DNA of 64,000 nt. It comes from Ectocarpus siliculosus. Taxonomy: Eukaryota > Sar > Phaeophyceae > Ectocarpales > Ectocarpaceae. Positions within the stretch are counted from its first letter, which is position 1, and each line of letters starts with the position of its first letter. A program made the translations under genes and the position numbers. Below the pieces are notes generated by a model. That model saw only the letters and a program-made list of their open reading frames with translations, searched no databases and was not told where the DNA came from. Positions 1-64,000 of this stretch are shown in pieces. The stretch is from NCBI GenBank assembly GCA_000310025.1, contig FN648466.1:63893-127892 (forward strand). The letters run 5' to 3'.

Positions 1-432
1 GGTTGGGGGGGGGGGGGGGAACCCAACGACACTGTAGTCTCCGTGTTAGACACGGTAGATGGAGAAGGGGTAGTGGTTTTTTTTCGGAATCTGTCCGGGG
101 CAAAACAAAACAAAAGAAGCGAAAGCGGGTCAGACAACAACTACCTTCCTCTCGCCGGTACATAGAGAGGCATATTAGCTACCGGTCGGAGCGAGACGGA
201 CCTGTGGAGGTGTTTTCCTGGAGAATAGGCCGCGATTCAAGCCAACGCGAAGAGGCCAAACGACAACGACTACGACAACACTGCCAACGGGGAGGACGAC
301 CCCCCCCCCAAATCCACAACAACAAATGCCACGCAAGCGATACCAAAACCTGTTTTTCGCGGACGAGGTGAAACCGTCGAGACAGGGGAGAGGGGCGAGA
401 TGATAGCAATAGCAATGGTTGATACAACTCAC
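1..432. other. No recognisable exon; window edge
   Basis: G-rich and C-rich homopolymers at 5-19 and about 300-309. Open frames here are low-complexity and do not resemble the peroxiredoxin C-terminus expected on the minus strand. The last PrxQ exon may lie beyond the window. Confidence 0.5.
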
Positions 433-1378
433 CGGGTTCCAGACGGCCGCTACCTTTCCCTCCTTGTCCACCAAGACGGTGCTGCGCTGGATCTTGTCGC
501 CCGCCTTAGACGCCCCGTAGGACTTGATCAGGGACCTGCCACGAAACGACACAGCCAGACAAAACAACAAGCGTGTCTTCGATTCAAGCAAAACTAGAAA
601 AGTTTGCGGTTTTGTATCTCTCGGAAAGGGTTCAGTAGAGAGATTTTATCTCTCGGCGTTGCGCACGATCGAACGAGTCTTGGCTCCCTCTCCAGGGGCC
701 TCGACTATTGCGCCGCCCGCTGGCCCTGAGCGTCCATCTTTTTTCGATGGTCAGCCGGTTCTGTTGCGGTCGGTGCTTCGTTCGTACCATAATACGCAAA
801 CAAACCCCCCCGCCAAACTCAAAAAACAACTATATCTACCCGTCAGTGTCGGCGGACGATGCTTAATTCATCCATGCCACACACAACCAACTCAAAACAA
901 CCGCAAGCACACCCACTGTAACGCCTACCTGTAGGTGTCGGCGAGCAGTCTGAAGTTGAGGCCGTACTTGGCGACGAACTTGCCGTGGCTGACCTCGTGG
1001 TCCGCGCTGACGCCCAGCACCTCGCAGTCCAGGCGGTCGTACTCGTCCTTCAAGTCGCGGAATCTGCGTCGCCCCCCCCCCGCACACACAAAATCACAGC
1101 CTTTTAGAAGCATGTTGTGTTTTCAACCGTGGGGTTGTTATGCAGTGTTACGTAAATTGTTGTGTAAGGATCCAAAGGTGAGGTGAGGTTCTTAACCCAT
1201 TTTTTTTTTTTGAAAATGTGACCTGCCTCTGTTTCTTCACAAAATGTTTCTCAACCGCGGACTCGTACTGCTTGTGCGACCGTTGGATAGATATATAATG
1301 TCTCTTCCCCGTGCCCATTGTATGCGACGACAACAGCAACAGCAACAACAATGATAATAACAACAACAACAACAACAA

Positions 1379-1412
<34 letters not shown>

Positions 1413-1774
1413 CAGCGACGACGACTACACCACACAAGACGAGCGAATGCTGCCCTCGAATCATCTCTCTCTCTCTCACTTGCAAGCCTCCTTCGTGCAG
1501 CCGGGCTGTCACCGTTCACCACCATGAAAACGTCGGTACCCCGTCCATGAAAACGGACAACAGCACACGAACATGTGACACGATCATGTCGAGAAACGCG
1601 GTAGGACGGGGACCATGACATCGGTGTAAGCAGCCGTTAAACTCCAGAGAGCACAAGGGTGAGAGCGCGCGCACCGAGAGAGGGACAGCATATCGGAAAA
1701 GAAGAGCGGGTAGATAGGACGAATAGATCGGTGTTTCATACGGCAACGACAACCACCACCACCACCGCAGCAAT

Positions 1775-1818
<44 letters not shown>

Positions 1819-2845
1819 GTCTGCAGCGAGCTTGACGACCCCACGAAGGCATCCATCTTTCTATCTATCTAGAGGTTCGTTGTTCCTTACGGCGGCTGGC
1901 TGGTCCCGGGCTGTCCATTTCGAAGGATGCCGCCTTCTCGACAAAACGGAGGAGGGAGCCACAAAACGCATCCACCAGTTACTACGCGTTCGATACCTCG
2001 CAGAGCACTACTGCTGTACGAGGCCAACCTATCTACCATCTATCTATCTCACAGTATTGTCCTTGGGGTAGAAGAACACGACCACGTTCTTTTCCCCCCT
2101 GAAGGATTCGAGGGTGACCTCCGCGCCGTCCTGGTCATTCACCGCGAAGGGGGGAGCTTCGGTGCCGACCTGCGCGCAACAAACAGCAACAACAAAAAAA
2201 ACGCCCTTGAATCAAGAACACTATGCATATGATCACGCCTGACAAAAAGCAGGCACGACCAAAACTGTAGTCCCCCGTCCCCCCCCCCGGCCGAAAAAAA
2301 AAAAAAAAACGTACCTGGTGTCATGAATTTTGCACAATACCGCTTCACCGCCACGCCGACCTCTCTATACTCTGTTGCTGGCATGCGAAGTTTCGAATGT
2401 ACAGCATTGGTAGAGTTCCTCCGTTTGTATCTTAAAAATATTTTTTCCACATATATATGTACGTCCACAAACCTACAAACAAAAAATATCCGAAAGCAAA
2501 ACACACCCAACCTCAATTTTTTTCGTGCGCTGCTCGTGCGCTGCTCCACCCCATAATTCTCCCACGAAACAACAACAACAGGACAAAAGCCAAAGAGAAC
2601 CCAACAAGGGGCCAACCAGGTTCACTGCATCCCCTACAGTCAGTATCTACCTCGAGGGGACCACCCTTCTTCTTGGCGGCAGGCTTTGCGGCAGGCTTGG
2701 CGGCAGCCGCGGGCTTTGCGGCGGTTTTCTTGACCTTGGGAGCGGTGGCACGCGCGGTGGTGGCGGCGGCGGCAGCCGCCGCGGCCTTGGTGGAGGTTTT
2801 CGCCTTCTTCGAAGCGGCGGCCGTCGACTTCTTCGACGCTGCCGC
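433..2845 (-). CDS. Thioredoxin-dependent peroxiredoxin, PrxQ/BCP type (five exons recognised, both ends incomplete)
   Basis: Atypical 2-Cys peroxiredoxin: reduces hydroperoxides with electrons from thioredoxin. Exons in transcription order are 2845-2651, 2169-2053, 1505-1480, 1063-929 and 535-433; all have AG acceptors and GT donors and join in one frame. The second exon reads VGTEAPPFAVNDQDG then VVVFFYPKDNT. The 26-nt third exon gives PGCTKEAC, with the peroxidatic Cys and the resolving Cys five residues later, as in alpha-helix-2 PrxQ enzymes. The fourth begins FRDLKDEYDRLDCEVLGVSA, matching the family FRD and GVS blocks. The fifth contains IQRSTVLVDKEGKVAAVWNP, the family's late strand region. 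The first exon is a 65-codon Lys/Ala/Pro-rich stretch ending GGPLE. No start codon exon and no C-terminal exon was found; the latter should lie within 1-430 or outside the window. Family assignment is firm; compartment is inference, since an H1-like tail would suit a nuclear PrxQ such as yeast Dot5. Confidence 0.9.
1330..1411. repeat. CAG/AAC trinucleotide microsatellite
   Basis: Runs of (AAC/CAA)n followed by (CAG)n, inside the PrxQ intron between the microexon and the FRDLKDEY exon. Poly-Asn, poly-Gln, poly-Ser and poly-Leu frames across it are artefacts of the repeat. Confidence 0.9.
1480..1505 (-). CDS. 26-nt catalytic microexon of the PrxQ gene
   Basis: This exon encodes PGCTKEAC plus two bases (AA) of a Lys codon completed by the first base of the next exon. 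It is flanked by a CAG acceptor and a GTGAGAG donor. It supplies the peroxidatic and resolving cysteines. Its length is not a multiple of three, so skipping it would both remove the active site and shift the frame. Confidence 0.85.
1769..1819. repeat. AAC trinucleotide microsatellite
   Basis: About fifteen AAC/CAA triplets in the PrxQ intron upstream of the microexon. Triplet tracts of this kind recur at 53262-53290 (GTT). Confidence 0.9.
2651..2845 (-). CDS. Lys/Ala/Pro-rich N-terminal exon of the PrxQ gene
   Basis: Phase-0 exon of 195 nt. The translation alternates Ala runs with SKK, AKTSTK, PKVKKTAAKP and KPAAKKK blocks, resembling a histone H1 tail, and ends GGPLE, which runs straight into VGTEAPPF of the peroxiredoxin fold. 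The acceptor follows a run of AAC triplets. Composition suggests DNA binding or nuclear retention, which is inference. A start codon must lie upstream in a further exon that I could not identify. Confidence 0.7.
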
Positions 2846-3320
2846 CTGTTTGTTGTTGTTATTGTTGTAGGGGTGTGATGAGATTGTGCAGCACGTGGGT
2901 GTGTTACCAGGCGGCGCAATTAGGGAGAGGGGTATATACAGACAAGGGTGAGACGGGCAGTCAGTCGTGGTTTTGAGCGGAGGGCTGTTTGTGCGCGCAA
3001 ACGGGGATCGCGACGAGACGAATGAACACAGACGAACATCTCGGCAGACACGTGCCGCTACACCCACCGCCCGAGAGAGCGCGGTGGCTGGCGCACGACC
3101 TCAACGTTGTTGGTCGCCAATGTACTGCCATTGCTGCTGCTGCTGCTGCTCTTTGCCGTTGCTGCATGCGGCTGCGGCTGTTCATGCTGATGATGGAATG
3201 CATGAAGGATTTTTGTCGAAGCCTACGTGCACAGTTGGTCTTTGTACGTAGGCACGGCTACAATTATTCGAAACTCTGTTACTAACTGCTGTATCGTGCA
3301 CACGCGCCGACGCCGCCGCC
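2846..3320. other. Presumed 5' region of the PrxQ gene
   Basis: No conserved exon found. The minus strand carries short Ala/Met-rich frames near 3120-3200 that could include a start exon, but nothing links them to the peroxiredoxin frame. Any promoter is unrecognised. Confidence 0.3.
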
Positions 3321-3327
3321 ACGACTA

Positions 3328-3549
3328 CCGTATGTTGCATAAGATACCACACCCCCTGAAGCGCTTTTCAAAGCTTCATTACTCCACGACGAAGAGGATG
3401 CTGAAATCAAAGGATGCGTTGTCGGAAAAGCTCTCGACGAGACGGTTCCAACGCCTGCCGCCATTTTCGGCGCCGTCACTGCTTTTCCTGTCGAGTAATC
3501 GAGCTTTGAAAATCGGGCCAGGGGGTGTGATATCTTACGCAACCTACGG
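3328..3549. mobile_element. Miniature TIR element 1 (CCGTA family)
   Basis: The left end, starting CCGTATGTTGCATAAGATAC, is an imperfect reverse complement of the right end, whose complement starts CCGTAGGTTGCGTAAGATAT. Pairing extends through CACACCCCCTG and a TTTTCAAAGCT block, about 65-70 bp per arm. TA dinucleotides lie at both junctions (3326-3327 and 3550-3551), as expected for a TA target duplication. No coding capacity is seen; it is a non-autonomous element of unidentified superfamily. Confidence 0.75.
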
Positions 3550-3551
3550 TA

Positions 3552-3769
3552 CCGTGAGAGGATGAGAGCTAGCACACGCCCCCAAAGACCGATTTTCAAT
3601 TATCGATTGCTCCACAGCCAAGCTTGTGCCAATACCAACAACGGTGGTTTTGGAAACATCTCGTCGAGGAATTTCCGTAGACGAATCGGGCTCCGCACCC
3701 ACTTGGTTGTGGACCAATCGAACTTTGAAAGTCGCTCTAGGGGGGGTGTCATCTCTCCGCCTCTTACGG
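3552..3769. mobile_element. Miniature TIR element 2, abutting element 1
   Basis: The left end starts CCGTGAGAGGATGAGAG and the complement of the right end starts CCGTAAGAGGCGGAGAG. Arms continue with CCCCC and TTTCAA blocks and an ATCGATTGCTCCAC/TTCGATTGGTCCAC pair. It shares the TA at 3550-3551 with element 1. Its interior carries an AATTTCCGTAGACG segment that is similar in the element at 5938-6144. Confidence 0.65.
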
Positions 3770-5090
3770 CAACCAACTGGGGAGCGTGTTCTCTTCAGTA
3801 CACCGCCCTGCTGTCACCTCGCACGGTGTCAGTTTCTGCCAGCCCTTCAACAACTGTAAACTACACTCTCTGGGTGTTGGGGGTCATCCGCCCCTTGCTC
3901 CTTCACACAGGTTTGATAAAAGTAACTTTTGGGGGCTCTGCAGCTCGTAATATAGTGTTGCGTGCCGCCACGTAAACTGGTTCCATCTGATTGGTTCCCA
4001 ATACCGAGTGGCCCTCGTGCGAAAATATCTCCTCCGCAGTTACAATTGTCTCCCATTAACACGCTGCCGTCGACGATTTTCCAAGAAGGGCGTCACAGGG
4101 CGCGCTTGGTGTGTCCCGTCACACTTTTCTTGTTGTTTTCACATTGAAAAACCGTTCCGTTCTCTCTTGTACCCAGTGCACATAAAGACACGACAAACAT
4201 GTGGTGCTGTCGTCGTGCATGGTGGTGGTTACTCGAGCAGCAACGGGTCTCGATTGTACACGCACCACGCACACAAATTGCCGCTGGCACTTGGAGGCGA
4301 GGCCCAAAATGGTCGCCATCTTCATGTGGCAACTCCTTCGTCGTTACACGCCTGTGTACCCGAATGGCCGAATGGGCCGAATGTACGTGGTTGTTGGAAT
4401 TGTGCCGACGGCTCTGGCGGGCGAATACGCCCCAACGATAAGCAAGCACACACCACCGTCTGTGTTGATTGACGCCACACGTGGGAACAAGGCAAGTTGG
4501 ATTGGACACCTGGATACAAAAGAGAGAGCATCTACATCAGCAGTACCTACAGCCACAGCCCGCAGACTCTCACATATCTCGTTTATAACACAGATGGCAC
4601 GTGCATGTTTTTCCGTGGAGGTTTGTGTCCCGGACAGAGAGGGATATGGGGCTAAACGATCAGAACGGTGGATCCCTCACCGCTTTGGACGCCACCGTGG
4701 CGGCGGCGGTTCTCGCGCGCTTCGGACGCTGGTTCGACTCCATGTGCAGCAATGTGCTGGCTCTCTCTTCCCCTCTCTCTGAGTGCTGCTGAGTAGGCGC
4801 GAGGTGCGGCCTCCGATGTGGGCAGGGTTCAGGAGGCGTTCTTCTACGATGGCAGTTACACGTTGTTTATCTATTTTCTTCCCGGATCGCTTGTACCCGA
4901 CGACCATCTGCTATCATACCGTCCGCCATACAATATACTGGAGTATAGAGTTCGCAGAGCGTACAAACAAAGGAAATAGTTGGTGCTCAAGGTTGAAACG
5001 GGCACGGCCGATAAGTCAAGTAAGTGTATATACGCCGACCGAAAGGCCTCTGTAAACCGGCGCCAGAATAGATGGGACGAACGAGCACAC
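3770..5090. other. No supported gene
   Basis: Only short overlapping frames without family resemblance or paired splice signals. I see no RNA gene, repeat array or TIR structure here. Confidence 0.4.
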
Positions 5091-5097
5091 AGAGTCA

Positions 5098-6390
5098 ATC
5101 GGCCGTGTTTACCCTACGCAGGGAGTCACGATCGAACTGACTGCGACACAAACAGGCAACTGCGGTATGGGTGCATTGTCCCCATGCAACGAACGTTGAG
5201 CCGGGGCCCACTCCCTCGTCTGCGCGAAAGCAGGGGCATCAATATTCCTGTACAACAGGACGGTTGCGATATAGTGAAGACAATACGCGAGTGCCACATG
5301 CCAGTCACCGTTGAGGATTCGTCCCCATTACCACAGGCACTGGTAAGGGAAAAGGGCTCTACAAGATGGATTCGGTGATCCTCCCAGGATTACGGGCAGG
5401 ACATAAAGAAGAGGAACTCTGCACCAAGCAACTTCTTGTAGATGTCACAATCGTCAACCCATGTGTAAATGGAAGCATCGACAAGTCGATCCAAACACCA
5501 CAGGATCCACCCTCCTCCAAGATCGAGTTGCAAGTAAGGCAAACAAACCACTAGCCTACTTTGTATGCGGGAACTTTCAACCAGTCTATGTTTGTTTGTA
5601 GATCTATAGTCTGCCCTCCTTATTACTGTGTTTTTTCAACGTATGGTGGTCTTGACCAAGGCCCCAATCGATTTACTCGTAGCTATCGCCAACCATCTGG
5701 CCTACGAAGCATTTTGCAGGGAAACTCCGACGATGAAACAACCTGCTTGCTTTGGCTGCTGAAGGATTCCATACAGTAGTCTACTTGTACACAGACTTGG
5801 AAGACGGTTCACCTTCGAGCTGGCTCGTTTTCTGTCAGTACGAATTCGTGATGTTTTCCAACGTCATGTTGACTACTGATCCACCAACTTCCACCACGAC
5901 CAAATAGGTTCGGGTTATAGTCTAGTACGGTAAGGATGCGGGTCTCCACACAGGGAGGGGCGTTAGTCAAAGCTTCACCACTCGACAACTAGGAAGGCAA
6001 CATTGCCGAAAAGGGCGGTTTTGGAATTATATCGTAGGGGTATTTCCTTAGACGTGTTGTTTGGCCTTCGCACCCTCCTAGTTGCGGAGTAAGAAAGCTT
6101 TGAAAAACGCCAACACCCCTGTGCGGAGACCCGCATCCTTACGGTACTGTAGTTCCGGTGAAAGCGATGACGATGATATTGAGGGCAATTCTATTGGGAG
6201 TGACGGCGATGGAGGAGAGGGAAGAGCGGAGAATGAAAGAAGGCGATGATGGAGGAGGAATACATGGCGTGGAAGAGAGCAAAGGGTTTGAGCCAGATGA
6301 CCTCTTCCTCACAACAATCGCCGCAGGACTGGAGAGGACCTGCCAAAAAGTAATGGTAATACTGGCAACGAGAGTGGTGGTAGTACCGTG
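5098..6390. repeat. Dispersed duplication, copy A (partner at about 51220-52200)
   Basis: The sequence from the GAACTGACTGCGACACA block to the GAGAGTGG block parallels 51220-52200 in order and orientation, with many substitutions and small indels. Copy A contains an extra TIR element at 5938-6144 that is absent from copy B. A frame rich in Asp, Ser and Gly (SGES then DDDDIEGN) near 6153-6200 is similar in both copies, but stops interrupt it and I cannot name a product. It is probably a degraded mobile element. Confidence 0.75.
5938..6144. mobile_element. Miniature TIR element 3 with TA target duplication
   Basis: The left arm after TA reads CGGTAAGGATGCGGGTCTCC and the complement of the right arm reads CCGTAAGGATGCGGGTCTCC. 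TA flanks both ends (5936-5937 and 6145-6146). The duplicate locus has a single TA at 51961-51962 between matching flanks, which is an empty site. Length is 207 bp; no ORF. Confidence 0.85.
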
Positions 6391-6394
6391 AGAG

Positions 6395-7095
6395 TTGGAG
6401 AGTTGGCACCGGCCGGAGAGATGGCACTGGTCGGAGAGATGGCACCGGGGTGCGATAAAAAACCCCAGAAAAAAACATTTAATTCGATTTACGCACTGGG
6501 CGCACCCGGTGCGATCTCTCCGACCCCCAAATCCAAGATTGAACTCCTTTTCAGCTGCCAGAATGAGGTACATGAGCGTACCTTTTACACGTGGGGACGG
6601 AGTCGTCAGCGGAGCGCCACTCCCTCACGTACGATTGGATGGTCGCGGTTCACGCGGGATGCCAGTTGTTTTCATATATTTTTATTGGTATGGAAGTCGC
6701 CAACCGTACACTCAACCAAACACACAACGTACAAGCCGCACCCTACCCCACCTTACACAACCCGAAACTATTGTACTTCTGCGTACGTACTGGTATCCGT
6801 AGAAGAGGACCGAAACGAAAGCGGAAAACAATTGATACCGTGTGTACTGGTACCACCTCAGATGGAAACGACATCGTTTGTTGTTGTCACGCCATAGCCA
6901 AACTCGCATCAAACACAAGACCAATCAGTACTATGGCAACGATCGGGGAGATGGCGTCGGGGTGCGTGCATACCACACCTGTGTGCATTTCATCGGGGAT
7001 CGCATCGGTCGGAGAGATCGCACCGGGGTGCAACACCTATGTGTATTTATTTCATCGGAGATCGCACCGGTAGGAGAGATCGCACCGGGGTGCCT
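6395..7095. repeat. Short interspersed motif repeats
   Basis: A GGAGAGATGGCACCGGGGTG-like motif recurs around 6404-6455, 6945-6965, 7010-7032 and 7060-7093. No gene is supported in this stretch. Confidence 0.5.
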
Positions 7096-7179
7096 TGAAA
7101 ATTCGAAACGAAATGATTTAATTGCATTTCCGCGCCGGAGTCGGAGAGATGGCACACTCACGCCCGATCCTTTAAAATT

Positions 7180-7430
7180 GCACGTGCCCATGGGCTGCCG
7201 GCCCCACGAGCGCGTAGCTGTCGCTGTTGCGGAGAATGTCCCAGAAAAAAGCGCATGCGAGAGATATTCTTGACCCGATCCCACACGAGTGGGGCCTCTT
7301 TAACGCAATTTTACAAGACGACAATAATTGGCTCTTGGGACCAGTATGTGCGGAGGAACCGCAGCGAGCTCGCGTTGCGTAGCTTTTATGAACTCTGAGA
7401 GAACAGTTGGGATCAAGAAATGGGGTTGGT
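7180..7430. repeat. Diverged dispersed repeat, copy 1 (partner 44010-44245)
   Basis: Shares ordered blocks with 44010-44245: CCCCACGAGCGC, GCATGCGAGAG, GCAATTTT, ACGACGA/CGACAAT, GAGCTCGC and GCGTAGCTT. Same orientation. The remaining bases to 8620 hold no supported gene. Confidence 0.6.
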
Positions 7431-8620
7431 TGCTACTAGAAACGGCCAGAACATTGCTTGAATAAACAGCTGGATATATATCATGTACCTCTGTGTCCTA
7501 CATACAGGTGAAGTAGGAGGCAGAGAAGGGAGTAAGGTCGACTCCAGAGCCCAAGCCAGACGGCCGTCTGAACAAACGTCTGCAGTACAGCTGTTTCAAA
7601 ATTTTATGAAACGCACGCCCTGCAAAATATGAGTCTGCCTTGCCTTTGCATTTTTGGAAGGTAGATCTAACGCCTTCCTGAGGCAGGACTCAAGGGGGCC
7701 GGCCCGTCCAGACACAAAATTATTCACAGATTTCTTTTCGGCGCCCGTGAGCGACATGGTTGGCATCAAAGTGCAGAAAACTCCAGCTGAGACAGGACGT
7801 ACAGCGAGTACGGATGACTCGTCTGCACAACTCAGCCAGGTCAAACTCTGAAAAGCTGTCGGAAGTGATGTGTGCGTGTCCACTCCTTCCTCCACAAGTC
7901 GGGTGTTTGGTCGAATGCTCATGCTCGTTTTGTAACCACCTGTATTCAACCCCTCACTATCCAACCCCTAACCCACACTCAAACAAACCAAGACCGGTCC
8001 GAGCCAAGCCTACACACCGGCCGTTTCGTTCAACCAAACACAACAAAATCCCTGCCGAAATCAACGCCAACCCCCACCTCAACGCACGTAATACAATCCA
8101 CAACCCCCCCCCGCCATACCGCGCAAGCCCTCCCATCCAGTGGGAACCTGCCCAACTCGGCACAACATCACGCAACACACGCGCTACCCGAGGTACTTGC
8201 AGTTGGAGACCGACGGAAAGAAAAATGTGTCGTTGGTCGTTGTGAAAACGAGCGTGGGGAATACTGCGAACAACGAAATGAGAGAGTTAGTTGGCCAACA
8301 ACAAACACACCCAGCCAGGCGACGTATCCTACACTATTTCCTACGGCATTCACCACACAAAAGATGAGGCCGCGGATCCCCAACTTGGGGTTTCTTATGC
8401 GCAAGTGCCAAAGCGTACGGCGAGAAGTCTCTGTGCGCCTCCGGTCTGAACGGATGTGTATGAACTCGACGGACTGCGAGGGTACACCAAACAGCACATA
8501 AAAAACTATCGCGTGCGGGATGAAAAAGGGTGGCAAAGAATTGTTGATGGACATCACCAAAGCGCCAGGGAGGCCACCTGTGCGCTACATTCATTCCTAT
8601 ACTCCACTTATATTACTAGG

Positions 8621-9004
8621 TTATTGCTCGCTAGACTTTCGAACCCACGAGTATCCAATACCATTCTTAATCATCTCCATGTGACTTCTCCAATCGAATT
8701 CACTCGGTATGGGCTCGTGAACCCGGGGGCGGTACCAAGGCAAGCACGACTCGCACCGCGCCTCTTCTGGGCCGAACTCCTCTTTTGTCATGAAATCGCA
8801 CAAGGCCTTGTACGCCGGTCCGTGCAATTCCTTGAACCCCTCTTGCTGCCCTTCGTCGAGAGTGGCACTTGGGCTGAACTGGCTTGGCGCGGCCTCAAGC
8901 ACCTCGGCAGCGGTGGCGTGGAGGAAAGCTTCGAGTACGTCGTGAAGTGGAAGATCGACGCTGGCCACGGTCCCGACAGCGATCTTCACCAGCCAAAGAG
9001 CTCC
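8621..9004 (-). CDS. ROCO gene terminal exon (384 nt including TAA)
   Basis: A phase-0 CGTGCAG acceptor follows a pyrimidine-rich tract. The frame reads GALWLVKIAVGTVASVDLPL, then helical sequence and YKALCDFMTKEEFGPEEAR, ending WVRKSSEQ and TAA. The domain is not one I recognise. Overlapping frames on the same strand around 8986-9194 lack matching phase. Confidence 0.7.
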   Translation of the reverse strand, partial: GALWLVKIAVGTVASVDLPLHDVLEAFLHATAAEVLEAAPSQFSPSATLDEGQQEGFKELHGPAYKALCDFMTKEEFGPEEARCESCLPWYRPRVHEPIPSEFDWRSHMEMIKNGIGYSWVRKSSEQ

Positions 9005-12000
9005 CTGCACGATGCAGCGCACCGGAGCAGAGGGTTTCCGAAACGCAACCGGAACCAACGTCGTGGTGTGTTGATTGTGCCGTATAGCTTGTACACCTGT
9101 ATTTTCCTCCCGTTGCAACTTGCAACAAACTTTCCCGCACCGACAGATGGAGGCAGACGCTTGGCGAACACCGGCTCATGGGAGTAAATTGCACAAGTAA
9201 ATAATGTCCTTGGTCAGGACTGCTTCCAATCCTCTGCTTTCTGCCTCCAATTCTATGCTTGTCCGTTATTGTTCCCCGCCGCGAGGAAAGAATCAGGAGG
9301 GTGAAGGGGGGGGGAAGAGAAAGAAATGCTAGGGCGACGAAGATACATCGAGGAACACTGTGAGAGGGCGTGCGTTGTCCCGGAGCGCGGATTCTGCTCC
9401 ACAGTTGATCTCATGCCACCCAATATTCTGTAACATCTGCTTATGTGTATGAAATGAATCCAGCGAAGAGAAGGTTGTTTGGCACAGACGTCGGGCCCTC
9501 ACAACAAAATAGTGGGGGGAAGGGGTCCCGGAAAGTAATGTTTCGAAAGCACGGGGTCCCGCAGATTCGTTCCAAAAAACGGGGTTCAGCTGAGCTGTAT
9601 TTTCGGGGTTCCGCAACATACATAAAAAAAAAGAGGATCCGCAGAAATGTTCCATCTAATATTGCGGAAGGAAGGATCGAAACTCCCGCGGGACTATGAG
9701 ACCCCTTCTATGCCGGTCGTGTAGTAGCAGAAAGTTATCGAAAAAAAAGTGGGCCTTCTCTCTTTCATCTGTCGCTCGCTGGTCAGCTGCAAGCTGTCCC
9801 TCTTCTTCGAACCGATGCGAAAAGGATTTTGGAGTCGTTTCGTTTCTTAGCCCGACCAGAAAACAATGTTTCAGGATCATTACTTGCGAAACTCACCTGA
9901 AGCAAGGGCTTCAACGTGTTGAACAATGAGCCCGGGTTGTGTACTCGGAAGCCCTTGCCCTGTGGCCCGCAAGGAATTTCCGAGAAGTCGCGCTCGCACA
10001 GAAAGACGAGGACAAAGTCGCAGCTGCCACCCGATCTGCAGAGGTCTATCCACCGATCCCACGTCCTGCGCAGTTGTATGGCGCCATTAACGCTCTCCTC
10101 GGCTTGCGTTTCCTGGATGCTAGTGGTCTCGACAGGCTTGAGTAGCACCAGTCGTGGATACGGAAGCTCGACAGGGTCACCATATGATGGAAACGCAGCC
10201 CGGAACATCCGAACGGATTCACGCCTGGTATCTTCCAGGATCTTAGCCAATTGTGTGGCCAGGTATCGCTCGAAGTGCACTTGGAATTGGTCGGATTGGG
10301 TGATGTTAAGCTCCTCGAATATCGGCAAGCGGAGCCCCGGGTAACCGTGGATGTTGTCCTGGAGAAGACTCAATAGCTGTTCTCCAACCTCTCGCAGGAC
10401 GCCCTTAGCTTCCGCAGTCTTGCCCTTGACGCAAATAGCAATCGCAGGGAAGGTGCTCTGTCCAGGGATTATGTCCTTTTCAATCGTGGTCTCGCAAAGA
10501 AGCACATCGTGCTCGTTAGAGTCCTTTTTCCACTGAATGTGAGCCCCGTGCTGCCAGCATTTGCCTGAAGCCTCAAACCTGCTTGAGGTGAAGGCCAAAA
10601 AGCGCCCAATTATCCCTGTTGGGGCGTGGCTCCGCAGGAACCACGCTGTCTTTCCCACCACCACCTCGCCGAGCCCGATGCTTTCCTCCAGAATGTTATC
10701 GTTCCCATGCTCTGGTAACCTCGCCGGCACGATGTGACAATCCTCCGCGTTGCTGCACTCCCCGTGAGAGGGGTAAATGAACAAGTACTTGATCATGGTG
10801 TCCACCATGCTGTCGAAGGCGTCCTTGTCTAATTGAGCTCCTGCGTAATCGCCTTCGACTTCCAGCTTGCGATGGACCCACAGAAATCGAAGGTAATCCC
10901 GGTTCAGTCGACCCTGTCGAATAAAGCACCTGTCGAGGACGTGAGAGAGGGAGCCCTCATCGTGACCGTAATGGAAACAGTTTCGTGCTGATACTAAGCC
11001 GATGGAATCTGCACTGCAAGCCCGGCGTCAAGACAGTGTTACCACACGCCCCAACATTCGCATGGTGAACAGCATGAACATCTCCTAGCGGCCCAGGCAC
11101 ATTATGTCCATGGAACATGTTAGACGCGAATTCTCCACAGCTTGTGATGATTAACTCACCAATCATAATTGGTTCCGAGTATCTGGCACTGCAGCACAAG
11201 TAACAACGCGTCAATATGATGGCTGAGGCGTCCGCGGCTATGCCAAAACTCGACTCACGCGTGTGTTTCGCACAGGTTCTTGTACCCACTGAGAGTGTCA
11301 GGCCGGGTTCTGTCGTACTCGAGCAGCTCCTGCAATATCTTGTTTTGCTTTTTCTTGTCCACGAGGTTGTGATCCGTGACCCGCCTCACGAGCTCGATGA
11401 GCCACCGAGGATCCACGTGAATCATGTCACTTTGTGCGGGGGAAGACTCGTCTCGCAAAGACAAAATCACGCCTCCCTCCGCCTCTCGATGCTTCATCGC
11501 TTCCTTGAGGTTGGTCGCAGCGTCTTCGTCAGACAGAGGCTTGTTGCGCTCCTCTTTACCCTCCTCTTTGTGCTTCTCTTGGAAATATCGCTGGAACGCT
11601 CTCACTGCATCACCCCACAGCACGTACGGTGTCCCCTTCTCTTTGTGTAACGCCTCGACAGCGGCGATCGCGTCCACCCAAGCTGCCGGCAAGATTGTAG
11701 CAACAGCCGGAAAGGAGAAGGATATCTTCTCGGGTGCCACACCTATGATCCAGTCGCTTAGCCTGCCGATCCTGTTGTCCAGGCCAAGAGATGCACAAAA
11801 AACTCTTGGGTGGAGGATGAGAGGGTGTGTAGAACCTCTCTGAAAACTGTCGTCCTTCTCCGCACTTGCGTTCCCGCAGGAGAGCTTGAGCTCCTTCGCC
11901 TTGTCCTCCTGGTATTGACGAACAACTGCATGTGGGCGCGCGGTCATGCGAAGCATAAATTTGTAGTATTGCATGTACCACAGTCCAAAGCTTTTGGCAA

Positions 12001-15000
12001 GACTACCTGCATAAAAGGCCAGTATGGGGAAGGGTCTAGGACACTTTTTCACAACTCAAACAAGACAAGCTGCGCCACGAAAAACGGAAGACGGCAGGGA
12101 CTCTCGTTGAGAGACCACCCGCCCACCCTTCCAGTGCTATAGACGAACGCTAGATCTTTCGACAATTTCTGTCGAGGATAGAGAACGACTAGTCGGTGCT
12201 CACGAAACACACGATTGGTTATTCCTTTTCGCAACGGCATGGCTACAGCGACGCGACCCTCGCCAAAGGTGATGCCATCATTTACCCCACACTATTTGGA
12301 AAGAAGAACTGACCCGAAGCTCCAAATGAAGTACACATCGACGTGTATTCTTCATACTAAGATGGCACGACCGCCACGGCCGTTGGCGCACCCCTCCAGC
12401 ATGTGCGGCCTCCCCTTCCGTGCGTTCCCCAACCACCTCACCCCTCTCTACTCTCTGACACACGAAATTGGGGCAGCCCTGACCAGGGACAATCTTTTTG
12501 CATTTGAACTGACGAATTGACCATTTGCTTCGACTGACACGCGCACACTTTGTCAAGAGACAACAGTCTACCGAAAATCAGACGAACGGTAGAGATCACA
12601 ATCCAACACATTACCTTCTACGTGGGGGGGGGGGGGGGGTTATCTCAATGGTATACCGTAAACGTCGGAGTTTTCCCCCCAGAGTAAAGTTCCCCCCCCC
12701 CAAAAAAAAACCTTTCGGCCTGGAAGATTGGTTTCTTTGGTTTAGTCCCGGGGTAGATCGTTTTCGACCACATAGAAAAAAATCCCCCCGGGTATTTCAA
12801 TTTCCCCCCGGGGTACCAGTTTTCCTACGAGTTCCCCCCGGCGGGATGTATTTCCCTTATTTTCTGAGTCGATTTTGTTGCATCGCGGAGCACAAAAAGC
12901 ATGATATGGGACAGAAGGTTCATTTGCAGATCTCGTTGTAGTGTGAACGGAGCTGCCGGGTACTCTCTGGAAGGCGGGCCCTTCCTCTTCTTGGAATCAC
13001 TCGCGGGACGAGACAACCTCCCCCAGCTGCTGTCCTCCATGCAGTCTCTTTTCTCTTCGCCTTCGTTGCTCTTACGTTCCTCCTCCCTCTGCTTGTTGAA
13101 CGCTTGCTCGTAAACCTTATCCATCTCAGTTTCGCCAGTCTCTGTGTGTGTGGTGTGTGGACCATCAGTATTTTGCACAACCCCCCGGGGGGGGGCTTCC
13201 CCCCGGGGTAGCGTTGGAAAAAAAAACTATCCCCTCCCGGTACGTCAATTTCCCCCGGGGGGGTTGGTTTCAGAAAAAAAACGATCCCCTCCCCGGGGGG
13301 AAAACTCCGACGTGTACGGTAGTTGGAGTTTCCGGTTCTTTCGGCTGCGCCCCAACCCTTTTCAAAAATCATAGCATTTTTAAAAGGCGGGGGAAATTGC
13401 ACTCAGGATTCAGTATGAAACCTACCATCGCGATAATATAGTTGCAGCAGTTGATTGAGTGCCAGCTTATGCGCAGATTCAAGGGCATGTGACGAACTGC
13501 AATTGCAACGCTCACAGCGTTCGAAACGAGTTCTCCTTCATTGAGTTCGGTAAGCTACAAGCGTAGAAACAGCCTGCTGTAGAGGTCATATTCGTACTAA
13601 ACATAGAGTGCGTTTCCCCAGCCTTTTCAAAATCCAGCGAAATGTGAAAAGGGTTGCGGCCCAGCCTTAAATTTATCCCTTAATGTCACTCACGCGTTCG
13701 GAAGCGCTTCTCCGCCTTGTAGAGCTGCCTTTGGCCATTCTTGATCTCCTCAGCATACCGGGGACCTGAACTTCGGAGCGTACAGAAGCATGATCAGCAC
13801 CTGCGAGGTACAGAGACGGTACGGTCCCCGGACCTCCTTGTATGTGGCCCATGCATAACGTGGCCAATCTCGTTCCAGGCGAAAGGTTTGGACAGAATTC
13901 GAGTCGACCGAAAGTCAGCCTTGCTAGTGATCCCCACATCAAGGGGAACTGCAAGGGTCCAAAAATGAAAAATAAAAAGCATCACTCGACACGGATGTTT
14001 CGGCCGATCGTCCAAAATGGCGGAGCGCCAATTTATGTTTTGACCGTATACGGACCTGTCTTTGAGCACCTATGTGAGAGACGGGTGGTGCCTACAAACA
14101 TTTGGTGCCCGCACCGTGCATTCTCAATAAAGGTGTTGGTCGCAGATTCATTCCAAACACACACCTAAAAAAATGGTCACGACTAAGAAGCCCTGTTTCC
14201 TCTGCCTTTGATTTTGGGGGGGATGCACCCGATTTGAAATACACCTTCGCCGACCCGCTGCGTCGCAGCTGAAAATGGCCACGTCCCGTCCGATCATTAG
14301 CAGAGATTGCATACGATAGGAAGTGAGTGTTTTCACCCGCAGTGGCTTGCCCATCTCTCCAGACCCATGGTTGAGCCCATAACAACAATGGATGGGTTGC
14401 CTATCTTTCCAGGTCTATCTATCGTCCGCAGCCATGGGAGCCGAATTAGAAAGACCTTTTCGGTAACTCAAACCTAATTTTTTGCCCTCCGAAAAAGCAC
14501 CAACAACCCACAGCGAACGTTTTGTGCTCGGTTGATTCTCAGGCTTGCCGCTCACAAGCAGTTGTAGCTCAAGAAATTGCTACAACACTCGCCGCATGCC
14601 CTTGAAAGCAGCAGCACGAAGCTAAAAGCACGTTATCAGTACAACAAAAAACCTCTTTTGTATGGTTTCAAAATGCGGCGAAACGGCTGATTAACGGAGA
14701 TCGTCCGCACCGTTTGATGCACGTATCACTCACCCGGGATTCGGCCCTCCATTTCAGTTCGTAGGACTTGCACCAGGTCGTTAAGGTCTTCAGCTGATTA
14801 TTTCAAAATGGGAGAGCAATTTAGCTTTGGGAGCGAGCTACTTCGATCGCAGAAATTGAGGATTCACCGGATTTGACTGGACCTTCAATGAGGGTGCTTA
14901 CCGTCTATTGAACAACTAAAACAAACTCCATCCTAACTAGCTCGGAGGTCTACCCGAAGAAAGCTCCGGGGGAAAGAGTAAACACTCTGCGCAACGCTCA

Positions 15001-18000
15001 AAGTAGTGGCAGGATTTCAACACCAACTATGGGGCCGAGTGTGGCGACTCCCGCTCATCACGATCAACAGCCCGCTGTTGCCGCCAGAAATAACTGACTG
15101 CACGTGCCGTTTGGTGCAGTTGTCACTCACCCGGGAGTTGGTCCTGCAGGTAAATTCGCATCAGCTGCACTAGGTCGTCCAGGTCTTCAGCTGGTATTTA
15201 CAGCATGGGACAACATTTTTGTGGCAAGTGTGAGCTGCTTCGAACTCAGAACTCTAAGATAAAACGGATTTCAATGTTCACCCAGGAGGAAGAGCCGACT
15301 ATGCTGCTTTTCGTTCATCAAATCAGAAACCAACATTGGCACTAGACTCAAGGCGGTACGTAAGGCATCGAGGTTGCGCCAAGCATAGGGCCGAGTCTGT
15401 TCGTTACTGCTAAGCAGTCACGATCAACCGCCCGCTGTTTGATGCCTGATTAAACCAACTGCATGTCCGGATCATTTGAACCAGGTGTCACTCACCCGAG
15501 ACGACTTGGTCCTCCAGTGTAGTTCGCACCAGTTCGAGCAGGTGATCAGGCTCTTCATCGCCTGAGTATTCGGCAGGGAAGGGCATTTTCGTTGTGTAGG
15601 TGAGATGCTTCGAATGCGGAACTAGCCGACAAATCGGCCAAAGTTCACCCAGGAGGCTAAGATCCGATCATGCTGCATTTCGTTCACCAACCAAGACAAA
15701 AAACTCCATCTTACATAGTGCTGCACGTATTGACCGAACAATGAACCATCGGACGAAAGATCAGGCACTCACTTCAACGCGGTAAATGAGGCGCCGAGTC
15801 TGCCGTTTAATGCTAAGCTTTTTCAGAATTAAGTGCACGTCCGTAACATCTGATGCAAGTGTCACTCACCCGAGAGTTGCAGACGAGTTCGTACCAGCTG
15901 CTCGAGCTTGTTAATGTCTTCAGCTGGTATCAACGTGGGACAACATTTTCGTGACGACTGTGAGCACTTCGATTGTAGGCCTCGAGGATCAATCGAAGCC
16001 AAGAGGAAATTCACTCAGGAGGAAGATCCGACCATGCTGCCGTTAGTTCATTCAATCGGAAGCCAACTTTCTTCCCTACAACAGCCCTGAACAACGTACA
16101 GAAAAGAACTTTCGAATGACACAAGTGGTACTCGACTGCAGGTGGTGCACAGGGCACCGAGGTTGGGCCAAACACAGGCCGAGTCTGTTCGCTGCTGGCA
16201 AACATTTACGATCAACAGCCAGCTGTTTGGTGTCTTCTAAAACCAACTTGCATGTCCGTACGATTTGATCAAGGTGACACTCACCCGAGAATTGCCCCAC
16301 CAGTGTTTTTCGTTCCAGTTGGAGCAGCTTGTCAAGCTCTTCGTCACCTGAGCATGTATTTTCAACGCCGGAGGATATTTCGTTCTGTGGGTTAGATGCT
16401 TGGATTGTAAAACTCGAGCCAAAACGTCCGCAACTGGACCGAAACCAGACATCTTCCACTGCTGACTCGCCGCCATATACCCCAATCTCCTGAACTGCGG
16501 GCTTACAGCAGCAGCTGATGATGCGACTATCTCCTTTAAGCGGCCAGCAATTCAGGAAGTAAAAGTCCGTAGCGGCGAGCACAGCATTGACAAGGGTTTG
16601 CTGTCGCTTGAAAATGCGGATTTTCGAGCCACAGCCGCAGCCTTCGATATCTCCGCCCCAGCTGCAGATCTGAACGTGCCGACACACGCTTTCCCTCAAT
16701 ATGGTATCTGTTGATGATTGCTCTATTCAGGTCGGGACTCCTAGCGTGGAAATGTTGGATTCTGAAAATCGGTGTCATGTTTGATTCGACCTAACAATGT
16801 ATGGGCGAAAGGGGGGGGTGGATCACCACCTCTTGCACCAGAATGAACAGAAAAAAGGCACCGTGTTTACACCACACACCAACCACACACGGTGCCGAGT
16901 CTATTCACTACTGCTGAACGATCGATACCCAGCTATTGCTGCCTTCAAAAATCAACGTCACGTCCGCACCGTTTGATGTTGGTGTCACTCACCCAGGATC
17001 TGGCCCTCCAGTTGAGTTCGTAGCAGTTGCAGCAGGTTGTCTAGATCTTCAGCTGGGTACAGTTCAATATGAGAGAACAATTTTATGCTGCGGGTAAGCT
17101 GATTCGGTCCCAGAAGTTGAGGGTACACCGGATTTGACTCCAACATCGCCGAGGAGGCAAAATTCAACATGGTTGGTGCGTTTCCCTCATCATAAAGAAA
17201 CCAAACTCTGAAAAAAATGGCACTCGGATCAACGCGGAAAGTAGGGCACCATGGTAATGCCAAACATTGGGGCATAATCTATCCAGCACCATTAGGCAAT
17301 AGTCTAACGATCAACAGCCGGCCGTTTCCGCCAGAAATAACCAACTGCATGCACGAACCTTTTGGTGCAGCTGTCACTTACCCGAAAGTTGGCCCTGCAG
17401 TCGAGTTCGTACCAGTCGCACCAGGTCGTCAAGGTCTTCAGCTGGTATTTTCAACACGTGACAACATTTCGCTGCGTAAGTAAGCTGCTTCAATCGCGTG
17501 TAACTTGGGAATACACCAGAGTTGACTGGATTTTCACTGATGAGGCAAAGAAAAATACTCGCACGTGGTGAGTGTTTTGTCGTTTTGAGTTCAAACAACC
17601 AACCAACCCCATCCTACGTAGCCCCACGTCCCTCTGACCGAAACAAACACATTCTAGCAAAATAGTCGGCAGTCCGTTTTACGCGAAACGGAAGGCACCA
17701 GGGTTATACACCAACTGCGTCTCCGAGTTTGGCAACTACCGCTAAGCATTAGCAATCAAGAGTTAAGCTGTACCAGACAGACACTGCCAACTTTATGCAG
17801 GGAACGTTTGGTGCAGTTGTCACTCACCCCGGCGTTGGTCCTCCAGTTTAGTTCGTACAAATTGCACCATGTAGTGAAGGCCTTCAACTGATATTTCAAC
17901 ATGGGAGAACATTTCGGTGCGTGAGTGAGCTCCAGAGCTGCTTCCATTGTAGAACTCGAGGACAAACCGGACACGAGAAGAAGTTCACCCAGTAGGAAAA

Positions 18001-21000
18001 GACCCGATCATGCTGCTGTCGGTCAACAAACAAGAAATCAATCGCATCCCTCGTAGCCCTTAATGCCTGACTGAAGCAAAACATTTCGGAATCAAGAGTA
18101 GGCACGCGGGTACACACCCAGCATGGAGTCGAGTCTGTACAACACTGGAGAACATTTACGATCAACAACGGGCTGTCGTTGCCTGAAACAACCAACTTCT
18201 TCATTGATGGACTTCTCACTCACCCGATAGTTGGCACACCAGTTTGGAGTGTACCAGTTGCAGCAGGCCGTCGGCAAGGTCTGTACCTGGGTATTTCAAA
18301 ATGTCAGCATAGTTTCGTTGTGTACGTGGCCTTATTCGACCCTAGAACTTGGGGAATATACCGGATTCAAGAGGAAAAACACCGAGGAGGAAAGATTCCA
18401 ACATGGTCAGTGCTTTTCGTTCATAAAAAAATCCTCCCCCATCCTACGAAGCCCTGCACGCCTGACAGTCATAAATCAGCTCCGCGACAATAGTACGCAC
18501 TCAATTCGGCGTCCGGGAATGTGTCAGGAGTACGCCAAAATTACGGCACCAAGTCTGTGCACGACTGTCAAGCATGAACGACCAACGGACCAACAGATCA
18601 ACAGCCGGTAGTTCGCTGCCTGATCAAGTCAACTGCACGTCCATACGGTCTGATGCTGGTGTCACTCACCCGAGAGTTGGCCCTCCAAATTGGTTCGTAC
18701 CAGTTGCACGAGGTCGCCAAGACCTTCAGCTGAGTATTTCAAAAATGGGACAACAGTTTCCTTGTGTCAGTGAGATGCTTCGATTGCACAACTCAAGTAT
18801 AATCGGATTCAAGAGGAATTTTAACCGGGAGGCTAGATTCCAACATGGTGAGCGTTCTTCGTTCATCAAACAAATATACCACTCCCATCCTACGATGCTC
18901 CGTACGCCTCACCCAAACAAAACATTTCGGAAAAAACAGTATACGCACTCAGTTCGGCGGTAGGCAATGCATCAGGGATACGCCAAACACGGCGCCAAGT
19001 CTGTCCGCCACGGTCAAGCATCAACGATCAACGAATCAACGATCAACGGATCAACAGCCGGCTGTTCGCTGCACGATCAAGTCAACTGCACGTCTATACG
19101 ACATGATGCTGGTGTCACTCACCCGACAATTGGCCCTCCAGCTTGGTTCGTACCAGTTGCACGAGGTCGCCAAGGCCCTCAGCTGAGTATGTCAATGCGG
19201 TACAGCAGTTTCGTTGTGTCAAGTGAGCGCTTCTATTGTAGAACTACACGACAAACCAGACTTCACAGGAATATCACATAAGCGGCAGACGTTCCATCAT
19301 GGTGAGTGGTTTTCGTTCATCAAACAAGTTACCCGCCTCCATCGTGCGAAGCACCGTACTCATGGCCGACATGCACGTTTGAGGGTTAGATCAATGATTT
19401 GGTGTAAGGCGGCAAGTCAGGCACCAGGGTTGTGCCAAACGTTTAGCTGTCCACCTCTGCTACGAGCTACAACGATCAAGAGCGCCGGTTGCTGCTGCCC
19501 GGTAAAACCAACAGTTAGTCCGTTCGATCTGATGCAAATATCGCTTACCCGAGAGGTGGCCCTCCAGTCGAGCTCGTAACCATTGAAGAACGTCGTCAAG
19601 GTCATCAGCTGCGTAATTCAACACGGGAGGATAGTCGTTGTGAGGGCAACCGGCTTCGATTGTAGAACTCGAGGACCAAAACCAGATTCAAGAGGAAGTA
19701 AGAAGTTCACCCAAGAAGGCATGATCCGATCACGCTGCTTTCCATTAATCAAACAAGAGATCAATCGCACCCACGGAGCCCAGCGCCTGACCGACATATA
19801 CGTAGGCGAAAGAAGGCGCAGCCAGGCGGTGATCAAGGCACGAGGGGCCACCCAAATATGCAGGAGAGTCTGTCCAACACTGGCAAACATTTACGACCAA
19901 CAGCGGGCTGTTGTTATGTGATACAACCAACTTCATTGATGCAATTGTCACTCACCCGCCAGTTGGCCCACCAGTTTGGAGTGTACCAGTTCCACCAGGC
20001 CGCCGGCAAGGTCTACATCTGGATATTTCACCATGTCAGAAGAGTTCCGTTGTGTGAGTGACCGTATTTGACTGCAGAATTTGGGATATATTCCGGATTC
20101 AAGAGGAAAAAACACCAAGGAGGCAAGATTCCAACATGGGGGAGAATTTTTCGTTTGTAAAAGAATCCACACCCATCCTAAGAAGACCCCCTCACGCCTG
20201 ACCGTGACAAATCGCCTCGGAAAAAAAAAACGCAATCAGTCCGGCGTCGCCGAATGCATCAGGGCTACGCCAAATACGGCGCCAAGTTTGTCCACGACTG
20301 TTAAGCATGAACGATAACGGACGAACGGATCAACAGCCGGTTCTTTGCTGCCTGATCAACTCAACTGCACGTCCATACGGTCTGGTGCTGGTGTCACTCA
20401 CCCGAGAGGTGGCCCTCCAAATTTTTTCGTACTTGTTGCGCGAGGTTGCCAATGCCCTCAGCTGAGTATGTTAACACGGGACAACCGTTTCGTTGTGTCA
20501 GTGAGATGCTTTAATTACACAACTCGAGAATAAATCGGATTCAAGAGGAATTTTGCACAGCAGGCATGGATTCCAACATGGTGAGTGTTCTTCGTTCTTC
20601 AAACAAATATACCACACCCATCTCAAGATGTTTCGTACGCCTCACCCAAACAAAACATTTCGGAAAATGCAGTGTACGCACTCAGTTTGGCGGTAGGCAA
20701 TCCATCAGGGATACGCCGAACACAGGGCTGACTCTGTCCGCCACGGTCAAGCATCAACGATCAACGGATCAACAGCCGGTTGTTCGTTGTACGATCAACT
20801 GCACATCAATACGATCTGATGCTGGTGTCACTCACCCGACAGTTGGCCCTCCAGCTCGGTTTGTACCAGTTGCACGATGTCGCCAAGGCCCTCACCTGAG
20901 TATTTCAATATGCGACAACAGTTTCGTTGTGTCAAGTGAGCGTCCTATTGTAGAACGAAACGATAAAAAACCAGAATCCACTGGAATATCACAAAAGCGG

Positions 21001-24000
21001 CAGACGTTCCATCATGGTGAGTGGTTTTCGTTCATCAAACAAATTACCCGCCTCCATCGTATGAAGCCCCGTACGCATGGCCGGCATGCACGTTTGACGA
21101 TTAGATAAGGGATTTGGTGTAAGGCGGCAAGTCAGGCACCAGGGTTGTGCCAAACGTAGAGCTGTCCACCTCTGTTAAGCACTACAACGATCAAGAGCGC
21201 CGCCTGCCGCTGCCCGGTAAAACCAACAGTTAGCCCGTTCGATCTGATGCAAATATCGCTTACCCGAGAGGTGGCCCTCCAGTCGAGCTCGCAACCATCG
21301 AAGCACGTCGTCAAGGTCATCAACTGCGTAATTCAACACGGGAGGATATTCGTTGTGAGGGTAACCTGCTTCGATTGTAGAACTCGAGGACCAAAATCAG
21401 ACTCAAGAGGAAGTTCACCCAAGAAGGCATGATCCGATCATGCTGCTTTCCATCCAACAAACAAGATATCAATCGCATCCGACGGAGCATAGGGCCTGAC
21501 CGACATATTATAGATACGGCGAAAGAAGGCACAGCCAGGTGGTGAGCAAGGTGCCAGGGGCCACCCAAATATGCAGGCGAGTCTGTCCAACACTGGCGAA
21601 CATTTACGATCATCAGCGGGCTGTTGTTGCCTCACGCAAACGAACTGCATGTCAGAATTGTTTGATGCAATTGTCGCTCACCCGATAGTTGGCCGACCAG
21701 TTTGGAGTGTACCAGTTCCACCAGGACGTCGGCAAGGTCTCCGGCTGATTTTTTCAGCGTGAGAGAAAAAATCGTTGAGTAAGTGGGCTTCTTCGACTCC
21801 ATAACTTCGGAATCTACCGGATTTGACAACAAACTCACTGAAGCCATAGATTCCAGCATGGTGAGTGCTTTTCGTTCATCAAACAAATAAACCACACCCA
21901 TCCTCCGATGCTCCGTAGGCCTGACTGACAAAAACATGTCGACAAAAAGACAACTCACTAAGCTCGACGGTGCCAGGTTCTGTCTGCGAGTGTCAAGCAT
22001 CAACGGACCAACGGATCAACAGCAGGTAGTTCGCTGCCTGATCAAGTCAACTGCTCGTCCATACGGTCTGATGCTGGTGTCACTCACCCGAGAGTTGGCC
22101 CTCCAAACATGTCCGTACTCGTTGCACGAGGTCGCCAAGGCCTGCAGCTGAGTATTTCAATATGGTACAGCAGTTTCGTTGTGTCTTGTGAGATGCTTTG
22201 ACTGAACAACTCGAGCATAAACCAGATTACAGGAGGAAATTCGTACGGGAGGCATACATTCCAACATGGGTGAGTGTTTTTCGTCCATCAAACAAATATA
22301 CCGTTCCCATCCTACGGTGCTCCCTCCCGGTGTTTGTCATCGGGGTTGGGTTGTCCAAGCTTGGCAACGACATATAGCAACGACATCACGACATTGTAAA
22401 ACAAGCCGATCGGTTCGTGGGCTCGACAAAGGATACCCACTTTCTTCCCGTTGTATTGTTTGCGGCAACATAATGGTGGTCGAGTAGATTATGTTGTGCG
22501 AGGTCGACAACGCTCACTCGCGCAAAGGGGATGATCGCCCCACGTGGTGTTAAAATGGTGAAGCACCCTCGAGGCAGTTACACAGTGCTAACAACCGTCT
22601 CTGGGAGTGTAAGCACCAGAAAATATATTAAGTTATTCGCACATGCCATCCGTACGCAAGGAAGCAAGCACAAGATGCCGAACGCCCAATACAGGATGCA
22701 GCGCACCCTCCATGGTGTTTGCCGAATACCTCACGGTCCTTCGCGCTTGGTAATGTGACAGCCTCGTCCTGTGAGAACCCGGCCTGCTAAGTCCCGGCTT
22801 TGCAGGGATGCGAGGTAAATTGTCAAACGACTACGGCCTGCACGACTATGAGTACACCCCCCCCATCCTACGATGCTCCGTACGCCTCACCCAAACAAAA
22901 CATTTCGGAAAAAACATTATACGCACTCAGTTCGGCGGTAGGCAATGCATCAGGGATACGCCAAACAGGGTCCCGAGTCTGCTCGCCACGGTCAAGCATC
23001 AACGATCAACGGATCAAGAGCTGGCTGTTCGCTGCACGATCAAGTCACATGCATGTCCATACGATCTGACGGTGGTGTCACTCACCCGACAGTTGGCCCT
23101 CCAGCTCGGTTCGTACCAGTTGCACGACGTCGCCAAGGCCCTCACCTGAGTATGTCAATGCGGTACAGCAGTTTCGTTGAGTCAAGTGAGCGCTCCTATT
23201 ATTGTAGAACGAAAACGACAAAACAGATTTCACTGGAATATCACAGAAGCGGCAGGCGTTCCATCATGGTGAGTGGTTTTCGTTCATCAAACAAATTACC
23301 CGCCTCCATCGTACGGAGCCCCGTACTCATGGCCGACATGTACGTTTGACGATTGGATAAATGATTCGGTGTAAGGCGGCAAGTCAGGCACCAAGGTTGT
23401 GCCAAACGTAGAGCTGTCCACCACTGCTAAGCACTACAACGATCAAGAGCGCCGGCTGCTGCTGCCGGTAAAACCAACAGTTAACCATTCGATCTGATGC
23501 AAATATCGCTTACCCGAGAGGTGGCCCTCCAGTCGAGCTCGTAACCATTGCAGCGCGTTGTCAAGGTCATCAGCTGCGTATGTATTTCAACACGGGAGGA
23601 TATTCGTTGTGAGGGTAACCTGCTTCGATTGTAGAACTCGAAGACCAAAACCAGATTCAAGAGGAAGTTCACCCAAGAAGGCATGATCCGATCACGCTGC
23701 TTTCCATTCATCAAACAAGAGATCAATCGCATCCGACGGAGCCCAGCGCCTGACCGACATATTATAGATACGGCGAAAGAAGGCACAGTCAGGTGGCGAG
23801 CAGGGTACTAGGGAGCACCCAAATATGCAGGCGAGTCTGTCCAACACTGGCGAACATTTACAATCAACAGCGGACTGTCATTGTCTGACACAACCAACTC
23901 CATTGATGCAATTGTCACTCACCCGATAGTTGGAACTCCATTTTGGAGTGTACCAGTTCCTCCAGACCGTCGGCACGGTCTGCATCTGGATATTTCAACA

Positions 24001-27000
24001 TGTCAGAATAGTTTTGGGTGTGTGAGTGGCCATATTTGGCTGCAGAACTTGGGAAATACCAGATTGCAGAGGAAAAACACCGAGGAGGCAAAATTCCAAT
24101 ATTGTCAAGTGCTTTTCGTTTATCGAGTAAACCACACCCATCCTACGAAGACCCGCATGCCTGACCGTGACAAATCAGCGAGTCAGGCGAATAATACGCA
24201 CTCAGTCCGGCGTCACCGAATGCATCAGGGCCAACCCAAACACGGCGCCAAGTTTCTTCACGACTGTCAAGCATGAACGATAAACGGACCAACGGATCAA
24301 CAGCCGGTAGTCCGCTGCCTGATCAACTCAACTGCACGTCCATACGGTCCGATGCTGGTGTCACTCACCCGAGAGGTGTCCCTCCAACTTGGTTCGTACC
24401 AGTAGCACGAGGTTGCCAATGCCCTCAGCTGAATATTTTGTCACGGGACAACCGTTTCGTTGTGTCAGTGAGATGCCTTGATTGCATAACTCGAGTATGA
24501 CTCGTATTTCAAGAGACATTTTGCACAGGAGGCGTAGATTCCAACATGGTGAGTGTTTTTCGTTCATCAAACAAATACACCACTCCCATCTCAAGATGCC
24601 CCGTACGCCTCACCCAAACAAAACATTTCGGAAAAAACAGTATACGCACTCAAAGTTCGGCGGTAGGCAATCCATCAGGGATACGCCGAACACAGGGCTG
24701 ACTCTGTCCGCCATGGTCAAGCATCAACGATCAACAGATCAACAGCCGGTTGTTCGCTGCACCATCAAGTCAACTGCACGTCTATACGATCTGATGCTGG
24801 TGTCACTCACGCGACAGTCGACCCTCCAGCTCGGTTCGTACCAGTTGCACGAGGTCGCCAAGGCCCTCAGCTGAGTATTTCAGTATGGGATAACAGTTTC
24901 GTTGTGTCAAGTGAGCGCTCATATTATTGTAGAACGAAAAAGACAAAACAGATTTCACTGGAATATCACAGAAGCGGCAGACGTTCCATCATGGTGAGTG
25001 GTTTTCGTTCATCAAACAAATTACCCGCCTCCATCGTGCGAAGCCCCGTACGCACGGCCGACATGTACGTTTGAGGACTAGATAAATGATTCGGTGTAAG
25101 GCGGCAAGCCAGGCACCAAGGTTGTGCCAAACGTAGAGCTGTCCACCACTGCTACGAGCTACAACGATCAAGAGCGCCGGCTGTTGCTGCCCGGTAAAAC
25201 CAACAGTTAGTCCGTTCGGTCTGATGCAAATATCGCTTACCCGAGAGGTGGCCCTCCAGTCGAGCTCGTAACCATTGAAGAACGTCGTCAAGGTCATCAG
25301 CTGCGTAATTCAACACGGGAGGATAGTCGTTGTGAGGGTAACCGGCTTCGATTGTAGAACTCGAGGACCAAAACCAGATTCAAGAGGAAGTTCACCCAAG
25401 AAGGCATGATCCGATCACGCTGCTTTCCGTTCAACAAACAAGATATCAATCGCATCCCACGGAGCCAAGCGCCTGACCGACATATACATATGGCGAAAGA
25501 AGGCACAGCGAAGTGGTGAGCAAGGTACCAGGGGCCACCCGAATATGCAGGCGAGTCTGTCCAACACTGGCGAACATTTACAACCAACAGCGGTCTGCTA
25601 GGACCTTAGGCAAGGCAACGAACTGCATGTCAGAATAGTTTGATGCAATTGTCACTCACCCGATAGTTGGATCACCAGTTTGGAGCGTACCAGTTCCACG
25701 AGGCTGTCGGCACGGTCTTCAGCTGAGTATTTCAACATGGGACAATATTTCGTTCTGTAAATTTACTTCTTCGACTGTAGAACTTGGAAATAGAAGTACC
25801 GGATTTAACTTGTGCCAACTTAATGAAGGCCAACATTTTAGCATGGTGGGTGCTTTTCGATCCTCAAAAAGATATACTACACCCATCCTACGATGCTCGG
25901 TACGCCCGGCCGAAACAAAACATTTCGGCAAAAGTAGTACGCACTCAGTTGGGCGTAACGGAATGCACCAGGGTTGCGCCAAATACGGCGCCAAGTTTGT
26001 CCACAACTCAAGCATCAACGATCAACAGATCAACAGCCCGTTGTTCACCGCCTGATCAAGTCAACTGCATGTCCATACGGTCTGATATGCTGGTGTCACT
26101 CACCCGAGAGGTGGCCCTCCAAATTGGTTCGTACCAGTTGCACGAGGTCGCGAAGGCATTCAGCTGAGTATTTCAATATGGGACAATCGTTTCGTTGTGT
26201 CAGTGAGATGCCTTGATTACATAACTCGAGCATTGATTGGATTCCAAGACGAAATTCGCTGAGGAGGCGTAGATTCTAACATGGTGAGTGCCTTTCGTTC
26301 ACAAAGCAAATATACCACTCCAATCCTACGATGCTCCGTACGCCTCACCCAAACAAAATATTTCGGAAAAAAACAGTATACGCACTCAGTTCGGCGGTAG
26401 GCAATCCATCAGGGATACGCCAAACAGGGCGCTGACTCTGTCCGCCACGGTCAAGCATCAACGATCAACGGATCAACAGCCGACTATTCGCTGCACCATC
26501 AAGTCAACTGCACGTCCGTACGGTCTGACGCTGGTGTCACTCACCCGACAGTTGGCCCTCCAGCTCGGTTCGTACCAGTTGCAAGACGTCGCCAAGGCCC
26601 TCACCTGAGTATTTCAATATGGGATGACAGCTTCGTTGTGTCAAGTGAGCGCTCATATTATTGTAGAACGAAAAGACAAAACATAATCCACTGGAATATG
26701 ACAGAAGCGGCAGACGCTCCAACGTGGTGAGTGGTTTTCGTTCATCAAACAAATTACCCGCCTCCATCGTACGGAGCCCCGTACTCATGGCCGACATGTA
26801 CGTTTGACAATTGGATAAATGATTCGGTGTAAGGCGGCAAGTCAGGCACCAAGGTTGTGCCAAACGTAGAACTGTCCACTACTGCTAAGCACTACAACGA
26901 TCAAGAGCGCCGGCTGTTGCTGCCCGGTAAAACCAACAGTTAGTCCGTTCGATCTGATGCACATATCGCTTACCCGAGAGGTGGCCCTCCAGTCGAGCTC

Positions 27001-30000
27001 GCAACCATTGCAGCACGTCGCCAAGGTCATCAGCTGCGTATTTCGTGTATCAACACAGGAGGATAGTCGTTGTGAGGGTAACCTGCTTCGACTGTAGAAC
27101 TCGAGGACCAAAACCAGATTCAAGAGGAAGTTCACCCAAGAAGGCATGATCCGATCACGCTGCTTTCTGTTCAACAAACAAGATATCAATCGCATCCCAC
27201 GGAGCCCAGCGCCTGCCCGCAATACACATATGGCGAAAGAAGGCACAGTCAGGTCGGGAGTAAGGTACCAGGGAACACCCAAATATGCAGGCGAGTCTGT
27301 CCAACATTGGCGAACATTTACGATCAACAGCGGACTGTCGTTGTCTGAAACGACCAACTCCATCGATGGACTCGTCACTCACCCGGTAGTTGGATCACCA
27401 TTTTAGAGGCAAACAGTTCCATCAGGCCGTCGGCAAGGCCTCCAGCTGAGTATTTCAAAATGTCAGAAGAGTTTCGTTGTGTAAGTGGCCGTATTCGACT
27501 GCAGAACGTGGATATACCGGATTCAAGAGGAAAAACACCGAGTAGGCAAAATTCCAACATGGCGAGTGCTCTTCGATCAGTAAACACACCCATCCTACGA
27601 TGCTCGGTACGCCTGACCGAAACGAAACATTTCGGCAAAAAAGTACGCAATCAGCTTGGCGTTTAGGGAATTCATCAGGGTTACGCCAAATACGGCGCCA
27701 AGTTTGTCCGCGACGGTCAAGCATCAACGAACAATGGATCAACAGATCAACACCCGGTTGTTCTCTGCCTGATCAACTCAACTGCACGTCCATACGGTCC
27801 GATGCTGGTGTCACTCACCCGAGAGTTGGCCCTCCAAATTGATTCGAACTCGTACAGCGAGGTTCTCAAGGCCTTCAACTGAGTATTTCAAAAATGGGAC
27901 AATCGTTTCGTTGTGTCAGTGAGATGCCTTCATTGCATAACTCGAGCATTGATTGGATTCCAAGACGAAATTCACACAGGAGGCATGGATTCCATCATGG
28001 TGAGTGTTTTCGTTCATCAAACAAATACACCACTCCCATCTCAAGATGCTCCGTACGCCTCACCCAAACAAAACATTTCGGAAAAAACATTATACGCACT
28101 CAGTTCGGCGGTAGGCAATCCATCAGGGATACGCCAAACACGGCCCCAAGTCTATCCGCCACGGTCAAGCATCAACGATCAACGGATCAACAGCCGGCTG
28201 TTCGCTGCACGATCAAGTCACATGCATGTCCATACGACCTGACGGTGGTGTCACTCACGCGACAGATGGCCCTCCAGCTCGGTTCGTACCAGTTGCACGA
28301 CATCGCCAAGGCCTTCAGCTGAGTATTTCAACATGGGATAACAGTTTCGTTGTGTCAAGTGAGCACTCCTATTGTAGAACGAAAAAGACAAAACATAATC
28401 CACTGGAATATCACAAAAGCGGCAGACGTTCCATCATGGTGAGTGGTTTTAGTTCATCAAACAAATTACCCGCCTCCATCGTACGGAGCCCCGTACTCAT
28501 GGCCGACATGTACGTTTGACGATTGGATAAATGATTCGGTGTAAGGCGGCAAGCCAGGCACCAGGGTTGTGCCAAACATAGAGCTGTCCACTACTGCTAA
28601 GCACTACAACGATCAAGAGCGCCGGCTGTTGCTGCCCGGTAAAACCAACAGTTGGTCCGTTCGATCTGATGCAAATATCGCTTACCCGAGAGGTGGCCCT
28701 CCAGCTGAGCTCGTAACCATTGCAGCACGTCGTCAAGGTCATCAGCTGCGTAATTCAACACGGGAGGATAGTCGTTGTGAGGGTAACCTGCTTCGATTGT
28801 AGAACTCGATGACCAAAACCAGATTCAAGAGGAAGTTCACCCAAGAAGGCATGATCCGATCACGCTGCTTTCCGTTCAACAAACAAGATATCAATCGCAT
28901 CCCACGGAGCCCAGCGCCTGACCGACATATTATAGATACGGCGAAAGAAGGCACAGTCAGGTGGCGAGCAAGGTACTAGGGAGCACCCCAATATGCAGGC
29001 GAGTCTGTCCAACATTGGCGAACATTTACGATCAACAGCGGTCTGCTGGGACCTTCTGCAAGGAACCTCATGTCCGAATAGTTTGCTGCAATTGTCACTC
29101 ACCCGATAGTTGGCCTACCATGTTGGAGTGTACCAGTTCCACCAGGCCGTAGGCAAGGCCTCCAGCTGAGTATTTCAGCATGAGAACATAATTTTGCTGT
29201 GTAAATGAGCTTCTTCGACTGTGGAACTTGGGAAATACCGGATTTGACAACAAACTCACTGAAGGCATCCATTCCAACATGGTTACTTTTCATTTATCAA
29301 ACAAATAAACAACTCCCATTGTAAGATGCTCCGTACGTCTGGCCGTGACAAAACATTTCGGCAAAAACAGTACGCACTCACTTCGGTTTCAGGGAATGCA
29401 TCAGGGTTACGCCAAATGCGGCACCGAGTCTGTCTACGACGGTCAAGCATCAACGATCAACAGATAAACAACTCGACAACCGGTTGTTCGCTGCATGATC
29501 AAGTCAACTGAACGTCCATATACCGTCTGATGCTGGTGTCACTCACCCGAAAGTTGGCGCTCCAACTGGACTCGTACTCGTTGCACGAGGTTGCCAAGGT
29601 CTTCAGCTGAGTATTTCAATATGAGACAACATTTCGTTGTGTCAGTGAGATGCTTTGATTGCAGAACTTGAGCATTGATCAGATTCCAAGAGGAAATTCG
29701 CACAGGAGGCATACACCGTAGACGACACAATATAACACACCCACATAAGAAACTTTACCCCCCACAGAATGAGACACCCCGGAGATAATTTTGATTTTGG
29801 ACGTTTCTGACGAATCATCGATTTAGCCCCCGGGCTACATAAGATATTACACCCCTTGAGTTCGCGCCTCATACATTCACGGGGCCCCTCCGTCTATCAC
29901 CGGGGTGATATAGGATCTCAGGATCTGCCGCTTGGGCATCGCACGCACACACAACATCTGCGTGCGGGGAAACACCCCGAGACCTCCAACAACATGAACG

Positions 30001-33000
30001 TGCAGGGAGGCAGAATGTCGCCGCAAGTACCTCCGCTTCTTCCACAACTGTTTCGACTGCAGCAGTACAAGCACCACAGATCGCGTCGTTTTTTCAGCGC
30101 CGGTGAGCACATTTCTTCTACGCAAGCGGCTCCTGCCACGGCTCGTCCTCCTGATGCTGCTGATCTAACAGCAGCAGTAGCTGGCACAGCAACAAGCGCC
30201 AACATGACAGCCACCGCATCGCCTCACCAGCAGCAGCCACACCCCTTCAAGTGTGCGGCAGCAGCAGCGGTTCAACTCTACAACCAGTGTCATCACACCC
30301 CCATTTTATCACACCCCCACAATATCACACCCCCACAATATCACACCCCCAAAGGCACCCTGTGGGTGTTGGGACGTGCTACAACACCCCCTGGTTTATC
30401 GCACACCCTTAGGGGCCCCTGCGAGCTGCACTTTATCACCCGGGCTACATAATATACCCACCCCCCACAGGATACCACACCCGGTGATAACATTTTTAAA
30501 GCCCAAAATATAATCACCGCCGTGTGTTATCTTGTGTCGTCTACGGTATTCCAACCTGGTGAGTGTTTTTCGTTCATCGTACAAATAAACCCACCCCATA
30601 CGCGTAAAGGGGATAATCGCACCACGTTGTGTTAATATGGTAAAGCACCCTCGAGGCAGTTACACAATGCGTATAACCGTCTCTGGAAGTGAAAGCCCCA
30701 GAAAATAAATTAAGTCATACGCAGCTGTCATCCGTACGCAAGGAAGTAAGCACAAGATGCCGAACACCCTTAGCAGGATGCAGCTAACCCTTCATGCGGC
30801 TCGCCGAATACCTCACGGTGCTTCGCGCTTGGTGATGTGAGAGCCTGGTCCGGTGAGAACCCGGCGTGCTCCGTCTCGGCTTTGTAGGGATGCGAGGTCA
30901 ATGGTCTAACGACTACGTCATGCACGACTATGAGTACACCCCCCCATCCTACGATGCCCCGAACGATGTCCCGTACGCCCGACCGAAACAAAATATTTCG
31001 GCAAAATTGTACGCACTCAGCTTGGCGGTAGGGGAGGTATCAGGGTTACGCCAAATACGGTACCCTGGTGTCACTCACCCGAGAGTTGGCCCTGCAGATT
31101 GGTTCGTACCAGTTGCACGAGGTCGCCTAGACCTTCAGCTGTGTGTGTTAATAAGGGACAACAGTTTCGTTGTGTCAAGTGACCTGCTTCGATTGCAGAA
31201 CCCGGGGATAATCGGACTCAAGATGCAATTCACTTCGGGGGCATACATTCCAACACAGCAATGCGTGCGTTTCGTCCATCAAGCGAATAAACCATCCCTG
31301 TCCATCGCGCTTTGGTCTATTAGTTCGTATTCCCGTAAACCTTCTGGCGGCCAGGTCATGGGTCCGAATCTCGGCGTGAGCGAGCTTTTTTCTTGCAACG
31401 TGACATTTTTCTCTCAGTCTCGTGTTTGGCAGGGGAGTATCGCTACGTCGTGAGTACACATTGAGGGAAGATAGCCTGCTGAACTTTTCTCGCGTTAAAA
31501 ATCGAAGCCAAGCACCGCAGGAGGGTGGGTGGGGGCCTCAAGGGAGGGCCTCGGGGAGAAGAACTTTTCTGTGTGACCACGGATCAGAGCTCTGGCGAGG
31601 CGTCCCTGCGGCCGATGGTTAAATCGGCAAAGAAAAACTATCAACTGGCTCGAAACTGCCTGGCCGAAGTATACATTTAACGATTAGATAAGGGATTGGG
31701 CGCAAGGCGGATAACAAGGCACCAGGGTTGTGCCAAACATGGCGCCGAGTGTGTCCACCACTGCTGCTAAGCACTGCAACGATCAGCAGAGACGTCCATA
31801 TCGCATGAGGCAAATATCACTTACCCGAGAGGCGACCCTCCAGTTGATTTCGAGTCTGTACCCATTGAAGCACATCGCAGAGGTCATCAGCTGCGAAATT
31901 CGAAATGGGAGAGAGTTTCGTTGTGAGGGTGGCCTGCTTCATTGTAGAATTCGACAGCAGACTTTGTAAAGTGGACTTAATCAAGGAGAAAGAGTTTCCA
32001 ACAAGGCGCAATGTCTTCACTGATTGGCTAACCCAACCCCATCCTTCGTAACGATTCCTTATAGCCGGAACAAAAAATATTGGAAAAAGATAAGGCACTC
32101 TGTCAAATGCGGACAGTTAATGTACCAGGGTTAAGCCAAACACTTGGGCAAAGTTTGTCCCCTACACCTAAGCGTTGACCACCAACACCCAACTGATGCT
32201 GCCTTAAAAATCAACTGCACGTCCAAATTTACTACAAGTCTTCAGGTACAGGTGTACTCACCCGAGAGTTGACCCTCCAAACGAGTTTGTGCCAGCTGCA
32301 CCAGGTCTTCGAATTTTGATTTTTCATCTGCGTATTTCAATATGGGAGAACAATTTCGTTGTGAGGGTCACATGCTGCGAAAAAAAACTCGAGAATGAAT
32401 CGAATTTAAACGAAAAAAATTTACTCAGGACGCAAAGAACCGATCATCCGATCATGCTGCTTCCCGTTCGACAAGTAAGACACCAATCCGTACTTCGCAG
32501 CCCTGAACGCCTGGCCGAAACGAACGTTCAAAGTGAAAGAGAGGGCGCTCGGAATAAGGCGGAAAGTCAGGCACCAACGTCAAAACACTATTGGCGCCCG
32601 ATCCCTCCACTACAGCTGAACAACAACGATCAACAGCCGGTTGTTTTTGCGTGATAAAAACCAACTGCACGTCCGTATCATTTGATGTAGGTATCACTCA
32701 CCCCAGTCATTGTCCTCCGGCGGTGGATTTTGTACCGAGTGCGCCAGCAACTCAAGGTCATCAGCTGGTATTTCAACATGGGACAGCATTTTCGTGGCGA
32801 TGAGCTGCTTCGATTGTAGAGCTCGACGACAAAACGGATTCAACTGGAAACTCATCGATGATTCCAACATGGCGTTTTCGTTCGTGAACCAAGACACAAA
32901 TTGCATCCAACGTTGTTCTGCACGCTTCACCGAAATGTGAACCATCGGACGAAAGATCAGGCACTCGCTTCAAGATTTAAGGCGAGTCCCTCTGCTACAG

Positions 33001-36000
33001 TTTTTAGCAATCACGATCAACATTGTTGATTGTTGACTTTTCGATGTCTGATCAAACAAACTGCGTGTCCGTACCATTTGATGCAGGTGTCACTCACCCG
33101 AATGTTGGCCCACCAGTGTGGTTTGTACCAGTCGCATCAGGTCATCAAGCCCTTCATCAGCTGAGCATTTCAACACCGGAGGACATTTTCGTGCAGGGCG
33201 AGTGGGCTGCTTTGACTGCAAAGAACTCGACGACAAAGCGGATTTAGCTGGAAAATCAACGATGAGGCAGACACCCGAACATGGTGTTCCCTCGTTCATC
33301 CAGTATTAACCGACCCCATCCTGCGGACAGAGGAACCTAAGGAAAGAACCAAGGATAAGGAGGGTCTAGAAGTGTACGGAATGTTGAACGGGGAATAGGG
33401 TTCAAGGAGTACCGACATGGACCAATGGATGCAGGGACAAAGCGAAGGTCAAATTCAGGACCGGGGACATTGACCTTCGAGAACGCAGACGGAGATTTCG
33501 GAAGGTACAGTAGACAATGAAGACGACAAGTTCATATGCGATTGCAACGCCGAGTGAGAAGACCGGGTTCATGTACAAGAAGGAGAGGGAAGTGTACATG
33601 ACTGAGCTAGGAAAAATAGAAGGAAGATAGAGGGAGAGGGAGATGTTTGAGGCTAGCGAGGAGAAGACAATAGTCGCACTGGGGCATAGGAAGTGTGTTG
33701 AAAAGGCGGGAAGTGATATCGATAGGATAGATAGACTAGGGAAGACAATTTTGAGCCACCTTTGACAAAATAGGAAGGAATGATTGGCCATCGGTGATCG
33801 GTCCTGTGGGAACAATGCTCCCTTCTCTCGAGGACGCGTGGTCAATGGTCTAACTCCTAAGGAATGCAAAACACAAGAGTACACTCCTCCCATCGTACGG
33901 ACGGTAACCCTGACGTCGCCTGACCAAATTGCGGTAAGTCAGGCACCATGAAAACGCCAAACATGGGGCCGAGCACGCCCGCCACCGCAGAGAAGGAAGA
34001 ACAAACGGCCGGCTGCTGTCTGCTGAAAAACTCAGCTGCGACTTCGAACCGTCTAAACCAGCTGTGACTCACCCCAGACGTGGTCTTCCAGTTGAGTCCG
34101 TAGCAGTTCCACCAGGTTCCCCAGGTCATCGGCTGCGTATATCAACATGAAGGAGTTCAAACCGGATTCAATTGGAACTCGTCGAGAGGGCAGCGATCCG
34201 ATCATGCTTTTCGTTCATCACATTGATGAAAACTATCCCATCCTGTTCGCCCTAAATGCCTGATCGAAACCAAAACCTTTCGAAGGAAAGAGTAGGCACT
34301 CGAAATATGGCGGCAAGTGAGGCATCATGGTTGCGCTGAACATGCGGCCGAGTCTTTACATTTTTTCATGTGAAGCTAACGATCACACAACAGCTGGCTA
34401 CTGATGCCTGATGAAACCAATTGCACGTTCGCACCGTTTGATGCAGGTGTCACTCACCGGACAATCGGGGCTCCACTTGAGTTCGAACCAGCTGCAACAG
34501 GTTGCCGAGGTGTTTATCAGCTGGGCATTTCAACACATGGGGAAAGCATTTCCGTTGTGTGAGTGAGATTCTTCGGTTGTAGAACTTGACGACACAAGAC
34601 GGGATGAAATGGGATTCAACGGAGGAGGTAGGGATCCGAACGTGGTGAGTTCGTGCATGAAACAAGCAAACGACCCCATCCTTTGCGTAGCCCTGTACGC
34701 CTGACCGAAATCAAACGTGCTGCAAAGCAGGCATATGAAATATGGCGGCAAGCAAGGCACCCGGGTTGTACCCATTAGAGGACCGGCTGCGCACCACTGC
34801 TACAGCAAGCAATATTCAATTATCAACAGCCGGTTGTTGGTGCGTGACAAAATCAGCTGCACGCCCGTACCATGTTATGCGCAATTCACATACCCGAGAG
34901 TTGGCCTCCGAGTTTGGCTCGTTCCTGTCGAAGCAAACCGGCAAGAATCTTGAGAAGGGTGTTCAACACGTCAATCCGGTTTTCTCGATCTTCATCACCT
35001 GCGTATATTCAACATGGAAAAATGTTTCGGTCTTCTTCGTTGTAGGAGTGAGCTCCTCGATTGTAACGCTCGACATAGACCGGATCGCACTGGATGAGCG
35101 TGTTGGGCATTTCTTCTACCGGGTTATCAGGCCTTGCAAGAACACAAGCATCTCTTTCATTGTAGTCTTTATACAGGCAGCCTGGGCATTCTCTTGGGCA
35201 ACTTCCACCAAATTGAAACCATAAACAAGCCAGTTGTCCCCACCCCCGCCCTGGCGCCTCTGGGATTCCGAAGAAACTCCGCGCGCAGAGCTCGTCAAAA
35301 TTTCCGAGGTTCGAAGGGACACCGCACACCGAACGGTGATAATTCCTGTGATCTACGTAGCTGTCTCCAAGAACCCTCAAATACAAATGGTTCTACGTTG
35401 CTGATGCCTTGTAGGCGTTACGGTCTGTCGATCACCGATCGAACTCACCCGCGGATTCGCTGGAAGGAGGTGGCCGAGGAAAAAACTTGTCCCCATGCGT
35501 GCCCACGAGAGCGACAACCGCGCCAGGGACGCGTTCGTGTAGAATAACGAGCCACCGGTAAATGGCTCCGCGAGGGTCTGGGATCCCGGCCGACTTCTCG
35601 TCCCTTCCGAGCTCGAAGAGGTCCACCACCAAGAGGAACAAGGCACCTTCGGTCAGAAAGATTTGGTGGGAAGCGTGGTAGTCTGATTGCCCTGAAAAGT
35701 CCCACAAGCTCACTGCCAGAGGCAGGTTTTTATTTGGTTTCCATTCGGAGAGCTCGACGCCAATTGTACGCTTGTCGGCTGGATCGCCGCCGGTGAAATG
35801 GCGCACGATGGTAGTCTTGCCGGCTTCCGCAAGTCCCACCAATACCATCTTGAGCTTGCTCGATGTCCCTTCACCAAAGCGAGCGATGCCATCCCACCAT
35901 CTCCCAGCACTCACGAGACCCCGTGCTAGAAACGCTCGTGGCGGCCGTACCCAAGGGTTGCCGTTCACGCTCACACCCACTTTGCGATTGTCGTCTTGAA

Positions 36001-39000
36001 CCGCCAACGCCCATTTGGCCGTCAAGTCCATAGGTAGCACTGCGGTCGACGAATAAAAACGGTCAACAGCACCGGAAGCCGACCTGGGAATCAGCCCAAG
36101 ATACTTTATTGTGACCTCAGACGACCCCCCGAAAAATGTCCTCCTGACGGGACATTACCGTATCACACAACTCAGGTATAGTACCGGCGGACTGTATCGT
36201 CACCGCATTTATCGAAAACGGACAACTCTGTGATTTCGCGATCGTGCGCGATATCCGCTTACAGTTGTGCACAGCCAAGACTCGACTCACGCAGCACGAT
36301 TTTGGTCAACTTTGGAGGAATGTTGGCCGACTCTTCAACGTGTGATACTCACCACTCAGTTCATTGTTGGTCAAGTCTACGTCAAAAAGTCTCTCCAGAC
36401 GAACCAGAGCTGACGGCACGGTTCCTGGCCGTTGTGAAAACGCGCAAGAACGAGCAAAAACGACATGTTTCAGCTCAGTACGGGGTGCTCGCCATTCACG
36501 GCAATGGTATCGCATGATGCATATGGAGGACGACTACTCTCGTTCTCCACACGAGAAAAGTTTGCCTCTGATTCTTCGATCGTCTGGTGCAACAGCTGCA
36601 GTACGCCAAGCCACCGACCACTTAGCCCATTGCTGCCCAATCTCAGCACTCCAAGGTCTCGAAGGTTGGAGAGGTCCTGCGGGATGTTTCCTGCGGAACG
36701 GAGTTAAAAAAACAGACAAAAAGGTACTTAGCACGGTATTAGGATAGAAAGTTCGCAGGGGGTGGAAAACGCAAATCATGAAGAGCATAGGCCGCCTTAG
36801 AAACACACAGAAGCAGTTTTCGATTCGGCGTTAACCTGCAGCACGTCTCATAAATCACAGGTACTCCGTACCGTTGCTTTCACGGTGGCACAAGGTAGCA
36901 TAATCGAGAGCACAACCTTCCTCACGGTGACGCTTGAAAGTATGTCTCAGTTCTCTTTGCTTCGTCCTGGTAACATATTCGGCCAAAACAACGCACCTGT
37001 AAGTTGGTTGTTGCTGAGGTCGATCTTCCACAGCACTCTGGAGTACAGTTCGTCGCCACAGCTCCCTCCTATGCAAGAACAAAGGTCGCAAACGGAGTGT
37101 TGTAAGGGTAGATGAACCGGCCATGGCGACTCAACTTCGATCGGCTATTGTAACCCCAAAAATATTTCCGAGAGATCTAACCAAGAGTGGACAGAGTGCG
37201 TTCTTTATCTCACTAAATAAATCCTGGTCTAAGTTGGAAGCGACGCGCGGCAAAGCTCGTTGTTAGTAAACTAGATCGACTTCATAAGTCGCGAGGGAAG
37301 GGATTGCTGTTTTCGCGATAAAAATATCTCAGGCAGGAACCGCAGGAGGGGGTCCAACCCCCCCCTCCTATGTGACCTCGGTTGGGTAGTCTAGCTAGTA
37401 GAAGTGGAGGATGGGGGCCAGAGGGGCAGACGACAGAGTCCAATGATGGGAGGAAAAAAAAAGAGCGTCAATGAGTGAGCAGCAAAATGTTGTACGGTAC
37501 GTACAATCCGAGCGAGAGGTCGTTCCCTCGGTCAGCAACGCACCGGGCGGCGAGGTCAGCAGAAACAAAACCGTCCAAAACACGGAAACAAACCCACCCG
37601 CAACACTGAAATGCAGCGTAAATCTTCTCGCTTGTAAGATGTGACCGCCTCCACCACCCGCGATGAAAGACAGCCGGTAACGGTCGCCGGCGCATGCCAA
37701 CCGTCTCAGGGGGTCCTTCGGATCAATCTCCATCACTTCATGTGTCCATTTATGCTCGGCTGGATCTGGCATAAGCTGCCGGTGCTCCTTCGGTTCTTGG
37801 GTTGAACACTGTTGGTCCGTGGATCCCGGGTCCAAGCTCAGGAATAGCGTCCCTTTCCGATTGCCCCATCCTTGATCTCTCCACAAGAAGGACACGTACC
37901 GGAGCTCGTGTAAAGGTTCCAATGGCTCCGAACTCCAGTGGTCCCGCTCGTCCTCGGGATCGCTGCCGATCCCTTCGGCGTACAGATCAGGTACGAAGGT
38001 TTGATGGCCACTTCTGTTCCCGGCGTCTAGGGAAACAAACGCGAGTGTGGGGCGGGAAAACATTCGGGCGGCTCTCGCTTTGGCTCTGACGTTATTCGAG
38101 CAAATTGAAAAAAGCATCAACGGCGTCGACCACGTCCTTCTGCCATACCAGTTCGAATTTTCGTTTGCCGTAAGCCCCAACACTTGCCGGGCAACACTTG
38201 CCGGTTTTTGCTGCCACCTTCTGTCCCGAAATTTCGAACGTCCCTTTCCGACTTCCTCTGACGACGCCACCCAATTGCTGACTGAAAGCTCTTTTCAATG
38301 TGATCATATTTTGGGGGGAGAGGCATTTGAAAAGGTCTCTTAAATTATGGGCTGAAGCTTTCATCAGCACACCCTGCTTGCTGTTTCTCTCTTGACGTTA
38401 TCTCAACGCCGATCCTTGATTGTCTCTTTGTCGTTATCTTCCCGTCGTCCACAATCTCAAATATACCCAAACTCCTGTTATTGTCTTTGAAAGAATACAG
38501 TCAACATCAAAGAAGGAACTACGCCATGAGACAGGACTCCCGATTCCCCCCTGGGTTTCCTCACGGAGAACGGTCACTTTAAAACCGGCCGAGTACAAAA
38601 TTGCCTTTATCATGGCCTCTCCTCAGAAACCGGCTGCTGCACGTGAGGTATTGGGTGCTGCCCAGCTGTTTGCTGCAGTACATGGTAAGGTTCCGGTGGG
38701 TTAGAGCGGCAAGCGTGCCTTGCTTCTTCACTCCGCCCTCCTCTACTTTGTTTTCTGTCGCTGTCTGTCTCTCTTGTTTCTCGCCCTTCGTTCTTGTTTG
38801 AGCAAAATAACTGACTGTCTGACTGTGTCTTGGGGTCCCCCACCCACCCACAACCACCTGATGGTTCGTGGTCTCCAATATTTACAGTACGGTATGTAGT
38901 GGTCTACTACAGAACATGCGGTACGCGTCCATGAGTGCAACAGCAGAAGAGCTAGATACTGGTGGCCTTCTGACCTGATCATGCAGAGAGAGGCTATTGC

Positions 39001-42000
39001 CACCACAAGACGACTCTATGCCATGCCCATGACGGGGAACGCGTACGTTCTACGCCTGTGCTCATTTCCTCTCCCATCCGGCTATTTTGTTTCGGAGACG
39101 AAACCTATCCTGACAATCATCTTCTGGGGTCCGCATTTATTTAGTCTCGGTTTCTTTTCGAGCGTGAGGAGATCGATGGTCTCCACCGTTCGGGTGTGAT
39201 CGTGCGCATCAACGAGCATGACTAGCGAGATTGTTGACAGCATGGAGTCCCTCGCCACAAAACGTGCATACGCATCGATGGGCGTTGTGAGAATGCCCTC
39301 TTCTTTCTCTTCGCTCAGCGCCGGTCGAAGACTGATGATGTTGTTCTTTTCGGGTGCGCGTGAGGTCGTCCCAATAACTTCGTCGTGCGGAAGGCAGAAA
39401 GCAGTGTATCCGGACCGCATGTCAATTGCCGCGGTCGCTGCCCCTGGTCTTCTTGCTACAGTACATCGTTCGGTGGTGTCATTTCACTTACCTTTTTGCA
39501 TGTCGGCCGCCCCGTCTACGCGGCTACACACGTCTACATCAAACGTTGACGTTGATATTCAAGCTGACTTTGTGCAACCGCCCGTCCGGCTGTAGCGTCT
39601 AATATTGCGATCCCAGGACAATCTCCGTGCCCCTACTGCGCCGAGAACAACGCATTGCATACGTGCCAATGGAACTTGCTTCTTTGAACTGGAGTCACGG
39701 CGCCGGGCAGATTGTTTCTCAGTCTTCGCAAGTCTTCCAGGGGTTTGAAGACCACCCCATGTAAACGTCATTGACTTCAACTTTGGGGGCGGAATTCTCG
39801 CTGGTAAGTGTTTCGAATCACCTTCTTCCTCTTGGCGGCGGGTCCCGCATCCACTTCGTCACGCAGATGCGCTCGAGGGATCGGTGGCACAAATAAATTT
39901 GCCTCCATGGTGGCCTTACAACCTCTTCTCACGACTTTGACCCTACCTGGTATTAAGCCCACCAGTACATGATACTGTAGTATCCACGCGGACGTCGCTA
40001 TGTGCGTATAAACCCAACGATCGGGATATGAGCCCATCACGAGGACCACCAAAACCTACTCAACAACGGAGCCATTCAGCCTATCCGGTGAAGCCTGTCC
40101 CCAAACGACCGACGCAGTTCAGGTCCTGTCAGCCGATCGGAGAGAACTGCTTGAGGCCATTTTTCATGTGATTTCTGTGTTTTTCATCTCGTTTTTTTGT
40201 ATATTGTCGTGTTCGAGAGTGTTCCCGTACGCAGTTGCGGCTTCCCGTAAAAAAAAAGGAAGGGTTCAAACAGACAACACCGACGAAACTCATCGAGTTG
40301 CACATCAATCTGAAGACACTTTTATCGCAGCCAGCCGCCGTCAAGGAAGTGGTGCAAAATTTTGTACTGTTTAATACCCTCGCTATGTAGGTAAGGTAGG
40401 ACCATAGCAGTATAGTCTCTCTTCTTCGCGCGCACTATCTCTCTTCTGGTGCCATGGACTCACCGCCACACACAATTCGTCGTGTGACTCGCTTCACTCA
40501 GCATGGCGGCAAAAGCCGCAACAACCCTTGTACTTCGTATTGCTTTTGTGCACGCCTCGTCAGCCAACGCAAGTCGCATATCAGTTGTCAGGATGGCACG
40601 ACAACAGTGATCCAGGTGTCGCTCGGAGCCCTTGACGAGCGCGCTAAGATCAGTACCTCCTGCGCGATCGATGAGTTTGTCCGTCGACGCACTCGCGATC
40701 ACGAAAGAAAATCAATCGGCTCATCTGATCGGAAATCATCTACCGCGTCTATTTTCGGTCAAGTTTACCCTCTCGTGACGGAAATAGAAAACTACTGATT
40801 GGAAAACGCCGACGTCCGACCGCTAAAGCAACGGTTCCGGGCTCGAAATCGATAATACAGATTTTCGATCGCTGGTCTATCGCATAAGAAATGGCCTATT
40901 AGGGTTTTTTGCTTGAGCGTGCGAAAAAAAAATGCGAAAAAACAAAGGTCCAAAGTTGTTCTTCTGTTGGGGGCAGTCCCAACTGATGTCGAACACCCCT
41001 GTGTCCTCATCGAACGACTTTGATTTCCCTGATGGACAACAGTGCGTCCAACGAAACACCAAGTGTCGAAATAAACTAGCCTTGAGCGTGTAGCCTGTCG
41101 CAGACTAGTAGATTCGGCGGTTCTCACCCGTAAAGTTCTCCTCCACATTGGTCCTGATGCTTACTCCTAGCTGTCCAAGCCGATCGGGAATGTGACCTAG
41201 AGGGCGCGTGCGAGAATGTCGAGAGTTTCGTGTGTGCCAAATATTTCTCTAAAAGGGATTGTCACTGGCTACAACCCGATGAGCTGTACCACACATACTT
41301 TGGTATCTTTAAATACGATGTGTGGTGCCACAACCATGCATTTCAGCTACCTAGACAGATCAACAGCAGGACAGGATACCCGCACTGAGCCTGTAGCGCC
41401 GGGCGGACTCACCGCTAAGTTCGTTCGAACCGAGGTCAAGAACCTCAAGCGACTCCATCTCCCCCAGCTCCGGTGGAATAGAGCCTGTGAGAGGTTAAAG
41501 GGAAAGTAACAGGTGCCCCGGCCTCGTCTAAATCCCAATGTTTTGTATTGCAATCGAGTCGTCTGCCTGCGTTGCTGCGGTGGTACATGTAGCAACCACA
41601 TTAATCAGACAGGGAAGAATGGCTAGGCATACAGCACCTCCGCATGTTCATACATCACAAGCTGTTGTCTGTGGCAAAGACGAAAGAACCGAGTGAGCGA
41701 TCGATCAACTTGGAGCAATGCAAGACAACATAGTGCTCGTTACAAGCTGGTTCAGGATGAATGCCCAACACTTATTGCACAAGATATTTTCACGCCGTTT
41801 ATTACGGGTTCGACCATGAAACTTTGCACACATACATGCTACAACGGTGAGATATCAGGGTAACCCGCCCCCCGCCCCCCGCCCCCCGGCTCAGTACTAT
41901 TCAGTATGGCTAGACCATCACTATTCAGTGAGCTCACTGAGGAGTCTAATAAATATACAGGTGGAAGTGATCTCCGGGGTGGACCCCTCGCCAGTCTCAC

Positions 42001-45000
42001 AGTAGTTCTGTAAATGGTGCATGTTTAGCATAAAAGTATGCTGGGATTCGAACCCGCGTCGGTATTTATTCTCAGTAATGCTTAGACTACTCAAATCAGC
42101 TGACTATTAGGCTACTTGTACAGTCAATGTTGACTGTTCAAGTAGTCTAGCGGTACGTCAACCGGGACTCCGGATACTTGGCCACTAAAAAATTATTCGA
42201 CCCGTTCTCATCGACTTTCGATATGACCGGTATACATGTGAGTGAGCGAAATTTCATGGCTTCACTCGAAAAAACCGCGCGAGAAAACGGAGATATATGT
42301 ACGGAGAGGTGCAATTTCATCTGCCTATCCCCTACAAGTTGAAGCACAAAAGCTTTTACCCACAAATCTTTCTCATTTTTCAGAGTTGGGAAACGAAACT
42401 TTGTAACGAGTGCCTATTGGACTGTCCTCCCGAAGGTAATATTTGAAAATTCAATATTCGGGAATATTGTACCGGCTTCTGGGGGCCTTACCCCGGAGAC
42501 CGGTCAGTAATGGAAAAACTTGAAAACAATCTCACGAAATGTTTTGTCCAAGTTTGAGGGTGATCTGATGTTCCCTTCGATGTGTACAAGGGAAACAAAT
42601 GTTAGGCTCTCCTGGTTTTTGCCTCATATTTTGCCCCATACACTTTGAGCAGAAATCTGACGACGCCATATCACCACATCATCATCACCCGCTTGGGCGT
42701 AACTCGTCCCCACCGTGTCCGTTTTCGATTCCGTTTCTTTCATGTGTCCCCTACCGTGTGAGAGGGGTTAACACTGTCTTGATTTTGATTTTTCATTCTG
42801 GAAAAGTTTTTAGGCCTCTGATTGGCCAAAGCACATTTTCGCCTCAAGGTCACTGCAAATACCTGAACGGAAACCGGACCATGTCACCCTCTTCGACTTT
42901 CCATAGGGGTCACGAAGATACATTGAAAAATTTGAATAAGGATTGCTCTCGATCTTCGTGGTGCACAAAATGTTGGGCGATCATCCTGAACCTGCTTGGA
43001 GCAGGTGGAGTTTCGGCTCATTGGATGAATAAATCGCATGTCGTGACTGTCACACAAAAACAGTGGCACCAATGGTCTACGTGGATGACATCAAAATTAT
43101 TTCTACGCTCATTGCGAGTTTTTTTGAACGGCGCGTATACGCCGCGAGCTCAAGGTACCCACAAGTCACAACTGAAAAATAATCACCAATGCTGTTCACC
43201 TCACCTTTTGACGTTCTCGTTTCCAAAGCTGACCAAAGTAGTTGGGGTTGTGCCCCCCCGGGCTTTGCTTAACACCCAACAAGGGCATGAACAACAATAA
43301 TAGAGTAAACTGGCAGTAAAATAGGGCACCCAACCATCTGGCACCACGCGACCTCCCTGGGGCTGTGGCCTACTTTTGCTGTCAAGGCTTCGATGCAAAT
43401 AAATGCAATAGCATCATTTGTTCCCAAAGGCGATACTGCGTCCTCTCCTCAAAAGGTGAGCTGTGCGCTTCACTAGACCCCGAGCAAGCAGAGAAGCAAC
43501 AGTATTCTGCTCCAATTGTCTGAACATTACAGGATGCCTTGTTTAGTTTGATGGAGCAGACCGACTCACCGAGCAAACCGACTCACCGGTCAGGGTGTTG
43601 TCGCTGAGAATAAGAGTCTTCAACAGCTTGAGCTTCCCCAGAATAGCCGGAATATCGCCTGCGCAAACCCATTGAGGTGGTCATACATTCCATATACCCC
43701 CCCAAAAAAACAGATATGACGCGATTAGTGGTTCAGGTTGGGTTGGTAAAATAAAACAAAAAACTTACCATGCGCGTGTCTTTCGAATCTGCCAGTACCC
43801 CACCGCAAAAACAGAGGCTCGAGTTGGGGGAGTAGAGCGAAAATAGAAGCAAACGCCAAGCAACGAATCAGCGACTAGACCCGACAGTACCAGGAGAGAG
43901 TAAATCGCTAGCGCGGGGGTTGTGAATTTACAGAGAGAAGAAAAGAAAGGATACAGACACGAGCGGGCACATCTAGTTCGGTGCATTCTCGGCACGCTCG
44001 CACCCGATACTTGGATTGTGCGTGCGCATGAGCTACCGCCCCCACGAGCGCATGGCTGTCCCTGTTTCGGAGCACGTCCCACCAAAATATGCATGCGAGA
44101 GGCCTCGGCGCAATCGACGAGTGAGGCTTGTTTCATGCAATTTTCCACGACGATCGACGGCTTCACGAGAAAGGTCTTTGAGGACACCGCGCCACGAGCT
44201 CGCATGCGTAGCTTCCCTTAGCTCAGAGAAATCGGCGAGGGTCAAGAAAACGGCGTCACTAAAACCAGCCTCACATTTATCAAGTGAAATTTTCCAATTG
44301 CCTAACAGAAAAACTTCAAGGGCACCCAGGTGGAACACATGGTGCGGAAGAAATGGAGGCATGGATTCTAGAAGGCAGGGGGAATGTCTTGTCAGTTCCC
44401 CGCCAAATTCATTTTTCTCGTTGGTTGCAGGTCCCATTCTGCCGGAGCTGGGAAAACCCGTAGCATTGCGAATCCTCGTGCTCCAGAGCAACCAAATCAG
44501 GTGTGAGTCTTTTCGTCCAAGAGACATTTTATTTGAGCTCTCTTTGAACAAATATTCGCTGGTGGAGTAGGTGTTCTGGAAGGGATTGGCGCAAAATGTT
44601 CCGAGAAGCCGAGAGAATACTTTTAACAACTTCTCGTCGAATTCGTTTTTCTTTTTTGGCTGCCGCCCATCAAAATTCACAACACTAAGGATCCTTTTCC
44701 TGGAGAAAACCAGTGGAGCGGTGAGTCACAAAGAACGCGATACTGGTATTCTGAGCTCGAAACGCGCGCGCAAAACCAATTTGACAATCGGAATTTTGGT
44801 TGTACAGGTTGCCCGTGTTCCAGGAGCAGGCTGGAAGGCGGAAAATAGATTTGTTGAATAGCTTTACCAGTACAGCAACATCGTGCGCACGCCGTGCTGG
44901 TACTGCGTCGACTTTACATACAACGGATATTTAGGCGTCGACCGCGTGCAGAACGAGGGCACGTACCAGGAAGACAACGACGTTGTGGCATCTTGTACAA

Positions 45001-45276
45001 CATGCAAGTCCATGGAAGCATCACTTTCTGTCAACGAATTCTTGGCAAAGGTCAAGCCCATCGAGCAATAAATCACTTCCACAGGGTAGGCCTTGAAATA
45101 CCTCGGAGGTTGTTGCTGGCCAGATCGAGCTTCACCACGTGGCCGTCGTCCTTTACTTTGACTCCGTGCCAATCACCGATGGGAGCATCCGTGTCCCAGT
45201 TGGCGTTGTTCGTCCAGCTAGCTCCACCGGTCGACCGATGCAGGACAAGCAGCACATCACGATCGGTTGAAGCCAT
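8621..45276 (-). CDS. LRR-Roc-COR (ROCO family) GTPase gene, about 36.6 kb, with a 42-mini-exon array between Roc and COR
   Basis: Complete-looking model: cap exon 45276-45102; LRR exons 43658-43587, 41484-41413, 41196-41128, 37068-36997, 36690-36619 and 36424-36353; Roc exon 36039-35449; a probable Roc-tail exon ending near 35115; 42 mini-exons 34998-14734; linker exons 13765-13694 and 13141-13076; COR exons 12006-11259 and 10929-9897; last exon 9004-8621 ending TAA. Leaving out the Roc-tail exon, these sum to 6108 nt, exactly 2036 codons, with matching phases at every junction. ROCO proteins are multidomain Ras-like GTPases whose COR part dimerises; in brown algae LRR-ROCO genes are candidate recognition receptors. 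That the whole is one transcript is inference from phase and order; the junction out of the Roc-tail exon is unresolved. Several introns hold mobile elements. Confidence 0.75.
9005..9896. other. Last intron of the ROCO gene
   Basis: Non-coding by phase. Around 9500-9640 are short GGGGTCCCGCAGA/GGGGTTCCGCAAC-like repeats and an A-tract; no element boundaries recognised. Confidence 0.5.
9897..10929 (-). CDS. ROCO gene COR-region exon (1033 nt)
   Basis: From a CGACAG acceptor, one base completes Ala, then CFIRQGRLNRDYLRFLWVHR, the COR segment before the second helical half. It continues DSMVDTMIKYLFIYPSH, a beta-rich stretch with IGRFLAF, and a helical C-terminal region, ending PGSLFNTLKPLLQ at a GTGAGTT donor (phase 0). 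Nothing kinase-like follows. Confidence 0.85.
11259..12006 (-). CDS. ROCO gene COR-region exon (748 nt)
   Basis: From a TGCAG acceptor, phase 1: SLAKSFGLWYMQYYKFMLRM, then a body rich in helices, WGDAVRAFQRYFQEKHKEEG, and a late block MIHVDPRWLIELVRRVTDHN, which is characteristic of COR (winged-helix, DPxWL). Ends GYKNLCETH plus two bases at a GTGAGTC donor (phase 2), which fits the next exon. Confidence 0.85.
12656..13319. mobile_element. TIR-bounded segment (CCGTA family) enclosing a ROCO exon
   Basis: The left end after TA is CCGTAAA then CGTCGGAGTTTTCCCCCC; the complement of the right end is CCGTACA then the same CGTCGGAGTTTTCCCCCC, 24 of 25 matching. TA flanks both ends. Both sub-terminal regions are G/C homopolymer-rich, with repeated CCCCCCGGGG and GGGGATCGTTTT-like blocks. 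The ends match the TA-CCGTA pattern of the other small elements in the window. It is either one element that carries an exon or two related ends flanking the exon by chance. Confidence 0.65.
13076..13141 (-). CDS. ROCO linker exon lying inside a TIR-bounded segment (66 nt)
   Basis: From a CACACACAG acceptor, phase 1, it reads TGETEMDKVYEQAFNKQREE then E, ending at a GTAAGAG donor in phase 1 that joins SLAKSFGLWYMQYYKF of the next exon. The frame is also open beyond the donor as far as about 12830, so a longer form is possible. Charged coiled-coil character continues from the previous exon. It lies between matching terminal repeats at 12656 and 13319. Confidence 0.65.
13694..13765 (-). CDS. 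ROCO linker exon after the array (72 nt)
   Basis: Encodes PRYAEEIKNGQRQLYKAEKR then FRT. Phase 1-1, TTCAG acceptor, GTGAGTG donor. Charged and helix-forming, unlike the leucine-patterned array exons. It joins the last mini-exon through a shared Gly codon. Confidence 0.75.
13766..14733. other. Intron between array and linker exons
   Basis: No array unit, TIR pair or conserved exon found. Open frames across it have no family resemblance. Confidence 0.45.
16348..16992. other. Enlarged array intron
   Basis: The spacing between array exons is 708 bp here instead of about 430. The central part, roughly 16480-16900, is not similar to other units. I see no exon-like unit or element ends, so it is an insertion of unknown type or a decayed unit. 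Confidence 0.5.
22324..22866. repeat. Dispersed repeat R1, copy in the array (third higher-order round)
   Basis: Starts near CTCCCGGTGTTTGTCATCGG and ends TATGAGTACACCCCCC. It shares long ordered blocks with 46251-46921 and 46922-47456 (AAGCACAAGATGCCGAAC, GGATGCAGCGCACCCT, CCGAATACCTCACGG). It interrupts an array intron next to CATCCTACG. No coding sequence. Confidence 0.85.
29716..30546. mobile_element. TIR element (CCGTA family), 831 bp, in the array
   Basis: The left end is CCGTAGACGACACAATATAA and the complement of the right end is CCGTAGACGACACAAGATAA, both continuing CAC. It splits an array unit whose flanks, GGAGGCATAC and ATTCCAACCTGGTGAGTG, are normally adjacent. The interior holds repeated CACCCCCACAATAT motifs and CAG-rich sequence; the open frame at 29856-30452 has no family resemblance. 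Confidence 0.8.
30603..30950. repeat. Dispersed repeat R1, 5'-truncated copy in the array
   Basis: Begins at CGTAAAGGGGATAATCGCAC, lacking the first 190 bases of the full repeat, and ends ACTATGAGTACACCCCCCC next to ATCCTACGATG, the same host position as the copy at 22324-22866. Confidence 0.8.
31300..31655 (+). mobile_element. tRNA-derived SINE-like insertion in the array
   Basis: A Pol III-like A box (TTTGGTCTATTAGTTCG, about 31311) and B box (GGGTCCGAATCTC, about 31360) are spaced as in a tRNA head. The minus-strand translation AEIRTHDLAARRFTGIRTNR is of the kind produced by SINE tRNA heads. It interrupts a unit between AAACCATCCC and GCCTGGCCGAAG. No target duplication was resolved. Confidence 0.6.
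33325..33892. other. Insertion in an array intron with a relic of R1 at its end
   Basis: Array sequence stops after CCCCATCCTGCGGA and resumes at CATCGTACGGACGG. The inserted purine-rich DNA has no recognised ORF. Its end (GGTCAATGGTCTAAC and GAGTACACTCCTCC) is the 3' end of R1. Confidence 0.55.
34894..34998 (-). CDS. First array exon, unusually long (105 nt)
   Basis: Reads DEDRENRIDVLNTLLKILAG then LLRQERAKLGGQLS. The end matches the array consensus, but 15 extra residues extend the helix-like start. Its upstream intron end (the ACAATCGA, GAGCTCACTC, ACAACGAA and CATGTTGAA blocks) is the same as in all other units, so it belongs to the array. Confidence 0.75.
35115..35345 (-). CDS. Probable exon for the end of the Roc domain (3' boundary uncertain)
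   Basis: From a CACAG acceptor at 35346, phase 1, the frame reads IITVRCAVSLRTSEILTSS and later DNWLVYGFNLVEVAQENAQ, AACIKTTMKEMLVFLQGLIT, then TAG. The second half looks like a real amphipathic C-terminal helix. The obvious donor (CG before GTAGAA) is phase 2 and would not join the next phase-1 exon. Phase-1 alternatives are GTATAA or GTGGGG inside the exon. Position and composition support an exon; its exact end does not follow from sequence alone. Confidence 0.5.
35449..36039 (-). CDS. ROCO gene Roc (Ras-like GTPase) exon, 591 nt
   Basis: After LPMDLTAKWALAV and GNPWVRPP, which is the usual LRR-to-Roc bridge, the P-loop GLAEAGKTT appears, then the switch region TIGVELSEW, the Walker B/DxxG block WDFSGQ, and VALVGTHGDKF, where THGD fills the place of NKxD as in many Roc domains. 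It ends SESA plus one base at a GTGAGTT donor (phase 1). The essential GTPase residues are present, so nucleotide binding is plausible. Confidence 0.93.
36353..36424 (-). CDS. ROCO gene LRR exon 6 (72 nt)
   Basis: Encodes TVPSALVRLERLFDVDLTNN then ELS. Phase 1-1, CCAG acceptor, GTGAGTA donor. The next exon in the direction of transcription is the Roc domain. Confidence 0.88.
36619..36690 (-). CDS. ROCO gene LRR exon 5 (72 nt)
   Basis: Encodes NIPQDLSNLRDLGVLRLGSN then GLS, a clear LRR. CGCAG acceptor. The donor, GTCGGTG, is weaker than those of the neighbours; reading through it stays open for about another 35 codons, so retention is possible. Confidence 0.82.
36997..37068 (-). CDS. ROCO gene LRR exon 4 (72 nt, degenerate first half)
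   Basis: Encodes GSCGDELYSRVLWKIDLSNN then QLT. The first half lacks the IP and LG residues; the second half (LSNNQLTG) is canonical. Phase 1-1, CATAG acceptor, GTGCGTT donor. Confidence 0.75.
37600..38370 (-). CDS. Unidentified protein-coding segments inside a ROCO intron
   Basis: Two minus-strand stretches look like real protein. At 38370-38092: NLRDLFKCLSPQNMITLKRA, later GAYGKRKFELVWQKDVVDAV, then a stop. At about 38045-37640: YVSFLWRDQGWGNRKGTLFL, an acidic middle, and YRLSFIAGGGGGHILQARRF. A possible intron lies between them (GTCAGAGCC to TTTCCCTAG), but the upstream frame stops first. The second stretch resembles a small beta-sandwich module with a WxDQGWGNRKG motif; I cannot name it. 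It may be a gene or gene fragment nested in the intron, or an alternative exon. Confidence 0.4.
38371..41127. other. Large ROCO intron, no supported gene
   Basis: Holds several unassigned frames, none with a recognisable family: plus 38611-38691 (MASPQKPAAAREVLGAAQLF), minus 39082-39420 and plus 40454-40798. A GTAAGG donor follows the first. They could be relics of mobile elements. Confidence 0.35.
41128..41196 (-). CDS. ROCO gene LRR exon 3 (69 nt, degenerate)
   Basis: Encodes HIPDRLGQLGVSIRTNVEEN then FT. One residue short of the 24-residue consensus and weaker in the central leucines, but frame and splice sites are kept (CTCTAG acceptor, GTGAGAA donor). Confidence 0.75.
41413..41484 (-). 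CDS. ROCO gene LRR exon 2 (72 nt)
   Basis: Encodes SIPPELGEMESLEVLDLGSN then ELS. This is the best-conserved LRR in the window. Phase 1-1, CACAG acceptor, GTGAGTC donor. Confidence 0.92.
42030..42180. repeat. tRNA-like sequences head to head around a short palindrome
   Basis: The minus strand has a perfect B-box core GGTTCGAATCC (42044-42054) about 60 bases from a tRNA-like start. A palindrome at 42112-42145 (CTACTTGTACAGTCAA / TTGACTGTTCAAGTAG) leads into a second tRNA-like start on the plus strand (AGTAGTCTAGCGGTACG). Stems are imperfect, so these are more likely SINE heads than functional tRNA genes. Confidence 0.4.
42181..43586. other. ROCO intron, no supported feature
   Basis: A 233-codon plus-strand frame (42599-43300) has no family resemblance and lies opposite the gene. 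No repeat structure seen. Confidence 0.4.
43587..43658 (-). CDS. ROCO gene LRR exon 1 (72 nt)
   Basis: Encodes DIPAILGKLKLLKTLILSDN then TLT, completing Gly with the previous exon. Matches the 24-residue plant-type LRR (GxIPxxLGxLxxLxxLxLxxNxLx). Phase 1 on both sides, CAG acceptor, GTGAGTC donor. Confidence 0.9.
44010..44245. repeat. Diverged dispersed repeat, copy 2 (partner 7180-7430)
   Basis: Ordered matches to 7180-7430, including CCCCACGAGCGCATGGCTGT against CCCCACGAGCGCGTAGCTGT, lie within the first ROCO intron. Confidence 0.6.
44431..44502 (+). pseudogene. Antisense LRR exon relic in ROCO intron 1
   Basis: On the plus strand, opposite to the gene, a TTGCAG acceptor is followed by 72 nt reading PILPELGKPVALRILVLQSN then QIR and a GTGAGT donor. 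It fits the family LRR exon in length, phase and motif. A second, damaged LRR (FTTLRILFLEK) ends at a GTGAGT at 44721, and a third piece after a TACAG acceptor at 44808-44809 reads LPVFQEQAGRRKIDLLN in another phase. No flanking Roc is present, so this is an inverted gene fragment. Confidence 0.7.
45102..45276 (-). CDS. ROCO gene exon 1: start codon and LRR N-terminal cap
   Basis: Starts MASTDRDVLLVLHRSTGG and continues through GASWTNNANWDT and WHGVKV to LDLASNNLR. This is the N-cap plus first strand typical of plant-type LRR proteins (DREALLALY...TGG..W...NW...WHGV). It ends phase 1 (CGAG followed by GTATTT), so the next exon completes the Gly. The ATG at 45276 was chosen because it opens the family-like sequence. 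A CAG lies 14-16 bases upstream and could be a 5'-UTR acceptor. Confidence 0.85.
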
Positions 45277-46250
45277 GGTAGAGAGCGCCTGTGAGGATTG
45301 AAGGAGGGGCGGAGGTTGCGGGGACAAACGAAAATATTATGTCGGCGTTTGGCTAAATCGCTCTCGGTTGGTCGGTGAGTTGGGTGTTTCATGTGATCAT
45401 GACATGTCTTGCGTGCCTTACCGACAGCTACGATGACGTGCGAACGATGCCACAAAAGCGCTACTTCGCCACCTCTTACGCACCACAAAGGGTGTCCACC
45501 TCCGAAAGACTCAAGCGCATATTTAACGCCCACGAGGAAAAAAGGAGCAACAAAGAGCAAGAAAATGCACGAGCCAAAGAAGCCAACTCAGGCACTGTGC
45601 TGAACTTCACCGTGGTTCCAGAATGTGTCCTGACGCGTCTCTGTCGCTGGGCACGGCGTTGGAAGGTCTACCGGAATACAGTAGGTATAGCGGCATGAAG
45701 GGGCAAGCTAAACACATGCTGCTATTCAGGGCAGTGCCGCTATTCCGCTATAGCCGCAACATTGTCGCTATTGACCCCCCAAAAGCAGAAATAGCGGCAA
45801 TATTGCCGCTATAGCGGAGAAAAGGTTTTCATGCGCACACTAAATTAAATGACGGCAAGGAGTAGTAGGATCTATTTTCCTGGACTGCATAAACGTGTAT
45901 GCGTTGTACGTGCGGGGCGTGTGTTGTGCTTGGCCGCATAAAACAAATGGTGTTTCGTGGTTGGGCTTTCATTACGAGACACAGCTAATCTCGGCCCGCT
46001 ACGTGAAATAGAGGGATACTTGCTCTTCAAGTGATAGCGATGCCATTCTTTTGCCGCACAGCCTAGTCTACAACTACATGATTGACCACACCGCCAAGCA
46101 GTAAGTGATGCAAATAAATGTTATCTGGTGGACCATGTAAGATGGGGTTCGGACCAAGGAAAAATCACGTTGACAACAGTGGAGTACATGTACGCGAAAC
46201 CATGGAGCAACCAATCAGTAAACAAACGTCGAACCCCCCCGTGTATCCGC
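45277..46250. other. Upstream region of the ROCO gene
   Basis: Contains the presumed promoter. At 45680-45820 is a palindrome-rich patch of ATAGCGGCA / TGCCGCTAT motifs, similar to one at 47760-47860. No gene supported. Confidence 0.4.
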
Positions 46251-46921
46251 CCCCTCCGGTGTTTGCCATCGGGGTTGGGTTTTCGTCGCTTGGCAACGAC
46301 GTTGTAAAACAAGCCCCCCCCTCGCTGTGTCTCGGTGTTTGCCATCGGGGTTGGGCTTTCGTCGATTGGCAACGACGTTGTAAAACAAGCCGCCCCCCCC
46401 GTGTTTGCCATCGGGGTCGGGTTTTCGTCGCTTGGCAGCGATGGTGTAAAACAAGCCTATCACTTCGTGAGCTCGGCAACCAGGTTACCGGGGTTTTTTT
46501 TTTCCTTTTTTTTTTTGCGGTAACCATGAATGGTGGTCGAGTAGATTCTGTTGTGCGGGGTCGAGAACCCTGACTCTGCGCAAGGGGGGTAATCGCACCA
46601 CGTTGTGTTAAAAATGGTCAAGCATCCTCGAGGCAGTTACACAGTGCTTACAACTGTCTCTGAAGTGAAAGCACCAAAAAGTAAATTAAGTCGTACGCAG
46701 CTGTCATCCGTACGCAAGGAATTAAGCACAAGATGCCGAACACCCTTAGCAGGATGCAGCGCACCCTTCATGCGACTCGCCGAATACCTCACGGCGCTTC
46801 GCGCTTGGTGATGTGAGAGCCTGGCCCGGTGAGAACCCGGCGTGCTCCGTCCCGGCTTTGTAGGGATGCGAGGTCAATGGTCTAACGACTACGGCATGCA
46901 GGACTATGAGTACACCCCCCC
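46251..46921. repeat. Dispersed repeat R1, copy with internal triplication
   Basis: The starting module GTGTTTGCCATCGGGGTTGG through GTTGTAAAACAAGCC occurs three times in tandem (46258, 46337, 46402), followed by the shared body ending GACTATGAGTACACCCCCC. Confidence 0.85.
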
Positions 46922-47456
46922 TCCCCCCCCCCTCCCGGTGTTTGCCATCGGGGTTGGGTTTTCGTCGCTTGGCAGCGATGTTGTAAAACAAGCCAATTCA
47001 CTTCGTGAGCTCGACAACCAGGTTACCGGGGGTTTTTTTACCTCGTTTTTTTTTTTTGCGGTGACCATGAATGGTGGTCGAGTAGATCATGTTGTGCGGG
47101 GTCGAGCACCCTCACTCCGCACAAGGGGGATGATCGCACCACGTTGTGTTAAAAATGGTCAAGCATCCTCGAGGCATTTACACAATGCTTACAACTGTCT
47201 CTGGAAGTAAAAGCCCCAAAAATTAATTGAGTCAGACGCAGCTGTCATCCGTACGCAAGGAAGTAAGCACAAGATGCCGAACACCCTTAGCAGGATGCAG
47301 CGCACCCTTCATGCGACTCGCCGAATACCTCACGGCGCTTCGCGCTTGGTGATGTGAGAGCCTGGCCCGGTGAGAACGCTCCGTCCCGGCTTTGTAGGGA
47401 TGCGAGGTCAATGGTCTAACGACTACGGCGTGCAGGACTATGAGGACCCCCCCCCC
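46922..47456. repeat. Dispersed repeat R1, full copy in tandem with the previous one
   Basis: Begins CCCCTCCCGGTGTTTGCCAT and ends GACTATGAGGACCCCCCC. Nearly the same body as the copy before it. Contains T-rich tracts but no ORF. Non-LTR-like features are 5'-truncated copies and a constant 3' end with a C tract. Confidence 0.85.
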
Positions 47457-48228
47457 CCCCGGTGTATCAACCCCAACCGTTACACCGACTTTGCAGCCAT
47501 AGGCGTCTAACGACTAGTTTCACTGTGACTACTATTGTAGGTAAACGTCTAATGTCTAACTGCCGTGACGGTTTAGCGACATTGGTGCCCGTCCTTCTCT
47601 CCGAGTGGGCATTTCGGGAGTTTATAATGTTCTAGATCCGTGCATGCTGGCACGATACGTGTGGCGCCCACTGTGTGTGTGTGCGTTTGGGTGCGCGCCG
47701 GTGAAATACATGGGGGCTACGATGTTATGTTGGGAATTGCCACTATCGGGGGGGTGAGATACCCCAAAGTGCCGCTGTATCGGCTCAAAATTGGGTCAAG
47801 AGATTTTGATACCGCTACAGTATACCAGCAATTTCGCTATTCAGGTTGCCGCTATATCGGGCCTCCTACTGCTGCATCTCCCTTTCTGTCGGCCTTTCTT
47901 TGCGTTCGAACACAAGAAGCCAAGAAGTTGCTTGAGGTCAGGTACCGGCCACTATTTTGTGTATAGCATAACGGTGTACGCCGCAAATGACCTACCTCAC
48001 TAGAACGGGGGAGCGATGTCATCAAGCCCTGCACCTTGGTCACACACTGCAAGAGCCGAAGGCGCTGATAAAGAACAACTCCGGGTATAGACTACTTTCG
48101 TTTCGCTCCAAAATATTCCGACAACGAGTCAGTCGCCGGCGATGCCACTGCACTTTTTATTTGTTTTCCACCAACCCTCTTTGTTGGCTCTTTTAGAAAG
48201 AGGAAAATGCTTAAAATATGGGGGGATC

Positions 48229-48990
48229 ATGCAATGTTTTGGGTAACTTGGTGCAAGGTTAGTTGGTTACCGGTAGAAAAGCGATCAGCGCGGGTAAAAT
48301 AAACAAGTTTGCCATATTTTCGCCGCCTTCTGCCGGACTGGTGCCCCCTCTGCTGCATCGCAATCGCCGACACCGCCATCAAAACTGAACTTGGCGCACT
48401 CGTAAAGGGTTCTTGAGCATCCCAGGGCAAGATTTCACCACGGGCGCTCGTGGTAGCCAAAGACGAGCCAGGTGCTCAACAAACAAACATGTTTTGTCTT
48501 GGTTTGTCTCAAGACATGCGCAAAGAAGCTCTCCATCATTCATTATGCATACAGCAGTCTTTTTTTTTTTCAGCAGAACCAAGTTTTGGTTGTTGTAGAA
48601 AGAACCATATGACCGACATGGACCATATCCACACGTGGGCGCCGTGGCATCCGCCTACCCACCCTGCCCCGCTTTGAGGCTCGCAACTGTCAGAGAAGGG
48701 GCATGAGGGGATCATGGCATGTTTTCCCGTGCAATTTGTGGCAAGGTTGGGTGTTTACCGGCAGAAAAGTGATCAGCTCGGGTGACAGCAACCGTTCTGC
48801 AAAACAATTCAACTCCTGGTGGCGGCCTGGTGCCTGTTCTGTTGCATCGCCATCGCCGACTCCGCCACGAAAAAAGGACGTGGCACGCTCGTAAAAGAGC
48901 CTAGGTGCATAACTAGGTGCATAACGTTTCGCCACGGGTGCCCATGGCAGCGAAAGATGAGTCAGGCACTCATTAAAAACCATGTTCTCT
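48229..48990. repeat. Diverged tandem duplication of about 260 bp
   Basis: 48229-48490 and 48712-48990 share ordered blocks: TGGTGCAAGGTT/TGTGGCAAGGTT, ACCGG(T/C)AGAAAAG(C/T)GATCAG, GCATCGC(A/C)ATCGCCGAC, GGCACGCTCGTAAA and CCACGGG(C/T)GC. A 220-bp spacer separates them. Confidence 0.7.
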
Positions 48991-49136
48991 GTCATGGTCT
49001 TTTCCGGAGGGTACCGAAGATTCCTTCCAAAACAGAAAATCAATCAAAGAGACGTTTACCCCTTGTTTTGGCCCAACAGCAGATGACACCCATGTCGATC
49101 CCACACTCGAAAATGAACGTCTGACAGTAAAATCTT

Positions 49137-49412
49137 CAGGGCTGTTCTCTCAAGCCACTGCTTTCGTCGAGTGGCAAGTGAGTTGGTTTCTACTTGCTGC
49201 GAAACAAGCTCACAACAGCTTGAGTCTCTCGCAACATCATGTAGTGTGTTGTTCCTTGCAACACTCACAACGGCCATCCAACGCGATGTATGTGATGATG
49301 TACACGTCGCGAGCGACTCTCCCAACTCGTGGCTGGAGCAAGTAAGTCGAAACCAAGTCACTTGCCACTCGATGAAAGCAGTGGCTTTAGAAGACAGCCC
49401 TGGACGGTTGAA
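49137..49412. mobile_element. Foldback element of about 275 bp
   Basis: The left arm (AGGGCTGTTCTCTCAAGCCA, then CTGCTTTCGTCGAGTGGCAAG) is the imperfect reverse complement of the right arm ending at AAGACAGCCCT. The arms extend over about 100 bases with indels. No ORF. It lies just upstream of the reverse-transcriptase relic. Confidence 0.7.
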
Positions 49413-49729
49413 ATGAGCGGAGCGCGCTCTACATATCGGCCTGTTCCACCGCGTGATACAGGGGTCCAAAGTTTGATTTCCGGGAAACCTAAATAACCCT
49501 CCTGTAGGACCAGAACGAGGTCTGTAGAGCACCGATTGACGATCTGCTGGCTTGTGAGGAAGGAGAAAAGTAGGGCACTCTTCACCGCACCGCTTTGGTC
49601 GTGCTCCGGCAGCAGATGGCCGTGCTTCACTGGCATTTGTACCCAAAAACCTTAGGAGATACTCACCCCCATGCCCGGGAGTTGCCCAGGGAATGGAGGA
49701 ACAAAACTCGGATATCTCCCACACACGCG

Positions 49730-50833
49730 CGCGCTAGTTTATCTTTTGATGGGAAAAAATATTACAACAGCATGCGCCGATCTTTTATCCTACCGGAAGT
49801 GGCCATTCACATGCCACTCTTGGTGAAGTACGTCGGGAACATCTACGCTCGAACCAAGGCGAAACCTCTGTTCAAAATGGCAGATGGTTCGATCGAGGTT
49901 GTTCTTTCACAGCGCGGAGTTCAACAAGGATGCAAGTTGGGAGAGTTCGGCTTCTGTGAAGGATTCCTTGATATCATGAACGTGTTCAACAACAAGCCAC
50001 CAGTGGCATGAGTCAAACTCGTGGGATACGTCAACGACCTTCAAGCGCATCTCCCACCAGGTTTGGCTAGGAACATACAGGCCATCGTTATTGTGACGAA
50101 GTGGATTCAGAAACGCCTCTCCCAAAAAAGGCATTGAGCTCAGTCTCCCGAATTCTAAAGTGCTTTTCCCAGAAGGTTTTTGCCTGTCCTCTTTGACAAA
50201 CAACGAACAGCGAGAAGTGACGAAAAATTGTCTCTCTCAGTCGCTGAAGGTGGCATGGCAGTAGTCGGAGTCCCAGTAGGGACAGAAGATTTCCAGAGGA
50301 ATTTCGTCTCCAACTTCGCCCTTGGTGACCCTGCGGATATGATACGCCGCCTAGCAACGCTTGACCCCCAAGCCAGCTATCAACAGCTGCGTTTATCTGG
50401 CTTACCACGTTTATTCCATCTGCTGAGAACGACTGCACCTTCTATCACCAATGCTGCCGCAAGAAGACATGGCAGCAAGATGATATGGGCAATGAGTAAG
50501 ATCGTCCTCGGCAAGATGGCAGACAGCATGGGAATACCGACTGAAGGAGAAGTACGCGCAGGCCCGACGAAGAGTGAGGTGGATTCCCTCAAAGAGACAG
50601 CTCGGGCACAGTTACACCTGCCCATACGTGAAGGGGGACTCGGAATCACGAGCAATGTCCTCATTATGGAATCAGCCTTTGTGGCATGTCAAGCGTTGGA
50701 GTTCTCCAAGCCAGTGCACGCATCGACAGGATACACTATAGAGCAATGTCTGCCCCGACTTGCCCAGCTACCAACGGGATTGGCTCTGATTGACTCGCTC
50801 AAGAAGCTAGAGATCATCACCAGAGAATCTTAA
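49730..50833 (+). pseudogene. Decayed non-LTR retrotransposon reverse transcriptase
   Basis: One frame carries FDGKKYYNSMRRSF, a palm region, VVLSQRGVQQGCKLGEFGFC (the RGVxQGDPLG motif, with CK for DP) and, after an in-frame TGA at 50009, KLVGYVNDLQ (the YxDD box with YVND). Further stops follow, then a long open thumb/connection part from 50180 with LPIREGGLGITS, typical of LINE polymerases. The Asp-to-Asn change and stops indicate it is not functional. No endonuclease or RNase H was found. Confidence 0.75.
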
Positions 50834-51219
50834 AAAGCTCTTGGTCAGTATTCTTTGACTCCCACGCTTAAAGGAGTACCTCTTGGAAGCAGGGGAAGCA
50901 GGGAAAACCAATGAAGGTGGCAACCCTGACGTGGAACATCAACCACCGTCTACATGCGGTCGAAACGAATTTGGTTAGAACTACCAATCCTTTGAAGCTC
51001 AAGCCGTCCTGTCGAAACTTTATCACTCAGCTGTGCGTCGTATGGTGGAGACAGACTTGCAGAAGATAGCATCCAAGGAAACGTCAGGGAAGAAACGCTA
51101 GTCCGTTTCGAGGGAGCAAGGGGGAAAGGGGTTTTGTCGTGGCTGACAACGCAAGGGCTTTCAGCGGATGCACGACTGCTGCCTGACCTATATCGAGACT
51201 CAATCGGTCGTGTACTGGG

Positions 51220-52200
51220 GAGTCACGGTCGAACTGACTGCGACACAGGCAGACTGGCAGACTTTGCGGTGGGGGTGCATTGTCACCATGCAAGGAGCGT
51301 TGAACCGGGCCCACTCCCTCGTCTGCACGAAAACCGGGGCATCAACATTCCCGCACAACGGGATGGTTCGCTTTATACTGAATTGAAGACATTACGCGAG
51401 TGCCACATGCCAGTCGCCGTTGAAGATTCCCCATTTACCACAGGCACTGGTAGCGGAAAGGGGCTCTACGAGATGGATTGGTGATCCCCCCGGGATTACA
51501 CGCAGGAGATAAAGAAGAGGAACTCTGAACCAAGTCCATTCTTGTAGATGTCACAATCGTCAGCCCATGCGCTAATCGAAGCATCGACAAGTCGATCCAA
51601 ATACCAGGATCCGCCCCCGAAGATCGAGCTGCAAGTAAGGCAACCCACTATGCGGGAACATTCAACCCGTCTAGATCTACCCTCCTTATGTTGCTATTTC
51701 AACGTATGGCGGTCTTCGCCAAGGCACCAATCGATTAATCGTAGTTATCGCCACCATCTGGCCTACCAAGCCTTTTGCAGGGGGAACTTCGACGATGAAA
51801 CAGCCTTTCTTCGCATGAAGGCTTACCATACTAACAGAATTCGGAGGCGGTTTACCTTCGAGCGGGCCCATTTTCTGCCGGTGCGAATTCGTGATGTTGT
51901 CAAACGTCATGGATGACTGATCGACCAACTCCCACCACGACCAATCGGTTGGGATTGTAGTACAGTGATTCTGGTGAAAGCGATAACGATGGTATTGAGG
52001 GTAATTATTTTGGGAGTGACGGCGATGAAGGAAGGGGAAAGGAAAGGATGGAGAATGAAAGAAGGCGATGATGGAGGAGGAAAACATCGCGTGGAAGAGA
52101 GCAAAGGGTGTGAGCCAGATGACCTTCCTCACAACAAACGCCGCAGGACTGGAGAGGTGGGAATACTGGCAACGAGAGTGGCGGTAGTAAATGTAGGGAA
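51220..52200. repeat. Dispersed duplication, copy B (partner 5098-6390)
   Basis: Same order and orientation as copy A, without the TIR element. A frame around 51740-51916 (YRHHLAYQAFCRGNFDDETA, then RIRRRFTFERAHFLPVRIRD) looks more protein-like here than in copy A, but has no upstream continuity. Product unknown. Confidence 0.7.
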
Positions 52201-53259
52201 GACGACGAAAACAATGTAAAACGCGCGCGCACACAAAGTAGTAGCAGCCATGGCAAATAAGTGTAGTTTTCTTCTGTTACTACAGTGCTACGGTATATGT
52301 CTTTAATCCGGAGAGTAGCGTAGACTCCCCCATGACGCTCGCTCACAGGGTCCCAGATCGTGGCCTATAGAAGGATGTTGTGTTTTTCACCGCACCGAGA
52401 CTGACGTTTTCGTTGGTCAGCCGGTTAGCGCTGTCGATGCTAATAGAAAAGACACACACACACGCAGGTGGTTCACACCAGGAGAAACAGAGGAAGCACT
52501 CAGCGAACACACAACACCGCCGGGAGTGGCAAGACAGCACTGGCGGGGGAAGGGAGCCATACACAGAGCTAGTGGCGGATGCCATTGCTGTTGCTTCGGT
52601 ATGTGGAGAGGGATCATCGCCACATGTAAACCAAACCTTGACCTGGGGAAAAAACATACAACCTGGTCCCAGCAGGCGCGGGCGTGTGTTTTCTTCAGGC
52701 TATCCCAGACTCTCGGACTCGCAATTTCTAAGCGTCCTACATCCTTCTGGTCTGTATCAATCACCACACAAGATGGAGCTGGACACAGCTCGTGGCATGC
52801 CTTTGTTGTTGATGTTGATTCGGTGTGTGGGGAGGGTTCACCTGAAACAAAGCTGTGCCACGGGAATAAAATAGGCTACACAACATGAGCCTCTTTTTTT
52901 TGGCGGGGTGTTTTTCTCGCATGCATGCACTGCCGACTCTCGCCACCTCAGCTTCCGTGGCCTGTGGCCTCTGTTAGCCAAGACCCAGCGCAAAGTTTAC
53001 CCGAGGTCAAACAGCATCCATCCGCAAAACGGACCTATGCCTCAGATCATGTATTTGAAGGTCTTCCACGAGTTATTCCGGCTTTTTGGCACAAACCCAC
53101 TGCACACCAGCAGAGAAAGGCAGCTACAAACAGCGACGCCTACAATATCAAATATGTCACAGCAGAGGTGGGCCTGCACAAAAACGGCGGCAAAACCGAC
53201 TGGGGTGATAAGAAGACTTTGGTTATACCTCGAACGGAGATACTGCTGTAGTCTTTCTG

Positions 53260-53290
<31 letters not shown>

Positions 53291-55820
53291 CCTCACATAA
53301 AAAAAAAGTTCCGATCTCTCTACCCAGTACCTTCATCTGCCCGTACTGATCAAACACATGATCGAGCGATTCCCGTGGTCACGAGGCTAACTTACCTAAA
53401 AAAAAGTATAATACTCACATAAAATGGACCCGAAGAGTCCGCAAGCCAACTTAAATCAACGACAGATAGCCTTAGGGTTGGGTTTGGTTACATGTGTAAG
53501 ATTGAACGAAGGAAATCTGGGGTTTGTGGCGCGGGATTGAATCGTACAGAGGCAAAAAATTGCGGGGAAGTTTCATCGGGAGATTGGATGAGCACGGTGG
53601 TGATGACGTAGTGGAGTACAACTTCAGCAGCAGCAGCAAGAAGCAATAAGAAGAGTGCACACTGCAGCTGCTCCTGTGAGACGAAGGGGCGATCTGCCGT
53701 AGAGGTCATCGCGTGTTAGTATTTCTGCGTGTTGATGTATTTTTCCTCTATATGCATGAAAAAAATGGGGTTGTGGTAAGAGGTTGGCGGAAAATAATCA
53801 TGGTGAGACTCAAGTGAGACTTGAGAAAAAACAGCTTGTCAGACCTGCGCTGAATAATAATAGGCAGGGGGTTCCTGGTGGGTGGCTATCTGTCTCCGTC
53901 GGCTTGTTGCTACATGTATGTACGTGTACATGCACTTTCAACATAGACAGACCTGACTGTTGTATTGGCACAGTGTGGAAGTCCTGTTGCACCTACCTCT
54001 ACCTCTGTACCGTTACCGGTTTCCCCCCACGTGCGTGTTATTATGTATTTGCCCGCGATTGTCAGAACTACTGTACAGTTGTACACGACGGCTGTGGTAC
54101 CACCAATCGATGTATCGTTGGAGAGCTCGCCAAAAGTCTGAAAGAAGAAGTAAAATGGACGTTGTAACTGACTTGCAACTTTGAGCACGCTTGATTTTCA
54201 CGCAAGGCTGACGCGCGGTAGATAGAGCTGGGACCCTTATTAAATGGGCACAGACTGTCTCCGCTGGTGGCTGCCTGTCTGTGCTGTGTTCGGGACATCG
54301 AAGACGAGCGTACTGAATGAAGATGAAAGCGGAACAAAAAGTGTCACGGTATTATAGCCAATCTTCTCAGAGTAAGCTGGCTACATCGTGCGCTAAAACG
54401 GTCGAGGAAAGATTGATGTCATTGCAAAGACTCCTCTCCTCGGGCGCTGCAGGACATTTCGCCATGAATGTCCCGTGTTGCAGTACGAGTGGTTTCGCCA
54501 ACGTAGATGGCTATGAAGAGGAAACATAGTTGGGCGCGGCAAAACGCAAGACGACTCGGAAGAGAAAAATAGAGCTACGGAAACAGACCTCGCTTGTCAG
54601 GCCACGCGCGGAAATTTCCGTGGATTGCACTTCACTATCCGCTCATCGGATGCGTCCTACGCATACGTGCAAACATACGATAGATGCACGACCAAAGCCT
54701 CATGTCCGGTCTTGGCGTAGTTCTCAAAAACTGCTGACCAAAAGTTCGAAGCTCGGTCGGACGGTCTACCCTACTCTACATAGCTACCCGACCTTTTCTT
54801 GGAAGTAGAAAGGATACAATTATATTCAATCAATGCATGATCTCACAGAAAAAAGCCCCGTTCGTGATAACCCCACCGTCGAAGTACCCTCGCTTTTGGT
54901 AGGCACGAAAGTTCGAAGTTCGGCCGGACAGTCTACAAGCACCCGACTCTCACCTTGGTAGCACGCTCGCTTGGAAGGCACGGTTGGCGCGCGGTGGACT
55001 GAACCTGTCGTTCTTTACAGGAGTTGGACACGCGCAGTTGCTACTGCTTCGACGCGGCTATTCCTGTGCATGCAAGAGGCACGGCGCCCGCAGATCGCAG
55101 ATCTCCTCCTCGTAAGATGAGAAAAATCCTTCCAAAGGAAGATAGGGGATTGTGGAAACCTCATTTTCTTGCGGCGCAACCTCGCCTCCAGACCTTGCTA
55201 TATATCTCCAACACTGTTATAGGGGAAGAAGCACGGGTTCTAAGAAGCACGGACCAAGACGTGGAACCTTCGCCAAAGGTGTGTACTGTGTGGGTCCGTG
55301 GGCATCATAGGACGAGGTTTTCCAGCAGATGCTAGGTACACGGAATATGCTGCGAGCGTACCACCAAGATTCCCCCGCAGAAACCGCGTAGTCGTGTCGT
55401 ATAACCACGCTAGCCGCTTATAACTGAGCATTTGCCGTTGACCCAGCAGAGAACTACAGGGGATGTACTGTAAACTGTAAGTTACTTATACAGATGTTTT
55501 TGTACTTAGCACCAGCTGGCATCACTGGTATAAATCATCAGTGTATAGACTTAAAAAGACTCGAAATAAGTCCAGTACCCAGCCGGTTTCCCTCCACTCA
55601 CTGAAAAGACTCCACCACATCCCGTTCGACTGTGGGTATATCTCGAATGGGTAGTCTTTCTGTGTGTGTTTTTATTATTCCTTAACTGAGCACCCAATTT
55701 GGATGGATCTAATTGGGTTTTTATGCGGCGGGATCGCTGCCGCGAGGTGACGTGGGCACCAAACAGGTTACATAGAGCGATAGACACTTGCATAAATATA
55801 TCAGCGCACACACGAAGCTA
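52201..55820. other. No supported gene
   Basis: Contains a GTT triplet tract (53262-53290) and a small pair of related blocks at 54735-54805 and 54905-54962 (AAGTTCGAAG, GGTC/GGCCGGAC). Frames are short and unrelated to any family I know. Confidence 0.4.
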
Positions 55821-55821
55821 C

Positions 55822-55960
55822 ACTGGTGGCCAGAGGGGCAGGTTGGGCACCAACCACAACCTGGGGGGGGCAGGTTGGGAGGCCGAGTTCGACCTTGAAC
55901 CCATTTTCTTGAGGTTTGCAGCGCTTGCAGCCCGCCGTGTTGATTGGTATAACGTCATTA
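55822..55960. repeat. Displaced outer part of the foldback repeat's left arm
   Basis: 55907-55960 (CTTGAGG, then GCAGCCCGCCGTGTTGATTG) is the reverse complement of 63363-63412. 55822-55870 (ACACTGGTGGCCAGAGG) also belongs to this repeat family, in the orientation of 63247-63300. Confidence 0.75.
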
Positions 55961-56198
55961 TTTATTTTGTTTTCTTTCGAATTGCTTCATTATTTCTTCG
56001 GTTTCTAGGCTACGTGTTGGGGAGAGAGACGCACGAAACGCTCATCGTCTCTCCGGCCGCGTTAGCTGCAAAGGCCGGCGTCAACTCTTACAAATCCATC
56101 TCTCTCCCCACAAATACTAGCCGGGGGACTACGACTGCAAACGCAGGAGTCCCAAAACTGACCAAGTCCTCAAATGGTACACACCATTCTACAACACC
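55961..56198 (-). repeat. Split direct repeat B2 of the recombinase element
   Basis: 238 bp from TTATTTTGTTTTCTTTCG to TCTACAACACC, matching B1 at 56534-56771. It forms the outer left end, abutting target sequence AACGTCATTAT. Confidence 0.88.
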
Positions 56199-56266
56199 TG
56201 ACTAGATACCGAATATTCCCGAACTTATGCCCCCACCTTCGAAAGAAAAGGGATGGGAGGGCGGGA

Positions 56267-56533
56267 TTTTCTAAACTGCCGCCGCTACTGCGTTAGGCGG
56301 CTGCTGCTGTCCTTCCGTTGCTTCACGCGCTCTGTATGTAGCTGTCACACGTTACCCGACTTTGCTACAGCCCCTGCGTGGACTCGATCACGGAATGACA
56401 CCCCCAACTATAGACTAATAATTCCAAACACCGTGACCCTGGGTTTCCGGTAGAAAATGAAGCCAAATTCTAATTCGACTGTTACAAAATAAACACCAGT
56501 TTATTCTATCTGCTTCGACGAACAAACCTTCCT
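56267..56533 (-). repeat. Split direct repeat A2 of the recombinase element
   Basis: About 267 bp from TTTTCTAAACTGCCGCC to ACAAACCTTCCTT, matching A1 at 61812-62078 and passing directly into B1. Confidence 0.88.
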
Positions 56534-56771
56534 TTTATTTTGTTTTCTTTCGAATTGCTTCATTATTTCTTCGGTTTCTAGGCTACGTGTTGGGGAGAGA
56601 GACGCACGAAACGCTCATCGTCTCTCCGGCCGCGTTAGCTGCAAAGGCCGGCGTCAACTCTTACAAATCCATCTCTCTCCCCACAAATACTAGCCGGGGG
56701 ACTACGACTGCAAACGCAGGAGTCCCAAAACTGACCAAGTCCTCAAATGGTACACACCATTCTACAACACC
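56534..56771 (-). repeat. Split direct repeat B1 of the recombinase element
   Basis: Second copy of the B repeat, ending about 40 bases beyond the stop codon of the recombinase ORF. Confidence 0.88.
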
Positions 56772-56812
56772 CACATCGAGGTCAGTTTCTGGACGACTAC
56801 CGAATAACTCAA

Positions 56813-58021
56813 CTATCCGTTCCCCCAGACGGTCCCCTCCCCCGGCTGTCTCGATACGATCCTACTGCCGTCTGTAAGTTTCCGTGACACTCGCCGCGAA
56901 TCCTCTACATTGTTTAGCGCGTACGGCTTGTATGCATCCGACCTCCACTTCCCTTCTCTCTGAATCACTCGTTCTGCGATGTCTCCGCCCGATGCAAGAG
57001 CCGTCGCGCCTCCAATTCGCAACGAGTGCAACGCGTACTCCTGGGGGTTACGCCCCGACTTCGCTACCACTTCTCTGAGTGCACGGAGGGCAGCAGTATA
57101 CCTCACTACTCTCACTGCTCTTCCACTGCGGTACGAAGCCAACGGTGCGGAGTCAGGGAACGTCGCATGACACGATAACAGCTCCACCACAAGAGCCACC
57201 GCGCCGCCGCGTGCTCTCACACCTGACTGCGGTCCGGTGACTTCGTCTCGCGTACGAACCCGTATGTTTCCTTTCTGCTCTTGATCGGCCTTGTGCCCTC
57301 TAAACCTCATTTCGACACGGTCTGCTCTACGATAGTGACTAAAGACTAATTGCGTCTCGCCAGCAAACAATGCTACGTCCGCCCTCGTAAGACAGTGTGC
57401 CTCATGCACCCTGCCCGCATCATTCGCGAACACCTCATCAGACCGTGTGATAAAGAGATAGGACAAGCACAGACACAGCCACATCACTCTGCCCCCTTCC
57501 CCCCAGTTCTGGCTTGCGCTTTCCCCGTCCAGCAGCATACGCCAAGACACAGGCAGGCGCACACGGCGTACCGTCCCCACAGCCACGTGGTTCCTCGCAA
57601 TCCCCCTTAGCGCACATTTCAACATCGGAGACGACAAGTCTAGCTCGACAGAAGCTTCCAGCCTATGAAAATGTTGTACAGCCGTGAGTTTTCCGGATAT
57701 TGTACTCGCTAGATTACCCTCAGACTCGAAACACCAGGCTACGAAGTCTATCAACTCCCACACATGAAGGTCCCCGGCACGTTGCCCTAGGAACTTGGGC
57801 TTCTCCGTCAGCCTGCGAAACGTGCACCAAGAGTTGAAGCCTGACGTGTAAGTCCTTCTAGACGAAGACGCAACTGAGTGCTCGACGAAGCTGCATGCCA
57901 AGACGTCGGTAACAAAGTCCCGTCCTGCCTGTCCCAGGTCCTGAACCTGCTGATAGCCCTGGAGCCAACCTCGTGTAGACCGGCGTGCTGCCGTTCGATT
58001 TAGCGGCAGGTGCGCTGCCAT
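56813..58021 (-). CDS. Tyrosine recombinase (DIRS/Ngaro-like), 402 aa
   Basis: Intact ORF. Catalytic signatures are in place: Arg193 in YLFITRSDE, His332 and Arg335 in LHSLRIGGATALASGG, Trp359 and Tyr367 in GKWRSDAYKPY. The N-terminal 60-170 region (RRTYTSGFNSWCTF, then helices) fits the SAM-like core-binding domain. The HSLRIGGAT and KW(R/K)SDAY blocks are typical of recombinases of DIRS-type retroelements, which join a circular DNA copy to the target. The ORF begins 40 nt after the end of the gag-like frame, and start choice is the first ATG. It looks functional. Confidence 0.92.
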   Translation of the reverse strand: MAAHLPLNRTAARRSTRGWLQGYQQVQDLGQAGRDFVTDVLACSFVEHSVASSSRRTYTSGFNSWCTFRRLTEKPKFLGQRAGDLHVWELIDFVAWCFESEGNLASTISGKLTAVQHFHRLEASVELDLSSPMLKCALRGIARNHVAVGTVRRVRLPVSWRMLLDGESASQNWGEGGRVMWLCLCLSYLFITRSDEVFANDAGRVHEAHCLTRADVALFAGETQLVFSHYRRADRVEMRFRGHKADQEQKGNIRVRTRDEVTGPQSGVRARGGAVALVVELLSCHATFPDSAPLASYRSGRAVRVVRYTAALRALREVVAKSGRNPQEYALHSLRIGGATALASGGDIAERVIQREGKWRSDAYKPYALNNVEDSRRVSRKLTDGSRIVSRQPGEGTVWGNG

Positions 58022-58061
58022 CCGAGGTAGGCCCCCCCGCTACGCGGGAGAGCCCGCACCC

Positions 58062-58931
58062 CTATTTGTCTTTCCCGTGGGTGAAGAAGCCAGCGGCCTT
58101 GGGTCTCGCGCCGCCCTCGCCAGCGGCGCGCGCCTCTCCTCCGCGCCCTCCCCCGTTGCCGTGGCCAACGCCGCGCGCGCCGGTTGCCGGAGTTTCGGAC
58201 GCTCCGCGCCTAGCGTGGGAAGGGTTCTGGGCGTGGATGTGTGGGCAGTTACGATCATGGCAACCGGACGACGAGTTGAAGGCGAAGCAGTAACCACGAG
58301 CGTGTCGAGCGATGCCGCCACTTTCTCTGTCACCAGGACGCCTTTGCGAAGCAAGGATTGCCACTCCATCTGCGACAGTTTTGAAACTGCCGGAGGCCGC
58401 CCCAGGATGAGCCACGCTTTTACCCGGCGGAGGTCCCCCCACATCCGCGCTCTATCCTTTGCCGTAGCCTTAGCCGCCTCGGCGCTGGGTGTAGCGGGGG
58501 CCCGAGAGGCCGATGGTGGGGCGGTTGTGCCCACCAGTTGCACCCCCCCCCGGAAGGCCAGGTCCTGCTGCTTGGGTGGCGATCAGGTCGTCGATCGTTG
58601 CTTGAAGCTGCTGGCGATCGCCGGCAGCCTCATCGCGCTTCCGCTGCAGCTCCTCCCTCAGGCCGTCCACCAGCCCGCGGAGAGAAGCGAGCTCAGTCTC
58701 ATCAGCGGGGGGGTCGCCGCGGGTGCCTGTCCCTGGCGCTCGCGAGGAGGATACCGCTCGACGCCTCGCGGGAGTACGTGATCCGCTGCGCGTCGAGGGG
58801 CGAGCCGTCGAGCTCGCCACCGATCGCGCGGTAGACCTCCTCGTGCGTGGTGTCGAAGGTGTCGCCGCCCGACCTCGCCCTGCTTGCCCAGCCGCTGCCC
58901 TGCCGCTCCGCGTGGAGGCCCGTGTCGGCAT
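58062..58931 (-). pseudogene. Gag-like ORF of the recombinase element, split over three frames
   Basis: Three overlapping minus-strand frames carry consecutive parts. 58931-58560 has an Arg/Ser/Ala-rich start and a coiled coil (ASLRGLVDGLREELQRKRDE). 58543 to about 58300 has MWGDLRRVKAWLILGRPP and WQSLLRKGVLVTEKVA. 58300-58062 has a CCCH-type zinc knuckle CFAFNSSSGCHDRNCPHIH (C-x8-C-x4-C-x3-H, 58233-58289). The first frame change lies near a C8 run at 58542-58549. The split could be decay, programmed shifting or base-call error at homopolymers. Confidence 0.65.
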
Positions 58932-59319
58932 CTGGTCGCGGTTGGAGTCGTATAAGCAGCGGACCGGCGGCAGGCGGCGGGCGAGCGTCAGGGCGGCGTT
59001 GCGGGAACACTTCTTTTCCTCTTCATCGTGGGCGTAGTCGATCGCGCGCCTGGATCTGCAGTTAGAATGGTCTACAAATCCTATCTTCGGGCGAAACTAT
59101 CTGACGTGGGTTTTCGTCGGGCCCAGAACGACGCGTTGTTATATCGCGAGCTCGCGTTAGTTCGTTCTCGACGCCTGTGGATTGAATGGAGTGATTATTG
59201 CTGCTGACGCTACGGTCACCGGACGTCGACCAATCCCGAATATTTCTCTCTTTGGAACACTAGCGATGGTTTCTCTTCTTTTTTTTTTATATGTATATTT
59301 TCTTGGATTCGGTGAACCC

Positions 59320-60665
59320 CGGTTCGCCATCGGCACGGGTGCTTCCACTCATTGGCGCGTCCCGTGCTGATACGTGTTTTTTTTTTTTTCGATGCGTTGG
59401 ATACGGTGAACTCCACTTGCCAACAGCGCGGGTGCTTCCACTCATTGGCGCGTCCCTCGCTGAAACTGACAACACATATGCAGCACGGGTGCTTCCACTC
59501 ATTGGCGCGTCCCGTGCTGATACGTGTTTTTTTTTTTTTTCGATGCGTTGGATACGGTGAACTCCACTTGCCAACAGCGCGGGTGCTTCCACTCATTGGC
59601 GCGTCCCTCGCTGAAACTGACAACACATTTGCAGCACGGGTGCTTCCACTCATTGGCGCGTCCCTTGCTGAAACTGACAACACATATGAGCACGGGTGCT
59701 TCCACTCATTGGCGCGTCCCGTACTGATACGTGTATGACTTCGTTTTCGATGCGTGGAGATCGGTTAATTCTACTCGCCAACAGCACGGGTGCGTCCACT
59801 CATTGGCGCGTCCCGTGCTGATACGTGTACGGCGTTTTTGTTCTTTCTTTTTGAGATCGGTTAACTCTACTCGCCAACAGCACTCATTGGCGCGTCCCTT
59901 GCTGAAACTGACAACACATATGCAGCACGGGTGCTTCCACTCATTGGCGCGTCCCGTACTGATACGTGTACGACTTCGTTTTCGATGCGTGGAGATCGGT
60001 TAATTCTACTCGCCAACAGCACGGGTGCGTCCACTCATTGGCGCGTCCCGTGCTGATACGTGTACGGCGTTTTGTTCTTTCTTTTTGAGATCGGTTAACT
60101 CTACTCGCCAACAGCACGAGTGCTTCCACTCGTTGGCGCGTCCCGTGCTGAGGCTGACAACACATATGCAGCACGGGTGCTTCCACTCATTGGCGCGTCC
60201 CGTACTGATGCATGATTTGTGGTATTTCCTACCGCTGCGTTGAATTCGGTTAACTCTACTCGCCAACAGCGCGGGTGCTTCCACTCATTGGCGCGTCCCG
60301 TGCTGATACATGTACGGCGTTTTGTTCTTTCTTTTTGAGATCGGTTAACTCTACTCACCAACAGCACGAGTGCTTCCACTCATTGGCGCGTCCCGTGCTG
60401 AGGCTGACATCACATATGCAGCACGGGTGCTTCCACTCATTGGCGCGTCCCGTACTGATGCATGATTTGTGGTATTTTTCTACCGCTGCGTTGGATTCGG
60501 TTAACTCTACTCGCCAACAGCGCGGGTGCTTCCACTCATTGGCGCATCCCGTGCTGATACATGTATGACTTCGTGTTTCGTTGCGTTGAGATCGGTTAAC
60601 TTCCACTCGCCAACAGCACGGACGAGTGCTTCCACTATTGGCGCGTCCCGTGCTGGTGCGTGTCC
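59320..60665. repeat. Minisatellite array in the leader of the recombinase element
   Basis: The core GCTTCCACTCATTGGCGCGT occurs about 17 times with slight variants, separated by two or three alternating spacers: one with TGATACGTGT plus a T or C/G-rich stretch and GTTAACTCTACTCGCCAACA, the other with GAAACTGACAACACATATGC. Spacer order gives a higher-order period of roughly 190 bp. Confidence 0.9.
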
Positions 60666-61483
60666 TTGTTTTTTTTTTTTCATTGAGATCACTTCCGCAT
60701 AGACAATCCTACGGCAGGTTGACGAGTTTTTGGCATGCATCAATTGCTGTCCGGGCGTTTTTGGTCGCTTAATCGTCGATGGACGTGACGTATTCTTATA
60801 GAAGGTTTGTGTCACAGCGGAATTAAATTTGACGTGATGCCCCTCGAGACCGTGATGCACTCACATGGACCGCTACCTGACGTTCCTCGCGAGTTCGAAC
60901 CTCGCGTGTCACTTTCACCTCCCCCCCCTATTTTTTTCTCATCTTCTTTTTCCTTATGCATACAGCACGTAGTTCGCTGTCTCGTTTTTTTTTTCTCGTC
61001 TTCTTTGTTTTTCAGTCTTTTTCTTTGAGTCTTTCTCTCGCATGCATGTGTTTTTGCTTTTATCCGTTCCCGTGAATGCTGTTGAATGCACTTTCCGATT
61101 ACGTATGCGGCCGCTTTGTATGCCATGGGACTTGTCGATACCATCAGTGGGGACTTGTCAATACCATCCGTGGAGACGATTGCTTACGTGAGTGGGCATA
61201 TTATCGTCGATTCCTTCAGCTATATGCCCCTCTGTGCGCGGCACAGACAAGATTGTACCGGCAAGTAGTCCCTAGTAAGCCGGGGGAAACAGAAAACAAG
61301 GCACCTGCCTCATGTGCATACTCGTGACAGCATCATGCCCTACTGCCGCGGGTCGATTGGTTATGTCCGATGCCGCAGGGTTCCTCCACCCCGTGCAGTA
61401 CAATGGCTGCTATCAACCGCGACAAGTCAGCGTGGCGACCATACAACAGGCCCCGCTCTTTCTTTTTGCCGTTGAATTTTTTT

Positions 61484-61570
61484 CTTCAGAGAGAGTACGT
61501 CTCGGTTGGGACGAACCGCATTTTTTTTCTTCAGCGAGAGTACGTCTCGGTTGGGATGAACCGCATCCCA
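61484..61570. repeat. Two-copy tandem repeat of about 45 bp
   Basis: TTCTTCAG(A/C)GAGAGTACG then TCTCGGTTGGGA(C/T)GAACCGCAT occurs twice in a row within the element's leader. Confidence 0.85.
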
Positions 61571-61811
61571 TGTTTGGGAAGGGACCTATCTGAGCGGCGC
61601 GGCGAGCGAGACTGCGGTGGCTTGCCGCCGCTTATCTTACTGCACCCTCCCCCCTCGTGCTAAATGCACGCAGCGATGAGGTCACAAGAGTAGCGGGACG
61701 CGAATAGGAACACGGCCGACACGATGGATGTTGGACACGAGTACACACCTTTATATGGAGAGTCGCGTGCTGGTCACTTCCCCAATGCTTGCGCCGTGTC
61801 CCGTCCCGTCC

Positions 61812-62078
61812 TTTTCTAAACTGCCGCCGCTACTGCGTTAGGCGGCTGCTGCTGTCCTTCCGTTGCTTCACGCGCTCTGTATGTAGCTGTCACACGTTAC
61901 CCGACTTTGCTACAGCCCCTGCGTGGACTCGATCACGGAATGACACCCCCAACTATAGACTAATAATTCCAAACACCGTGACCCTGGGTTTCCGGTAGAA
62001 AATGAAGCCAAATTCTAATTCGACTGTTACAAAATAAACACCAGTTTATTCTATCTGCTTCGACGAACAAACCTTCCT
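61812..62078 (-). repeat. Split direct repeat A1 of the recombinase element
   Basis: Matches A2 at 56267-56533. It ends at ACAAACCTTCCTT, abutting target sequence TATCCAAGATGCGG. Confidence 0.88.
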
Positions 62079-62079
62079 T

Positions 62080-63412
62080 CTATCCAAGATGCGGGATAAC
62101 TTGCACGCTTTGGGCTGCAACTCCCTGCAAACCCCCCCGCCCAGGTTGTAGTTGGTGCCCCAACCTACCCACAACCTGCCTCTGGCCACCAGTGTAAGCA
62201 TCAGCAGGCGGTGCCAGTGGTCCAAGCCTTATCCTCAGGCTTGCTCTACAACTACTCTTATTTGGGCTGTCTCGCTGCCCACAACCGGCCGTTGGCTTTT
62301 GACAAAGCAACCTCCACAGCAACCCAACCAACCAGCGCTAAAAATTGACACGGTGGATTATCACCATTTCAGGGTACACTTGAAAATCAACACGACACCA
62401 ATCTCCGACAGCCTCCGCCGCCGTAGATCGCGGCGAAACCATAAGCCCCTGTGTCCTGTGCCTCGGAAGCATGATGCATGAGGCAGGTCGTGCCCGTCTT
62501 TTCTCTCTGTGCCTTTCTCCGTGTGCGTTTACTACACCGAACGAACTCGCGCGTCAAGCGATTCCGACCCTCTGTCGAGAGGGGCCGGTATCCTATGGAG
62601 GCGGTGCATATCAACGAACGATGTTGGTGGTTTGGTTGTGGGTATGTATGTTGTGCGGTACACGTTTTTTCTGCGGGTTTTATGCTAGAGTCGTCGGGCG
62701 CCGGAATGATACGACCATTTCTGGGTACAAAATCGACCCCTTCCGGGTACAAAAGTATCCAGTATCGGTTACACTAGAGGGTCTAGATGCCAGCGCCGGT
62801 TGTACCCGATGAAGGTTTCTCCAAAAGTGGGTACGATGGTGTTTCAGCCAATCAGCTGGCTGCCTGGGGGTATTTATATGTTGATTTGTCAAGTGTACCC
62901 TGAAAGGGTGATAATCCACCCGGGTGTACCCGTTTCTGGACAGTACTACTTCTCCTTGGCGTTGTTACCCCAGACTGGACGGCATGTGGCACACTGGCCG
63001 TGCGACACCCACACGCATCGCCCACTGCCCGCTGCCGGGAAATATATAGCTGTCTGCATTGTATTGTACTCCTGTGTATTGGTTCTGTGAGCATGTCAAT
63101 TTTTAGCGCTGGTTGGTTGCATTGCTGTGGAGGTTGCTTTGTCAAAAGCCAACGGCCGGTTGTGGGCAGCGAGATAGCCCAAATAGAGTTGTAGAGCAAG
63201 CCTGAGGATAAGGCTTGGACCACTGGCACCGCCTGCTGATGCTTACACTGGTGGCCAGAGGCAGGTTGTGGGTAGGTTGGGGCACCAACTACAACCTCGG
63301 GGGGGGAGGTTGCAGGGAGGTTGCAGCCCAAAGTGTGCAAGTTATCCCGCATCTTGGATAGATAATGGCGTTATTCCAATCAACACGGCGGGCTGCAATC
63401 CTCAAGAAAAAA
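62080..63412. repeat. Large foldback repeat that hosts the recombinase element in one arm
   Basis: 62080-62349 and 63095-63360 are long inverted arms with few differences (for example GATGCGGGATAACTTGCAC against its complement). Inner arms at 62352-62395 and 62879-62920 are also inverted (GGTGGATTATCACC). The outer right arm continues to about 63412; the matching outer left arm is now at 55907-55960, beyond the inserted element. The interior holds no recognised ORF. Confidence 0.8.
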
Positions 63413-64000
63413 TTATCAAAGTCCCGCTTTTCCGGGCAGAGAAAGCCTCATCGTGTTTTTTCCTGTTGACCAATCTGCGTCTTTGGCCCCCGGCAGCCCC
63501 CCCAAACTTAGTTTTGCGGGGCCTCTATGTAGGTGGTAATTCTTTCGTTAAAACGGGCCCTTAGCCCCGACTAGGTGTTCCATCATAACCCCCGTTCTTG
63601 ATAGCCAACTTATCGTGCTACCTATTTCAACCGTAGGTTGTTTGGAACAAGCGTTCAAAAGTAAACTTTCCTTTAATTAAATACTCAAATTTAGCTTTCC
63701 TTTTATACCTAGGAACAGTGGTACCTCAATCTAGCTTATCCAAGCTATTCGACGGTACACCGTCCTAAACTAGCTGCTTCAACAGCTATTGTAGGGTCTC
63801 ACCAGGTACGTTTCGACTGACAGTCTTCCCTGATCACAAGTGGCGCGCTCTGAGAAATTGGCTTAGATTCCATTCTCGGTAAGGGCCGTGTCGATGACTA
63901 CACGTGAAGGGCGAAGCTATAAGGCTCCGCCAATTGATTCGGGTATCATTGAGACATAGCCTAGCCCTCCTCGATCTACCGTCAGGTCGATCGAATCATC
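63413..64000. other. Unassigned window end
   Basis: AT-richer than its surroundings. Small hairpins occur around 63735-63800 (TAGCTTATCCAAGCTA and TAGCTGCTTCAACAGCTA). No ORF of note; it could be the start of another element. Confidence 0.35.

Follow-up and report, generated by a model that had tools for sequence, protein, structure and literature searches.

Location of the exon array within a ROCO gene

What is encoded by a run of 42 short, exon-like units that separates the Roc exon of an Ectocarpus siliculosus gene from its COR-like exon? The units lie on the minus strand of a 64,000-nucleotide stretch of contig FN648466.1 (the window, to which all positions refer). Excerpts of Teng 2024 (PMC11378527, our source also for Zambounis 2012) describe brown-algal LRR-ROCO genes as carrying 72-nt exons that each encode a single LRR, and present the ROCO genes as candidates for immune receptors whose variation would come from these LRR exons. 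The array lies elsewhere in the gene, as the following features indicate.

43587..43658, minus strand: 72-nt single-LRR exon, probably of the same gene
41413..41484, minus strand: 72-nt single-LRR exon
36619..36690, minus strand: 72-nt single-LRR exon with a weak donor, gtcggt
36353..36424, minus strand: 72-nt single-LRR exon upstream of Roc
35449..36039, minus strand: Roc exon with G1 GLAEAGKT, G3 DFSGQ and G4 THGD (open frame matches Pfam Roc with E 8.5e-15)
14734..34998, minus strand: 42 units in tandem, with a single phase-1 symmetric mini-exon per unit (nhmmer, splice sites, lengths and frame)
34894..34998, minus strand: unit 1, with the longest exon, 105 nt, and donor GTATGT
14734..14793, minus strand: unit 42, the final array exon, 60 nt
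18224..29606, minus strand: units r09–r34, a four-unit higher-order repeat of types A–D (identity at lag 4)
13076..13141, minus strand: possible additional 66-nt phase-1 exon between the array and the COR exon; open and in frame, but uncertain
11259..12006, minus strand: exon with a G5-like segment, VFCASLGL, and a COR-A-like part (38% to the exon of paralogue C483)
9786..11027, minus strand: open frame of the C-terminal ROCO region (33% to C483), with approximate exon ends

The host locus is probably an LRR-ROCO gene. At least four 72-nt LRR exons, as expected of the N-terminal part of such a gene, are found on the minus strand, a lower bound because the motif search was strict. The Roc match reaches 55.5 bits against a Pfam cut-off of 27, and the three motifs are presumably the G1, G3 and G4 of the domain. 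The start of the Roc exon was set by phase, and the exon terminates in phase 1 ahead of GTGAGTTC. Its donor is 23.4 kb from the acceptor of the COR exon. The latter matches Pfam COR-A with an E of 0.097, under the cut-off, and shares 38% identity with the exon that occupies this position in the paralogue; in the excerpts of PMC11378527, profile searches of 111 brown-algal ROCO genes detected COR in 18.

In C483, the closest paralogue, the exons follow the same order (Roc 54%, COR 38%, C-terminal part 33%), and the Roc of C483 and a joint profile match the structures of LRRK2 and bacterial Roco proteins. Where the array sits, C483 has one 449-bp phase-1 intron, and its Roc–COR join is open. This single phase-1 intron, together with the G5-like segment in the "COR" exon, places the array inside Roc. 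The original prediction had set it between the Roc and COR domains; as the alignment supports, it most likely interrupts the Roc GTPase between G4 and G5. An insert of this size within the G domain may disturb GTP binding.

Reading frame and coding constraint of the array

A profile built from the units recovered all 42 with nhmmer (E<1e-6), and one further, partial match flanking unit 1 (E=0.007). The coordinates given in the original prediction proved exact. Every exon has a CAG acceptor and a GT donor (GTGAGT in 32, GTAAGC in 6, GTAAGT in 2, GTGAGC and GTATGT in 1 each), and all lengths are multiples of three (60 nt, n=26; 63 nt, n=11; 66 nt, n=3; 54 nt and 105 nt, n=1 each), where, among several possible AGs, the CAG giving such a length was picked. 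Together the exons make up 2610 nt, or 870 codons; the phase-1 frame is free of stops, and the other two have 11 and 65. All 42 thus have equal phases, lengths in multiples of three and no stops. Read as one, the Roc exon, the 42 array exons and the COR exon would form a stop-free frame of 1316 codons. Direct joining of Roc to COR, leaving out the array, also gives an open frame. The array acceptors have weaker pyrimidine tracts than other acceptors (0.56, n=42, versus 0.71, n=11), which could lead to frequent exon skipping.

The array exons look coding. The exon window is open in all 42 aligned copies with no frameshift. Among 448 overlapping window-frame combinations taken from the introns and matched in size, none is open in more than 25 of the 42 copies (the mean is 9.3), and each is frame-shifted in at least 11. 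A second sense frame is open in only 33 of 42 units, and stops interrupt the three antisense frames in 7, 17 and 12 units, which leaves the phase-1 frame as the only clean one. Among 15 edge units, exon identity exceeds intron identity (0.64 versus 0.57).

Amino-acid constraint on the array is weak. Pooled pN/pS is 0.83 in the phase-1 frame versus 0.87 and 1.22 in the shifted frames (41 units, r01 excluded), so the ratio fails to single out the coding frame. It is 0.77 at hydrophobic positions versus 1.08 elsewhere (37 units), and the hydrophobic changes are mainly exchanges among L, V, I and M. The helical moment of the repeats is not significant (P=0.11).

Expansion in blocks of four

While the edge units are more diverged, the centre of the array repeats in blocks of four: in r09–r34 the identity is 0.84 at lag 4 versus 0.60–0.64 at lags 1–3. 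These blocks are a more recent expansion, and they look like exon-array growth in progress. None of the 26 exons in the expanded blocks is broken, whereas intron windows of the same blocks are broken in 42% of copies on average (1368 window-frame combinations). Zero broken copies occur in a fraction of 0.064, 0.195, 0.247 and 0.034 of the intron combinations for types A, B, C and D, respectively; type B introns are broken in just 15% on average, and another exon frame is likewise unbroken in three of the types (B, C and D). Identity between block copies is barely higher in exons than in introns (0.86 versus 0.84).

Proposed mechanism and alternative explanations

We consider it somewhat better than an even chance that the units are cassette exons that keep the frame, are for the most part spliced together in tandem and form an expandable insert inside Roc. 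An exon flanked by phase-1 introns would have arisen or landed in the phase-1 intron that in C483 parts the G4 end of Roc from its G5/COR part, and would then have multiplied through tandem duplication. Since every unit has the same phases and a length divisible by three, the frame stays intact however many of them are spliced in. As far as splicing can be deduced from the exon boundaries, many or all exons are most likely joined in one mRNA, and cassette skipping is possible. The product would be an insert of up to 870 residues between G4 and G5, made of hydrophobic-patterned repeats of 20–21 residues. Array length may shift when four-unit blocks are exchanged unequally, and perhaps through splicing too. 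The array, its frame constraint and its block repeats are observed; joint inclusion and unequal exchange are what we infer, as are a helical fold and any function as a recognition element or spacer. That no copy is broken would be expected here because a frameshift in an exon that is always joined would wreck the COR half. The joined insert is favoured by the 42 open exons in multiples of three, the 26 unbroken block exons, the stop-free Roc–array–COR frame, the colinear C483, the single match of the unit query in the assembly and the lag-4 identity; it is weakened by the weak pN/pS signal, the second unbroken exon frame in three block types, the near-equal exon and intron identity in the blocks, the helical moment, the weak acceptors, the possible harm to GTP binding and the lack of a Pfam or PDB match over the cut-off in support of a fold.

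An insert that is included and bound to the frame, has no specific function and drifts in length as a satellite does is rather unlikely in our view, yet it is possible because the amino-acid constraint is weak. The pN/pS of 0.83, near the 0.87 of a shifted frame, the satellite-like pattern of diverged edges around four-unit blocks and the lack of comparable exons across the intervals scanned in six paralogues all agree with it, whereas the lower ratio at hydrophobic positions, mostly through L/V/I/M exchanges, and the higher identity of exons than introns in the edge units do not. Less probable still is a Dscam-like choice in which each transcript takes a single array exon, or a few, so that the gene would make some 42 variants of the region following G4. 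Exons of similar size whose splice sites are intact in all 42, the weaker pyrimidine tracts and the alternative splicing reported for Ectocarpus ROCO LRR exons (excerpts of PMC11378527) are in line with such a choice, and a 12-base site at 35436, directly 3' of the Roc donor, can pair with an element of the unit introns. In an aligned-column test, however, neither the pairing of this site (P=0.24) nor that of the downstream intron (P=0.74) rose above control segments, so no Dscam-type docking/selector complementarity was detected, and a duplex scan of 12 of the 36 introns of up to 420 bases gave differences resembling those of three control introns. It is because no docking signal was found that we regard single choice as less likely. 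Lengths in multiples of three are required for joint inclusion and unnecessary for single choice; likewise, zero broken exons among 42 exceeds what single choice needs. Under single choice a broken copy would cost almost nothing, and the zero count would fit joint inclusion better.

That the array is an intronic tandem repeat outside the mature mRNA, its exon-like look being chance or relic, is quite improbable. CAG-open-GT candidates do occur at 0.29–0.5 per kb elsewhere in the window, but the 42 open copies far exceed the 25 or fewer of the intron windows, and no exon has been broken since the block expansion. Most improbable is a two-gene arrangement, with Roc in one gene, COR in the other and the array as the tail or head of either: the 23.4-kb distance would allow it, whereas C483 keeps both colinear across its 449-bp intron in the same phase.

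Returning to the joined insert, what was claimed about its role fared unevenly. The array predicted to be an expandable linker or recognition domain does appear coding and expandable, given the intact frames, the four-unit blocks and its absence from the paralogue intervals scanned; neither a dedicated recognition domain nor the suggested receptor-diversifying device gains support from the pN/pS ratios, the helical moment or the docking and selector tests, which gave no signal. A GTPase split between G4 and G5 whose exons are combined in varying numbers per transcript, giving a very large repertoire of isoforms, is a doubtful though conceivable outcome; if true, the varying exon numbers would couple a variable helical arm directly to the nucleotide switch in a receptor of the immune type.

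Comparison with known exon arrays

The array resembles the LRR exons of LRR-ROCO genes in its host, in having one repeat per exon and in its phase, with two bases in and one base out as in the 72-nt exons. It differs in lying between G4 and G5 inside Roc, in its mostly 60/63-nt exons, in the four-unit central blocks and in its 20–21-residue repeat, which matches the LRR exons only in the last four columns. Like the arthropod Dscam clusters, it consists of tens of homologous tandem exons within one gene. The Dscam exons are, in the excerpted descriptions, mutually exclusive and paired with selector sequences, whereas here no such pairing signal was found and all exons are symmetric with lengths in multiples of three. 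The genes for titin PEVK, nebulin and elastin have many symmetric in-frame exons and super-repeats, with length tuned by skipping or duplication. Those are structural proteins, whereas this array interrupts a signalling GTPase. A variable array would here sit within the GTPase itself, not a place where so large an insert is expected, and if transcribed would represent a new way of building or tuning a G-domain protein. Brown-algal Roc lengths of 77 to 467 aa, with insertions as in Cok_S_s158_12713.t1, are reported in excerpts of PMC11378527. The latter likewise has extra sequence within Roc, with no array or exon make-up described in those excerpts.

Origin and distribution of the units

A profile of 36 of the 42 units was compared with two candidate sources, and neither gave a convincing match. 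Against 10 LRR exons the alignment was confined to the last 4 columns, with a score of 9.53 (shuffles: 95th percentile 9.42, maximum 11.95), and against five paralogue segments after G4 (Roc alpha-4) the score was 6.14 (shuffle mean 5.74). A five-repeat string and exons r01–r19 were used as queries for Pfam and PDB. Pfam gave nothing over the cut-off (best HflK_N, 19.8 of 22 bits, and Aip3p_Bud6_N, 19 of 27), nor did PDB (best E 0.51; r01–r19 none at E up to 1). The 160-aa open frame overlapping the possible exon at 13076..13141 had no Pfam match. An intron-encoded RNA was also considered and rejected: Rfam gave two matches in 12000–36200 at E up to 1, far under the gathering score, and no tRNA was found.

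With a 580-base unit query, this array was the sole match in the 189-Mb assembly. No unit-profile match was found at six paralogue loci, and their G4-to-COR intervals, with ends fixed by eye or by tblastn matches, held no candidate mini-exons. Among 20 Roc-match loci examined, L027 alone matched the ROCO queries by tblastn and the other 19 were excluded; the locus comparison likewise leaves out further weak matches such as C9, C12, C33 and C43. Eight more divergent Roc-like loci gave no unit-profile match and, downstream of G4 within the 3.4–4.8 kb covered, no self-match over 38 bases; two of the eight have longer self-matches upstream of G4.

An array of 42 mini-exons kept in frame

On the minus strand, a profile of the repeat unit found 42 matches at E<1e-6 and one partial match in the flank. 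The array and the exons on either side lie as follows.

35449-36039, minus strand: Roc exon, upstream of the array
34998-14734, minus strand: array of 42 units, each with one short exon
12006-11259, minus strand: COR exon, downstream of the array

Every one of the 42 exons has CAG as acceptor and GT as donor; where there was a choice of AG, a CAG yielding a length divisible by three was picked. Together they make up 870 codons, with no stop in the frame beginning two bases into each exon and with 11 and 65 stops in the other two. The counts and coordinates of the original prediction were correct.

Donor sites and lengths of the 42 array exons
Donors: GTGAGT, 32; GTAAGC, 6; GTAAGT, 2; GTGAGC, 1; GTATGT, 1
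Lengths: 60 nt, 26; 63 nt, 11; 66 nt, 3; 54 nt, 1; 105 nt, 1

Once the 42 units were aligned, the window of the exon proved open in every copy and free of frameshifts. As a control, we used 448 overlapping, exon-sized window-frame combinations from the introns, all open in the consensus; the best was open in 25 of 42 copies (mean 9.3), and each was frame-shifted in at least 11. One other sense frame of the exon was open in 33 of 42 units, and the antisense frames had stops in 7, 17 and 12. The open exon frame is not a product of chance, and the array is real and frame-constrained.

Units 9-34 form a four-unit block repeat (types A-D), with an identity of 0.84 at lag 4 versus 0.60-0.64 at lags 1-3. 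None of the 26 phase-1 exons in these blocks is broken, compared with a mean of 42% broken copies in intron windows (1368 window-frame combinations; A 63%, B 15%, C 35%, D 55%), indicating that frame keeping persisted after block expansion. Types B, C and D each have another exon frame that is likewise unbroken; the young copies show an absence of indels and stops and do not distinguish the choice of frame.

The signal of selection on the array residues is weak. Pooled pN/pS was 0.83 (41 units, the first excluded), compared with 0.87 and 1.22 when the frame was shifted; by site, it was 0.77 at hydrophobic positions and 1.08 elsewhere (the 37 units with 20-21 codons). Exon identity modestly exceeds intron identity overall (0.68 and 0.61), among 15 edge units (0.64 and 0.57) and between block copies (0.86 and 0.84).

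The longest array intron (29607-31078, minus strand, 1472 bases) contains 16-base repeats at 30292-30351 and other insert-like sequence; four others span 645-938 bases.

Probable position of the array within Roc

The Roc exon ends in phase 1, 13 codons past the G4 motif (THGD). On contig C483, which carries the closest Roc paralogue among those found, the matching exon is followed by a 449-bp intron and an exon with part of COR, in the same phase and with an open join. The COR exon of the window is homologous to that exon (38%). When the two were aligned together with C11, both showed a segment at the expected place of G5, before a COR-A-like motif (VFCASLGL in the window, VFKVSLAP on C483), while the opening residues of the window exon were scattered. 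The G5 placement follows this alignment and what is known of LRRK2. The structure matches listed span the part up to just past G4 and only a weak COR-A stretch. Because the G5-like segment lies in the COR exon and the Roc exon ends past G4, the array most likely interrupts the G domain, in the stretch from G4 to G5. It was originally placed between the Roc and COR domains and is better described as inside the Roc GTPase.

Predicted splicing and possible role

Read together, Roc, the 42 exons and COR give 1316 stop-free codons. The direct Roc-COR join is open, as are joins with a possible 66-nt exon at 13141, so any subset of array exons preserves the frame. As to array splicing and function, we infer from the intactness of every exon that joint inclusion in one mRNA is favoured, a prediction by argument rather than measurement: if an exon is always included, a frameshift in it would lose the entire COR half, whereas an array used by single choice could carry a broken copy at almost no cost. 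For such Dscam-like choice we found no support: against control segments, the strongest pairing past the Roc donor had P=0.24 and that in the downstream intron P=0.74. The pyrimidine tracts of array acceptors are weaker (0.56 versus 0.71 in 11 other acceptors), leaving room for exon skipping.

Distribution and repeat family

A 580-base unit query of the 189-Mb assembly gave 43 matches, all within this array, at a sensitivity that weak matches may escape. A mini-exon scan, whose length limit unit 1 exceeds, found 47 candidates in the 23.4-kb interval of the window, 41 of them array exons, over a background of 0.29-0.5 per kb; it found none between G4 and COR in six paralogues (178-2009 bp, ends approximate). 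No unit match occurred in eight more divergent Roc-like loci. The array is thus present at one of 15 loci, eight of them covered for 3.4-4.8 kb after G4; weaker matches lie outside the 15.

Neither Pfam (over cut-off) nor PDB (E below 0.5) gave a match to a five-repeat string or to the exons of units 1-19. Teng 2024 (PMC11378527), in the parts considered here, reports LRR exons of 72 nt, alternatively spliced LRR exons and, in some genes, insertions in the Roc domain, and contains no description of an exon array inside Roc; nor does any title or abstract opening among the matches listed.

Other features

Within the LRR part of the gene, a 299-aa open frame (37398-38294, minus strand) matched no Pfam family at E values up to 1. 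Near the best Roc-profile match of the genome, tandem repeats occupy 2140-4089 of a 5,000-base minus-strand segment of contig C368 that had no tblastn match to ROCO queries. A 408-aa open frame at 56816-58039 (minus strand), without a Pfam match at E 0.01, looks like a mobile-element tyrosine recombinase. The stretch 59333-60655 holds tandem repeats whose periods range from 57 to 250 bases and which have a common CAGCACGGGTGCTTCCACTCATTGGCGCGTCCC-like core.
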